From assembly GCA_008330645.1 (NCBI GenBank), contig VLTN01000049.1, positions 124,001 to 188,000 on the forward strand: 64,000 nt of DNA. The letters are read 5' to 3'. A program made the position numbers and the translations under genes. The notes under the pieces are model-generated. The model saw only the letters and a list, made by a program, of their open reading frames with translations, searched no databases and had not been told where the DNA came from. Numbering within the stretch: position 1 is the first letter of the stretch; each line of letters opens with the position of its first letter. Shown one piece after another: positions 1 to 64,000 of this stretch. Source of the stretch: Cafeteria roenbergensis. Lineage: Eukaryota; Sar; Bigyra; Bicosoecida; Cafeteriaceae.

Positions 1-3000
1 TCCCACAGGCGAGCCAGCGCCACGCAGGCCTGAAGCGAGCGCAGCGCCACGCCGAGGTGGCGAGTCGTCACGGTGCGGAGCGTGCCGTGCGAAACCGCTC
101 GCGCCTCCAGGATGAGCTCCACCGTGTTGACGCCGAACGTGGCCAGGAGCCGGCTGATGGCGCGGGCGGCGTCGGGCGCCGCAGCGTGGCACCGGTCCGA
201 CACGGCGATGGCTGCGTTGCACACTTTGACCAGCACCTGGACGGACGCGCAGACGCGGAAGCACCACGCTGGCGGCACGGCGGCGGGGGCATCGGCGTCG
301 CCGCCGCCGGCTGCGTCTGCGTCTGCGTCTGCGTCGGCGTCGGCTCGGCCTGCAGCAGCCCCAGGGCGCGGGGCAGCGGTGCCGGTCTTGGCAGTCGCAG
401 CGTCTCCAAGGGAGGCGGATACAGCAAATACGGGCGGCACCACGAGCCAGTCGGCGGATGCAAGCGGGTCCGGCCTAGCGTCGGCGCCAGCAGCACCAGC
501 CTCGGCAACGCCTCGGGCGCCAGCCGCTGTTGTAGTTGCTGCTGTTGCTGCTGCTGCTGTTGATGCTGCTGCTGCGCCCGTGCTTGCGACACCAGCGGTC
601 GTGGTCCCGTCGAACGATACCCCGACGAGAGCCTGGAGGGCCCCGCCCACGGGCGCTGGGATCCACCTGTCCGCGAGCAGAGCTTGCTTGACCTGCCTAT
701 TCCACACTTCGCCTGCCTTGCCGATGCGAGCAACGGCCTGTCGCGCGATCGCCTGGCTGATGGGGCCAGCGGGCCCGGAGCCGAGCGCCCCGTCGCCGTC
801 GAGCAGCGCCCCGGCCCCGGCCCCAGGTCCCGCCGCCAGAGCAGCAGCGCCCTCGGCAGGGGTGCTGGTGCCGCCGAAGCCCGCCGCCTGCTCCAGACGG
901 GCCACCGGCGCGCCGGTCGCCGTGGCCACGGCCGCCCTGGCCACCTGCTCAAAGGACGCGAGGGCGTCCCACGCCGCTGCCACGTCATCCAGCCGGCGCG
1001 CAGGGTCGCAGTGAGACGGAGCGCGCACCTCCAGCAGGCGGGCGAGCTTCCGCTGGGCCACGCTGGCTGCTGCAGCCACCACACTGGCTGAGATGGCTCG
1101 GGCCCTGGCGGCGGCGGACGGGTCGATGTGGCCCCGCCGCACGGGAGAGAGACGCTCCCGGCCGGAGGGCGACATGGCCGCAGCCTCGGCCGGCGACGCG
1201 GCCAGCCCGCCCGCCACTGCATCTGCCGCGGCCGACGCCTCGGCGTCGTCGATCGCCTCCTCCATGCAGTGGTGCAGGGCCAGCGCTCGTCGAAGCAGAG
1301 CCTCCAGGGACGTCGACGCGTCGCGGAGCACACGCGCAAAGGCCCGGCTCGACAGAGCCTGCAGGTGGTCGGCAGCCACCGACTTGCGAGAGCCTCCCAC
1401 CTGAAACAGCTCCGCAAAGTCCGCTCCGTCGTCAGCGGCCTGCCCCTCCGCCCTGAGGCTTCGGAACGATTCCGCGACCTCGGTGCGCAGCGCCTCGCCC
1501 ACTTCGTGGTCAAGCCGGCGCCGGTAGTCCTCGAGAAGGTCGGTGAGCGTGTGCCGCCCCAGCGCCAGCGCCGCAGCCAGCAGCGGCCGCACACCGAACC
1601 GGAGCGACGCGTCGGTGCGCCGCAGGCTCGCGAGGGCGGCGGCGGCGCGGGGAATGCGTTCCACACGGCCGGCGGAGCCGCCGTTGGGCACGCCGTTGGG
1701 CACGCCGTTGGCGCGAGGCGCTTCTGCGGCCGCGCCAGGTCCCGAGGCCGCGCCTGGTCCCGAGGCCGCGCCAGGTCCCGAGGCCGCGCCTGGTCCCGAG
1801 GCCGCGCCAGGTCCCGAGGCCGCGCCAGGTCCCGAGGCCGCGCCTGGTCCCGAGGCCGCGCCTGGTCCCGAGGCCGCGCCAGGTCCCGAGGCCGCGCCTG
1901 GTCCCGAGGCCGCGCCTGGTCCCGAGGCCGCGCCTGGTCCCGAGGCCGCGCCTGGTCCCGAGGCCGCGCCTGGTCCCGAGGCCGCGCCAGGTCCCGAGGC
2001 CGCGCCAGGTCCCGAGGCCGCGCCTGGTCCCGAGGCCGCGGCCCGGGCAGGGGCGAGCATCGCGTCCCAGGCCTCGTCCTCTGCCTCCATCTGCAGCGCC
2101 AGCGGCGGCCGCGGCCGCGGCTGCGGGGGAGGCGGAGGCGGAGCGGCGGGGCTGGGGTCGGGGGGCGCGGCGGATGACACCCCATCCCCGCCTCCAGCCG
2201 CTGCGTCGGCCTCCGCCTCCACCTCGTCTGGGTCAAGCTCCATCACCGGCGCGTCGGCCGGCAGTCCCGCCAGTTCGCGCACCCGCGCCGCATCGGACCG
2301 GTGAGGCCGCCACCTGGCAATGTACCTCGCCACCCGCCTGGCCAGGCCCTCCGCCCGACGACGTCTCTCCCTCGAGGCGGCGGCAGCGGCGGCAGCGGCA
2401 GCAGCGGCGGCGGCGGTGGCAGCTTGCGTCTGGTCGTCGCCACGGGCGTCGTCGTCCTCGTCGTCGGCTGCGCCGTTGCTGGCAGCCGCGCCAGCGCCCC
2501 GGGGAAATTCCGCTGTGTTGGGACCAGAGCCTGCCCCGCCGTCGCCCCGCAGGACGTCGGCCACGCCGCAGATACCGGCCAGGTCCCACCTGTCCACGCC
2601 GACGACCACCACTCTCAGCGCGAGCGACACGGTCTCACTGCGGACACGGTCCTTCACGGAGGCGTCCTCGTGCCTGACGGACCTGCGCAGCCGCGACGCG
2701 GCGTCGGAGCGGCGCAGCGGCCCGTCCAGGAGGGTCTTTGCCCGCTGAACGGCGCTCATCGCGCTCCAGATGGCGCCCGTGTCCCTATCCCGGAGGGCGG
2801 CGCGAAGCGTGTCCCGTGCCCTGGCCGCCTCTCGCAGCCGCAGGGCCAGCGACCGTACGCTGTCCAGGCGCTGCGCCCGCCGCAGCAGGGAGGTGACCCG
2901 CAGCCCGGCCACCGCGTTCTCGTCGCGGATGCGGCGGGCGCGGAGCCGCGCGGCGCCTGCCACGTCAGCCGCGGCGCGAGTCTTTGCCCTCAGAGACTGC

Positions 3001-4505
3001 ACCATGTCCAGCGCCTGGAAGAAGGCCGCCCGGCGCGGCGGCAGCGCGGCGGCCAGGGCCCCCTCCACGCTGTCAGTCCAGGCCAGCACCTGCTGCTGGC
3101 GGGCCTCAAGGGAGGCCGCGAGCGCCTCCCAGGCACGGGGCGACATGGGGTTGGCCACAGCGGCTGCGCACGGGTGCTGGGCGGCTCCCATCGACCTTGC
3201 GCCGGGAGCGGCATCGCTCGCAGCAGCGGTCGCGGCATTGGCCGCGGCGTCGACCGCGGCGGAGTCTGCCGGTGGCGGCGACGACGGCGGCGGCGAGGCC
3301 TCTGGCAAGCCAGTCAGCATCGACTCAAACAGCCCGTCCCGGCACAGGAGCAACTCCTCGAAGTGAGGAAGCGCAACTTCGCGCGGGACCCCATCCGGAA
3401 GCTCTGCCCGCGTGACCCCAGCGAGCCGCCAGCGGCCCTCGTCGTCGCGACGGACCTCCGTCTTGTCAGCTGTCGCCTCGGCAGCCGCCACCGCGGCACC
3501 CACACACGCGGACGCAGGCCTGCCAACGCCAACGTCAGCGCCGACGACAGCGGCAGCGGCAGCGGCAGCGGCAGCCGCTGCCTCGCTTGCGAGGTCTCCG
3601 TCGCGGCTGTGCCGGGGCTCGGTCAGGGCCGCAGGCGGGACTGCGGACGGGTCGTACGCGAATCCAAAGTCCCAGTCGGTGAGCGAGGTGGGCGGGAGCG
3701 GGTCGTCGGCGCCGCAGCCGAGCGGGAGCGTGGGGCGGCCGGCGATTGCTCCGCCGCGGCGGACGGCGGCGCGCCAGGCGCGGCGTCTTGCGCGGTTTCT
3801 GGCGGGCGTCGGGGCCGTGGGGTCCGCGTCGATGGCGCGGAGTGCGGCTCTGGCCTCTGGCTCGTCGCCTGAGAACTCCGGCAGAGGGACGTCGACGCCG
3901 GCGGCAGCCGCGGCGCGGCTTCGGGCCGTGGCCGCGGCTGTGACGAGGGCCCTGCCGCGGGCCCTGCGCAGGCGCGCGACGAAGTCGGCGAAGCGCGTGG
4001 CGGACACCTCGGGCCAGTGCTCCAGGGCGGGCACGGGCACCGGCGCCGGGGGCGGCGGCGCGACCTCGTGGGGGTTCCGGCCCGGGAAGGCCACGCCGGA
4101 GGCGAGCATCTCCATCCACGCCTCGAAGTACTCCTCGGCTGCCTGCGCCGCGTCGGGCCCGCCCATGGTGGACCACGGGTCGTCGGGCGCAGGCTGCGGC
4201 GCTCTCACGGCCGCGCGGCGCCGCGCTGCAGCGTCCACCTCCTCGCGCGGGCGAGGGTGGGCGCCGAGGTGCAGCGGGCTCTCGAGGACGGCGAAGGTGT
4301 TGCTGGCCCCCAAGCGGCGCATTGCGAGCTCGGCTTGCGCCACGTCGGCGGCGGACGCGTCGTCGCGGAGGCGCCCTGGCCGCGTGGCCCACTGCCGGTG
4401 CGCGTCCAGCACGACGGGGAGGGCCGTGATTCGCTCATCCTGGGGCTGGCCACTCCCCACTGCGGCCTGCTCATCCGCGGCGGCGGTGACGGCGTCGGCG
4501 GACAT
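1..4505 (-). CDS. VPS54: VPS54, GARP tethering-complex subunit (3' end cut off)
   Basis: One uninterrupted frame runs from ATG 4505 to the window edge (1,501 codons, no intron seen). The start is the first ATG after an in-frame stop at 4635. Around residue 490 (FFQALDMVQSLRAKT and the helices that follow) the pattern matches the VPS54/VPS51-like N-terminal coiled region (FF-A-...-LR). Near the window edge, residues about 1412-1490, CFRVCASVQVLVKV and the run ending VTTRHLGVALRSLQ match the VPS54 C-terminal domain, whose hallmark is a histidine-leucine after a TK/TT motif. VPS54 is part of GARP, which tethers endosome-derived vesicles at the trans-Golgi. The protein exceeds the roughly 980 residues of animal VPS54 because of low-complexity inserts, including a 17-copy hexapeptide repeat at about residues 821-924. 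It is divergent from the ANTH-kinase gene. Family assignment is by eye and firm at the C-terminus. Confidence 0.85.
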   Translation of the reverse strand, partial: MSADAVTAAADEQAAVGSGQPQDERITALPVVLDAHRQWATRPGRLRDDASAADVAQAELAMRRLGASNTFAVLESPLHLGAHPRPREEVDAAARRRAAVRAPQPAPDDPWSTMGGPDAAQAAEEYFEAWMEMLASGVAFPGRNPHEVAPPPPAPVPVPALEHWPEVSATRFADFVARLRRARGRALVTAAATARSRAAAAAGVDVPLPEFSGDEPEARAALRAIDADPTAPTPARNRARRRAWRAAVRRGGAIAGRPTLPLGCGADDPLPPTSLTDWDFGFAYDPSAVPPAALTEPRHSRDGDLASEAAAAAAAAAAAVVGADVGVGRPASACVGAAVAAAEATADKTEVRRDDEGRWRLAGVTRAELPDGVPREVALPHFEELLLCRDGLFESMLTGLPEASPPPSSPPPADSAAVDAAANAATAAASDAAPGARSMGAAQHPCAAAVANPMSPRAWEALAASLEARQQQVLAWTDSVEGALAAALPPRRAAFFQALDMVQSLRAKTRAAADVAGAARLRARRIRDENAVAGLRVTSLLRRAQRLDSVRSLALRLREAARARDTLRAALRDRDTGAIWSAMSAVQRAKTLLDGPLRRSDAASRLRRSVRHEDASVKDRVRSETVSLALRVVVVGVDRWDLAGICGVADVLRGDGGAGSGPNTAEFPRGAGAAASNGAADDEDDDARGDDQTQAATAAAAAAAAAAAAASRERRRRAEGLARRVARYIARWRPHRSDAARVRELAGLPADAPVMELDPDEVEAEADAAAGGGDGVSSAAPPDPSPAAPPPPPPQPRPRPPLALQMEAEDEAWDAMLAPARAAASGPGAASGPGAASGPGAASGPGAASGPGAASGPGAASGPGAASGPGAASGPGAASGPGAASGPGAASGPGAASGPGAASGPGAASGPGAASGPGAASGPGAAAEAPRANGVPNGVPNGGSAGRVERIPRAAAALASLRRTDASLRFGVRPLLAAALALGRHTLTDLLEDYRRRLDHEVGEALRTEVAESFRSLRAEGQAADDGADFAELFQVGGSRKSVAADHLQALSSRAFARVLRDASTSLEALLRRALALHHCMEEAIDDAEASAAADAVAGGLAASPAEAAAMSPSGRERLSPVRRGHIDPSAAARARAISASVVAAAASVAQRKLARLLEVRAPSHCDPARRLDDVAAAWDALASFEQVARAAVATATGAPVARLEQAAGFGGTSTPAEGAAALAAGPGAGAGALLDGDGALGSGPAGPISQAIARQAVARIGKAGEVWNRQVKQALLADRWIPAPVGGALQALVGVSFDGTTTAGVASTGAAAASTAAAATAATTTAAGARGVAEAGAAGADARPDPLASADWLVVPPVFAVSASLGDAATAKTGTAAPRPGAAAGRADADADADADAAGGGDADAPAAVPPAWCFRVCASVQVLVKVCNAAIAVSDRCHAAAPDAARAISRLLATFGVNTVELILEARAVSHGTLRTVTTRHLGVALRSLQACVALARLW
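1735..2046. repeat. 18-bp minisatellite, 17 copies, inside VPS54
   Basis: The unit CGAGGCCGCGCCTGGTCC (with CCA/CCT variants) recurs every 18 bases, with CCCGAG at 1741, 1759 and so on to 2029. On the minus strand it encodes Ala-Ala-Ser-Gly-Pro-Gly, so copy-number change never breaks the VPS54 frame. Confidence 0.95.
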
Positions 4506-4977
4506 CTTGCAAGGACAGTTCCTGCAGCACAGGCTGCGGGAGCGCTCAAGCCCCGCAAGTGGCGGACGTGCGCGGCCTCGCGAGGGCCCTGCGCGCTGGC
4601 AGGGGCGACGCTTGGCGTTCGGGCCCGCGCGGGGTCAGCCCGAGAGCGCGCACAGCCAGCGGCGGAGACGGCGCGCTGGCTGCTCGCACGGCGCCGATCG
4701 CCTCGCAAGCCTGCGAGGGCGGCAGCGCGCGCGGCGGGTGGGCGGCAGGCGGCGCGGGGCCGAGCGCGGGCGCAGCGCGACCCTGGGCGCGGCGGAGGGC
4801 GGCCTCGAGTGGGACGTGGCAGGGGGGGGGCGGCGCGGGGCTGGGCGCTGCTTTGGGGCGGATTGGCCGCTCACGACTTGCTCTGCCAGTACAGCCCTCG
4901 AAACTGAACGCCCCGCGGCGCGACTCGCACCAGCGCGGCGCGGAAGGCTCAGGGCTCAGGAGCTTCCCGCGCTCGCG
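4506..4977. promoter_or_regulatory. divergent promoter region between VPS54 and the ANTH kinase
   Basis: These 472 bases separate two starts facing away from each other. They hold a G-run near 4822-4830 and, at 4880-4891, GCTCTGCCAGTA, an exact 12-mer also found 69 bases before the RPT1 start. No TATA-like element is evident. The core promoter function is inference. Confidence 0.5.
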
Positions 4978-7900
4978 ATGGGCAATGGCGTGTCCTCTGC
5001 CCCAGTGGCAGTTGGCGGACACAGCGTACGCGTCAAGAAGCTGCTGGGGGAGGGTGAGCGAGGCTGCAGGAGGATGAGCTGGAACTGCCCGCATTCGACG
5101 CGCTGGGCCGCGCCGCTGCGCGCACCCCGAGAAGTTCGCCGCCCGCGGGCCCTGCGAGCGCATGCCACACGCTGGGCCGGCGCGCAGGGCGGGCGGGCGG
5201 GAAAGGCGCCGCTGCAGCGTGCTCCTGGGCTTGATCGCAGCCTGCGATTCCGAGCGTTCCCAACAACGCGTTTCCGCAGGCGGCTTCGCGTCGGTGTACC
5301 TATGCGAGGACACGGAGAGCGGGGAGCAAGTGGTGCTGAAGCGGATGCAAGTGCCGGCGGACCACGAGGACAACCTCATCGTCGCAAGGTCAGCCACGGC
5401 AGCCACCACTGGAGCCGATGCTTCCTGGGGCCGCCGGCGCTGCCTCCTGGCCCGCGCGGCTCCTCGCTCCCACGCGCGGCCGCTTGGCCGCGAGCCACTG
5501 CGCCACCTGCCCCAAGGCAGCGTGGTTCCTGCACCCGTGCCCCGCCTTTTGCTGCTCTCCGGAGGCGGGGCGGGGCCAGCTGCAGCCGGTTGCCATGGCC
5601 GGCGTTTGTCATCCGGGTTGCAATTCGAGGCAACACCGCCCGCGCCGCGGTTGCCCTCGGCAGCCTGCGTTCCCGCCCCCCCCCCAACCTCCCTCCGCTT
5701 CCCGGTCTCTGCTGTGTGGCCACCTTTTGTCGTGCGCTCTCCTCCTCGTCCCGGTTCCCTTTGCTCGCGGCGCGCAGGCGGGAGCTCGAGGTACTGCGCA
5801 CGCTCGCGCCCCACCCGCACGTCTGCCGACTCGTCGACTCGGCCACCTTTGGGCCCGGGCCTGTGCCCTCGGGCTGCGTGGTGCCTGGCGCTGGCGATTC
5901 CACGCGGCCCACCATGCACTTTCACCTGCTGCTCGAGCTGTTTCCGGGGCGCTCCGCCTTTGACGAAATCACAGCGCACGGCGTGCCCCAGCAGATCCCG
6001 GAGGCCGTCGTCTGCGCCCGCGTCTGCGACTGCGCCCTGGGCCTGGCCCACCTGCACGCCATGACGCCCCCCCTCGCCCACCGCGACGTGAAGCTGGAGA
6101 ACCTGCTGCTGCGGCGGGCGGTGGACCCGGCAGAGTACGGCGGCGACGGCTCCTCCGCGGCCGCAGCCCAGGCGGCCCTCTGCGACTTCGGATCCGCGTC
6201 CACCCTCGACGCTGTGCTCAGCGGCGCCCGCGCCAGAGCCGAGGAAGAGGTCGTCGCCCGGTCCACGACGCTGGCATTCCGCGCCCCCGAGCTCTGTGAC
6301 GTCCACAGCGGCATGCACATCGGCGTCAAGGTCGACGTCTGGGCGCTGGGCTGCCTGGCCTTCCAGCTCTGCTGCCGCCGCACGCCGTTCGAGGACTCCC
6401 AGGGCGTGCCCCACCGCATGGGCGTGCTGAGCGGCCGCTACTACTGGCCCAGAGCCGCCATCGACGCGTACTCGCCCGCCCTCCGCGCCCTCGTCGACGC
6501 CATGCTCACGCGGAACCCCGTGTCAAGGCCGTCCGTGACGGACGTCATCGTCCGAGCAGCGGCCACCATTCGCGCCTGGCCGTCGGAGAAGGACCGCCCA
6601 GCCCTCAGAGACCTCCTCTGGCAAGCTAGGCGGTCCGCCGGCACGGCCGCGGCCGCTCCCGGGGGCTATGGCACCGGGGCGGCTTCGGCAGGCAGGGCAG
6701 GGTCTGACTCGCTGGAGGACGTCGGCACAGGCAGAGCCGGGGGAGGCAGAGCGAGCATCCCGAGAGGCAGAGCCGCGAGGTCGGCAGCGGCGGCGGCAGC
6801 GGCGGCGGCCGCAGCGGCGGCAGGCGCCAGCCGTCGCGGCCGTAGGCCCGCGGGCTCGCGCATGCCAGCGGGAGGCCCCTTGTCCCCGTCTGGGTCGGCC
6901 GACACGGAGGACTCGGAGGGCAGAGCCGGCTCTGCCAGCAGGTCCCGCCGCCAGGGTTCGGGGTACGGCACGGGCCGGGTGGGGCTGGCGGTGGTGTCTC
7001 CTCCCGGCAGAGCCGGATCAAGCTCTGCCACGGACGCGTTCGGCCTTGCCATGGACCCTCTGGCTGCGCCCGCTGGGGCCGGCGCGGGGTCCGGCGCTGC
7101 GGTGAACGGGGGCGGGGCGTTCCACGGGGGCGACGTGGACACCGGATACGGTCCCTGGCCGGCATCGGTGTCGGCATCGGAGGACGACGACGCTGGGGCG
7201 GTGGGGGACGACGGGCACGTGAACGTGGTGGGGGGCCTGCAGGGCGGCCACAGCCGGGACTCGAGCAGGGACAGCTGGGCGGCCGAATCGGGGGCGCTGA
7301 CGTCTGCCCCCCACGGCTCTGCCCTGTTTGGGATTGGCCGAGCCGGTGGTGGTGGTGGTGGTGGTGGCGGCGTCGGCGGCGGCGGCAGCAGCAACGGGGC
7401 AGGCCCAGGCGGCGGGGCCGGCGGGACAGCTGGGGGAGCCACGGGCGAGGCGGGGTCGGCGTGGCGTGCCTCGGCCGCAGCCAGGGGCGTGATGGAGGGG
7501 TTCCAGGACCGCGTGCTCCAGATCGTGGGCAGGGTCAAGGGGCGACGGCGCAACAACCCTGCCGGCGGAGGCGGGGGCGCCGGCGGAGCGAACCACCGCG
7601 GCCTCCGCGGCCGCGACGGGACCGCGCCGCCGGCCGACTTTGCCAACGCCTCCACGGTGCAGCGGTGGGTGCTCAAGGCCACGTCATCGGCGCCGGGGGG
7701 CCCCAAGCCCAAGTACGTCCGGTTCCTGGTCCTGGATGCCTGGGCCCGAGCCACAGCGGGCGAGAGCCCCGTGCTCAGCGACATCGTTGCCAGCCTGGAG
7801 CAGCGCGCCGGAGCCACGGACGCAGTGGTGGCCGTCAAAGCGGCCGCCCTGGCCTTCCACCTCATCCACGACGGCCCCCCCGCGCTGGGCGTGGAGTCCG

Positions 7901-10900
7901 GGCTCTTCACTCCCGCGTTCCACCCCCTCGTCCGCTTCTGGCGGGCCGCCATCCCCACGCCGACCGGTCCCGCGCCCATTCTGCCCTCCACGCGCCTCGC
8001 AGCGGTGGCGGCCGAGGCGGCCAGCCTCCTCGTCAGCAAGGCCGTCGGCCTGCGCGACGCCTTCAAGCGGGGCTGCATCCTCGACGGGCTCTACCGCCCC
8101 GCCGTGGCGCCGCCCCTGGACGACCCCCACCACCCCATCGCCGAGATGGTCCCCATGGCCGCCGGTGCCGTCGCGGCCCGCCTCCTCTCCGTGCTGGCGG
8201 CCGCGACGGCCCTGGCGGCGGAGCTCCACGCCACGCTCGCGCCCGCCCTCGCCCACCCGACTGCCATGCTCCGAGCCGCCGCCGCCGCGAACATCGGCTC
8301 TGCCAAGGAGCTGCGCCTGCCGCGCGCGTCCCGGGGCTCCGTCACCGCCGGGGGCGGGCCCGGCGCAGACCCAGTCTTCTCGCGCGACGACGCCGTTGCC
8401 TCCTCCGTCGTCTGCGGGCTCCTCGTGCCTCTGGCCTCGGAGACGTGGCGCGCCTACGCCGCGGCTCTGCAGGCCGTCCACGACTGCGAGGTCAGCGACC
8501 CCACCGCGGACACGGCGGAGGACAGCAGCGGCAGCGGCTCTACCGCCACCGCGGCGCTGAGAAGGCAGCTGGCCGACCACTGGCCCGCCGTGGCAGCGGT
8601 GGTGGACCTCGCCCGGAGCGCCGCGGAGGCGCTCACGCCCATCGAGCCGGGCCTGGTGGCCGCGGAGACGCTTCCCAGCGGCACAGGCCGGGCCAACCCC
8701 GCGCTGGACCGCGCTTCCGCCCGCCAGCTGCTGCGGGAGCGCGCCTCGGAGGCGTCCACGGCGCGCGCGATCGCTGCCCGGGCGGGCGTTGCTCTCGTCG
8801 TGCGCTCCGATATGGGCACGGCTATGGTCTCGGCCTCCGGGACCCGGGCCCCCTCCAGCCCGGCCGCGCACGCCGCCAGGGCAGGCGGGCTCCAGGCCGG
8901 ACCCGGCGGCGGCCCGGGTGGCCCGGGCGCGGCGCCGGACGGCCGCGGAGGCAATCACCCCGGCATCACGCGCGACGAGTCGGGGCGCAGCATCGATAGC
9001 GTGCCCATCAGCCCCTTCGCCGCCGAGCCCGCGACTCAGGCTTGGAGCCCCTCCCTTTCGCCGGTGGCGCCCGGCGCGGCGCCCGAGCCAGAGGTCAGCG
9101 GGCTCTGGGGAGACGACGACGACGACTTTGGCGTCGGCCCCGCAGCGCCGCCTCGGGCCCGGCGGCCGGCGGCGACGGGGGCTGAAGCGGGCGGCGCAGC
9201 CACCGACAGCAGCCCGTGGGGGCTGGGCGGGGTGGAGGGCCCGTCCGGAACCGCACACAGGGCCGGGCAGCGGGAAGGGGGCGCCGGCAGGGTTCCGCCG
9301 CCCCCGCCCGCGCGATCGACCGCGGCCGCGGCCCCGGCGGCCGGCGGGCCCGACGACGACATGTCGTGGGCGGCCTTTGACAGTGGCTCTGCGAGCGCTG
9401 TGTCCCGCTCAAAGTCGGCGCTGCCCGTCGTCGCAGTGGCGCCCCCGGCCCCGCCGGCTGCCGCTCCGGCCCGCGGCCGCGCAACGACTGGCGCCTCGGC
9501 GTCGCACGCCGCTTCCCGGACTGCGGCAGGGTCGGGCTCTGCAGGAGCAGATGCCTCTGGCGCCACTGTGACGGCGTCGTCTGCCGCGGCGCGCCGACTA
9601 GCGCGCCACAGGCTGCGCACTGCCAGCGCCGGCACCGCGCCAGCAGACCTTCCCGCAGCGTCATCCGCCGCGCCTGCAGCACCGCTGGCAGCGCAAGCGC
9701 CCAGCGCACCTGCCGGGCCCAAGGCGCCCTCGTCATCGACGGCGACGACAGCGGCCGCCCCTGGCTCGGCCCGCACCACCCGCAGGGCGAGTGGTATCAG
9801 GGTGTCGACCGCCGCACAGCCCATGGAGTCGCGGCCGTTTCCCGTCACGCCCCTCACGGCAGCCGACGACGACGCCGCCTTTGCGCTTTCGCCTGCAACG
9901 GACACCTCTGCGCGATCGACGAGGTCTCCAGCGGAGCCGGCGCAGGGCGGGCCCAAGTCGGCGCTGGCAGTGTCCGCCAGCGCGGCAGCGCGCCGGAGCG
10001 CAGCCGGTTTCGCGGGCGACCGGCCGGGATCGAGCCTGGCCAAGGCAGCCGGAGGAGGGTCCCCGCGCCTGCCTGCCCAGCGCCCCGGCGCCTCAACCGG
10101 CGCGGATGACTCGCACACGGCGGAACGAAAGACCGGTGCGGAGTTTGACTCGTTCGAAATGGCCTTTTCGGCCCCGCACCAGGCGCCGCGCAGCGTCCCG
10201 TCAACTGCAGCCGCAACGACAGCTGCCACCGCGGCAGCCGGCATGCCGCAGGCCAACGGCTCGAACGCCATGGCTGCCGGCGGCGGCGGGAACTCCGCGG
10301 CGTCGGACGGCGCAGACTGGGACGCGTTCAGCGACGGCTCTGCCGGAGCAGGGACCCCCGGCGGCGCAGGCAGGGGCGGGACCGGAGCGGTGGGCGCGGC
10401 GCGGCTGCAAGCCCAGACGTCCACAGAGCTGGTGCACGGCGCGGCCGCTGCTGGGCTGGGGGTTCACAGCCCGAGCAGTGATGACTTTTTGACCGCTCTG
10501 GGAGTCAGCGCGCCGGGGACCAAGCCGGGAGCAGGTGGCAGCGGAGTCGCCGGCGCGTTTGGCGTGGCTACGGGCGCCGCAGCCCGGGCTGGCCAGGACG
10601 GCGGCGGCGGCGGCGTCCACGACGACGACGACGACGCCGCTGCGTTTGAGGCGGCATTTGGATTCTCCAGCAGAGCTCACACGCCCTCCCGGCCCGCCAC
10701 GGCCGGTGCCACGGCCGGGGGCGGTGGGCTGGATGCCATGGCCGAGGACGGCGCTTCGCTGTCCTTCGGCTTCAGCAGCGAGGGCAAGCAGCAGCATCGC
10801 AGGCGGGGCAGCGCGCCCGGCCACGGCGGGGGCGGGTCCCGGTCAAGCGGTGACGGCGAGAACATGCTCAGGATCTCCACGCCGGGCACCTCGCCTCACG

Positions 10901-12939
10901 GCGATGAAATGGAGGATCACATTGGAACCGAGCTGGAGCACCACCCGCACCACCCGCACCACCCGCACCACCTCCACCTCCAGCACCAGCACCAGCACCC
11001 GGGGTTCGGTGGCGGGCCGCCAGCGGGCAGGCACCGCGCAACGGCCACCGGTCCGGCCGCGCTCTTCGGCCCCGACGGTCTCCCCCTCAACCCCTTCAGC
11101 ACAGCGGCAGGCCTCATGGGCCCAGGGGCGGGAGGGCCCGTCGGCCCGCCCTCCGCCTCCGCTGCCGGAGTCGGCAGTCCGAACGGCCTCGGCCGGCAGA
11201 GCCAGCGACCCACCCACGCCTGGGGGGGACAGCCGACGGCGACCGCCCGCACCCCCGGTGCTTCAGCGGCGGCGCCGGCGGCCAGCGGCTGGGACGACGC
11301 GGACCTCGCCCCCAACCCGGCAATACCCTCCCGCGGTCCCGTCCGCAAGCTGTCAGGCGGCCTCGCCACCCTCACCGCCGCCGCAGCAACCTCCGGCAGA
11401 GCCCTCTTCAGCGGCTGGGGAAGGCCGGCCGGCGCCGAGCGCCTCCACGCCGCGTCGCCCGATGACCCGGCCGGAAGCGCCTCGCCCGGCGACGGCGGCT
11501 TGGCCCGGTTCGACAACGCCGCGGTGGGTTCGCCGGGGTCCCCTGGCGCTTTTCCTGACGCCGCTCCTGGCGCTGGCGCTGGCGCTGGCGCTGGCACTGG
11601 CGCTGGCGCCGTCACGGCGGAGGAGAGTGACCACATCGCCGACGTCCGGGCCCGCGCCGAGGCCGGTCGGGAGCGCCGTCGCGACCGCGCCCGCCCGCAC
11701 GCGCTGGCCAGAGCCATCGGCACGCTCTGGGACCGCGACGTTGAGATCGCGTACGCGGAGCTCGACATCGGCCCGCGCATCGGCGCCGGCGGTTTCGCCG
11801 AAGTGTTCCAAGCCGAGTTTCGCGGCGCGGAGGTCGCGGTGAAGCGCCTGTTGCGCCGCCCCGGCGCGGCGGGCGAGAAGGCGGAGGAGGACTTCAAGGC
11901 CGAAGTGGCTCTGCTTGCCAGGCTGGTGCACCCCAACATCGTGGCCTTCATCGGCGTCTGCCCCGACCCGCTCGCCCTGGTGACCGAGTTCTGCTCCAGG
12001 GGCAACCTCTTCGACCTTCTGCATGCCGAGGCAGTGGAGCTGCCGTGGCGGCTGCGGGTGAGCTTCGCGCTGGACGCGGCGCGCGGCATGCGGTTCCTCC
12101 ACTCGCGCTCCCCCGTGGTGATCCACCGGGACCTCAAGAGCCTCAACCTGCTCGTGTCGGCGTCGTGGCGCGTCAAGGTGTCGGACTTTGGGCTGAGCCG
12201 CTTCAAGGCGCAGTCCTCCTCGGGCTCGCTCTACACGGCCCAGTGCGGCACCTTCCACTGGATGGCCCCGGAGGTAATCGCGGGCCACCGGTACACCGAG
12301 AAGGCCGACGTCTTCTCCTTCGGCGTGAACCTCTGGGAGCTCTTCACCCGCGACACCCCCTACAAGGGCATGCAGCCGATGCAGGTTGGCCTCGCTGTCC
12401 TCCACAGGGGGCTGCGGCCGCGGCTCCCGGCCGATTGCCCGGCCATGTGGTCGGCCCTGATGCGGGCATGCTGGCGCGCGGACCCGTCGAGGCGGCCGTC
12501 GTTCACCCAGCTGGTGCCTGCGCTGGAGAAGCTTCTCCGCTCGGAGGGGGGGGACCCGTCCGCGGGGGCGGAGCCGGCCGGAGGTGGCAGCGGCGGGCGG
12601 GACGTTGCGACTGCCGCGGGGGCCGCAGCGGCCGCCGCCGCAGCAGCGGCCCAGGAGGCGTCGCAGGCAGAGCTGCCCGACCGCCCGGCCGCGGCAACGG
12701 GGGGCGCGGCGGGCGATGCCGAGGCCAGGGCTGGCTTGCAGCCGTCGGCCGTGAGCGGCAGACCCCCCCGGCAAGCAATCGCCCCGCCAGCGGCGCGGCA
12801 GCGCGGGCGTAGGCAGGCTGGGCCTGCGAAGCCTGCCGCCGGGTCCTTCGACTCCCACTCGGCAGGGCTCGTCGCGGGCGGCGGAGGCGGAGGCGACGCT
12901 GACGCTGGGAGCCTCTGGGACGGCCAGGCGTGGGAGTAG
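4978..12939 (+). CDS. NAK-family kinase + ANTH domain + TKL kinase fusion protein
   Basis: Three exons, 4978-5053, 5280-5388 and 5778-12939, give 2,448 residues. Splicing restores the glycine loop (LLGEGGFASVYL). Kinase 1 (residues about 18-320) resembles AAK1/GAK/Ark1 (NAK family): K46, HRDVK at 163, DFG at 198, APEL. Residues about 683-1000 match an ANTH domain of AP180/CALM type (VLKATS, K-x-KYVR, then a helical solenoid), which binds phosphoinositides and clathrin. Kinase 2 (about 2057-2317) is TKL/RAF-like: GAGGFAEVF, K2084, HRDLKSLN at 2178, DFGLSR at 2198, GTFHWMAPE. Both kinases keep all catalytic residues. Linkers carry acidic-aromatic motifs (DWDAF, FDSFEMAF) and one NPF (1833), typical of adaptor binding. 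MGNGVSS suggests N-myristoylation. The expected role is endocytic vesicle control. The 7.2-kb last exon has no stop, which argues for one protein. Confidence 0.85.
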   Translation: MGNGVSSAPVAVGGHSVRVKKLLGEGERGCRRMSWNCPHSTRWAAPLRAPREVRRPRALRAHATRWAGAQGGRAGKAPLQRAPGLDRSLRFRAFPTTRFRRRLRVGVPMRGHGERGASGAEADASAGGPRGQPHRRKVSHGSHHWSRCFLGPPALPPGPRGSSLPRAAAWPRATAPPAPRQRGSCTRAPPFAALRRRGGASCSRLPWPAFVIRVAIRGNTARAAVALGSLRSRPPPNLPPLPGLCCVATFCRALSSSSRFPLLAARRRELEVLRTLAPHPHVCRLVDSATFGPGPVPSGCVVPGAGDSTRPTMHFHLLLELFPGRSAFDEITAHGVPQQIPEAVVCARVCDCALGLAHLHAMTPPLAHRDVKLENLLLRRAVDPAEYGGDGSSAAAAQAALCDFGSASTLDAVLSGARARAEEEVVARSTTLAFRAPELCDVHSGMHIGVKVDVWALGCLAFQLCCRRTPFEDSQGVPHRMGVLSGRYYWPRAAIDAYSPALRALVDAMLTRNPVSRPSVTDVIVRAAATIRAWPSEKDRPALRDLLWQARRSAGTAAAAPGGYGTGAASAGRAGSDSLEDVGTGRAGGGRASIPRGRAARSAAAAAAAAAAAAAGASRRGRRPAGSRMPAGGPLSPSGSADTEDSEGRAGSASRSRRQGSGYGTGRVGLAVVSPPGRAGSSSATDAFGLAMDPLAAPAGAGAGSGAAVNGGGAFHGGDVDTGYGPWPASVSASEDDDAGAVGDDGHVNVVGGLQGGHSRDSSRDSWAAESGALTSAPHGSALFGIGRAGGGGGGGGGVGGGGSSNGAGPGGGAGGTAGGATGEAGSAWRASAAARGVMEGFQDRVLQIVGRVKGRRRNNPAGGGGGAGGANHRGLRGRDGTAPPADFANASTVQRWVLKATSSAPGGPKPKYVRFLVLDAWARATAGESPVLSDIVASLEQRAGATDAVVAVKAAALAFHLIHDGPPALGVESGLFTPAFHPLVRFWRAAIPTPTGPAPILPSTRLAAVAAEAASLLVSKAVGLRDAFKRGCILDGLYRPAVAPPLDDPHHPIAEMVPMAAGAVAARLLSVLAAATALAAELHATLAPALAHPTAMLRAAAAANIGSAKELRLPRASRGSVTAGGGPGADPVFSRDDAVASSVVCGLLVPLASETWRAYAAALQAVHDCEVSDPTADTAEDSSGSGSTATAALRRQLADHWPAVAAVVDLARSAAEALTPIEPGLVAAETLPSGTGRANPALDRASARQLLRERASEASTARAIAARAGVALVVRSDMGTAMVSASGTRAPSSPAAHAARAGGLQAGPGGGPGGPGAAPDGRGGNHPGITRDESGRSIDSVPISPFAAEPATQAWSPSLSPVAPGAAPEPEVSGLWGDDDDDFGVGPAAPPRARRPAATGAEAGGAATDSSPWGLGGVEGPSGTAHRAGQREGGAGRVPPPPPARSTAAAAPAAGGPDDDMSWAAFDSGSASAVSRSKSALPVVAVAPPAPPAAAPARGRATTGASASHAASRTAAGSGSAGADASGATVTASSAAARRLARHRLRTASAGTAPADLPAASSAAPAAPLAAQAPSAPAGPKAPSSSTATTAAAPGSARTTRRASGIRVSTAAQPMESRPFPVTPLTAADDDAAFALSPATDTSARSTRSPAEPAQGGPKSALAVSASAAARRSAAGFAGDRPGSSLAKAAGGGSPRLPAQRPGASTGADDSHTAERKTGAEFDSFEMAFSAPHQAPRSVPSTAAATTAATAAAGMPQANGSNAMAAGGGGNSAASDGADWDAFSDGSAGAGTPGGAGRGGTGAVGAARLQAQTSTELVHGAAAAGLGVHSPSSDDFLTALGVSAPGTKPGAGGSGVAGAFGVATGAAARAGQDGGGGGVHDDDDDAAAFEAAFGFSSRAHTPSRPATAGATAGGGGLDAMAEDGASLSFGFSSEGKQQHRRRGSAPGHGGGGSRSSGDGENMLRISTPGTSPHGDEMEDHIGTELEHHPHHPHHPHHLHLQHQHQHPGFGGGPPAGRHRATATGPAALFGPDGLPLNPFSTAAGLMGPGAGGPVGPPSASAAGVGSPNGLGRQSQRPTHAWGGQPTATARTPGASAAAPAASGWDDADLAPNPAIPSRGPVRKLSGGLATLTAAAATSGRALFSGWGRPAGAERLHAASPDDPAGSASPGDGGLARFDNAAVGSPGSPGAFPDAAPGAGAGAGAGTGAGAVTAEESDHIADVRARAEAGRERRRDRARPHALARAIGTLWDRDVEIAYAELDIGPRIGAGGFAEVFQAEFRGAEVAVKRLLRRPGAAGEKAEEDFKAEVALLARLVHPNIVAFIGVCPDPLALVTEFCSRGNLFDLLHAEAVELPWRLRVSFALDAARGMRFLHSRSPVVIHRDLKSLNLLVSASWRVKVSDFGLSRFKAQSSSGSLYTAQCGTFHWMAPEVIAGHRYTEKADVFSFGVNLWELFTRDTPYKGMQPMQVGLAVLHRGLRPRLPADCPAMWSALMRACWRADPSRRPSFTQLVPALEKLLRSEGGDPSAGAEPAGGGSGGRDVATAAGAAAAAAAAAAQEASQAELPDRPAAATGGAAGDAEARAGLQPSAVSGRPPRQAIAPPAARQRGRRQAGPAKPAAGSFDSHSAGLVAGGGGGGDADAGSLWDGQAWE
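10936..11003. repeat. His-Pro/His-Gln coding repeat in the ANTH kinase
   Basis: Short CACCACCCG and CACCAG repeats encode a histidine-rich stretch (HHPHHPHHPHH, then HQHQH) at about residues 1780-1805, in the linker between the ANTH domain and the C-terminal kinase. It could bind metal or act only as a spacer. Confidence 0.85.
11565..11609. repeat. GGCGCT hexamer repeat (Gly-Ala) in the ANTH kinase
   Basis: About seven GCTGGC-type hexamers encode alternating Gly-Ala roughly 50 residues before the TKL kinase domain. This is a simple flexible spacer. Confidence 0.85.
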
Positions 12940-13508
12940 GCAGGGACCGTGTCGCTCGCGCGGGGCGCTTGCTCGGGGCGCGAGCAGCGCGCGCCCCTGC
13001 GAGATGGTTCCAGCGCTGCGCCCGCGGCTGCCAGCGCTCTTGAGTGTGCGTGTCTGTTTGTGACCGTTGAGTGCGTGCAGGCCCGATAACAGGCGTTCCT
13101 TGACTTGACGCGGCCGAGGCCAGAGCACGCGGCGTTGCCATGCACTCCTTGTGCAGCGGCGCGCAATGCCCGCCCGCTCGGCAGGCACGGCGCGCCCGTT
13201 GGGCGGTTGCCGCGCCGCGCCGCTCGACCAAGCTGTGGCCGCCCGCAGCTGCCAATGGCTCGGGCGGGACTGTTGGGGAGCGCTCGTGCCGTCGCCCGGC
13301 GCGCCGTTGGCGGGAGCGGGGCGGCGCAGCGAGCCGGGCACGTGCCGGCGCTGTCGCTGCGGGCGGAATCGGCTCTGCCCGCCAGCGCCCGTTCACGCAC
13401 GGCGAGCAGCGGCAGTTGCCCTCCGGCAGCGGCCGCGCACCGACGGGGCCAGCGCGGGCTGAGGGCGAATCGCGGCCTGCTGCTCGCCCGCGTTGCTGCA
13501 GCAGCGCC
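12940..13508. other. intergenic region, kinase to coiled-coil gene
   Basis: These 569 bases separate two co-oriented genes. They hold the 3' end of the kinase transcript and the 5' leader of the next gene, including one GGCTCTGCC word at 13370. An in-frame ATG at 13140 is possible, but the peptide it would add shows no conserved feature. I see no RNA gene. Confidence 0.5.
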
Positions 13509-16500
13509 ATGGCTAGTTTTCTCCGCTCCATGTCGCGCCACGGGCTGTTTGGCACGCCCAAGCGCAGCGCCGATCCGGCACCCGTTGAGCGCCCCGCCCC
13601 CGCGATCTCCGCGCCCCAGAGCCCCGACGACGACCTGTACGACGACGGGGGCTTTGTGGACCGCAGCCCCGGGTCCTCGCACGACCCGGACATCGCCAGC
13701 GACCTGCTGGGACACTCCGCCGCGACCCCGGCCCCAGCCGAGCCCGCTGGCTTGCCCGACCTCGACCCGGGCGCAGCGAGCTTGGCCCACACGGTTCTGA
13801 GCCGCAAGGTATTCCAAGGCACTCGCGTGGCCAGCCTGCGCGACCTCTACGACGCGCTGACTGCGCTGCCGGACAGCGAGAGCCCCGGCGCGGCAACCGG
13901 TCCGACTGCCCGCCGCCTCGTCCTTGCCAGCCGCGAGCTCGGCCTGGGCCTCGACGAGCGCGCCGCCCTCCGCACTGCCCGATGCATCATCGGCAACGGC
14001 GGCGCAGGCTATCACACGCCCATGAGCTGGGGCGCGTTCCGCGCGGCTCTGCAGCCCATCGTGCTCCAGTCCCAGGAGGACGCCCGGGCCATCGAGCAGC
14101 AGCAGCAGCAGCAGCAGCTCACGCGGCAGAGCCAGGAGCGCGCAGCTGCCGCGCTGTCGACGCCCCCGGGCATCACGAAACCGCGGCCGCGCGACCTCGC
14201 CCCGGCGGCAGGTCACGTTGGCCGGCCCGCGCTCGGAGTCGGCGCGGGCTCTTCGCACGCGGCCAGCGTTTCCGCAGCCTCTGCTGCCGGCCAGGCCGCC
14301 GCCGCAGCTGCCGCCGCCGCCGCCGAGGTGGACGACGCCGCGGAGGTCGCTGCCTCCCGGCCGGCGCCCCCTAGCCGGGAGCTGGCCGGAAACCCGTGGT
14401 GGGCCTCTCCCTCGCCCCCCGCAGGCCGGTCCCGCCTCGCAGCCGCCGGGCTGGGCGAGGCAGCTTCCAGGGAGGCGGCAGAGCAGGAGGCGCTTCGCGA
14501 GCTGCTGGCAGAGTTCGAAGAGGACGATGCGGAGTTTGATGCGGAGTTTGACGACCAACCCGCAGCAGCACCTGCAGCAACGTCACCTGCAGCGCCGGAT
14601 ACGGGGCAGGCGGCGCCGGCGTCAGCGGCCGGCAGCGGCGCCGCCGCCGAGGAGGAGGACGAGGTCAGAGCCGCCGGGCCAGGGTCGGACGGCCGCCACC
14701 TCGGGACCCAAGCAGGCTCTCGATCGGGCGGTGACTGGCCCTTGACCGACATAGGCGGCGGCGCTGATGGCGGCGGCCAGCTGGCCAATCGCCGTCCGCT
14801 CTCCAGCGCGTCGCTGCGCGGCCCGGAGCTTGCGGGCCCTTTCGGCGTGCCTGCCATCGACGGCGAAACCGCCGCGTCAAGGGAGGAGTGGGACCTTCCT
14901 GGCAGAGCCGAATCCCACCCGTCGCGCGGCAGCGCACCTGACGGCAGCGCCGATGCCGACGGCGATGCCGAGTCCGCCCGAGTCCGGTCACGGGAAGGTC
15001 AATACCGCGTCACCGAGACAGCATCACACGGGCGTCAGCGCGTCGGCCCTACGCCCCCGCCCCCGCGCATGCCCCCTCTCGCGCGGGCGCTGCGAGCCAT
15101 GCAAGCCGCTGCCGACGCGGCGGCGGCTGCCGCCTACGCCACGGCGGCACCGGGGGGCTTCCCGGCCGACGGGCCAGCGGGGGCCAGTGCGGCGGGCGGT
15201 TTCACCGGCGTGGACAGCGGAGCCAAGCCCGCGTTCAACGGCGCTGCCGACCGGATCGTATCCCCATCGCTGCGAGTGATGGGCCCGCTGCCCGGGTCGA
15301 CGGCCGCAAGCGTCGTTGGCGGGGGCTCTGCCGGCAGAGCCACCGGAGCGCGGCTGACGTTCGAGTCACCGCAGCCATCGCGGTCCTCGCCATCGTTTGG
15401 CGACGGGGCGCCGGGCGGGGCGCAGGGTCGCCCTTCGCCGACGCCCGGCAGTCGTGACGGTCGTGGCGCTGACGTCCCGGCACCGACGTCGACGGCCGAT
15501 CCTTCCAGCTCTGCAGCGACCCTTCCAGCGCGCGAGGCGGCGGAGCTGCGGGACCTGGTGCTGGGCCTGGCGGCGAGGCTTCGGCGGGAGCGGCGGCGGC
15601 TGCGGCGGGCGGGCGACGAGGTCAAGGCTGCCGCCGCCGCCCGGGACAGGGCGGAGCGAGACCGCGACGCGGCGGTTTCGCGTGCCAAGCAGGCGGAGGA
15701 GCGCGCGAGCGCTGCCGACTCAAAGGACGTCGACGCCGACTCCCTCCGCGCCCGCGCCCGGGCGGCAGAGGCGAGGGCGGAGGAGGCGGAACGGGCTGCT
15801 GACGGCGCCAGGGAGGCCTCCCGGCTGGAGGCGCGGTCGCTCTGGGAGGAGCTCGACGCCGCGCGGCAGGCAGGGGAGGCGGCGGAGAAGGCCAGGAGCG
15901 ACGCTGAGCGACGCGCCGCGGCTGCGCTCCAGGAGGCGGAGGCGGCCCAGGCAGCCGCGGCCGAGGCGGCGGAGGAGGCGGCGGCTTCACGGCGCGCTCA
16001 GCGCTCCGCCGAGGCAGCCCGCGACGCGGCAGTGGAGAGCGCTGGGCGGGTACATGACGACCTTCGGCGGGCCGCGCGCGACGCGGAGGCGGAGGCCGCT
16101 GCCCTGAGAGGCCGCGTGGAGGCGGAGAGCTCGGCGGCGGAGCGGGCGCGGTCCCAGGCGGCCGCCGCGCAGGGGCAGCTGCAGCGGCTTGCGGAGAGCA
16201 CAGCAAGGGCTGTGGAGGCGGCCGGGGCGGACAGCGGCGTGGCGGAGGCCGTGGCGGCGGCCGTGGCGGCGGCCGTGGCGGGAGGGACCCTTGGCTCTGC
16301 CGACGACGCCAGCCAGCCCCACGCCCGCGGCGGGGACTCTGACAGCGATGCTGGCGATGGCGCTGATGGCGAAACCGCCGGAAGTGGCCGGTCCCCGGCC
16401 GCCGGACGGAGCGGCGCGGCTGGCGAGTCGCTCGCCGGGATTCTGCTCCGGTCGCAGGCTGAGACCGCTCGGCTGCAGCGAGAGCTCGACGGCGCCGCTT

Positions 16501-19500
16501 CCAGGGCGGCGGCAGCGGCTCTGCAGGCAAGACGGGAGGCGGCTCGGGCAGAGGCCGCAGAGGAGACGCTGCGCCGGCTGCAGGAGGACGGCTCTACCGG
16601 GAACGGAAGGATCGACGCGCTTCGCGTGGCCGTTGCGGAGGCGGAGGGCAGGGAGCGCGCGGCGCTGGAGGAGGCTGCCTCGGCGAGGGACAGTGAGCGA
16701 CGCTCCAAGGCGGCTCGGCACGCACTTCGCTCGCAGCTCCTCCGCAAGTGTGAGGCGCTGCGAAACCGCGCTGGCGCGCTTGCTGCGATGCGGGCGGGCG
16801 TCTCAGGCTCGGTGGCGTCGCTGCTTCGCGACGGCGGTGCTGCGATCGACCAAGTGTGCGATGGCGTGGGCTCTGCCGTTGCCGCCTTGGAGAAGCAGCG
16901 CCGAAGGGCGGAAACCCGCCGGGAGGCCGCCGAGGCGGCCGCGGAGGCGGCGGCAGGGGCTGCGGAGGCTGCGGAGGCGGCGGAGGCGAGTCGCGCCAAG
17001 GCGGAGGCCCAGGCTTGGAGGCGGCGGGCCGAGGCGGCAGAGCTGCGAGCGGCAGCGGCCGAGGCGACCAAGCCCACGCCAGCCGAGGCCGAGGCAGCGG
17101 CTTCGTCGGGCGCCGCAAGTACCTCCGCCGCCAGGGAAGACGAATCCGCGGCGGAGGCCGAGGCCGCTGCTAGCGCCGCTGCGGCCGCCAGCGCGGCGCC
17201 CGAACCCGCCGGGGCGCTCGCCGTGGCGCCCCCCCGTGACGCGTCGCCCATGCACCCGGACGCCGTTCCTGATTCCGAACGAAGTGGCTCTGCCGGGGAA
17301 GGCCCGTCCGCGGAAGCAGAGGCGAGGGCGGCCGCTGGGGCTGAGGTCGCCTCGCCCGTGCGCGCCGCTGCGGCAGCCGCAGCGGCGCGGCGGCTGCGCG
17401 CTGGAGCGGCGCCCGACCTGCCGCCAGGGGTGCCGCGTGTGTCCGTTACGGTGGTAGGCTATCGCAACGCCTCCCTGGGGCAGCTCGCGGAGCGCGGGCG
17501 CCGGGCGCGGGAGGCCGCCCACGCTGCGATTGAGGCTGAGATTAGCGCCACGGGCGCGCCGCCCACTCCCCGCACTCGGGCTGTAGTGGTGGCAGCGGCG
17601 GAGCGCGCAGCGGGCGTCGGGCCGGTGGTTACTCTGCTGGCGGCTGGCGCGAGCGAGCTGGCCAGGCGCCGATGCTGGGACGCGCGTGGGCGGCTCGTTC
17701 CTGGCCTGGTCATGAGGACACCCAACACAGCGGCGGCAGCGGCCAAGGCAGCAGCGGCAGCGGCGGCGGCGGCGGCGGCTGCAGATTCTGCGGCTGCTGC
17801 TGCTGACACACCTGTGGCTGCTGGTGCTGGTGCTGGTGCGAGCATGGGGGGCGTCGGCGGCGTGTCTCCGCCTCGCGCCCGCGCCGGGGTTGCGGGTGAC
17901 GGGGCCGCTCTGGACGCCGGCTCTGCGGCTCAATCCGAGGTGGACGACGGGGTGGTGATGGTGGCCGATGACGTCACCAGCCCGGAGGGGTGGCAGCCCG
18001 TCGGCTCTACCGTCGGCTCTGCCCGCCAGCTTCCGTCCGCCGTGGGGCTGGCTCGGGCGTGCGAGGCCGCGGCCGAGGCGGTCGCGGCAGGCGCGGACTC
18101 GACGGTCGTGACGGCGTCGGTGACCCCGGGTCTGACCCCGCTCGCTGCCGGCAGAGCCCACGGGGCCGCGATCTCGGCCGTCTTTGCTCGCGCCGCCACT
18201 CTGGAGCGCGACATCGGCAGAGCCATTCGGGTCGACGTCGCCTACATGGACGCCGCGCCGCCCGGCGCGGGGCAGAGCCTGCCCGGGAAGCTGGGGTGCG
18301 TGTTCACGGACGTGCTGGCGGGGTTGCAGGAAACGTCCGCGGACGGCTCTGCCGGTCCGATTGGCCAGCAGCTGGCCGGCGCCGGGAGGTGGACGGCCGT
18401 GGCCCCCGGAGTGAAGGCTTGCTCTGCCGCGATGTCCGGGTCCCTTCACGTGGCCTGCCCGTCGGCGGAGGCAGCGATGGCCGTGGCGGAGCGGGGCTTC
18501 CTCGCTCGGAGGGGCCTCGCATGGGCCCGGCTGGCGGAGGCGGCGCGCCAGGCAGGCGCGGAGTGGTCGCCGGCGGAGCAGGAGGGCATTGACGCGGCGG
18601 CGGCGGGCTGCTCCACAGGCATCCTTCGCATCGTCGTCACAGCCACGGGGCCGCCGTCGCCCGCCGCGGGGTCGGCGGCAGCACCGGTGCCAGGCGCCAC
18701 GGCTCCTGGCGGCGGGTCGGCCCCGCCGGATGAGCAGCTGGCCGCGCTGAGCGTGGTGGAGCTGGCCAGCTTGGCGGCGCCCTGGGCTGCGCATGGGATG
18801 GGCAGCGTGTGGCTCGGGGCTCTGCTTGACAGCGTGGGCTCCGCCTGCTTGCAGGCGCGCGGAGCCAGCTCCAGCTCTGCCGCAGAGCTGATTCAAGGCG
18901 GGGAAGCGGCAGGCGCGGCTCTGCCGGCTGTCGTGGTTCGGCAGGCTGCGGCCAGCGGCGGAGTGTTGAGCCTGCAGCTGCTCGCAGCCACCCACACCGC
19001 GCCGCTGCACCCAGCGCTGCGGCTGGGCGGCGACGGAGCGGGAGCGGAGTTTGCAGACTCCGACGCCGCCGCGGGCCTGGCGGACGGGGGTGGCGACACT
19101 GAGAGCGCCGGCGCTGGCGTTGGCCTTCTTGGCTCCGACGGCGTGGCGTGGGGGACCTGCCTCTGCACGGGGAGGGACCTGTCACGAGCCCATCATCGTG
19201 CGCTGGAGGGGTCGCACCTGAGCCTGCCACTCTTAATGCTCGCGCACCGCATCACGCTCGGAGCGCCGCTTCCGGTCAGCGCGCAGCCATCGCGACGGGC
19301 GTCGCTGAGCGACGCGGCAGAGCCCAACCACGCCCAATCGGCACCAGCGTCCCGACGGGGCAGCGTGGGGAGAATCGAGCGGCAGGAACACCTCCCAGCC
19401 CCTGGTGGCGGCGCCGCAGGCCCCCGCCGCGGCAGCGTCGCCTCCCTCCCAGTCCCCGCTGGTGCCGGGCGCGAGGCCGCAGACAGCTCTCCGTTCCGCT

Positions 19501-21530
19501 CCCACGGCCCCGCGGACCAGGCGCGCGCGGAGTGGGCGCGGCGCCGCCGCAGGCTGGGCGCGGGCGCGGCGCTGCTGGCCTCAGGCGACGAGGGCGATGA
19601 TGGGCGGGTGCGGGTGCGGCAGCAGCAGCAGCAGCCGCAGCTGCAGTCTGAGGGGGAAGGGGATGACGTGAGGGGCGCCACTGCCGGCTGGCATGCTGGT
19701 GCCGGTTCCGGTGCTATCGGAGCCAGCTCGCGCGGTCGCGCGCCGGCCGGCCTCGCCATATCCGACGCGGAGATGGCTGCCTTTGGGCCGGACTACGCTG
19801 ACGTCCGTCGGAGTAACTCTACGCCGACGAGCAGGGAGGAGTCGCCCTCCCGCGCATACGCGAGACAGGTGCTCGGAAGCGGCGGCGCGGCGGGCGGCGG
19901 CGATCCAGCCGCCAGATCGGGAGGCGGGCCCAGGCAGCGGCCGGTGGGCCGGGGACCGTACGAGTCCGCGCCGCCGGCAGAGCACCACGCGCCGGTCACA
20001 AGCCCGTCGATGAGCAGGGCCGGCAGTCGCGGAAGGGACGTCAACGACCGGAGTCGCTCAGCCAGCAGGTCAGGGCGCGCCCGCCCCCGCGGCAGCAGCC
20101 GCGGATCGGTGCGCAGCGGTCGCGGCTCTGCCGGCGGACAGCGCGTTGAATGGGGCGCCCGCCCTCCCAGCATGCGGGACTCCGTGTTGGCTCGGCGCTT
20201 CGCTTGGGACGAGCGGCGCAAGGCTGCCCAGGCTGCAGAGCAGGCAGAACTGAGCAACGCGGGAACGACGGGGCGCGCCAACGGCTCTCGGCAGGGTCGG
20301 ACGGCCGATCGCAGCGGAGCGGCCAGGCGAAGCAGCAGCCGCAGCTCTGCCGCAGCGGCCCGCCGATCGCGATCGCGGAGCGCCGGTCGCACAGCAGAGC
20401 CGCAGCCTCGCCCTGGCTCGGCCGGCGCCAGCGGGGGCGTCGCTCCTTTCGTCGATCGCAGGCAGCGACTCCCTGGTGGGGACGACGCGCCGAGCACTCA
20501 CGGCAGAGCCGGCGACTGGGCCGGCCGCGGGGAGCAGGGCGTGTCGCGGGTCCGCGGGGGCCCCGGTGGGCTGTCGCCTGGCTCTTGGGCCCGGCAGAGC
20601 CTTCCCGCCCCTCCTCGCGCGTCATGGGCTGGGCCGGTCCGGGGGGGGGCCGTCGAAAGGGCGTCCGGAGACGTTAGGGCGCCGGTTCGGCCCCCCCCGT
20701 CGGTGTCGTCGGTCACGCTGATGCCCACCGATGGAATCCCCTCCCCCACTGGCACGCGGGGCCCGGGCGGCGACGGTGGCGACGGCGCCGGCCGGACCGG
20801 CCGCGTCAGGAGGGGCAGCGGTCTATCGGGCACCGGCCACACCGGGTTCGGAGGAGGCTCGTCCCTGGGACTGGCAGGCAGCGGCTGGGGGGCCGGGCAA
20901 CCATGGCGACCGCCTCAAGCCAGCTACGCGGCGGCCGGAAGCCGCGCGCACAGCCGCCCCAGCTCTGCCGCTGGGTCGGCCTCGGGGTTCTACGACGAGT
21001 CCGGCGGGCACGATGGCGAAGCCGTGGGGCGGCCAGGGGAGGAGGACATCCACGGGCGCGCGGCACGCAGCGGGGACGCCGCCCCTGAGGACGGCTACGA
21101 GGCCGGCAGCGCTGACGGGAGCGTGGAGTCAGCGGGGGGCGACGAGGCGGACCAGCCGGCGTTCAATCCTTTGGCGGGCATGCGGCAGCTGCTGATGCAC
21201 TGCCAGATGCAGGGGCTGGTTCCGGACGACGGCGCGCTCGTGGCGATGGCCGGGGAGGGCACTGAGCTGCCGCCCGGCCGGACGTGGTTCAGGCTTGTGG
21301 AGCAGCGCTGCCAGGCGCACGACCGCGACCGCAGCGGCCTGATCACGTCTGCGGCGTTTGCGCAAGCGCTTCGGGAGGCCATGCCCGACCTTCAGTCGGG
21401 AATGGAGTTTAGCCTGGTGGCTGGGATGGGCATGCAAGGCGTGCGCAGGATCGACTACGAGGACTTTGTCATGGCCATGGGAACGCTGTTTGACAGACAT
21501 GCAAGCGCCGTGACGCGCGCGGAAGCGTGA
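13509..21530 (+). CDS. giant coiled-coil protein with C-terminal EF-hand-like pair
   Basis: A single exon of 2,673 residues (MASFLRSMSRHGLFG...). The start at 13509 was chosen because the frame upstream looks like leader. Residues about 95-200 form a small helical domain followed by a CAG-encoded Gln run (14096). Residues about 676-1230 are a long alanine/glutamate/arginine-rich coiled coil. Residues about 1308-1920 contain better-ordered sequence (for example VPRVSVTVVGYRNAS) that I cannot assign. A long Ser/Arg/Gly-rich region follows. Residues about 2560-2667 look like an EF-hand pair: DRDRSGLITSAAF, with Ala instead of Glu at loop position 12, then RIDYEDFVMAM. This is consistent with a cytoskeletal or basal-body scaffold, but that is inference only; no family is recognised. 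Confidence 0.75.
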   Translation: MASFLRSMSRHGLFGTPKRSADPAPVERPAPAISAPQSPDDDLYDDGGFVDRSPGSSHDPDIASDLLGHSAATPAPAEPAGLPDLDPGAASLAHTVLSRKVFQGTRVASLRDLYDALTALPDSESPGAATGPTARRLVLASRELGLGLDERAALRTARCIIGNGGAGYHTPMSWGAFRAALQPIVLQSQEDARAIEQQQQQQQLTRQSQERAAAALSTPPGITKPRPRDLAPAAGHVGRPALGVGAGSSHAASVSAASAAGQAAAAAAAAAAEVDDAAEVAASRPAPPSRELAGNPWWASPSPPAGRSRLAAAGLGEAASREAAEQEALRELLAEFEEDDAEFDAEFDDQPAAAPAATSPAAPDTGQAAPASAAGSGAAAEEEDEVRAAGPGSDGRHLGTQAGSRSGGDWPLTDIGGGADGGGQLANRRPLSSASLRGPELAGPFGVPAIDGETAASREEWDLPGRAESHPSRGSAPDGSADADGDAESARVRSREGQYRVTETASHGRQRVGPTPPPPRMPPLARALRAMQAAADAAAAAAYATAAPGGFPADGPAGASAAGGFTGVDSGAKPAFNGAADRIVSPSLRVMGPLPGSTAASVVGGGSAGRATGARLTFESPQPSRSSPSFGDGAPGGAQGRPSPTPGSRDGRGADVPAPTSTADPSSSAATLPAREAAELRDLVLGLAARLRRERRRLRRAGDEVKAAAAARDRAERDRDAAVSRAKQAEERASAADSKDVDADSLRARARAAEARAEEAERAADGAREASRLEARSLWEELDAARQAGEAAEKARSDAERRAAAALQEAEAAQAAAAEAAEEAAASRRAQRSAEAARDAAVESAGRVHDDLRRAARDAEAEAAALRGRVEAESSAAERARSQAAAAQGQLQRLAESTARAVEAAGADSGVAEAVAAAVAAAVAGGTLGSADDASQPHARGGDSDSDAGDGADGETAGSGRSPAAGRSGAAGESLAGILLRSQAETARLQRELDGAASRAAAAALQARREAARAEAAEETLRRLQEDGSTGNGRIDALRVAVAEAEGRERAALEEAASARDSERRSKAARHALRSQLLRKCEALRNRAGALAAMRAGVSGSVASLLRDGGAAIDQVCDGVGSAVAALEKQRRRAETRREAAEAAAEAAAGAAEAAEAAEASRAKAEAQAWRRRAEAAELRAAAAEATKPTPAEAEAAASSGAASTSAAREDESAAEAEAAASAAAAASAAPEPAGALAVAPPRDASPMHPDAVPDSERSGSAGEGPSAEAEARAAAGAEVASPVRAAAAAAAARRLRAGAAPDLPPGVPRVSVTVVGYRNASLGQLAERGRRAREAAHAAIEAEISATGAPPTPRTRAVVVAAAERAAGVGPVVTLLAAGASELARRRCWDARGRLVPGLVMRTPNTAAAAAKAAAAAAAAAAAADSAAAAADTPVAAGAGAGASMGGVGGVSPPRARAGVAGDGAALDAGSAAQSEVDDGVVMVADDVTSPEGWQPVGSTVGSARQLPSAVGLARACEAAAEAVAAGADSTVVTASVTPGLTPLAAGRAHGAAISAVFARAATLERDIGRAIRVDVAYMDAAPPGAGQSLPGKLGCVFTDVLAGLQETSADGSAGPIGQQLAGAGRWTAVAPGVKACSAAMSGSLHVACPSAEAAMAVAERGFLARRGLAWARLAEAARQAGAEWSPAEQEGIDAAAAGCSTGILRIVVTATGPPSPAAGSAAAPVPGATAPGGGSAPPDEQLAALSVVELASLAAPWAAHGMGSVWLGALLDSVGSACLQARGASSSSAAELIQGGEAAGAALPAVVVRQAAASGGVLSLQLLAATHTAPLHPALRLGGDGAGAEFADSDAAAGLADGGGDTESAGAGVGLLGSDGVAWGTCLCTGRDLSRAHHRALEGSHLSLPLLMLAHRITLGAPLPVSAQPSRRASLSDAAEPNHAQSAPASRRGSVGRIERQEHLPAPGGGAAGPRRGSVASLPVPAGAGREAADSSPFRSHGPADQARAEWARRRRRLGAGAALLASGDEGDDGRVRVRQQQQQPQLQSEGEGDDVRGATAGWHAGAGSGAIGASSRGRAPAGLAISDAEMAAFGPDYADVRRSNSTPTSREESPSRAYARQVLGSGGAAGGGDPAARSGGGPRQRPVGRGPYESAPPAEHHAPVTSPSMSRAGSRGRDVNDRSRSASRSGRARPRGSSRGSVRSGRGSAGGQRVEWGARPPSMRDSVLARRFAWDERRKAAQAAEQAELSNAGTTGRANGSRQGRTADRSGAARRSSSRSSAAAARRSRSRSAGRTAEPQPRPGSAGASGGVAPFVDRRQRLPGGDDAPSTHGRAGDWAGRGEQGVSRVRGGPGGLSPGSWARQSLPAPPRASWAGPVRGGAVERASGDVRAPVRPPPSVSSVTLMPTDGIPSPTGTRGPGGDGGDGAGRTGRVRRGSGLSGTGHTGFGGGSSLGLAGSGWGAGQPWRPPQASYAAAGSRAHSRPSSAAGSASGFYDESGGHDGEAVGRPGEEDIHGRAARSGDAAPEDGYEAGSADGSVESAGGDEADQPAFNPLAGMRQLLMHCQMQGLVPDDGALVAMAGEGTELPPGRTWFRLVEQRCQAHDRDRSGLITSAAFAQALREAMPDLQSGMEFSLVAGMGMQGVRRIDYEDFVMAMGTLFDRHASAVTRAEA

Positions 21531-21804
21531 GGACGGCGCGCGGTGTGGACGCGGTCCGTGCCCAGGCGCGCGTGAGCGCGTGCGTGTGTGTTTGTCTGCT
21601 TTGTGTCTTCGAGTGCGGCGCTCTCTCGCAAGCGGGCAAAATTGGGCTTTCCGGGCTCCGAACCGCGAGCAGCAACGGGGCGCCCGCACAACGATGCCGC
21701 ATTGGTCGCCTATTCGGAGCGCGGCTCTGCCAGTAACTAAGCTGGAACTGCGAGCGGCGCCTGCAGAAATTGGCCACAGCTTTCCGCCACGAACGCCGGC
21801 GGTC
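21531..21804 (+). promoter_or_regulatory. RPT1 upstream region with shared 12-mer
   Basis: This gap carries GCTCTGCCAGTA at 21724-21735, 69 bases before the RPT1 ATG, followed by an A-rich stretch that is locally unusual. The same 12-mer lies 86 bases before the ANTH-kinase ATG. A role as a core promoter element is inference. Confidence 0.4.
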
Positions 21805-23380
21805 ATGGCGGCCGAGAAGAAGAAGGAGGAGGCCAAGAAGGTGGTCCCGCTGGATGAGTCGGACATTAAGATTCTCCAGAGCTATGTGAGCCAACGCGGC
21901 GCCGCGAGGCGTCTGCCTCGCTCCCGCTGAGGGAAACGGTGCGCGCGGGCGCAAGGGCGCCTGCGGCCATGAGCGTCACTGCCCCGCCCCGCGCCGCTCG
22001 CGGCCCGCCCCCTCGCCCCGAATCGTGGCCGCAGGGCCAAGGTCCCTACTCCGGGCAGATCAAGCTGCTGGAGAAGGAGATTGCGGACGAGATGAAGCGC
22101 GTCCGGGAGCTCATCGGTGAGCGCCGTGATCCGCGCAGCCTCGCCCGCGCCCCTGAGCGGCAACGGCGCGCCGCGTGCTTGCCTTGCCGCGTGTGCATCG
22201 TGCGCGCCACCCTTGCGGTGCTCGCCGCGCTCCCCGTCCCGCGCTTTGGCTGCCTCGCCGCGGCGCAGGTGTCAAGGAGTCCAGCACCGGACTGGCGCCG
22301 CCGTCGCAGTGGGACCTCGAGTCCGACAAGGAGATGCTGCGCGGGGAGCACCCCCTCCAGGTCGCCAAGTGCACCAAGATCATCAACGCTGGCCAGGCCG
22401 ACGCCAAGTACATGATCAACCTGCGCCAAATCGCCAAGTACGTCGTGGAGCTTGGCGAGAAGGTGCCGCCCACTGACATCGAGGAGGGCATGCGCGTGGG
22501 CGTGGACCGCCAGGCGCTCAAGATCCAGCGCCCTTTGCCCCCCCGCATTGACCCCACCGTCACGATGATGACGGTGGAGGACAAGCCAGACGTCACCTAC
22601 GACGACGTCGGCGGCGCCAAGGACGCCCTCGAGAAGCTCCGCGAAGTGGTGGAGCTCCCGTTGCTCTACCCCGAGAGGTTCGAGACGCTGGGCATCACGC
22701 CCCCCAAGGGCGTGCTGCTGTACGGCCCTCCCGGGACCGGCAAGACGCTGTCCGCCCGCGCCGTGGCTAACCGCACCGACGCAACGTTCATCCGCGTCAT
22801 CGGGTCCGAGCTGGTGCAGCGGTACATCGGAGAGGGCGCCCGCATGGTGCGCGAGCTCTTCCAGATGGCCCAGAGCAAGAAGGCCTGCATCATCTTCTTC
22901 GACGAGGTGGACGCCATCGGCGGCACGCGCTTCGACGACGGCTCCGGGAGCGACAGCGAGGTGCAGCGCACGATGCTGGAGATCGTGAACCAGCTGGACG
23001 GCTTCGACTCCCGCGGGAACATCAAGGTCCTCATGGCCACAAACCGCCCCGACACGCTCGACCCGGCCCTGCTCCGCCCCGGCCGCCTCGACCGCAAGGT
23101 GGAGTTCGGCCTTCCCGACCTCGCAGGCCGCACGCACATCCTCCGCATCCACGCCAAGACCATGAGCGTGGACAAGCACATTCGCTACGAGCTGCTCGCG
23201 CGCCTCTGCCCCAACACCACCGGCGCCGAGCTTCGCTCCGTCTGCACAGAGGCCGGAATGTTTGCCATCCGCGCGCGCCGCAAGACCATCGGCGAGCGAG
23301 ACTTCCTCGAGGCGATCCAGAAGGTCATCAAGAACTACCGCAAGTTCTCGGCCACGCCCAAGTACCTCGTCTACAACTGA
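21805..23380 (+). CDS. RPT1: 26S proteasome regulatory ATPase subunit RPT1
   Basis: Three exons, 21805-21885, 22035-22116 and 22269-23380 (donors GTGAGC, acceptors CAG), give 424 residues, the normal length. RPT1 is one of six AAA+ ATPases in the base of the 19S particle that unfold substrates and open the 20S gate. Visible features are the N-terminal coiled coil with the IK-LEKEI heptads, [10 protein letters not shown], an OB-fold segment ([10 protein letters not shown]), Walker A GPPGTGKT at 207-214, Walker [10 protein letters not shown] (D266, E267), the second region of homology [20 protein letters not shown], and the RPT1-type ending [12 protein letters not shown]. The closest match among the six RPTs is animal PSMC2. 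Each intron junction restores conserved sequence (SY|GQG, LI G|VKE). Confidence 0.97.
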
Positions 23381-23749
23381 GCGGCGCGGCCACCGCCCTC
23401 CTGCCGAGCGGGGACGCTGGGTCCCCACGCACGGCGCCTGCCTGCCCGGGTACTACGAGAGAGAGAGAGCGGGAGAGCGGGAGAGGCAGAGACAGCGGGG
23501 CTGGGTGCTGGCGCCGTCGCATGTTCGTGTTTGTGTTCGTGAGTGCGCGCCGTGCCAGCGTCGAAGCACGCGGTGCGATCTGCGGCCACGAGCTCTGCGG
23601 CGGCCGCTCGCGTCGCCGGCCGAGCGGCTGCCGCATCGCGGGCCCCTGCCTCGCGACACACGGACCGGCCTGGTGCGTGAGAATCAAATAGTCGTTGAGC
23701 GGCGGCGCGACGCAACACACGCCCAGACACCGGGCAGGACTGGCATCGC
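23381..23749. other. convergent 3' region, RPT1 and amine oxidase
   Basis: This 369-base tail-to-tail gap holds a GA-rich simple repeat (23458-23500) and the word ATCAAATAGTC at 23683-23693. The latter is 57 bases downstream of the amine-oxidase stop, reading GACTATTTGAT on its strand. Polyadenylation signals are expected here, but no AATAAA is present. Confidence 0.5.
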
Positions 23750-26023
23750 TCACGGCGGGGCCAGCGCCTCGGCAGCGTGCCGGCCAGCCCGTCGGCCTGC
23801 TCGCACGGCAGCGTGGAGCGACCCCATCCACTCGGCGTCGGCGGCCTCTCCCGCCCAGAGCATGGTTCCTACGGCGCGCCCGCCGCCCTCCAGCGCGTAC
23901 GGCTCCCCAAGGCGGTCGAGCGCGTTGCCGTCGCTGCCCACCCGCAGGTAGGAGTAGGCGCCCGCGGCGTCGGGGTCGTTGTCCCAGTCCACGAACTCCC
24001 ACCCGGCCGGGGCTGGCACTGGCTCGCGGATGCCGAACGCGGCGGATGCCACCTCGCGAACGGCGGCAAGAGCCGCGGCCAGGGCCATGCGCCGGCCTGC
24101 ACCCGGCTCTGCCGCCTCTGCCGCCGCCACCTCCAGCGCCTCCTCCGCCACCAGCACTGCCACCAGCACCGCCCCGGCGGCGCCCTTCGGCCCCTTGAAG
24201 GCGGCGTAGTTTTCGATGTAGCGTACGTGCGGCGAAGCACCGGACACGGCAGCGCGGCTGGCGAGACCGCTGCTGGGCTTCGCAGCGGCCGCGGCCTCGA
24301 CCTCGCCCCTGGCAAGCGCCCCCCCCGCTTGGTCGGTCACTGGCGCACCGTCGTCCTCCGAGGCGGCTGGGCTTCCGCCGACGTCCTCCTCCGACTCGCC
24401 CTCCGGCTGCTCGGGCGGGAAGGTCACCCGGTCGTGGCGGAGGACGCCCCACACCGCAGGGGCCGTTGCGGGCCACCACCGCTCCGCCGCCGGCCAGCGC
24501 ATGGCAACCTTGCAGTAGGATCCCATGTGCGAGGCCGCGGCCGCCCGCCGCTTCCACTCCGGTACCAGGCACGAGGGGCAAAACCGGAGGGGCCGCGGCT
24601 GCCGTGGGCGGGGCTCGGCGGGCGGGCCGTGCGCGGGCATGAGGGCGGCCCGCAGGACGGACGACGGGACCGTGAGAAGCACCACTGGGGCCTGCACCGT
24701 GACACTGCCGCGCGGGGACGGGGGGTCGCTCGCTGCCGGGCCGTGGCCGCCAGCGGCCGTCACCACCTCGATGCCCGAGGCGGAGGCGGCGCAACCTGGG
24801 GTCATCGGCACGGCAGTGAGCTCCCGGTGGCCGTCGCTGGTGCTGCCGGTGCCGGCCCCCATGCCCGGCGCAGTCTTGGGCCGGATCTCGGCAACCGGCG
24901 TCCCAAGGCAGAGCTTAACCGTGGACCCGCCAGCCACTGCGGCCGCGTGCAGCGCCCGCAGGCGCGACGCCACGACGAGCCCTGTGCCAGCCAGCGCCGG
25001 CCCATCGGCGGGCAGCCCGAGCCGGCAGGCCTGCTCGAGCGACAGCGGCGCGCCAGCGAGCGTGACGGCGAGACCAGGCTGGGGCTCGCCCGACCCCGCC
25101 GTCACTGACGGGGCGGCCGGTCCTTCCCCGCGGACGCCCACAACTGGCCCGTGGGGCCCGGGAAAGTCGCCCCAGTCCTCGTCCGTGTTTCCCAGCTCCG
25201 CGGCCTGAAGCTGGCAGAGCGAGGCACCCATCCAGCACTCCGAGTTCCAGAGCGCCCAGCGCGCTCCGGCGGCAGCCACTCCTGGCCGGACCTCGTCCGC
25301 GAAGGGCTTGCGCACGCTCGGGGCCGCGGTGCCCTTGGCGAGGCGCGCTTGCTCGGCGGCGTCGCCGCTGCCGCGGAGCCCAGCGAGCGCAAGGGCGGCA
25401 TCAGCGGACACGCGAGCAGGGATGGAGGGGTCTGCGGCCACGCTGGCGCGCAGGCCGCGCTCGCGCACGCCAGCCCACACACGCGCGTGCGCCTCGACAA
25501 CTGCCCGCCGCTCGGCAGAGCTGACCCGCGCCCCGCAGTAGACCAGCAGCGGCCCGGCCTCGACGCCGTCTGCGCTCGCTGAGTCGCCGGGAAGGGTAGC
25601 CAGGGGCTGCATCCAGACGTTGCGGTCGTGGACGGCCCGGATCACAGCGCCCCCCGCGCCGCAGTAGGGCTCGACGAGCGGATTCCCCGTCGTGCCGTGG
25701 ATCCAGGCGCCGCCAGCGTCCATGACAACGCCGTCCTCGGTGGTTGCGCAGCTACCGGCACCGGCAGCAGGCCCGGGGCCGACGGTGGGGCGAGCGTCGA
25801 TGGCAGCTGGGGCGGGACTGGCACCTGACGTGCCAGTCGCGGCGCTTGTCGCGCCCTCCGGCCACGCACGGACCGCCGGCACCACGAGAGGCTTGACGCG
25901 CCCGCCGACCCTGTCCCTGGACTCGAAGATCGTGACCCGGGTGCCTGGGCGCTCGGTGACGACAGTCAGCGCAGCCTCCAGGCCGGAGATTCCTGCGCCG
26001 ATCACCACACATTCCGAGTCCAT
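23750..26023 (-). CDS. FAD-dependent amine oxidase (polyamine-oxidase/LSD1-like family)
   Basis: A single exon of 757 residues. The start at 26023 places the dinucleotide-binding motif at the extreme N-terminus (VVIGAGISG, residues 6-14), followed by ESRDRVGGRV, which contacts the FAD ribose. Further family motifs are DAGGAWIHG with GNPL, the strand VVLLTVPSSVL before the substrate domain, a PSCLVPEWKRRAAA helix with W-x-A, and the C-terminal GAYSYLRVG and MLWAGEA, where the flavin ring is held. Such enzymes oxidise polyamines or other secondary amines, releasing an aldehyde and H2O2. No SWIRM domain is visible, so a histone demethylase role is not supported. Ala/Gly/Pro-rich inserts explain the length (usual about 500). 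An upstream in-frame arginine-rich stretch to 26272 lacks an obvious ATG. It is divergent from the lipidated small protein. Confidence 0.88.
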   Translation of the reverse strand: MDSECVVIGAGISGLEAALTVVTERPGTRVTIFESRDRVGGRVKPLVVPAVRAWPEGATSAATGTSGASPAPAAIDARPTVGPGPAAGAGSCATTEDGVVMDAGGAWIHGTTGNPLVEPYCGAGGAVIRAVHDRNVWMQPLATLPGDSASADGVEAGPLLVYCGARVSSAERRAVVEAHARVWAGVRERGLRASVAADPSIPARVSADAALALAGLRGSGDAAEQARLAKGTAAPSVRKPFADEVRPGVAAAGARWALWNSECWMGASLCQLQAAELGNTDEDWGDFPGPHGPVVGVRGEGPAAPSVTAGSGEPQPGLAVTLAGAPLSLEQACRLGLPADGPALAGTGLVVASRLRALHAAAVAGGSTVKLCLGTPVAEIRPKTAPGMGAGTGSTSDGHRELTAVPMTPGCAASASGIEVVTAAGGHGPAASDPPSPRGSVTVQAPVVLLTVPSSVLRAALMPAHGPPAEPRPRQPRPLRFCPSCLVPEWKRRAAAASHMGSYCKVAMRWPAAERWWPATAPAVWGVLRHDRVTFPPEQPEGESEEDVGGSPAASEDDGAPVTDQAGGALARGEVEAAAAAKPSSGLASRAAVSGASPHVRYIENYAAFKGPKGAAGAVLVAVLVAEEALEVAAAEAAEPGAGRRMALAAALAAVREVASAAFGIREPVPAPAGWEFVDWDNDPDAAGAYSYLRVGSDGNALDRLGEPYALEGGGRAVGTMLWAGEAADAEWMGSLHAAVRAGRRAGRHAAEALAPP

Positions 26024-26325
26024 GACGCTTGACGTGGCGCTGTGCCCGGGCGCTGCGGCCGGCGCAAGGGCGAGTGGGGACTCGGACGGCACGGGCCGCG
26101 GAGGGGCACGAGCTTGGCGCAGACGGACCCGATCCGAAGCGGGGCGAGGCACGCCGCACAACCGGGGAGTGATTTTCCACGCGCGCGCGGCGGCGTTCCA
26201 GAACCATGCGGGCAGAGCGCGACCTGTCACCACAGAGCTGGCCCGTGGTTTGGCCGTGCGCCGCACCTTCAAGCCAAGGCGCGCTCGCAGCCGCGCGCCG
26301 GGATCGGCCGCACGAGAGCCTGGCT
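26024..26325. promoter_or_regulatory. divergent promoter region, amine oxidase and MGC protein
   Basis: These 302 bases lie between two outward-facing starts. I see GC-rich sequence with one GGGCAGAGC variant near 26211 and no TATA-like element. The promoter role follows from position only. Confidence 0.4.
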
Positions 26326-26727
26326 ATGGGCTGCGCTGCGTCCTCCTCTGCCGGCGAGCAGGGTTCTGGCAAGTACGCCGTCGAGTCCGACTCGGGCGCC
26401 AAGCCGGCCGCCTCGTCGCAACCGGCGGCCGACCCCGCGCAGCCCCCCAAGGCCGCCGGGGAGTACACCGACCTGGGCGTGTTTGCCGTTGACACCACCG
26501 AGCCGTCGGCCGTCGACGACAAGCCCAAGGACGCGGCCGTCGAGGCGCTTGAGCGGTACTCGAAGCAGGGCGCGGACGCGCAGGCCGCCGCCAAGAAGAA
26601 GAGGCGGCGAGGGGGCGGCGGCGTCGTGGTCTCCGATGGCGTGACCATGCAAGCCGGGTGTATGCAGTCGGGCGGCATGCACTCCGGCGCGGACGGCGTG
26701 GACGACGACTTTGCCAACCTGCCGTAA
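26326..26727 (+). CDS. small dual-lipidated (myristoyl/palmitoyl) acidic-basic protein
   Basis: 133 residues from ATG 26326. The N-terminus MGCAASSS fits the N-myristoylation consensus (Gly2, Ser6), with Cys3 next to it for palmitoylation, so the protein is probably anchored to the plasma or flagellar membrane. The middle is a Pro/Ala/Ser-rich linker, then a short helix (VEALERYSKQG), then KKKRRR, which would favour acidic phospholipids. The tail is rich in Met/Gly/Cys (MQAGCMQSGGMHSG) and ends DDDFANLP. There is no enzymatic domain. The start was chosen because it creates the lipidation signal; the frame upstream to 26206 looks like leader. Function unknown; the membrane location is inferred from the motif. 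Confidence 0.75.
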   Translation: MGCAASSSAGEQGSGKYAVESDSGAKPAASSQPAADPAQPPKAAGEYTDLGVFAVDTTEPSAVDDKPKDAAVEALERYSKQGADAQAAAKKKRRRGGGGVVVSDGVTMQAGCMQSGGMHSGADGVDDDFANLP

Positions 26728-27526
26728 AACGGCCCTGCATCCGTTCGCCAAACAGCGACTGGCTGGCCCACTGCCAACGCGCCCCTCGGGGTCAGCGGTG
26801 CCGCCCCCCCGCCAAGTACGGGGAAATAGCTCGACTCGGGGCTGCGGCCTGCGCTCGTCGGCGGGCGCCGGTGCTCAGCGTTTCGCCGACCGGCGCTATG
26901 GCGCGCAGCCGAGTGCGCTCCGCGCTCGTCGCGCGGCGCGCGCCCATCCCCGACGTCTCCCCCCCCAGCAGGACATCCCACCCCATGTCACGACCAGTCA
27001 ACTCCTGCGCTGGCGAGGTCACACGAGCCGTTCCCAGGGCCGACACTGCCCCAACCGCCGCTCCCCCCTTGTCCCCCCCGTCCGGCTCCGGCTCCGGCTC
27101 CGGCTCCGGCAGCGACGCGTCGGCCGCATACGCAACCCGCACCCACGACGGCGAGTGACTCCCGCAGGGTGCCCGCACCGTCCTCCCCCGTGTGGCGCCG
27201 CAGTGCTGCGCCCGGGAGTGGTCTGTTTTCACGGGCGGCAGGGCGACGCGAGCGACTCACGCCCCGCCTGCATCACGGCTGGGCCCCATCAACTCCCGCG
27301 TCGCGTGGGCGTGCCCGCTCATCGCGCCCTGCAAGCAATTCGCCTTGTTGGGACCGATGGCTGAGCGTCGAGGCCAGCATTCTCGCGGGCACCATCAAAT
27401 AGTCACAATCAATCACAAATCAACAATCAAAACGGCAGGCTAAGCCGCTAGATCGCTCACACGCTGCAAGCTGCAATTTTCGGGCAGGCTGAAATATCGG
27501 GAATCGGATCAGGTCGGGACGGGGCG
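26728..27526. other. convergent intergenic region with simple repeat and AT-rich patch
   Basis: This 799-base gap lies between two 3' ends. It contains a CTCCGG hexamer repeat (27081-27108) and, at 27390-27520, an unusually AT-rich patch for this window that includes ATCAAATAGTC (27394-27404). No protein with recognisable features and no tRNA is seen. The patch may hold the 3' processing site of the histone-fold gene. Confidence 0.5.
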
Positions 27527-28744
27527 TCATGCCTGCCCACTGGGCCCCAGCAGGCCCCTCGCGCGAGCCTTGCCCACCACCCGCAGCGCCACGTCTAGGC
27601 TCGATCGGGCCTCCTCGAGCGCAAGCAGAAGCCTGCCAACGTGGTCCCCGCTCCCCCCCTCCACGTCCTCCTCCGTGAGCGACGCGGCCACGCGCTCGGC
27701 GATCGACGCCAGATCCGTGGCGTCGCCGGCGCCACTTCCGATGGACGCATCGGCCTCTGCCGTGCCCTCCCCGGCTGCGTCGCCGGCGCTGCCAGTTTCG
27801 GCTTTGACGCCCACGCCGTCGACCGCCCGCAGCCTGCTGCCGACGTCCTTAACGGATCTGAGCGCCGCCTCCAGAGCAGGCTCGGACGTGGAACACGTGC
27901 GCAGCACCGCCCGCGCAGCGCGCAGGGCGACTGGCACACTGCCGCTGCCGCCGCCACTAGCGCCGCCGCTGCCGCCACTGCCACTAGCGCCGCCGGCTCC
28001 GCCCGCATGCCCGCCAGCTCGGGCCCTGCGGGCCGGCAGACGGGAACGAGGTGCTGCGGCGCCGTCTGCGGTTTCGCCCTTGCCACTCTTGACCGGCGGC
28101 GACCCCCCGGCACCTGCGCCAGCGCCGGTCTGGGCGCGATGGCGCGGCGAGGCTCCAGGGGCGGCGGCCTGCCCCGCGGGGCGGCGAGCGCGCGACTGGC
28201 CGTATCCGCTGGAGGACACCTGGCCCGCCGCGCGGTTTTGCCGCCGCATTGGCCTCTCTGCTCCCTCCGAAGGGCCGCTGGCGCCGGCCGCAAGACGGGG
28301 TTTGGGCAAGCGGGACTCTGGCTGCGACTCGCCGGAGACTCGGTCTTGACCGGACGGTGACTTGGCCTCGGAGCCTGCTGCGTCCGTGGCGGGCCCATCA
28401 GCCGATTGCTTGCCGCTCTTGGCCGACGTCGGCGCAAAGCCGCCGCGCGGCCTCCGGCGCCGCTGGGTGGGGGGTGACTTCGCGCCGACTGGCGAGTGAC
28501 CGTGGCTTGGCGACGACCCGCTCACCACCGGGTCGCCCCCCTGTCGCAAGCGCTTCACCGTGGACTCGGCACGACGCCGCAGCGCGTGGACCTCCTTGGT
28601 GTGGTCGCGGGTGGAAGTGAGCTGCCCCCTTCGCGCGGTTTCGCGTCGCTTGTGCGCCCACCACTTCCTGTCGACCGCGAAGAGCTCGCAGGTTCCGCCC
28701 AGGAGCAGGAGCGACGGGGTGGGCGGGAGGGACGAGGGCACGGA

Positions 28745-28776
<32 letters not shown>

Positions 28777-30593
28777 ACGGGGCGCGGGCGTCTGTGCTGG
28801 CGACTGCTGCCGCCGCCGCCTCGGCCGCCGCTGCTGCCGCCTCCTCCTCGGCCCGCGGGTTCGGCACAGCGGCCGGCAGCGGGTGGCCCCGGAACAGCAG
28901 CTGCACCGCCGTCGGGGAAGTTCGCATCCCCACCAGAAGTCGCGCCGCTGCCTCTTGGATGACGTCATTGCAGCCAATGGTGGCCTCCCTGCGGCCCGCG
29001 GGCGTTGCCGGGGCCCCGGGCCCCCCTCGAAGCAGCCACACCCGCAGCGTCACGTGGGCGGGCGATCGCCAAACACCGGCGAACGCCGAAACCGCGTGAC
29101 GACCAACATCCTGGCAGAGCTTGCGCGCCTGTCCGGGCAGCCACGTAGCAACTGCCGCATCCATGCTGTGCGCAGTGACACATCCGGCAGAGCCACTTCG
29201 TGCTGCAGAGCCCGAGGCACCACCGCTCGTCTCGGAGGACGCAGGCTCCACCGCGCCTCCGACCCCGGCCCGCCGCGCCAGCTCTGCCACAAAGTGCCGT
29301 GCGAAAGCCGCAGCCAGCAGCGCAAAGTCGTTGTCTGCTGTGAGAGCCGGCGCGGCAACGGCCAAAAGTGCCGCCGCCTCGGCCTCCCCGAGCGCGTCCC
29401 CGGGCCGCCGCGCCCACCGCTCTTGCGATGCGTCGTGAGACAGGCCCGCGTCTCGGGGTGACCCGGCGGCAGAGCTGGTGGAGGCAGAGCTGGGAGCGGC
29501 GCGGGGCGATCGGCTCTGCGCGCCAGCGACGGCGATAGCATCAGCCGGACTCGACGGCGCTGGATCGGCACTACCGGCACCCGTCGGCGGCGCGCCTGCC
29601 TGGGCTGGTGATGCGCTTGCGATGTCGTGAAGATCGGCCTGCGACAGAGAGAGCGACGTCTCCGCCTCGTCGTCGCTGCAACGCTCCTCCACTACGGCCA
29701 GGCCCGCTGCGTGCCCGCCGTCGGGGCGGATGCCCCTCCCTGCGCTGGGCGAGCGCGGCACGGCTCTGCCCAGCAGCGGCGGCGCGCCCTCCCGGCTTGG
29801 GCTGCCAGGCGGGGCTGGGGCCGGCTGGCGGGGGCTTGCCTGGTCGCGGCCTTGCGAGGGCCGGGCTGCGGCCGCTGCCTGCGGCTGGGCAGCGGCGAGG
29901 GGCGCGGGCCTGCGGCCGCGGGGAAGGTCGTGGCCGTCTTCGAGCAGCGCTGTGGCCGTGTGGGTGTCGAGGAATGCCTCGGCGAGCCGCTGCAGAGGAG
30001 GCCAGTCGCGCCACAGCTCCCGCAGCAGGGGGTGTTGGCGGAAGGCAAGCTGCAAGAACGCAGCCGGAAGCCGGTCGGGGCGGCGGGAGCCTGACCGGCG
30101 GTACCGGGCGAAGCGCGGGTCTTGCGCAAGCGAGGCGGCGGCACGCACGGCCTCGACCACGAGCGCTTCGCAGCAAGCCGCCGCGAAGACGGAGCCATCA
30201 GCCTGCGCGCGCAGCCGAAAATTTTCCCGTCAAGCGAGGGTTGGAGGAGGAGGAGTGTGTGTGTGTGGGGGGGGGGGTGGCAGTGGTTGTAAACTGGGCA
30301 TGGTGGCCGCGGTGCAGGTGCAACTCGCCAAAGCAGCGAACGGCCAACTCGAGCGCGCGCAGCGCGTCGTCAAAGCGGGGCGGCGCAATCGCCTCTGGCC
30401 GACGGCAGCCACGGCAAAACAGGGCAGGCCCCAGCCACGACGAGGAGCAGCATAGCGCACTCACCGTTGGCTGGCGCCCGCGCTGGGCCTGCCGGACAAG
30501 CTGCGCGTGAATTGCTCGCAGGGGCAGCGTCAGCACCCTCCCCGCGTTGCTGAAGCGCTGCTCGACCTCGCCTGCGCTGTCAGGCAGTGCCAT
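27527..30593 (-). CDS. H2A-like + H2B-like histone-fold doublet with ubiquitin-like domain and long basic tail
   Basis: Two exons, 30593-30465 and 30202-27527 (donor GTGAGT, acceptor GCGCGCAG), give 934 residues. Residues about 13-120 align by eye to histone H2A: LPLRAIHAQLVR for FPVGRIHRLLRK, then VFAAACCEALVVEAVRAAA for VYLAAVLEYLTAEILELAG, then LPAAFLQLAFR for IPRHLQLAIR. The splice joins helix 1 to helix 2, which supports the gene model. Residues about 305-425 align to H2B: helix 2 FALLAAAFARHFVAELARRA, VTAHSMDAAVATW, then LPGQARKLCQDVGRHAV (398-414) for H2B LPGELAKHAVSEGTKAV. Residues 427 to about 550 resemble a ubiquitin-like fold (VTLRVWLLRGG, ATIGCNDVIQEAAARL, VQLLFRGHPLP), interrupted by poly-Ala. 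A Ser/Arg/Lys/Pro-rich tail follows. It is presumably a nuclear chromatin protein. Domain calls need profile searches. Confidence 0.78.
28738..28775. repeat. GGC triplet run (poly-Ala in the histone-fold protein)
   Basis: A run of GGC/GGA triplets reads as alanine on the minus strand, inside an insert of the putative ubiquitin-like domain. This is an ordinary GC-rich triplet expansion. Confidence 0.85.
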
Positions 30594-30977
30594 GAGGAGC
30601 CCCCGCTGCCCGGCAACCACGCCCCGAGGCTGAAGCCGACCAGAGGAGTGGGGCACGACAGGCGCAGGCAACTGCTCTGCCCTCCGATTCCCTACTCGGC
30701 ATCCGCAGTGCAAACGCCGAGCTTCGCGCGGTGGGAGGGGCAATGTGGGCGAGCAGGGCGCGCCACTCCTGCCGTGGGCACACGGCATTGCTACATGCTC
30801 TCGGTGGCGGCTTGCCAATCCGGCAACTCAGCGGCGGCGAGATGTGTCGGGCTGGCGGACAGCCGATTGTCGCGGTGGAGCTCGCAGCCTCGACCCCAGG
30901 CCCGTGGGGACGCATGCCTCGATTCGTGCTTGACGAGGCGGGTGCAGCAAGAGCGTAGTCTGGCTCGGAAAGTGCGC
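30594..30977. promoter_or_regulatory. gap between ankyrin gene 3' end and histone-fold gene 5' end
   Basis: These 384 bases lie between two co-oriented minus-strand genes. A GCTCTGCCCT variant of the iterated word lies at 30676-30685, about 83 bases upstream of the histone-fold ATG. Nothing else stands out. Confidence 0.4.
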
Positions 30978-32737
30978 TCACTCGAACATGTCAACGGTCA
31001 CCTCGACCCATGCCTTCATGGCGCGCCACCGTTCGGCCTCGCTGGGAGACGCCGCGCCTTCGGCAAACGCCCCCAAATGTGCACTCAGCTCCCGCATGCT
31101 CGGCTTGGTCCGCTGGCGATGGACAGGGTCACCCGTGGACAGGGCACGCACGAGCCAGGGCACGCCTGTCTGCGGACATGGCACCAAGCAAGGAGCGACG
31201 CAGCAAACCAATGAGGCACGGAGCCTGCGCGAAAGCAGACCTGTGCTGGTTGAGCAATGAGAACCCGCACCTGGAAGAGCTGCGAGCCTGCTGGATTCCC
31301 GGGGCGATGCTCGACGCTGCTTACAGCGTCTGGGGCTTTGAAATCCGCGCCGCGGTCGATGAGGAGCTGCGCCACGTCCCTGTGGCCTTTCCAGGCGGCC
31401 GCCATCAGCGCCGTGCACCCATACTGCGATGACGCATCGACCGACCAGCCACACCGCCCCGCATCGACCCCTACGCGAGAAGCAAAGGCCCCGCTCCCCG
31501 CCCGACGTCGCGCCCTCCCGCCAGCCGACCCCGCTCCGACCCGTCCCCGGCCTCGCCGGCCCCGCCGCTGCCCCCGACGACACTCGCGGGCGCGGCACGC
31601 CTCCCCCCGCATGACCGCCCCCGCACCACCACCACCCACGCGCCCACCCCCGGCCCGTCCGCCCCGCGCCTCCCCGAGCCCTGATCCGACCGCCCGGACT
31701 CGGACGTCACGCGGGGGCGGGCCGCCCGCAGCGGTGCCGCATCGCTCGCACGAGGGCGGCACGGGCGGGTCAGTGGCGTCGCGCTGCGCGCTGCGCTCTC
31801 ACCGTGTTGGCGGCCTCGATGTCGGCGCCGCGGTCGATGAGGAGCTGCGCCACATCCGTGTGGCCATTCATGGCGGCCATCATCAATGCGGTGCTCCCAC
31901 CCTGCGTTCACGCATCGGCCGACCAGCCACATCGCCCCGCATCGACCCCTACGCGAGAAGCAACGGCCCCGCTCCCCGCCCGACGTCGCGCCCTCCCGCC
32001 AGCCGACCCCGCTCCGACCCGTCCCCGGCCTCGCCGGCCCCGCCGCTGCCCCCGACGACACTCGCGGGCGCGGCACGCCTCCCCCCGCATGACCGCCCCC
32101 GCACCACCACCACCCACGCGCCCACCCCCGGCCCGGCCCCGTCCGCCCCGCGCCTCCCCGAGCCCTGATCCGACCGCCCGGACTCGGACGTCACGCGGGG
32201 GCGGGCCGCCCGCAGCGGTGCCGCATCGCTCGCACGAGGGCGGCACGGGCGGGACAGTGGTGTGGCGCTATGCGCTGCGCTCTCACCTTGTCGGCGGCCT
32301 CGATGTCGGCGCCGCGGTCGATGAGGAGCTGCACCACATCCTTGTGGCCATGCCCGGCGGCCAGCGTCAACGCGGTGTTCCCGAACTGCGATCACGCATC
32401 GGCCGACCAGCCACATCGTCCCGCATCGACCCCACGCGAGAGGCAACGGCCCCGCTCCCCGCCCGACGTCGCGCCCATCCGCCAAGCCCATGGCAGCAGC
32501 CCTCCGCGAGCGCCGCCGTCCACGGCCATGGTTTGCAGTCAGCTACATTTCAGAACGCACTGCGGAGCGCCCTCCCGTCACAGGCCGCAGGCGCTTTGAG
32601 GCTCGGCGCCGTGGCGCAAGCTTGTTCCTCATGCTCACGCCGAATTCCGCGTTCACGTCTTGGCCATCATCCAAAGCCTTTGTCACCGTCTCCACGTCGC
32701 CAGCAGTGATGGCAGCCCCGAACGCAGTCAATGCCAT
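30978..32737 (-). CDS. ankyrin-repeat protein, one repeat per exon
   Basis: Five exons: 32737-32639, 32385-32287, 31901-31803, 31423-31325 and 31169-30978. The first four are each exactly 99 bases, begin and end in phase 0, and encode 33 residues; total 195. Exon 1 is the N-cap repeat (AFGAAITAGDVETVTKALDDGQDVNA). Exons 2-4 are canonical repeats, for example NTALTLAAGHGHKDVVQLL and IDRGAD. Exon 5 supplies a C-terminal cap and tail (TGVPWLVRALSTGDPV). Donors are GTGAGC, GTGAGA, GTGAGA and GTAAGC; acceptors are all GCAG. Ankyrin stacks bind other proteins, and no partner is indicated. Introns 2 and 3 are nearly identical, showing recent tandem duplication of an exon-intron unit. Confidence 0.88.
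31424..32286. repeat. tandem exon-intron duplication in the ankyrin gene
   Basis: Intron 3 (31424-31802, 379 bases) and intron 2 (31902-32286, 385 bases) are almost the same sequence, differing by one 6-base insertion and a few substitutions. The 99-base exons between them are also similar. The first 90 bases of plus-strand sequence beyond 32386 (3' part of intron 1) match as well. Confidence 0.95.
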
Positions 32738-33238
32738 GCTAATTGTGGCGCCTAGGACTGCGGTGTGGTGCTTCTGCGGGCGGTTTGCTGTGGCTGGGAG
32801 TGGCGATCACTCGTTTGTTTGCTTTGGTCAGGCAGATTTCGTTCCATCTGCGCGGCAACTCTGCTGCCCGCAAGCGGGGCCAATGACGCGCGTGTCCCGC
32901 CATTCCTCCAGCTCGGGCCTTCATTGCGAAACATGCCCTCCCTCGCTGGGACAACCGTTGGGCAGCGCAGCTCAAGGACCGCGTGCAGCGGGCGCAACGG
33001 CGTTCCTGCTCGCTCTTCTCCGCGGGGCAAGACAGACACACAGCCATTGGTTCCAGTCTCGCTTCACACACACCAACATTCGGATGCCACGCTCGCTCCG
33101 CAGCGTCGGCTGGCCTCGGGGCACGCGCTCTCGCCGGCAGCTGCAGTAGGGCTGCTCTGCGCGCCATCCCTGGCAAAGCGGAAGGGGCAGTCGGCTTTCC
33201 CCACAATTTTTTTTCCCCTTCCACCGGCGGGGCTGGCC
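32738..33238. promoter_or_regulatory. divergent promoter region, ankyrin and EF-hand genes
   Basis: These 501 bases separate two outward-facing starts. An eight-T run (33208-33215) lies about 24 bases before the EF-hand ATG, a rare feature in this GC-rich window. The open frame from 32765 is continuous with the EF-hand gene, but its first part shows no conserved feature and is probably leader. Confidence 0.45.
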
Positions 33239-33712
33239 ATGGCTGCCAAGGAGGGGGCCGTGATGTTGCGCAGCGCAACGGGCCGGGCTGCAGCCACCCA
33301 CCGAGAGGTTGCGCCGATGATTGAGCGCGTCCTGGCTGTGGTGGACGCAGATGGCTCTGGCGCGGTCGAGCTTTCCGAGCTTTGCGCCTACGCGAGCAAT
33401 GTGTTTGCGGGGGCGATTCACGACCCAGGCCTTTGCAGGCTCTTTTCGGCGTTCGGCGTGGCGGGCGACGCCGCAAGCCTGGAGCGCCTGCGCGCGCTGT
33501 GCGGCACGGTGGGCGCCGGCGCCAGCGACAGGCTGACGCGGGACGGGTTCTTCGCGCTGCTGGTGGTTTTCAGCGCCGAAGACGAGGCTGAGCGGGCTCG
33601 GGCCCAACTTTCGTCCGGCTTCCGAGCCGGCTTGGGCCTTGGCGTGGCGGTGGCAGCGGCGGGCGCCACGCTGGCGTGGTTTGCTTTTCAGGCAGTGCAG
33701 CAACGCAGGTGA
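33239..33712 (+). CDS. tail-anchored EF-hand protein
   Basis: 157 residues in one exon. One clear EF-hand loop, DADGSGAVELSE (about residues 37-48), has Asp, Asp, Ser, Val and Glu at the calcium-binding positions. A second degenerate helix-loop-helix (LTRDGFFALLVVF) follows. Residues about 130-152 (GLGLGVAVAAAGATLAWFAF) form a hydrophobic helix very near the C-terminus, after which only QAVQQRR remains. This is the layout of a tail-anchored protein with its EF-hands in the cytosol, on the ER, mitochondrial outer or peroxisomal membrane. The short basic tail leaves the target membrane open. An alternative start at Met9 would not change this. No specific family is recognised. Confidence 0.8.
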   Translation: MAAKEGAVMLRSATGRAAATHREVAPMIERVLAVVDADGSGAVELSELCAYASNVFAGAIHDPGLCRLFSAFGVAGDAASLERLRALCGTVGAGASDRLTRDGFFALLVVFSAEDEAERARAQLSSGFRAGLGLGVAVAAAGATLAWFAFQAVQQRR

Positions 33713-34027
33713 CGCCCGCCCCCGTCGCGGTCTGCTCGCGGCTGGGCGAGACTCGTGGGCGCCAGCCCCTGCATCGCAAAGCCCTCCCGGCCGGCCTCTT
33801 CCCTGCCCGTGTCTCCGCCCATGGGCGAATTCGCTGCGGGCGTTTCCGGCGCCGCGCTGTTGTGCGTTTGCGACGCCATGCCGCCAGTTCAACTTGCCGC
33901 CGCATCAACTTGAGTCGTGATCACGCGCGCGTCGCCAGCCGAGGGCACTCCCACTCGTGCAGCTTCCGTCGCCGCCACACCCAGTCGGCGCTCAGTTCCC
34001 GCCCCCGCTCTTGCTCGCAACGTCGCC
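33713..34027. other. intergenic region before the DsbA-like pair
   Basis: These 315 bases sit between co-oriented genes. An open frame continues upstream of the DsbA-like ATG to 33917 without another ATG, so it is read as leader. No RNA gene or clear promoter motif is seen. Confidence 0.45.
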
Positions 34028-34947
34028 ATGCTCGGAATCGCCGCGGTCGTCGCGGCCACCCTCGCTGCTACCGCTGTCGCACAGGTTCCAGTGCCCGCAC
34101 GTCCCGACGGCTACCGCTACATGCCGCTGCCGAACCGCTCGGCCCCGCTGCAGCTGCACGGGTACTTTGACCTCACATGCCCGGACTGCAAGGTGAGCCG
34201 CGCGGTGCCTTCGCCGGCTGGCGGGCACGGGGCGCATGGCCGCACCTTCAACCAGAGGTCCGCAGCGCGTGCGGAGCCAACTTGAACCTCTGCGCGTCGC
34301 ACCGACGCGGCACGGGTGTGCGTGTGTGTGTGTGTGTGCGGCGCGACGCAAGCAGCGGCACCTGTGCGGGAGGTCAGTGCTGTGGCTGTCGAGGCGTCCC
34401 CCTCAGCCCCGCCACGCTGCCAGGGCCCATCGCGGTCGCGGGCGCTTTGCGTTGTCACGGCATGTGTGCGCAGGACACCTGGGGCCCGCTCAAGGCAGCG
34501 CTCGCCGAGTTCAACTCGGCGCAGATCGGGTTCACCATGCACACCTTCTCGCTGGCCAACCACCGCTACGGCTTCACTGCGGCGTCCGGCGCCCACGCCG
34601 CGGAGAACGCCCACAAGGACCCCTTCGCGTGGATGGAGGCCATGTTCGCCAACCAGGACAAGTTCTGGGACGAGCCCACCGACAACCTCACCGGCACGCA
34701 GGTGTTCGAGCTGTTCGGTCAGGTCGCAGAGGACGCCCCAGGGCTGCGCATCCCCAAGGACGAGTTTGTGGCGGCTCTCAAGTCGCGCCCCGTGAACCTC
34801 GCCACCCGCACGACGTGGAAGCTTGGGTGCGCCAACGCCGTGTCTAACACCCCGACGTTCTTCGCCAACGGGGCCCGCTTCGCGGCCGACGATACCTGGA
34901 CCAAGGCTCAATGGGTGCAGTTCTTCAACCAGGTGCTGTCGCAGTAG
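34028..34947 (+). CDS. secreted DsbA-like thioredoxin-fold protein 1 (CPDC active site)
   Basis: Two exons, 34028-34192 and 34474-34947 (donor GTGAGC, acceptor GCAG, phase 0), give 212 residues. Residues 1-18 (MLGIAAVVAATLAATAVA) are a signal peptide. The next strand leads to a thioredoxin-type C-x-x-C, CPDC at residues 51-54, at the exon end. The helical insert (PFAWMEAMFANQDKFW, VAALKS) and NTPTFFANG, which contains the cis-proline facing the active site, are typical of DsbA-family oxidoreductases. A further cysteine (KLGCAN) lies close to that proline. Expected role: thiol-disulfide exchange in the secretory pathway or outside the cell. A direct tandem paralogue follows with the intron at the same place. 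Confidence 0.85.
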
Positions 34948-35374
34948 CTGCGGATCCCTGCCCGTGCACCCCCGCCGGCCGTGGACCGCTCGGCCTCGCG
35001 TCCCTGCGCGTGTGCCTCCACTCCGCTCCCCTGCGTGGCCCGCCTTGCCGAATTTTTTGCCTTGTGATGTTGCCCGAGGGCGGCAGCACCAGCCAGCGCG
35101 CCGCCGCGCTGGCGCACGCACCTCCCCTCGCAAGTTCCCGGCGGCGCGCGCCAAAGCGGCAAGGCAGCCGCACAATAGCAAACACGCGAGGCATACGAAA
35201 CCAGAAACCGTTGCCGGCGGTGAGGTGCCAGCCGTGGCGTGTGGAGGCGGGCGCCTCGCGTCAAGCCTCAACATTGCGCCGCGCGCAAAGACCGCTGCAG
35301 GGCGACAGGCCCGTGGCGACAGCTGCGTCCCGCGCCTGTGCTCACGGGCGCGCACTCTGCCAGTTGCCTCTGAA
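34948..35374. other. intergenic region between DsbA-like paralogues
   Basis: This 427-base gap contains no recognisable gene. CTCTGCCAGTTG at 35354-35365, a variant of the promoter-associated 12-mer, lies about 10 bases before the second DsbA-like ATG. Confidence 0.4.
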
Positions 35375-36205
35375 ATGATGCGTGCCGTTCTGGTGCTCAG
35401 CGCTCTAGCAGCTGCCGCCGCGCAGGAGGTGCCCATCCCTTCGGCGCCCGACGGGTTCCGCTACAACGTGACCAGCAACCGCACCGCTCCGGTCCAGATC
35501 GAGGGTTACTTCGACCTGATGTGCCCCGACACACGCGTGAGAGCGGGAGCAATGTCCTGCTGGCTTCGCTTGCCGGGCTGGACGGGCAGCGGCTCGGCGT
35601 TGCAGCGCGCTCCTTGCCGGCGAATGTTCGATCCGGCGGTGTTGCCGCCTCTCCCCCGCATATCCCTTCGCTTTGATGTTGCCCTCATTCCGCCGTGACC
35701 CGTGTCCATGCCCCGCCTCGTTTCGCAGGCCGCGTGGCCTGCCCTCAAGAGCGCGCTGGACAGCTTCGACCCGGCATCCGTGGCGTTCACGATGCACCTG
35801 TTCCCGCTGCCGTACCACCACAACTCGTACCTCGCCGCAGAGGGCGCCACGATCGTGGGCCTGACCGCGTCGTCGAGCCCGTTCGCGTGGATGGAGGCGG
35901 TGTTCGCCGCTCAGGAGCAGTTCGGCAACGGCGCCACGGCCGGAATGAGCATGACCGAGGTCATCGCCGCGTTCGGCAAGCTCGCCTCACAGTCCGCCGG
36001 CGTGAACATCCCGGCCGCCACCTTCATCAACGACATGAACCAGGTCAGCAACGACGCTCGCACCCGCATCAGCTGGAAGCTCGGCTGCGCCCGGGGCGTG
36101 TCGGGCACCCCCACCTTCTTCGCCAACGGGGCCCGCTTCAGCCCCGGCAGCAGCTGGTCGGCCAGCGACTGGACGGCCTTCTTCCGACAGGTGATGGGCA
36201 ACTGA
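35375..36205 (+). CDS. secreted DsbA-like protein 2, second active-site Cys replaced (CPDT)
   Basis: Two exons, 35375-35536 and 35729-36205 (donor GTGAGA, acceptor GCAG, phase 0), give 212 residues, the same length as the upstream paralogue. A signal peptide (MMRAVLVLSALAAAAAQ) precedes the domain. The active-site motif reads CPDT instead of CPDC: the first cysteine is kept and the second is threonine. The cis-Pro motif GTPTFFANG and the nearby cysteine in KLGCARG are kept. A monothiol site cannot cycle as a dithiol oxidase, so it may act as a reductase/isomerase-like trap, use the distal cysteine, or serve a non-redox role. The shared intron position shows tandem duplication after intron gain. 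Confidence 0.85.
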
Positions 36206-36406
36206 CGGGCGACCGCTGGCACCGTGCGCGAGCGTGTGAGCGTGCTGAAGCGTGTGCGGCTGCGTGGCGGGCCGGCCGCCGCCGCCGTGCAAGCACGGGC
36301 TTGTCGTAGCCAGCCACGCGCACGGCGCCCGCGGGCAGGGCGCTGACGGTTTTCATAGGCCAGCCGGGATGCACAGACGGGGGCAGCCACACTCGTTCCA
36401 GCGCAC

Positions 36407-37336
36407 TCAGGCCAGCTGCTCGCCCCTGGCGCGGGCCTGGGCGACGGCCGTGAGCGCCTTCTCCCCAACAGCCACAGCGTCGGGCGCCGCAGAGGGCCGT
36501 TCCAGCGCGCAAACGTACTCTGTGAGGCGGTCCAGTGCGGCCACGTCCACGGCCGGGGCAGCGGCCCCTGCGCTTGCATCGGCGCTCGCCGCTGCGGGCC
36601 TCACGAACCCGCCGCCCACGGCCCACCCGCGCCGGACGGCCTCCTCTTTCGTGGCCTCGGCCGAAAGGCCTGTGCGGCTGGCGAGATCCGCCAGCGCAAT
36701 CGAGGAATACGCCCTGCCGACCACTTGCAGCGTGCTCTCGCGAACCTGCTGGGCGGCCGCGCGGATGCCGGACTTGAGCGCAGCGCTGCAAGCCACCTCG
36801 GGAACAGCCGCGAAGAATGCTGCGTTGTCGTGGCGCCAAAGGCACTTGGTCAGCTCCCATGCGGTCTGCGCGTCGCGAGACTCGCGCGCCTTGGCGCCCG
36901 CGCGCCTCCACGCGAACCGGGCCGCCTCGCTGCGGGGATAGGTTGACCGCAGGCGTCGTGACATGCTACATCAAGCGGGCTCGCCCGTTCCTGCGGCGCC
37001 AGGAGTCTGGAGCGGGCGAATTGGAGCGAGCGGCAGCGTGCAGCACTCACAGGCCGCCTTGGGCAAGCTCCGCCACGATGATCGCGCCGACGACCGTCCC
37101 TTGGTCACCAGCCTTCATTGAGAGGTACTCAAGCTGCGGGCAATCGCGCAGGGGCGCGAGGAAGCAGTGGGCGCAGGGGGCGCGAGGACAGGCGCGTGGA
37201 AAAATGGAGCGCTCGTCTGAGGCTCCGCCGCCCTGCGGGCTCGACTGCGCGGGCTCACGGACTGCTCGAGGCGAGCCGCAGCCCTTCCCATAGCTGCAAC
37301 ATCTCCTTTGTTGCCCGCTGTGGTGACGGCGAGCAT
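36407..37336 (-). CDS. CSN8: COP9 signalosome subunit 8
   Basis: Three exons, 37336-37259, 37133-37051 and 36929-36407 (donors GTGAGC and GTGAGT, acceptors GCAG), give 227 residues, against 209 in human. CSN8 is a PCI-domain subunit of the COP9 signalosome, which removes NEDD8 from cullins. The joined text IIVAELAQGGLEAARFAWRR aligns with the animal segment LALYLLHNDMNNARYLWKR, which validates the phase-2 splice. Further matches are AWELTKCLWRHDNAAFFAA, the winged-helix start VGRAYSSIALADLASRTGLS, and GWAVGG. The C-terminal 60 residues form a helix typical of complex assembly. Assignment to CSN8 over the related RPN12 rests on the Tyr-Ser-Ser-Ile and Gly-Trp motifs. Confidence 0.85.
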
Positions 37337-37629
37337 GGCGCCGGAGTGCCGCAACGATGGAGGGACGGATCGGGACGGCCGAGTGGAGTCAAACACGGCT
37401 AATTAGCGGCTGGATAGTTGCGTGCCTGAGTTACACTGAAGGAGTCGAATGCGAGTTCCTTCACGCATCGGTTCGACTGCGCAGGCTGAGCCCAAGTCGC
37501 GCTCTGACCAGATTCTCGTTCTCGCGCATCGAAGGGTGCTGCGCGCCAAGCAAAGCCGCCACCCAACGAAGCTTGAGGCGCGCGAGCAGCAGCTCGTCAC
37601 GCTGGCGCGCTGGGCCCGCAACTGTCGTT

Positions 37630-40600
37630 TCACCGCCTCCGCCCCGTGTTGGGCCCTGCCACCACCGCGTCGTCCTCTTCCCTCAGCGCCGCGCTCGCGC
37701 CGCCATACTGCGCCATCGCCTGCCGGCCCGAGTCGTCCCCTCTCGACGTTCGCTGCTTCACGCTCTGGGACATTGCGTCGGCCAGCAATCTCGCCCTCTC
37801 CCGGGCGGTCACCTGCGGCAAGCCGCCCTTCATCGGCAGACTCTCCGCGTCGGCAGAGCCGTACTGGGGAATCCTTCCCATTCCTTGGATGGCTCCCACG
37901 CCGCCGCCGCCGCCGGGCCCCACATCGCCCAGCCCCGGCACTGCGCCGATGCCCCGCTGGCCGATGCGCACCTGAGACCGTGTCGTCAGGAACCCGCCCG
38001 CAGACATGCCGTCGTCGCTCGCCCGCGTGGAGGGCCGCCACAGCGACGAGGCCTCGCCGCGGCCAGCAGCCGACGCCGCCACCGCCCGCTCCAGAGCGCT
38101 CTCAGGCCGCAGCCCGCCGCCGCCGGCAGCGCCGCCAGTGCCGCCGGCGCCAACGCCGCTGCGCCCGCCCGATCGAGGCACCGACGCTGAACGGAAGGTG
38201 CGCGACGCCGCGCCAGTGGCCCGCGTGCGCGCGCTCCCCAACGCGCCGGCGCTGACGGCATCGCCGCCGCCTCCGGCCGCCACCGCAGCCGCCACCGCAG
38301 CCGCCTCGCGCGCCGCGGCCGCCTCTGCCTCCGCCTCCTTAAGCCACGCCCACATCAGCTCCCGAAGACGAAGTGGCAGAGCCAAGAGCGGGGGCCGCTC
38401 GGGCATGCCCAGGGGCAGCGGCTCGTCGTCGAAGTATCCCGGTCCGAACGTCGCCCTGCTCGGCGCATGCGTGCCTATCCCCGGCAGAGCCATCACACCC
38501 TGGTGCTCTGCCCGGTTCACTTCGCCCGCGGGCCGGCGGCGCTCGAGCTCCTCCTGCCGCCCCGCCGCTATGAAGGCCTTGAGATCCGACCCGGTGCGGC
38601 TCTGCCCGGCGGCAGAGCCGACGGCAGCGGCGCCTCGGCGGGACGCAGCGCGCACGGGTGACGCTGTCCGCGACCGGCCGGAGGCCTGCGCATGACCCGA
38701 CCGTGACCGCTGCCTGCCCAGCGCGCGGCGCGACCGCCCTGCCGTCTCTCCGCCGTCGGCGCCGCCTCTGCCGGACAGGGGACCGTGCTGACCCCGCGCA
38801 GTGCCGCCGCCGCCGCTGCGGGCAGTGCTCCCGCCCGCCGAGGCGCCGGCAACCCCTCCAGCCGCCGACGACGCCGACGACGCCTCCGCCCCGCCGGCGC
38901 CGCCCCCGCTCCTCCGCGCCCCCCTGGCTGCCCCGGGCGCGCTGCCGTCAGCCGCCCCCGCGCCGCCGTCGCCCTTGGCTCGGCCGAACCAGCCCGTTCG
39001 CTGCGGTTTCGCCTTTGGCTTCGGCGCTGACCGCGTGACGACTTTTCTGCGATTGATGAGCACGGCAGAGCCGGGGGGGGGCGCTGCCCCGCCAGCACCA
39101 GCGCCCGATGCCCCGGCACCGAGCGTCGACGCCACGCCCGCCCCGCCGGCCTCCGCCACCGTCAGGCCGCCCCGCCCCCCCCGCTCCCGCGCAGCCTCGG
39201 CCGCCACGCCCGCCCCGCCGTCGCCCCCGCCCCTGGCCGCCTCTGCCGCCCCTCCCCCGTACAGCCGCCCCGCCTTGCTGTCGGCGGCCACCGCCCGCGC
39301 CGCCCGCGCCGCGTCCGCCGCCTCCGCGGCCCCTCGACTTGCCAGCTCCCGGAGCACCGCCAGCCCCTCCGCCCCCCGCAGCAGCACCGCGTTGTCCCCG
39401 TGCCGGCAGAGCTCCGACAGCGCCCACAGCCCCGCCTGCTGGGTGTCTCTCGGCAGAGCCACGGGAAACCCGCGCGCGAGCTCCACCATCAGGCTGACCG
39501 CGCCCTGCCGGCCCAGCTCGGAGCACACCAGCGCGCTGCGGGCCAGAGCCGCGACCACCCTGGCCACCACGTGCGCGACGGCCGCGTGGCCTCTGTGCGC
39601 CTCCGCCGCCTGCAGCAGCGAGTGGCAGAGCAGCGGCAGCTCCGCCACGTGAAAGTCGCTCAGCAGAGCCGAGCCTTCGAGGGACGCGAGCGACACCCCG
39701 GCGGGGGGCCGGGCCGAATCCGGCAGCTCCGCAACCCCGGCAGGGAGGGCCGTATCTTCCGTGGCGGCCCGGGAACCCGTAGGCCCCCTGCTGCGGCTCA
39801 GCCAGCCGGCGCCCCACCAGCCGCTGCCGCCGCCCGGACTGCCAGCACCGCCCCCGCCCGCCGCCGCCGCGCCGGGCCGCGCGCCTGGCTCCCCGGCGGC
39901 GGGCGGGGCCACGCCCGACGCAGCTGCGAAGCCACCTCCCGGCGGCGGTTTCGTCGCAGTGGCGGGATCCTCCTGGCCCTGCGAGGCGGTTGACGGGAGG
40001 CGCCTGCTGGGGACGCCCGAATCCTCGTCCTCGTCCCGCGCCAGCAGCGGGGGCGGCAGTCCAGCCGCCAGCGCCCGTGCCACCTTTGCGATCGTCGGCG
40101 GTTTCGCGCGCCCAGCTGGTCTCGACGCGCTGCTTGCGCCTCGCCCGGTCATCGGGCCGGTCATCCGCCCGGTCGTCCGGGCATCCGCCCCGGTTCGGGC
40201 GGTTTCGCCCAGCGACCCGGTCGTGATTGTCCTGCCACCGAAGTCGCCGTCGACGTCGCCGGTCGCCTCAAAGTCACCGGCAGAGCTGTCGCGCCCAGTG
40301 CCGGGGGCAGCTCTGCGCATCCGGCCGAACGCAGCGTCGGGCCGAGGCCCCTGCCCCAGCACAGCCGCCAGCGGCGCCAGCACCACCGTCAGCGCGTCGG
40401 GGTCTGTCGCGTAGTGCTGGAGCGCGAGCAGCAGCAGCTCGGTGTCAAACCGCCGCCGGGTCGGCGCCACGGGGCCGCTCCCCGCGAGCGGGAGAACATA
40501 CCGCCGGCGCCGTCGCTGTTTCCGTTGCGCCGAGGTCAGACCCGCCCCCCGCTCCCTCGCAGTCGCACCAACGTGACGAAGCGCTGACAGCGGCAGAGCC

Positions 40601-42164
40601 TTCATCGGCAGAGCCGTTGCCGGCAGAGCCGACACCCGCGCGCCGCTCCGCGCAGCGCCCCCTGCAGCAGAGAGCGCCCCTGCGTCGCCGGGGCCGCCGT
40701 CGGCAGAGCCTGCTGCAAGCTCCACGCCGTCGCCGTCGCCCCTGGCAGAGCTCTTCGCTTCGTAGCCGGTCTGCCGCGAGGCCCTGCGGCCAGTCGTCTT
40801 CCCATCAACCACGACGACTGTCCGCGCCGTTGGCTCTGCCAGCTCTGCCCGCGACTGCGAAGGCACTGTCACGCGGCCCAGTGCATCGGTGGGAGCGGCA
40901 CTCGCTGCGGCAGCAGCCCCCGCGCGTCGCCTGGCGCGCGCCTGAGCCGGCGTGTCCGCCCGCGCCGTCACAGCGGTCAGGGTGCCAGGGACGACGCCCC
41001 TGAGGCCCTCCTCGGGGAGCCGGAGCGCGACGTCGACTGCAGAGCACTCTTCGGCGGCAGAGCCGTCTGTTGCGGTGAGGGGCGGGCCGGGGCGGGACTG
41101 CGCTGCAGCCCGCGGGTCGATGCCCGCGCCGGCCGTGACGAGCTCCTGGGAGAACGAGCGGCCGATGGCGCTGCGCTGCCAGGCGAGGAAGGGGGGGCCG
41201 GCGTCGTGTTCGGCCGCGAGGGCGGTGGAGCGGAGTTGCGGGGCGCGCGGCCGGCGCCGCGCGGGGCCCTGGCCGCCCTTGGTGGTGGCGTCCGCCGCCA
41301 GCTGCAGCAGCAGGTGGGCGTCGTGCGCGTCCTCCACCACCGGATCGGGGACGGCTCTGCCCACCTGCTGGCGACGGCGGACGTATTGCCCGAACGTGTG
41401 TGGCAGCCACAGTCGCGCCTCGTCCTCGGAGAGGGGCGGGGCGGGGATGCGCAGCGCGCACGAGTGCAGCTGCCACACGCCGCGAAGTGCGGCGTGCAGA
41501 GCCGCAGACGCGGAGACCACGTCAGGGGAGTCGGGGTGCCTGCGTGAGAGCGTGCGGGCGCGATCCTCCATACCCGCGGCGCGCATCGCCCGGAGCATGC
41601 CCTCATCCCGGCAGAGCGTGGCGAGGAGCGTGCAGCCCTTGGCGGCGACGGGCTCCGAAACGCCGCCCCACCGGTTCAGCGCGTTCACCACCACGGCCAC
41701 GACGCCTTTGCGGTCCATGGCCGCGCGCAGCAGCTCAGCGTCGGCGCGCGCGTACTCGCGCTGCATCTTCAGCAGGTTCTCGAAGCAGCGAGCGGCGGTG
41801 CTGGGCTCGTCTCCGGAGGCGTGCAGCCGCAGCAGCTCCAGCCTGCAGAATCGCGATTGCGTGGACGGCGGAGCGGGACAAGCCGCATGGCCCGGTGCGC
41901 GTGCGCGGTGCCCCAGTGCGTCCTCTCCCCCCGAGCCACGAGTGCGCCCGGTGCGCCGTCGTCGCAACGGGACTGTCGCGCGCGCAAGCGGGGAGAGGCC
42001 CCTGCCGGCGGGCGGCATCATGGCCCCGGCGGGACGCTCCTGCCGCAATGCGGCATCCCGCACTGCCGCACGGGCGCGCATGCGCCCAGCTGTCCAGCGG
42101 CCGCGGCCGTCACTCACTCGATGGCTTCCTCGTGGGCCGGAGGTTTGGCCAGAAGCGCGCCCAT
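37630..42164 (-). CDS. armadillo-like helical-repeat protein with long disordered regions
   Basis: Two exons, 42164-42118 and 41842-37630 (donor GTGAGT, acceptor TGCAG, phase 2), give 1,419 residues starting MGALLAKPPAHEEAIELELLR. The first 180 residues are helical repeats (CFENLLKMQREYARADAELL, VVVNALNRWGG, GCTLLATLCRDEGMLRAM). A second repeat block (about residues 690-860: ELPLLCHSLLQAAEAHRG, VVARVVAALARSALVCSELG, GLWALSELCRHGDNAVL) has the armadillo/HEAT look with small-residue heptads. The rest is Gly/Ala/Ser/Arg-rich and dense in GGCAGAGCC words. The C-terminal end has an ordered stretch (TARERARLLADAMSQS). It is probably a scaffold. Gly2 makes myristoylation possible, but residue 6 is not Ser/Thr. 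No family is recognised. Confidence 0.75.
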
Positions 42165-42602
42165 GGCTCTGCCCCCGCCGGCCCAGTCTCTGGCCAAGGG
42201 AGCCTCTGGCCCCCTCCCGAGACCAGGGGCTGCTCAGTTGGCGTGGAGGCGGCAGTGCGGCCGCCGAAAGCAGCAATCGAGTCGCTCCCGACCCCAACTG
42301 CTCGACAGAGCTGCTGCTGCGTTTTGGCAACTGCCGTCGTTCGGCTTTGCACGCGCACAGACTCGCCGCACGCGCCCGCCGCGCAGCCGCCCCGCCGCCA
42401 GAAAGGACCACATACGGGCAGCCCCCGCGCGTCGGTGCTGCGCCTGCAATCCGCGCGCGCCCGAGCCTCGGTCGATCGGAGTGACTCAGCACGCCGCTTG
42501 CGGGGTCCGCCCGCACTGACTGCGCCCAGGAGGCCGGAGGGGGAAGGAGCAAGGGAGGGGGCTGGCTTCGTGAGACGCCGACGCCGAGGAGCCCGTCTCG
42601 CT
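42165..42602. promoter_or_regulatory. divergent promoter region, armadillo-like and phosphatase genes
   Basis: These 438 bases lie between outward-facing starts. A GGCAGAGCC word on the minus strand directly abuts the armadillo-gene ATG (42165-42173). Otherwise no motif is evident. Confidence 0.45.
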
Positions 42603-43692
42603 ATGTCGGCTGGCGCAGACCTGCGTTGCCCGCGCGACTCCTCGCCGGCGCGGCGGGACGAGAGCGCCTTGGAACGCCGCAGCGGCCCCCTGCCCGCAGC
42701 CTGCGCCCTCGCGGCGCCATGGCCAGTGGGAGATGCTGCTCTGGCCACTGAGCCCCAGCCTGCTGGCAGTTGGTGCGGTGAGTCGCGAATGTGGCGGGCA
42801 GGCAAGGGCTGAGCTTGCCGCGTGCAAAAACACCGCCTCGTCTGGCCGCCAGTTCGCTTGCGCACACTGCCGGCGGAGGGTGTCAATCACTGCCCAAGTC
42901 ACTGTTTGGCTGCTGAGCTGCGCGCCCGCAGAGGGGCTCTGGATCGGCCCCCGCAAGGCCGCGCGCAGCCCAGCGCTGCTGGCGCGGCTGAGCATCACGC
43001 ACATCGTCGCTGCCAACGGCGACAGCTGCAGCCTGGCCGAGTCGGTGGGCGGCCTTCGCTGCCTCAGCTTGCCCTGGGACGACGAGCCCAGCCAGCCTCT
43101 GGAGCCCTGGCTTTCGCACGCGGTGCTGTTCGTGCTGGGCGCGCTGGAGCCGGCGCTCGTCGCCGCGGGCCCGTCTGCGCTGGATGCGGCGCCCGCCGGC
43201 CCCGGAGCGGCAGTGGCGCGGCTCGTGCGGGCAGCACCGACCAGGCCAGCGCGGGTGCTGGTGCATTGCACTGCCGGGGTGTCGCGCAGCGCCTCCGTCT
43301 GCGTGGCTGCGATGTTGGCCAGGTGGCTGTTGCGCTGCGTCAGCGCTGGCGGCGCGCCGGGGACGGAGGGCGCGAGCCGCAGCGTGTGGGAGCCGGTGCT
43401 GGAGCATTGCGGCGCCAGTGCGCTCGAGGCAGGGGATCGGTGCCCGGTCGCCACCGCCTCGGCAGCGCTGCGCCTAGCGCGGCCGTGGGTGCTCCCTAAC
43501 AAAGGGTTTCGCTCCCAGCTGCGGGCGTGGTCAGACGGGCTCGCCCAGGCGGCATGCTTGGCAGCGCCGCCCGGAGAGGCAGGCACCAAGGCGCGGCTGT
43601 CGGCCATCACCGGCCACCTTCAGGCAGCGGCAGCCCCTGTCGTGGACCGGCGCGATGCCGCCGCGCCAGAGCACCGGCCTGCCAAGCTCTAA
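42603..43692 (+). CDS. dual-specificity protein phosphatase
   Basis: Two exons, 42603-42777 and 42932-43692 (donor GTGAGT, acceptor CCGCAG, phase 1), give 311 residues. The splice produces C-EGLWIGPRKAA, the standard entry of DSP domains (usually x-LYLG-x-x-x-A). Then come SITHIVAANGD, the segment PWDDEPSQPLEPWL where the general acid aspartate is expected, and the P-loop HCTAGVSRSAS at residues 170-180 (Cys171 nucleophile, Arg177). Such enzymes remove phosphate from Ser/Thr/Tyr of MAP kinases or from other substrates. The Ala-rich insert between the acid loop and the P-loop is longer than usual. The 58 residues of exon 1 and the C-terminal 90 residues show no known domain. Substrate unknown. 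Confidence 0.88.
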
Positions 43693-44211
43693 TGCGCGGC
43701 GCTTGAAGCGCGGCGCTTGAAGCGCGGCGTCCTACACGGCTGCAAGGCAGGCATGCCACGACAAGGCCCCGCCCCCTCCCCCGCGCCTCCCACTCCCCCT
43801 CGGCTGCTCAGCAAAGCTGCACTCTGCCGAGACGCTCACACGCCCTGAAACCGCGCCGTCGCTGCTTGTAGGCTGTTCAGCCGCCCAGCGCAAGTTTCCC
43901 ACTGCCCGGCCAGCGCCTTCCCCCCGTCACGGCGTCCGGCCCGGCAGCGGTAGCCAGACCTTCCAGGCCTGCGGCGCAGACGTGGCGGCAGCGGGGGCGC
44001 CCCAGAGGCGCTGCCGACGAGCCTGCCCCGCGAAGCAGAGCTGCGCCTCGGTCGCACGACACGTGCCGCCGTCATCACTCCAGCCCGCCGAGAGGCGAGG
44101 AAGCGAGCGCGGCCCGCAGTCCCTCGCGCGGGCAGCGCGCTCCTAGCTCGAGCGGGTCTGCTTGGCGAGCGTGGTCCCGCGGGAGCCCACGGCGCGGCAG
44201 CCGATCTGCTC
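43693..44211. other. intergenic region, phosphatase to channel
   Basis: These 519 bases separate co-oriented genes and begin with a short direct repeat, GCGGCGCTTGAA twice (43697 and 43711). A minus-strand open frame here (43836-44294) has no recognisable feature and is not called. The channel leader probably lies in the last part. Confidence 0.45.
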
Positions 44212-47200
44212 ATGGCGGCCTCGCGGCCGCCCGCAGTGGTGCCGCTGATCGACTCGGTTGAGGATGGCCACGGGGAACAGAAGCCCATCCTCAACTACTA
44301 CCGCGACCGCATCGTGCAGAGCACGGTGAGGCGCTTGCTGGCCTGTGGCCATGGCGCAGGCGCGCGGGGCGAGCGGCGCGGTGCGAGCGACCGCGGAAAG
44401 CAAAACGCCCCGCCTGCCGCCACGAAGCCCGCGCTCGCCGAGGCGGGCCGGCCGCCGCGGCCTCTCATCGCGCGCCACCCGCCCACTGTATCGTGCCTTG
44501 CAGGTATGGCGGGCCAGTGGAGACGCCCACGGAGTCCGCGACCCAGAGGTTAACTTCGTTGCGCACGGCAAAACGTTCATGGTGAGCAGCAGCAGCGCGG
44601 CCAGAGCCCTCGCGCCGCCGCTCGCGTCCTGCCCCGCCCGCCGCCAGCTCACTGCCGCCATTCCCGCTGCTGTTGAGGGGTCGGACTCGCCCGGCCGCGA
44701 CAGCGCCGGCAGTTGACGCGGGCTGGCAGCGGCCGCCTTTGTTTTCGGCGCCGCCAGCACGCTCGCCAGCTGGGGTCGCGAGTGCCTGCTGGGGACGCCC
44801 CAGCGCGGGGGTCTGGCGCGGCTTGAGCGCCTCGGCAGCTGGTGCGCAGCCGGGCTGCCAGGTGACGCTGCGCCCCTGCGACCCGCGCTCCCAACCGCAT
44901 TGGCCGGCCCGGTGCTGACCGACTGCCTGCCTCCCACTCCGCGCTTCCAATCGCCGTGTCGCCCATGCGCTGCCTCCCGACAGTTTGCACCGCGAAGCCT
45001 CGGGCTCTTCGACGAGACCTCGTCCATCCGCCAGCTCGCGGTATGGCTCGTGACGTGGTCCTGGTTCGACCGGCTGGTGCTCCTGCTCATTCTGGCCAAC
45101 TCGGTCACCCTGGCGATCACCGACTACAGCGCCACGGCGGTCGACCCGGTCACCATGCTTCCCGACCCCGGCCGGTCTCCTCGCAACGCCATCGGCGAGG
45201 CGCTCGAGCCGGTGTTCCTGTGGTCCTTCACCGTGGAAATGGTGCTGAAAATCGTCGCCATGGGCTTCGCGCTCTCGCCCGGCTCCTACCTGCGCTCTGG
45301 GTGGAACGTCCTGGATTTCATCGTCGTGGCGTCCGCGCTGCTGTCAGCCATCCCGGGCGTGCCCAACGTGGCCGCGCTGCGCGTCCTGCGGGTGCTGCGG
45401 CCGCTGCGCTCGCTCACGGTGCTGCCTGGCATGCGCGTGCTTGTGGGGTCGCTCCTGGCCTCGCTGCCCGAGCTGGCGTCCGTTGGCGTCCTGCTCGGCT
45501 TCGTCTTCCTCCTCTTTGGAATCCTAGCGCAAAACCTCTTCGCGGGTCTGCTGCCACGCCGCTGCCGCCTCACGCCCTACCCGGTGGAGGTACCTCTCTC
45601 CCACCTCATCAACCCCTCGGCCGACGCGTTCAGGGCGGCGGCGCTGCCGCAGGGCTCCGGCGCGGCGGCCCCAGGCAGCACCTGCTACCCCCAGCTCAAC
45701 CTCTCGGCATCGGACTGTCGGGACGGCATCACCGCCGATGGGATGCTGACCCAGCCACTCTACTTCGAGGCTATGGCTCGGCTGTACGATCCGCCGTCGC
45801 TCGTGGCTGACCCAGTCACCGGCGTGCCCGCGGTGGCGGACCCGGCCGCCACCGCCTACGCGCTCAGCTGGACCGACGCGGCGTCATACGCGACGGCGCT
45901 GACGTTCAACCGCACCCTATTCCCTTACTGCGGGGCAGGTCGTGCGGTCGCTGGCTCTGCCAGCCAAGGCGGAAGCGTCTGGGAAGACCTCTACCTGCCT
46001 GTGCCCGCGGCGGCCAGCGACGTCATCGGGCTGATCGCCCCGCGGCTTGCGGCAGAGAGGCTCACCGACGCCGAAACCGCGGCCCGAATCCGCGCCTCTG
46101 TCGCCGCAGCCGCAGCCGCCGCGGCTGCCGGCGGACAGGACGGCGTGGCCGGCCGCTGGCCAGCCTCCGGCCTGCCGCTGGAAAGCGACGCGTGGACCAC
46201 CGACGACAGCCCCTGGCTCCCGGCCCGCGCTTGCGTCTGGCCCCTGGCAGCTGAGGACCAGCGGCTCTGCAACCGCAACGGGGGCACGGCCTTTTCCGGC
46301 AGAGCTTGCTCGGAAGGGTTGGCGCTGCCGCCGCAGCTGCCTCTGTCGCCCGCGACGTTCTGGCGCGGACCCCTCCCGGCAGGGCCGGACTCCAGCGGCG
46401 GCGGGATCGACTCCTCGCTGGCGGCAGGGTCCGGCCTTTCAACGGACACCTCGGCATTCGCGTGGCTCTCGGCGCTGACCGCGCCTGCGCCGCTGAAGCT
46501 TCCGGGCGGCGGCCTGCAGCCGGCCGCCGGGCCTGCGGACGTCATTCACCCGGCTCTGCAGGGCATCGGTGCGATTCCCGGGTCAGTTCTGCCGGAGAGC
46601 GTGCCCGCGGCGTCCAATGGGTCTTGGAGCGCTGCGGCGGAGGCGGCGGCGCAGGCGGCGGCGGCAGCCGACCCCTCGCTCGGCATCGCCCCGCCACCCT
46701 ACGCCCGGTCCGCCCGGCACTGCGGCAGCGACTACGACCCCGCGGGCAACCCCCGATTCGCGACCGGCAGAGCCACCACTGTGTCCGTGGCAGAGAGCCC
46801 TCGGCACCACTTCGGGCTGACCTCGTTCGACTCGGTGCTGGTGGCGTTCCTCGCCACGTTCCACGCCATCACGCTGGAGGGGTGGACGTCGTACTTTTAC
46901 GAGGTCTCCAACGGGTACAGCGCCCTGGCTGCGGCCATATTCTTTCTAATTCTGGTCGGGTTCGGGTCCATCTTCCTGCTGAACCTGACGCTGGCAGTTC
47001 TGTTCGAGAACTACGAGTCTGCGCGGAGCGCTGAGCGCGCCGCTGCGGCCGCACGCCTCCGCGCGCTGGTCCGCATCGAGGAGCGCGAGCGGCGGGAGGC
47101 GGCCACGCAGGCCGCCCTGCTGCGCGTGCTGGAGGCGGACGAGGAGCGGGAGTGGCGCCGGTACGTCCGGGCGCGGCTGCTGGCGGTGCGGCGGATTCGA

Positions 47201-50200
47201 CGGCTGCGGCGCCTGCTGCGGGTGAGAGACGCGGCGCTGGCCGCCGCGGCGGCGGACCCCGCGGCGTACAAGGCGGCGTACGCCCGGTGGGAGGCCGCCA
47301 TGAAGGCCTTCGAGGCCGAGCAGACGGTGGACGTCGGCGCACGCCGGCCCTTCTCAGGGCCGCTGGTCGCCGGCGGGCCCAGCAGCACCGGCAGCGTCAT
47401 GGTGGTCGCGGGCCACGCCGGGTCGCAGCGCTCGAGGCCCCACCCGGGGGACGCTGCTCGGGCAGACACGCTGCCGGAGGCGGCCGGGGTTGGCTCGCGG
47501 TCGGGGTCGGCCGATCGCGCCGGGCACGGGAAGGCGTCGCCACGGTCGGCTGGCCCGGACGACGACGTCACCAAGGCCGTGCTCCCGGAGGGGTCCGACA
47601 TGAGCGCATCCTTCCTGGTCACGGGCCAGCGGACGAGCCTCCATGGCGGCCCACGCCACTGGTCGGCGGTTTCGTCGTCTATCCTGAGTGACGAGGCCGC
47701 CTCCCCAACGGCGAGAGGCGCCCCGGATCGGAGCGGCGCAGGCAGGGGGGGAGGAGATGCGGGGGTGCCCCACGGCTCCGGCTGGGGGCTTGCCACTGCG
47801 CTGGAGGAGGGGAGCGAGCCTGACACGGGGGCCAGCACGGCGAGCAGTGGCCGCGAAGGCCCCGGCAGCGGCTACGAGAGCCACGGCAGCGGCTCTGAGA
47901 GCCACGGTAGCGGCGGTGACGTGGACGTGTCTGCTGGCGCTGCTGGCGCTGCTGGCGCTGCTGGCGCTGCTGGCGCTGCTGGCGCTGCTGGCGCTGCTGG
48001 CGCCGCACGAGATCAGCAGGCCGACCCGATGCTCCAGCGGGCAGCCGTGGACATGACCACCGGGCTTGTCCTGCTGCTTCCTGACAAGCCCCTCGACAGG
48101 CGGCGCCGGGACGCCGAGGCCGGCGCGGAAGGCGACGAGTCGGCCCCAGCCGAGGCGGGCCACGGCAGCGAGAGCCTCGACGACAGCCTGAGCCTTTGGG
48201 ACGACGAGTCGCTCGAGGACGAGGCTGCGGCTCTGGTAGCAGAGCTGGGGGGCCTGCTGGGGCCTCTCGACCAGGCGGTGTCAGAGTCCGAGTGGTCGTC
48301 CCTGGGCTCGCTGGCCAGCTCCGCGTCGCTCTCCGAGGGCAGCGTCGGCGGTGGCCTGACTGGCGCCTCGGGCAGCGGCCCGCTGGACCCAGACGCGCTC
48401 CCCGACGCCGCCTCTGACTTCCCTGGCCGGGCTCGGTCCGGAGCGCCGCCCTCGTGCGGCAGCAGGAGCGGATACGGAAGCAGGGCCGACGACCCTGCCG
48501 GATGGCCCACTCCGCAGCCCCCAGGGTCGGATGGTGGCCGCTCAGGCGTGACTGGCGCTCGAAGCCACGTCAACTTGGGCCACCCCCCAAGCGGGTCGTC
48601 GTGGCAGACGCGAAACCGCAGCTCTGACGGCGTGCCCCCCAGTTTCGCTCTGCCGCCGCTGGCTCAGGGCGAGCCGGACGGCCCGCCTTCGGCTGCAGTC
48701 GAGAACGCAACCGCAACGACGACAGCAACTGCAGCCGGGAGCATGCGGCGGAAGCACTCCGGATCTCGGCGACACCAGGCCTGCGACGCGCCCAGACGCA
48801 CCAGCGCAGCCCGCAGCGCCGCAGGGTCTCGCTCCGGCAGTGCAAGCTTCGCCCACGCCGGTCACAGCAGAGCCCTCCCTTCAGGCATTTTCTCGCTGGA
48901 GCCGCGGTCAGAGCACACAGCCGCAGGCCAGGGCCTGCCCGCGGGGCCGTCTGCCGATGCGGCACTGCCAGGGGTCGGGTTGGCGCTCGATGCGGGCAGC
49001 GGCGTTGCCAGCGCTCCAGACGACTCCGACGGCAGCGACGGCACGACGCAGCGCCACATTGCTCGTCCATCGGGGCCGCGGTCGGAGGGGACGTTTCGCC
49101 GGCAAGGCTCTGCCCGCGCGCTGGCCGGCTCCTCGCTCCAGCGGGGCGACCTGGCGCTGCGGCGGGCAACTGCAGAGCTACGCACGGCTGCGGCGACTTC
49201 GCAGCGCGAAACCGTCGCGGAGATGTCGGTCCTTCAGCGGTTCCAGCGGGGAGTTCGCACTGCCATGAGGCAGCGTCAGCGGGGCACCGCTCTGTTTGCG
49301 TCGGTGGTGGGGGAGGCGCTCCGGCGGAAGCGGGAGAACGATGCAGGGTCCAGCAGAGCCAAGGCTGCGGTTTCGTCGGCGCCGCTTCGCCGTGCGGGCT
49401 CGGCCGAGGTGCGCCGGCCGCGAGGGGGCGGAGCAGGGAGCATCGGCCACTCCTGGATTGCGAGTGCGAGCGTGTCGCGCTTTGGCGAGCTGTTCGGTCG
49501 CCGCGCGTCGCACGGGTCAGCAGGGCCAGATGCAGGCGAGGGGGCGTCCCCTGTGGCGTCGGGCGGCGTCGTCGCCGAAAGCGGTCCCCGCGTTGCTCGA
49601 GCAGATGCTGCCAGAGGTGCTGTCAGTGGAGCCGTCAGTGGCGCCGCCAGCGGTGCAGGTTCTGGCGCTGGTGCTGGCGGCAGCGCGGCGTGGAGAGCCG
49701 GCTTTTCGCGCTCGCAGAGCAGCATGGGCCCAAGGCGACGCAGCGGCGACGGCAGCAGCAGCGGCGGCAATCCGGTGCGTTCCCAGAAGGATGGCGTCCG
49801 AGGCGCGAGCGACGCAGGGGCCAGGGCCAGGCCGGGAAGAGCATCCTCCCAACGGACGATTGGGTCTCGCGAGCGCAACCGCAGCCGCACCGGGACCGAG
49901 CCGGGCGGGCCAAAGCTCCGTTCACCCGCTCCCAGCGGCCCGCTCTCCGAGCATGGGCGTGGGAGCAGGGTGGGGGGGCGAGCCTCTGCCGAAGCACGGC
50001 CTGTATCGCAGCGGTTTCGACTGGATCTCGCCCTGTCTGATGCGCGTGCCCAATCGAGGGAAGTGGCTTCGGCAGAGCCGCAAGAGGGGCCGTATCGGCA
50101 GAGCCTCTCCCAGTCGCGTCGCTCCCTTCGTCGCTCGATGTCGAAGCGCAACGCCGTCGACAGAGCGATGAAACGTCGCTCCATGGCCGAGTCCGACGCA

Positions 50201-53200
50201 GCAGCGACGCGACTGACGGCCTCCCAGGCGAACGCACTCGCCGCGCATCTGAGCAGGGAGGTCAGCGCAGGGCCGCAGGACGCCAGCGATGCCTCGGACG
50301 TGCTGGCCGCGCAAGCATCCTCTCGTCGGCTTGGCGGCGTGCGGTCAGACTCTGTCAGCCAGCGGCGCATCTCACCTGGGGGCGGGGGCAGGAACGGCGT
50401 CTGGGGCGGGGACGGCGGCGGGGGCGGTGCCACCTCCGGCGCTGAGGGGTTGCCCTCGTCGGGCAGCCGTCGCTCCATCACAGCAGGGCCAGGCGTCCGT
50501 CGCCGGTCGATTGAGGAAGTTGCCGGCGCGAAGGGGGTGCCTGCCGCTGGCGTGGCCAAGGCGGGAAGCCGTCGCAGCCTGTCCGCCGCCGCCCGTCGCA
50601 TCGGCGACTCGTCAAGCCGTCGCGACCTGTCCGCCGCCGCCCGTCGCATTGGCGACTCGTCAAGCCGTCGCGACCTGGCCGCTGCCGCGTCGCGCCGAGC
50701 CTTCCAGAACAGGCTCGGCTTAACGCCAGGCGTGGCAGCCGAGGCCAGGAGGCAGAGCGACGCGGCAAGGCCGACGCTGGTCATCGATGAGTCTCAGCCG
50801 CTGTCCCCGACAGCGGCTGCGGCGGCATCGGCTTTGCTCGGCCCGGGGACTGCAACGGCCGTGACTGCAGCTGCTGCCGCGGCCGGTGACCCGTCAACGG
50901 GGCGCGGCTCTGCCAGTGGGCAACGCACGGCCGCAGCCGAGCCCGCGCGCGCCCGAGGAGGCGATGGCAGCGCGACCGCGCCTGGCCACGAGCAGGCCGC
51001 CAGTGCGCCCGCGGCGCGGGGCCTGGTCGGCAGCAGTGGCGTAGTGGCTCTGGATTCCGGGGGTGCGACTGCCGGCGCGTCCGTCGGCGACATGGCAGGC
51101 GTCGCCGCACGGCCGTCATCGCGGGCCCTGTCCGGCTCTGCCTCCCCAGGGAGCCTGTCACTTCTTCGCGCGCGATCGATGAAGCTCACGAGGGTCACCG
51201 ACGAAACCGCAGCGCACCTCGGAATCCAGCGGCGCGCAGACGAGCGGATGGCAGCGTCGCAGGCCGGGTCCGGAACGCCTTCTGCCAAGTCGCCCGCACC
51301 GGCCGGGGGCGTTCTGGCCATGTCGGCTCTGCCACCGCGGCCGCGGTCTGGAGCGGGCAAGAGCTCTCGGGCGCTCGGGCAGGGCGATGCGCCGGCCGCG
51401 CCACCCGCGTCAATTGGCTCTGCGAGGGTTCGCCGCGCACGCACGTTCGCGGTTACCTCGGGCACGCAGCACAGAGCCGTTGGGTTCGCCCCTGGGACTG
51501 CGGGCTGGAGCGCAGTCAACGCTTCTGCTGGGCACGTGTCCGCTGGCGGGGATGTTGGCCAGGATGGGCACCACTCGCTTCGAGCAGGAGCAGGCGCTGG
51601 TGCGGGCGCCGCAGGCGGCAGGCAGCAGGCTGGCAGCGGCGCCGGTGACCGCCTCGCCGCCGTGGCGGCAGTGGCAGCCGCGGCCCAGACTGCGGTCGCC
51701 TCCCCCGGCCTCGCCGGCGGACCTGTCGGGCTGGGCGACGGGCAGCCCTCGCCGGCGCGCGGCAGAACGCTCTACCCGCGCCGACGCCGCACCTCGTCCT
51801 CGGAGGGCCATAATGACGTTCACTCCCGCGCTGCCACCCTCGAAGATGCCGCGCTCGATGCGATCGGCAGAGCCGAATTTGGGTCGGCTGGCCAGCAAGC
51901 GCGGGTGGAGGCTGGCAGCTGGGCCTCGTCGGCCCGGGTCAGCCCATCGCCCTTCAGCAAGGCGAGAGGGGCCCGCCCAGGGGGCGCGGAGGCGGCGCCG
52001 CTGGAGCCGCAGTCGCTCACCCCCGGCGAGTGGAAGGCGCGCGCCTCGAGGCGGCGCCTCGTTCGACGGCGCCTGCGCGCCGCGGCGCGCGTGACGATGC
52101 TGGCAGCGGCGTCGGGCCCAGGCGCGTGGCCCTCGTCCGGCGTGCAGTCCACCGCACGCCCCGTGTCCTCGGCGGAGCCAGCCCCGATGAGCTCCCGGGC
52201 TGCCTCCCCAGCAGCGTCGTCGGTGCCTCACACGGGCTCCCCGTCCCCGCTGGCCATCGCCCCGGGCGGCCCCGGGATCGCGCTTGTCCCGGCCATGTCA
52301 GCCGAGAGCCAGTCCGCGGCGGGCCTCGCTGCGGCTCTGCACCCCACCGGCCGGTCCCGCCTCCTGGCCAGCATTGCACGGCGGGACGTGACGGCGTCTG
52401 CGGAGAAGGGCGAAACCGCCTTGGCAACGGCCGCCTGGCGCGCGGAGCTGGCGCAGTCAGGGCGCCGCACCCCCGTCTTCGTCCGCGGACCCTGCGACTG
52501 CCTCTTTCGCGACAGGAAGGGTGGGCACGACCGGGGGTGTTTTTCGAAGTGGCTCTGCCTGGTGTGCTGCTGCGTCCCGTTCTCGCAGCGCCGCGGCTTC
52601 ACCATGACCCCCGCCAGGCGGCTGGTCGACAGAGGCCAGATGCCCAAGGTGCCCCCGCGAAAGGACGTGGAGCAGGCCCACAGGGAGCGAAGAGACCTGG
52701 CAGAGCGAGTGACTTCCGGCAGAGCCGGATCCCCGCGCAAGCAGGGGTCGTCCAAGCGCGGAGGTGCGGGGCGACACAGGCGCCCGGCGGGGCGACGGCT
52801 CAAGGCCGGAGAGAGCACCGCGTCTCCCAGGGACTTGCCGCGCAGCGACGGGGTGCGAGTCGCGCCACCCTCCTTGACAGCTGCTCCCGCCAGGCAGGGC
52901 TCGGACGTGTCTGCGGACCCCAGTTCCGACCGCAAGCCTGGGTCCCGAAGAAAGGACTCCCCAGGGCAGAGCTCGGGCACCTCCGCTGCGGAGTCGCGCG
53001 CGCCTGCGCGAGGCGGCGGCCCGCTCTCCCCGGCTCTGGTGGCGGTGTCGGCTCAGGCCGCTTCGGCCGGCGCGCCTCCCAGCTCCAAGAGCGACCCCGC
53101 CTTGCTCCCAGTGCGAGACGAAGGGCCGAGCCGCGGCACGCCCGAGCATCGCCAAGGGGTGGTGCCTGGGTACGGCGCCGTCCGGGAACCCGCGAGCAAG

Positions 53201-56200
53201 GCCCGCCCGCAGCTCGACTCCTCCGAGCAGGCGCCGGAGCAGGCCCATCGCGGCCATGAGCCGCCCCAGCGGGAGGACCGGCAGCCCAGACGCGACAGCA
53301 GCGGGTCGGCTGGCGGCGGGGGCGGCCTCGCGTTCGGAGCGGCCGTGCCCCGAGGCGCCGCTCGGCGCGCCAGTGAGCTCAGCGTGCCGCGGGTCTCAAT
53401 CGCCGGCTCCATGGCACGGGCCTCCGAGGCGTCCGGTGGGGGACAGCCGCACCACCACCACCATCACCAACACCACCACCATCGCCACGGCGGCGGAGGC
53501 GGCGATGGAGGCGCGGATGGAGACGAGGAGGAAGGCCCCACCGCTGCCGACGTCCTGCCGCTGGCATCGTGCCGCGACAAGGTCGTCGTGGCTCTGCAGA
53601 CCGTGGTGTCGTCCTGGTGGTTCGGGCTCGGCATCGTGCTCGCCATCCTGGTGAACACCGTGGTGCTCGCGCTCGACTCGTACCCGGTCGACACGGAGCG
53701 GGCGCGGGTCGCGGAGATCCTCAACTTCATCCTCAGCGTGGTGTTCCTGCTGGAAATGCTGCTCAAGCTCGCGGCAATGGGCCCGCGGGCGTACTCGCAA
53801 GACGCCTTCAACGTGTTCGACGCCGTCATCGTCATCATCTCCGTCGTGGAGGTCGCGGTTTCGCCGCCTGTATTCCTGGGTGGCAGCGCGGCCGGAACGG
53901 ACGCGGGCGGGGTCTCGGCGCTGCGCACGTTCCGCCTGCTGCGCATCCTCAAGCTGGCGCGGGCGTGGGTGTCGCTCCGCGTGCTGCTGGCAACGGTCCT
54001 TGCGTCGCTCTCTGAGGTGGGGAACTTTGCCGCCGTGACTCTCCTGTTCGTCATGGTGATCGCCCTGTTCGGAGCCTTCAGCTTTGCCAACAGGTTCCGC
54101 TTCAACGCCAAGACGGGCCAGTCGCTAGCAATGACCGACCCGGCCTTCAGCTCGGCAGAGCCGTCTCCGATCAACTTTGACGACCTCTGGTCGGCCTTCG
54201 TCGCGGTCTTTGTCGTGCTGGCCTCGGAGCAGTGGACGGACCCGTGGTTCGACGCCTGGAGAGCGTCGGGCCTGGGCGGCGCGCTCTTCTTCGTCGTCGC
54301 CGTTGTGATGCTCCAGATCGTCCTCCTGAACCTCTTCCTCGCGATCCTCCTGTCCAAGTTCGAGGGGCTAGAGGAGAAGACGGAGCTCGAGAGGCGCAGG
54401 CGGCGGAGGGCCCTACGCCGCATCGCTCGCGCCAAGGGCACGGCCCCGCCGAGCGTCGCCCTCTCGGGCACGGCAGACGACGAAACTGCCACTGTGGGCA
54501 CCGCGACGGTGGGCGACAACTCCGTCCTCCGCTTCCACCTGGACGGCGCGCAGCCCGACGACGACGCGGACCTGCCGCCCCCGCGCAACCTCTGGGAGCG
54601 GCTCAGCCGCGTGTTCGGGTCGCTGCGAGACCCACAGGCCCTGGAGGTCGCCTCGGCCACCAACGCCCGGCTGGTAGAGCAGTGGGGGGGCGTGTGGCGG
54701 GTCAAGCAAACGTTCGCCCGCAGGGCGATGAAGTTCCGAGCCGCCCGGCTGGCGCTCGCAGCCAAGCGGGCAAAGCCGGCGGTCGGGCCTGCGCCGCCCG
54801 CCGATGCGCCGCTGACCGTGGGACCGCCGGCTTTGGCGGGCAACTCTGCCAGTGCTGGCGCTCCGGCAGAGCCGCGCAAGACGCACTTCGTCTCCAGGTC
54901 GTCTCACCCCCGCGTGGGCGGCGGCGTCGCTGTGATGCTGCCCCTGGTGCCCGGGGCGCGACCTGGCAGAGCCGCGTCGGCAGAGCCAGAGGCCGCTTCG
55001 GAGGCCGACTCCGCGACCGCTTCGGCCGCAGCCGCGGCCATCGCCGCTGCTGCGGCTGCGGCCGGCATCACGGGCGGCTCTGCTCCGCAGTCGCCGTTGC
55101 AGACCCCATCGTCGCAGCGCCGAGCCAGGCGCCGGTCCATGCGACCGACCAGCGCGCTGGGCGCGGCGGGCGACGAGGCGGGACCCAGTCGCACCTCTGG
55201 CGCAGGCGGCGGCTCGATCACCGACGGCACTGCCTCTGCGGCAGCGCGAACCGACGGCTCGACGGCAAGCCAGCCGGGCTCCCCGTCAGCCGCCCATCGG
55301 GGCACCTCCCTGGCTCTTGCGGAGGGCGAGGAGCCCCCGCCCCCCGAGAGCCCGCTTCACGCGGTGTCGGGGCGGAGAGGCAAGCGGCGACGGAGTGTCA
55401 CGCGCGTCCTTTCCCAGCAAGCGGTGGAGGCGGCGGGAGGCGGCGGCTCTCCCCGACACGCCTCCCGGGCGATGGCCGGGCAGAGCAGGCGGGGGCTGAC
55501 GGCTGCAGGGCAGAGCAGGCGGGGGCTGACGGCTGCAGGGCAGAGCAGGCGGGGCCTGGCGGCAGAGCTTGCCTTAGGGGATGCCGCCGCGGAGAAGACG
55601 TCGGCCAGCTCGCCCCACAGCACCAGCAGGCCCAGCGGTGCTGGCAAAGCCGGCGGAGGCGGCGCCCGGGGCTTCGCTAGCAATTCCCTAGGCGCCAGCA
55701 CCAGCCCGATCTCTCGGCACCGCCGCTCGCTGGCCGGGAGCGGCGGCTCTGCCGGAGCCCGTCCCCCGTCGGCACTGGCTGTGGTGCGCGCGGGTCCAGC
55801 CGCCCGCAGGCAGAGCCACGGCAAGGCGCGTCGCCTGTCCGGGGACGGCAAGCGACGGCGCCCATCGCTCACGTCGGCGACCGCCGCGGGCCTCGCCGGA
55901 GCAGAGATCGCTACGGCCGGTGGCGCAGCAGGAGGCGGCGCCGGCAGGGCCCGGCGACCGTCGTCGTCGCAGTCGGGGCCGCTGGGCCTGCGCCCCCAGA
56001 AGCTCCAGCAGCAGCGGCCGCGAGGGCTGGTCGCTCCGGGACATGCGGGGCGGGCTGGCGCCGGATCCGACCCCACGGCAGAGCCACCCGTCGGGGGAGG
56101 GTGCTGCCTGGCCTGCATCTCGTGCTGGGCGCTGTGCTGCGCTTGGCGGCCAGCCGAGGACCCGGGGGAGTCGGCGCCGCCGATGCGCCGGGCCGCCTCG

Positions 56201-59200
56201 CTCCGCATGCTGGCCGACGCAGCGGGCGAGGCGGATCAGGGGCGCGCGTCGTCTGAGCGGGGATCGAGAGACGGAGCGTCGCTCGGCAACGCTGGCCGGC
56301 GGGGCCGGCTGCCCAGCGACGCGAGCTTGCGGAGACTGCCCCCGCTGCCCCCTCCAGCACCGCCCCGCCAAGGCCACAGCCACAAGACGCCCACCACGGC
56401 CAGCCTCAGCCAGCGGCCAGTCGCCGGCCCCTCGCACCCGCATGCAGCGTCGCCGAGCCGCGGCGGGCGAGGCGCCGCGCGCGTGCACCCGGCAGTGCCC
56501 TCGCCTTCCCCGCCGCCGCCTCCGGCTCCGTCAGCGCCGTCCGCTCGCGGGGGCGCTGCCGGCGCTGCCGCGGCGCATCAGGGCAGGCGCGGCGCCAGAG
56601 CGTCGGAGGCGAGCGCAGGGGAGCGGCCGGCCGGCTGCTCCCCGCCGGCCGGCCCTTCGGAGGCTTCGCCGCCTGCTCAGGTGCCGGTGGACGCCGAACC
56701 GGCCGTCTCCAGCTCCGAGAGCGATGATCTCGCCGCGGCCGGCGGCACGCCGCGCGCCCGCTTGCCTGGAGTGGCGGAGGGCTCTCCCTTGGAGGCCGGG
56801 CCGCCCAGCGGGCCGACGTCGCCGCTCTCGCGGTCCCCGGGGTCCTCTCGCCGGCGCGGCCTGGCGGCCATGCAGAGCGCAAGGTCGCTGCGTCGCTCCC
56901 CCGGCCGCCGCCGGCCGGTGGGCGCTGCCGCCAGTTCTCGCCAGCTTGGCCGCTCGCCCGACGCCGGCGCTCCGGACCCCGTTGCGCAGCTGTTCAGCGG
57001 GCGGAGCAGGCTTGCGAGCGCTGACGGGTGGCCTGGAGCAGGAGGCGGAGGCGGCCACCATGCTGCCGCGAGCGATGCCGGGCTGACAGGCCTCGGGCTG
57101 GGCTCGGTTGTGCAGCAGATCAGCGCCACTGCCAGCTTCCGGGAGGACATGGGGGCCGCGATGCGACGCATCCGCGCCCGAGAGTCTCTCGGGGGGCTGT
57201 CTACGGCCGGGGGCATCACGTCGGGCGAGGGCGGCGTCGCGACTGGGGCAGCTGTGGGTGGAGGCGGCGCCGCCGGTTCGGGCAGGCGGGGCGGCACTGG
57301 CGCCGGCGCCGCCGGGCGCGGCGTTGCTCAGGCGAGGGTGGGCGCTGCGAGCCTTCCAGCCGGCCACTCTGGCTGGCAGGCGAGACAGCTGCAGGCAGAG
57401 CAGAGGGCCGCTGCGGGGATTCACGGACGCCGCCCCTCCGCTGAAGGCAGGCAGGCTGAGGCCGCTGCCGGGCAGTCGATGCGATCGGGACTCGCGGGAG
57501 ACGGGCTGCTGATGCGCGCCGTGGAGGAGCTCGGAATGCCCAGCGGCAGCCCTGGCCTGCCAGCGGCCGCCGCGGGCTCCGGCGGCCGGGCTGCTGGCGT
57601 GGGGCAGGGGGAGGGGGCAGCTGAAGGAGCGGCGGCCGGCCAGCGGGTCGGCGGGTCGGCGGGGAACCACCGCGACGGCGGCGGCTCGTGGCGAGAGCCG
57701 GTCACTCCGCGCATCCTCCGCAACGGCTTCGGGATGCAGTTTGGGCGCAGCAATGAGATGTCGGCTGCGGGCGCGACGGGCGCCGGGGCTGCCGCTGAGG
57801 GCGTTTCCCCGCCGGCTCCGGGTGCCGACGATGCGATGGAAGGATCTGTGACGGCGGCCACGGCCGCCGCAATCGTGCAGCGCAGCCTGGCTGCGGAGCG
57901 GGCGCTGCAGCGGTCGACGATCCACCAGTCACGGCTTGCGGACGGCGCGGGCCGGGGGCCGGCCGGCGCCGGCCGCGACGGGCTGCGACGTCGGCGGCGG
58001 TCGCAGTCTGCTGCGTCGCCCGCTGGGGACGTGGGCAGCGCTGGTCGCGGCTCGGCGCCCCGCTCCGGGCAGCGCGTCCCGCTGAGAGCGCAGGCCAGCG
58101 CAAGGGCCGTCTTGTCGCGGCTGCCTGGGCCTGCGTCCCCTCCCGGCGCCGAAGCGGATCGCAGCGGCGATGCTGGCAGCGTGGACGGGTCCACCGGCAG
58201 CGCCGGCGCGGCCGCTGCGGGCGTGTGGGGTGCTCCGCACGGGCAGCGGCTGTCCGTCGAGTCCAACTCCGCCGAGCAGAGCGACGGCGAGGCCCTAGTG
58301 GTGTCCCGGCCGCGGGCGGTGGTGCCGCACAGGCGGCGCAGCGACGCGCCGGGCGCAGTCGAGGACGGGGCCGGCGTCGCCTCCGCAGTGCTGCAGCTGA
58401 ACACGGGCGGTGCCAGGGACGGCGGCAAGGAGGCCTCCGGCACATCGCATGCCTCTGGCGGCGCCCGCGGCGTGGCGTGGGAGGACGGGGAGTGGGATCG
58501 GAAGATGTCCAAGTCGCGGCGAGAGCTCGTGTCGACGATGCGGGCGCGGCGGGAGGAGGCCGAGGCCGAAGACGCCGACCTGGAGGCCGCGGAGCGGCAG
58601 CGGCGCGGGCCCCGGACGGTGGAGGAGGCGCTGGCGCGGCTGCCCCGCAGGGAGGCGGCTTCGCTGCGGAAGGAGCTCGCCTTCTGGTGCGTGCCCATCA
58701 CGAACCCGGCGCGGTCGGCGGCGCTGCTGCTGACGTCGTCGCCCCGGTTCGAGAACGTCATCCTCGTTCTCATCGTGCTCTCGTCGGTCGTGCTGGCCGT
58801 GGACTCGCCGCTGCTCGACCCCGCGTCGGGCCTGGCGGTTGCGCTGGGCATCCTGGACCTCGCGCTGACCGTGGTGTTCGGGCTGGAGATGCTGTCCAAG
58901 CAGCTGGCTCGGGGCCTGCTGCTGCACAGGGGCGCCTACCTGCGCTCCCCGTGGAACGTGCTGGACGGCACGCTGGTGGTGATCAGCGTGCTGGCAGCGG
59001 CGTCCACGGGCGTCCAGTCGCTGCAGGGGCTGCGCTCCCTGCGGGCGCTGCGGGCGCTCCGCCCGCTCCGCGTGATCGCCCGGAACGAAGGCATGCGCGT
59101 CGTTGTCAACGCGCTCTTCTCGGCCCTGCCGAGCATCGCCAACGTGTTCGTGGTGTTCGTCCTGTTCATCCTCATCTTCGCAATCGTGGGCGTCGGCTTC

Positions 59201-61339
59201 CTCAAGGGCGGCCTAGGGGCGTGCGCCGGCCCGCTGTTCGACGCGCTCCCGCCCGAGCGCGCCTCGCTGGTGATGGACCCGGTTCCGTTCGAGCAGCTTA
59301 GCGCGGAGCAGCGAGGCTGGGGGGCCGTCAACGGTTCGGCGTTTGCGGGGACGACGTCCAAGGCGGTCTGCGAGTGGATGGGCGCGGAGTGGACCCAGCG
59401 TGTGGCCGTGGGCTTTGACAACGTGCTGGTCGGCTCCGTCGCGCTCTTTGGCCTCAGCACCACGGAGGGGTGGGTGACGATGATGCAGGCGGGCGTGGAG
59501 TCCAGGGGAATCGACATGCAGCCCGCCCGGGGCGCCGCGCCGGCCATGGCTCTGCTGTTCATCCTGTTCATCCTCATCGGCTCGTTCTTCTTTCTCAACG
59601 CCTTCGTGGGCGTGACCATCGACAACTTCAGCAGGAGCAAGGAGGGCGCGGTGCTGGCGACCACGGACCAGCGGGAGTGGATCCGCCTCACCGATGTGGT
59701 GCTCAACGCGAGGCCCATCAGGATGGCCCGGGCTCCCCGGGCGCCGTGGCGCAGGCGCGCCTTCGTCCTCGTTCACAGCGGGTGGTTTGAGCCGTTCATC
59801 ATGGGCTGTATCTTGCTCAACGCCGTGGTGATGGCGGCGTCCTTCTTCGGCATGCCCGCCGGCTGGGCCGCGATCCTGGACGCCACAAACACGGTCTTCA
59901 CGCTCATCTTCACCGCCGAGGCGGCTTTCAAGCTGGCCGCCCTGGGCTGGGGCTACTGGCACTCGGCCTGGAACATTTTCGATTTCCTCGTCGTCACGTT
60001 CAGCGTGGCGGGCATCCTGGTCGACCTTGTGGGCGGGGTGTCGATTGGGCCCGTCGCCTCCGTGGTGCGCACTGTGCGCGTGGGCCGCGTGATCAGGCTT
60101 GTGAAGCAGGCACGCAGCCTCCGCCTTCTGTTCCGGGCGCTGCTGGTGACGCTGCCCGGCCTCGCAAACATTGCGTCCCTTCTCGGGCTGTTCATCGTCA
60201 TCTACGGCATCCTCGGGCAGCAGCTCTTCGCCCACGTCCGCTTCGGCAGCGCGCTGAACGAGGACGCGAACTTCCGCGGCTTCGGGCAGTCTCTCATGAC
60301 GCTGGTTCGCGTCGCCACCGGAGAGGACTGGAACACGCTCCAGGCTGACCTTGCCGTCGGATCGGACTGCTCGCCCAACCCGCAATGGGACGATCCCGTG
60401 CCCCGCGGGTGCGGCGACGTGGCGACGTCGCTGACCTTCTTCACGACCTTCACTCTCACGGTGTCCTTCGTGCTCCTCAACCTGGTCGTCGGGCTGCTGC
60501 TGGAGGCCTTCAGCAACGAGGGCGTGGGCTCCAAGCTGTCCGCCGAGCAGATTGAGCAGTTCTCCGAGGCATGGGCCGAGCTGGACCCCGACGCCACCGG
60601 GTTTGTGCCGGCGTCTCGATTGGGGGACCTGCTTCAGCGCCTGCCTGTGCCAATGGGCTTTGGAAGGCACAACGAAGTGAGCGACGCGGCAGTGCGCCGC
60701 CGGACTCTGCAGCTGCGCATCACGACGTGGAAGGCAGCGGCGGGAGCCGGCAGCTCGGGCGCGAGCGCCAAGCAGGGCGGTCAGGTGCAGTTCGCTGATG
60801 TGATGCTGGGGCTGGGTAGGTGGCTGGTGGAGCACGGCGGGAAGGCCGCACCAGGCGCCGCCGACACTGACGCCGAAAAGTCGGAAGCCAAACGCCGCGC
60901 GTCTGTGAGCCTGCCCGAGGGCCACCCAGCGGTGAAGCGTCTTCGCGAGCTCCGGCGGCAGGCGGCGCAGTCGACTGGCTCTCGACGCCTCGAGTGGGAC
61001 GTCCGGCACGCCATGGCTGCCGGCACCATCAGCGACGCCTACAGGACGTTCCGCCTGCGCTGGCGGCTGAGCACCGCCATGGATACGGTGCAGCGCGCGT
61101 GGGAGGCCCGCCAGCGCGCGATCGCGGCAGGCCAGCTGCTGTCCCAGGAGGCGCTCGCCAGAGCCGTCGCCGAGCGGATTGATGAGGAAGACGAGGACGA
61201 GGACTGGGACGAGCACGAAAGCAGCGTCGACTCCGGGCCCGTGGAAGAAGACGAAGCTGACGACGAGGTGGACGCGAGTGATGCGGGAAACTCAAAAGGC
61301 AGCTTCGTCGACTGGCGAGGAAGCACCACCGAATTCTGA
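44212..61339 (+). CDS. giant four-domain voltage-gated calcium-channel-like protein (EEEE filter)
   Basis: Three exons, 44212-44325, 44504-44581 and 44984-61339, give about 5,515 residues; the last exon is 16.4 kb. The splice yields FAPRSLGLFDE, the usual entry to domain I of Cav/Nav channels. Each of four repeats has S1-S6 with an arginine-rich S4 (for example RVLRVLRPLRSL, LRTFRLLRILKLAR, LRALRALRPLRVIAR, VRTVRVGRVIRLVK). The filter sites are TLEGW (E696), ASEQW (E3146), TTEGW (E4892) and TGEDW (E5178): E/E/E/E, as in calcium channels. The domain III-IV linker is short (about 35 residues), but I-II is about 2,170 and II-III about 1,440 residues, low-complexity. After S6 of domain IV comes the family's EF-hand-like helix pair (EAWAELDPDATGFVP). 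Animal Cav proteins have about 2,000 residues. Plasma or flagellar membrane location is inferred. Confidence 0.92.
47936..48003. repeat. GCTGCTGGC 9-bp tandem repeat in the channel I-II linker
   Basis: Seven to eight perfect 9-base units encode Gly-Ala-Ala repeats in the long cytoplasmic linker. Perfect identity suggests recent slippage or expansion. Confidence 0.9.
50570..50700. repeat. 48-bp tandem repeat in the channel I-II linker
   Basis: About two and a half copies of a unit encoding SSRRDLSAAARRIGD recur in frame (GTCGCGACCTGTCCGCC and its neighbours). Arg-Arg-x-Ser spacing makes the units possible basophilic-kinase sites. Confidence 0.9.
55475..55565. repeat. 30-bp tandem repeat in the channel II-III linker
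   Basis: Three copies of a 30-base unit encode GQSRRGLTAA. The first two copies are identical and the third diverges at its end. Each carries a basic-Ser/Thr motif. Confidence 0.92.
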
Positions 61340-62301
61340 GGCAGCGCAGCCATGCGGTGAATGTTCCATTTTTGCAACGTTGCTTGCTTGTTGGCTGAGG
61401 GTTGATCGCGGCACACTCACGCACACTTACCACACACACACACACACTTCGTTTGTGATGAAAATCTTGTGCTGCGGTTCCCTCGCGTTGAGCGGCCGCC
61501 GCCCTCTGACACCGAGACAACCCCGGGCCCGCTCCGCCCCACGGCAGGCGCGGGCCATCCGACCCACTCACAAGCTCGCCCTCTGGGCGAGCACACCGGT
61601 TCGAGCCCACGTGGGGCTCGCCGGCCGTACCCCGTACCCGCCGCACGCACGCGCCCCGAGTGGCATGTGTGTGCTCGATTCGACTGTTTGACCCCTCCCT
61701 CCCGTCCCTCGGGCGACCCCGTGTGGTCCCCGCCGCGCCGAGGAGTAGCCATTTAGGTCAACACCAGTCCTTCACCAGAACGCGGCCTCTCAACGTCCAC
61801 ACAGGTCAGCAAACACACGCACAGGCACACGCACACACACACATTCACGCAAACACATCTGAACAGCATGCCACCACACGGTGCGTGGCAGCGCTCGCCC
61901 GCGAAGGGGGACAGCACTGCCATCGAAGGAGTGCACTCGTGTGGTCTGTTTCGCGACGAGGTTTCACTGCACCGGAGCAACAATTGACACTCCGGCGTCT
62001 GTCTCCCTAGCACGCATGCACCCGTGGCTGGACGGTGCGGTCAAGAGAGCTCTCGCTCCGATTCATGCCAGGGCCAGGCTCAGGTTCCTTTGCACGTGGC
62101 CGTGTGTCTGTTGCCACTCACGTGTCGTTGTTCCGCACCCACCCTGGATGCAAGTTCCAGCCGTTCTCCCAAGGCATCTGGCTTGCTCATGGGAGGGCAA
62201 CCGCATGTCTCGCGAGTCGTGTGGCGCTTGCTGCGAATGGCTCGCAGCATGAGATGCACAAACAACGTTATTTGGGCCGCCCACCGCAGCCCTCCCAGCT
62301 C
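61340..62301. other. intergenic region with CA repeats, convergent 3' ends
   Basis: This 962-base gap, the longest in the window, separates the channel stop and the stop of the next minus-strand gene. It holds CA-rich tracts at 61431-61447 and 61799-61855 and a perfect GCAACGTTGC palindrome at 61374-61383. No coding region with recognisable features and no tRNA is seen. Confidence 0.55.
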
Positions 62302-64000
62302 TCAGCCGCTCTTGCACTCCAAACTGGCCTTCTTCTTCCCCAACCTGCGGCTCTCGTAGACGGCCTTGGGCTCTGGGCCGTAGGCCTTTTCGCTCAAGCT
62401 CTTCTTGTAGACTGCTTCGAGTGAGTCGAAGGGGCGGTTCTTCAGCAGGGGCTTGGCGGAGTCCGCGTGCGAGCCGTCCAGGGGCGCCAGCACCAGGCAC
62501 ATGCGGTCGGAGTCCTGAGGCCCCATGTCAAAGCCGTACCTCACGAAGGGGCCCCTCTTCTTCGTCCCTCCTGTGAGTGAGACGAAGGACTCGATGGTCG
62601 CGGCGGCGAGCTGCGGGTAGTGCACAACGGACTTGTCGTCGCAGGACAGCGGGAAGGTCATCCAGTCGTCGCTCTGCACGCTCTCGAGCACAAGCTCCAC
62701 ATCGCGCGGCAGGTCCTTGTACTTTTGAGCGCTGTCGCCGGAGAGCACCGAGTCGGTGACGACCCTGTGCCCGATGATGTCCATGTCCCAGTAGATCTTG
62801 CGCTTGTCAGCGTTGAAGGCGCTGCGCTCCTTCTTGGAAAAGGGCACATCGCTGCATGTCTTGTCAACGATGGCGTTGTCGTCAGCGTGGTACAGCCTCG
62901 CGCGCAGAGGGTGGCCGCGGGAAAACTCCTCTCCCTCGCCCTGGATCGTCACGGTGCTGCGACCGGCCGGCAGGTCGATGCTGGAGCTGATTGTCACGGA
63001 CTTGCCGGCGATGTCCCGGGCCTGGGCATTGGCCTCCGCTGCCAGGTCCGTCTGGCTGCAGAACATTGCAAACTTGCAGGAGGCCGCGACGGAGCACCGC
63101 TCCATGCGCGTGCCTCCGGCAGAGCAGCTGGACGACTTGACAGCGTGCAGGCGCGCCATGCGCTGCCACTCGAACTCGTGGAGCGGAGTGTCGGGCCGCT
63201 GCTGCTTGAACGCGTCTGGCGGTGAGCCGTAGATGTCGTTAAATTGCTGGCACATCTGGCCCACGCTGCCAGGCAGGCCCGCGGCAACGATGGCGTCGTC
63301 GGTCGGGCACTTGAGCTCGGCGCCACCGGCGGCAGCGTCCCGCTTGTTCCTCGCCTTGACGGCCTCGGAGAGCACCATGGAGCAGTACTGGCAAGCCCGC
63401 GAGCGGGTCTGGATGCTCCCGATGGCGTTGGGCTTGAGGAGCGACGTCATGTCGAGCTCCAGCGACTCGCCGGTGAGCGCCTTGCCCGAGCGCTTCTCGC
63501 CGAAGAGGTCGAAGAGCTTCGTCTCCAGCTCGCAGCTGGACGGGGTGTGCTCCAGGTCGGCGGGGGAAAGGGAAGGGTCGAGGCCGAGCCGGTAGCCGTT
63601 CACGCGCTTTGCTTGCTCGAGCCGCTGCTGGCAGAGGTCCACGGTCATGCCGCGGTGCTTGATCTTGGCGTCGATGTCGTCCAGCTTGAGCTTCTCGACG
63701 ACAAGGTGGACGCTCGCCTTCTGGATGGAGCGCACCGCGTGCTGGAACGCCTTGACCTTGAGCAGGTGCTCGTGGAGCTTGCCGGCGACGCACGCGTTGG
63801 TGGGCTCCTCCTCTCCGCCGCGGGCCCTGGACCCCAGCAGGAGCCGCGCTCCCGCTCGCGCCCCGGCATGCGCCCGCGCCCGCGTCCGCGAGGCGGACCG
63901 GCCGTGGGCCCGGGCCGCTCGCCTGCCGCTCGACGTGGCCGCCTGCAGCAGCGAGTGGGACCCGTACGCGAGACCGTCCGCAGGGGACAGGGCGGCGGCC
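62302..64000 (-). CDS. cysteine-rich protein, possibly secreted (5' end cut off)
   Basis: The frame is open from the stop at 62302 to the window edge (566 codons visible); its start lies outside. The visible N-terminal part is Arg/Ala-rich and low in cysteine. After EEEPTNACVAGK, cysteines recur regularly (DLCQQ, SSCELE, RACQYCSMVL, LKCPTD, QMCQQF, SSSCSAGG, RCSVAASCKFAMFCSQ, KTCSDVP). The stretch from ACQYCSMVLSEAVK to MCQQFNDIYG has the CxxC...C spacing of a saposin-like domain, but this is suggestive only. The C-terminal half mixes beta-like segments (STVTIQGEGEEF, KIYWDMDIIGHRVV) and ends in a basic tail (RLGKKKASLECKSG). Many cysteines favour an extracytoplasmic, disulfide-bonded protein. 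No enzyme family is recognised. Base composition is slightly less extreme and low-complexity inserts are absent, unlike its neighbours. Confidence 0.75.
   Translation of the reverse strand, partial: AAALSPADGLAYGSHSLLQAATSSGRRAARAHGRSASRTRARAHAGARAGARLLLGSRARGGEEEPTNACVAGKLHEHLLKVKAFQHAVRSIQKASVHLVVEKLKLDDIDAKIKHRGMTVDLCQQRLEQAKRVNGYRLGLDPSLSPADLEHTPSSCELETKLFDLFGEKRSGKALTGESLELDMTSLLKPNAIGSIQTRSRACQYCSMVLSEAVKARNKRDAAAGGAELKCPTDDAIVAAGLPGSVGQMCQQFNDIYGSPPDAFKQQRPDTPLHEFEWQRMARLHAVKSSSCSAGGTRMERCSVAASCKFAMFCSQTDLAAEANAQARDIAGKSVTISSSIDLPAGRSTVTIQGEGEEFSRGHPLRARLYHADDNAIVDKTCSDVPFSKKERSAFNADKRKIYWDMDIIGHRVVTDSVLSGDSAQKYKDLPRDVELVLESVQSDDWMTFPLSCDDKSVVHYPQLAAATIESFVSLTGGTKKRGPFVRYGFDMGPQDSDRMCLVLAPLDGSHADSAKPLLKNRPFDSLEAVYKKSLSEKAYGPEPKAVYESRRLGKKKASLECKSG

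Follow-up and report, generated by a model that had tools for sequence, protein, structure and literature searches.

A conserved Cafeteria roenbergensis gene joining an H2A-like fold, a probable H2B-like fold and a ubiquitin-like sequence in one protein

A gene of Cafeteria roenbergensis encodes a protein in which an H2A-like histone fold and a probable H2B-like fold are separated by a long linker and followed by a ubiquitin-like sequence. The fusion gene is real, single-copy and conserved. Judged from its sequence, the protein is more likely to regulate or scaffold chromatin than to package DNA as a histone, and our leading, still tentative, interpretation is a docking double histone fold (an H2A-H2B pseudodimer) that would carry the ubiquitin-like domain and would not be a subunit of the nucleosome core. 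The analysis centered on a stretch of 64,000 nucleotides (the window; positions 124001-188000 of contig C49), with a GC content of 66-79% in 2-kb steps, and was extended to the genome (36.30 Mb, 167 contigs). Table 1 shows the features of the gene and its product.

Table 1. Coordinates of the fusion gene and of the features of its predicted protein, in window positions.
Feature	Position	Strand	Residues	Remarks
Exon 1	30465..30593	-	1-43	H2A-like alpha1 (LPLRAIHAQL); same 43 residues in P0002
Intron (GTGAGT...GCGCAG)	30203..30464	-		262 nt; P0001 appears to share acceptor and phase
Exon 2	27527..30202	-	44-934 + stop	
H2A-like histone fold	29957..30548	-	~16-125	Split by intron; PDB matches mostly H2A; hhalign to H2A
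Arginine-rich insertion, H2A L2 loop	30071..30112	-	~74-87	Alignment
Acidic linker motif (VVEExxSDxEAExSxSLS core)	29624..29707	-	209-236	Net charge -7; core conserved 3/3
Probable H2B-like histone fold	29069..29431	-	~301-421	Low-complexity L2 insertion; PDB, hhalign; full-length scan not significant
H2B-like alpha3-alphaC	29075..29179	-	385-419	Full-length-scan alignment; well conserved 3/3
Ubiquitin-like domain	28667..29056	-	~426-555	Ala/Glu-rich insertion (~493-537) before last strand; profile scan
Basic segment (WWxHxRRxxARRGxLTSxR...)	28532..28666	-	556-600	Strongly conserved
Short motif SSGYGQ	28196..28216	-	~706-712	Conserved; window/P0001 and P0001/P0003 alignments
C-terminal helix-like segment 1	27809..27931	-	801-841	Conserved
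C-terminal helix-like segment 2	27530..27655	-	893-934	Conserved

Joining 30593-30465 to 30202-27527 on the minus strand produced a single open frame of 934 amino acids. The junction 30465/30202, proposed in an earlier note on this DNA, thus gives one frame, and it appears to be supported by the acceptor in P0001 and by exon 1 of P0002, two database proteins described below. Two H3-type genes in this genome have introns with similar ends. When residues 44-600 were compared with the genome, the sole match was the gene itself (15 candidates scored), as expected of a single-copy gene. The genes around it are eukaryotic and encode a Vps54-like protein, a protein kinase, Rpt1 (26S proteasome subunit 7), an amine oxidase and a multi-domain cation channel. 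A viral origin was set aside because P0001 had no match in viral contigs, the neighbors are eukaryotic and the gene bears an intron; scans of viral contigs with the H2A and H2B of this genome, and of genome contigs with P0001, found no relatives. An ankyrin repeat is encoded in a separate frame directly upstream (31088-31762, minus strand). Its inclusion in the fusion gene was rejected, since the overlapping frame stops at 30978 and the sequence preceding the ATG is not the same in the window and P0002, with the 43 residues of exon 1 identical. Elsewhere in the window, a single frame of 5479 codons (44900-61339, plus strand), whose two halves together carry five Ion_trans stretches and a GPHH motif, is by its predicted domains a giant voltage-gated channel, and a tRNA-Asp gene (7573-7651, minus strand) lies within the span of an opposite-strand kinase frame of 3175 codons.

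Three database searches for homologues, each scoring the best 8000 candidates, returned two diverged homologues, P0001 (786 aa) and P0003 (612 aa, lacking the N-terminus), and the near-identical P0002; the third of these searches added nothing. P0001 was 43% identical to a 600-residue query over 93% coverage (E 3.2e-105). Its start is an apparent intron read-through, and its homology to the window begins exactly at the acceptor (..AQ/AD..). A single frame of P0001 contains both histone-like parts, H2A-like and H2B-like, and for this reason the fusion is no assembly artifact of this genome. The fused order is present in two of the three sequences (window, P0001 and P0003), the third being the truncated P0003. 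P0002 matched all the residues of exon 1 and, past the intron, follows a different frame; by eye, the frame shift relative to the window maps to the intron's C-run/CA part. Over 382 exon-2 codons P0002 and the window differ at 12 positions, nine of which are third codon positions in the frame proposed here. The share predicted from opportunity counts is 47%, and changes silent in the frame of P0002 are invisible in this comparison.

The earlier note had read an H2A fold at the N-terminus, and comparison of profiles confirmed this well supported prediction. The hhalign score against an H2A profile was 35.8 over 77 columns, a value that none of 120 shuffles reached (maximum 18.2). In a scan of the full-length protein the H2A profile aligned to residues 21-109 with a score of 38.8 (maximum of 60 shuffles, 18.2), and against profiles of the genome's own histones the H2A-like part scored 30.1 for H2A and 9.2 for H2B. 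The top match in a PDB search was H2A (E 0.098) and 40 of 41 matches contain H2A. With a two-sequence profile H2A was present in 58 of the best 60 of 178 matches, the second-best match being a non-histone (E 0.035). Helix alpha1, encoded by exon 1, was seen in the window and P0002 only, and the L2 arginine that precedes the LQLA helix (R87) is retained in the alignment. The folds of NF-YC/NF-YB, NC2, POLE3/4, H3, H4 and archaeal histones were set aside, as the best score of other families was 13.5 for the H2A-like part and 15.6 for the H2B-like part.

The H2B fold that had been proposed for residues 305-425 is probable. In its favor, two PDB searches each found three matches and in both an H2B came first (E 0.16 and 0.2), alpha3-alphaC aligned in the right order, and the trimmed profile scored best with H2B among eight profiles (20.7, reached by one of 120 shuffles). 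Against the histones of this genome the H2B-like part scored 21.3 for H2B and 10.5 for H2A, and a single control of 150 exceeded the window segment with the genome's own H2B profile. Another reason to hold the fold probable is that an H2A-type fold requires an H2B-type partner. The competing explanation, that this stretch resembles H2B by chance and the protein has an H2A-like fold and a ubiquitin-like domain with no doublet, is unlikely on balance. It draws on several of the same comparisons: the score of 20.7 was obtained after a loop insertion had been cut by hand, and the H2B profile, which the scan of the full-length protein placed where expected, scored 16.7, within the range of 60 shuffles (maximum 19.7) and no better than the best match of the H3 profile elsewhere in the protein (17.0). 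When single untrimmed segments were used, the score was reached by none of 150 controls for the window, 10 for P0001 and one for P0003, with a slight advantage for the test segments, most of which were 110-134 aa long against 100 aa for the controls. The H2B profile scored the ubiquitin-like part of the window at 13.3, equal to the H2B part of P0003, and the latter scored 17.0 with the H2A profile.

Pfam and NCBIfam searches found no histone family match in the protein and no histone match in the PDB searches had E < 0.01; the H2A-like fold was recovered by hhalign and the H2B-like fold more weakly. Ranks were weak throughout when single-sequence HMMs were run on 540 window frames together with P0001, P0003 and the spliced protein. 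With H2A, P0001 was first (E 1.1) and the spliced protein third, and with H2B the order was the Rpt1 frame, the exon-2 frame and the spliced protein. Within the window, the HMMs of H2B and H3 and two of NF-Y type all matched the last part of the Rpt1 frame (22157-23377, plus strand) best, which calls for caution in interpreting weak histone scores.

The remainder of the protein had been described as a tail of 500 residues. A tail is present, and the description overlooked a ubiquitin-like sequence directly after the C-terminal helix of the H2B-like part, as well as the conserved basic and helix-like segments that follow. The assignment of a ubiquitin-like sequence is well supported by profile scores. 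In the full-length scan it was located at residues 427-485 with a score of 28.9 (maximum of 60 shuffles, 16.5), and the segments of the window, P0001 and P0003 scored 16.4, 20.7 and 20.1, all above the maximum of 150 controls (13.3; likewise 100 aa long), the profile having been put together by hand from known ubiquitin-like sequences. Ubiquitin, USP14, UBLCP1 and BAG1 have in common with this part the beta1-beta2-alpha1-beta3 pattern and an LLFRG-type strand; this part differs from them in a long insertion ahead of what is presumed to be its last strand, whose alignment is uncertain, and in having no Gly-Gly end and no Pfam match. Four ubiquitin sequences of this genome compared with a three-sequence profile of the domain gave a weaker result (22.0 over 19 columns), and against the window segment they scored 12.3, a value exceeded by at least 5 of the 150 controls. 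With a single-sequence ubiquitin-like HMM P0003 ranked second (E 7.1). Among the matches listed by PDB searches covering this part there was no ubiquitin-like domain, a masked full-length profile had zero PDB matches, Pfam and NCBIfam found no ubiquitin family in the protein, and none of the 25 places listed in a genome scan with PF00240 is on contig C49. An agenet-domain match to residues 461-537 of P0001 (E 0.0055), the sole PDB match below 0.01, spans the presumed last strand of the domain and the basic segment; it was absent from the three matches of the three-sequence profile and was taken as chance. The PDB matches to the C-terminal segments (best E 0.071) were considered chance as well.

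Taken together, these features are consistent with a mechanism in which the diverged H2A-like and H2B-like folds would pair in cis across the flexible linker. The resulting pseudodimer could then dock, presumably in the nucleus, on chromatin or other proteins with histone folds, and hold up the ubiquitin-like domain. That domain starts about 11 residues past the position equivalent to the lysine of H2B (K120 in animals) at which ordinary chromatin is ubiquitylated. The net charges are +8 for the H2A-like part, -1 for the H2B-like part, +8 for the basic segment and +19 for residues 601-800 of the tail; the basic segment and tail may help the protein to bind nucleic acids, and until it binds, the basic face of the H2A-like fold may be covered by the acidic linker motif. 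With a linker of about 175 residues (126-300), pairing in cis is tentative. A linker of this length with a conserved acidic motif would also suit a protein in which each fold pairs with a separate partner, either the ordinary histone of the complementary type or another molecule of the fusion protein, forming a chaperone- or clamp-like bridge of two histone dimers. We give this arrangement a small chance of being correct, as the presence of complementary types in one chain is most simply explained by pairing in cis.

The genome encodes ordinary H2A, H2A.Z, H2B, H3 and H4, and histone clusters on three contigs (C73, C27 and C54) contain many similar copies of H3, H4, H2A and H2B. Outside the clusters there are an intron-bearing diverged H3 variant (L011, C5), an H2B variant (L012, C53) and H2A.Z (L014, C55), and two other proteins had histone-family matches below the Pfam cut-off (L015 on C46, 25.4 bits; L016 on C43, 24.8 bits). 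The matches listed for the genome, 40 to PF00125 and 12 to PF16211 (the C-terminal docking domain), include none on contig C49, and the docking domain is absent from the fusion protein. By eye, about two of the eight acidic-patch residues are kept in the fusion protein, and both L2 loops carry insertions. The lack of the docking domain, the loss of most of the acidic patch and the loop insertions make a double-histone-fold chromatin or scaffold protein likelier than a nucleosomal histone.

Loss of the nucleosome surfaces would also be expected of a cytoplasmic scaffold unrelated to chromatin, whose double fold serves protein-protein contacts as the H domain of Sos does. In Sos proteins the order is H2B-H2A, ahead of the exchange-factor domains. 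The precedent of Sos1 (PMC13088155) lends this reading some weight; it is nonetheless rather improbable, since the strongly basic segment and tail suggest nucleic-acid binding.

A true nucleosomal variant, in which the fused pair takes the place of the H2A-H2B dimer in a special class of nucleosome, with the ubiquitin-like domain as a built-in, irremovable H2B ubiquitin mark, would fit the clear H2A type, the probable H2B type, the retained R87 and the position of the domain next to the H2B-like alphaC, but the nucleosomal features lost, the charge of the H2B-like part and the abundance of ordinary histones make it quite improbable. Ordinary ubiquitylation of H2B may occur in this organism, as hinted by a BRE1-type match that is marginal (28.2 bits; cut-off 27.9). 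The idea of a hard-wired, permanently "ubiquitylated" H2A-H2B dimer in chromatin, its mark unremovable beside the ubiquitylation site, is improbable. The earlier proposal of a covalent H2A/H2B dimer for specialized chromatin is likewise weakened by the missing docking domain, the depleted acidic patch, the L2 insertions and the long linker, and it took no account of the ubiquitin-like domain. What stands of the doublet that it described is the H2A-like fold and the intron-bearing gene, with the H2B-like fold probable.

The docking double histone fold that we favor can be compared with known proteins. Eukaryotic double histone folds include Sos1, ABTB2, SPT3 and the animal HSIH proteins, and animal proteins with double histone folds are reported in both orders (Miyake et al. 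2026, as cited in PMC13088155); the H2A-H2B order is therefore not the novelty that it had been taken for. Marseilleviridae doublets also combine H2A and H2B types in one chain, but they are viral, nucleosome-forming and in H2B-H2A order (PMC11222145). The fusion protein falls outside this group by its reversed order, intron-bearing gene, eukaryotic neighbors and the lack of a match to P0001 in viral contigs. ABTB2 (Cca3) likewise has a diverged double histone fold within a multidomain regulator, with ankyrin repeats and a BTB domain, and is listed for animals (PMC13088155); no ankyrin or BTB Pfam domain was found in the fusion protein or P0001. The H domain of Sos1 is also a low-identity H2A/H2B pseudodimer within a multidomain protein, but Sos1 is a Ras exchange factor with H2B-H2A order and, in the text consulted, no ubiquitin-like domain is described (PMC13088155). 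The order in the fusion protein differs, and its exon 2 is without a Pfam domain. The HSIH proteins share the H2A-like and H2B-like folds in one chain and are described as single-domain, animal and at least 60% identical to core histones (PMC13088155), whereas the fusion protein is from a protist, is 18-25% identical over aligned columns and has a long linker and further domains. The titles, opening lines of abstracts and passages surveyed contained no description of this architecture, the survey for ubiquitin-like domains being narrow. Relative to that literature, what is new is the protist setting, the long linker and the ubiquitin-like domain. A conserved fusion in a free-living stramenopile would extend H2A/H2B-like double folds beyond animals and Capsaspora, the range given in PMC13088155, and would provide a natural system in which to study the role of a tethered H2A-H2B pair bearing a ubiquitin-like domain.
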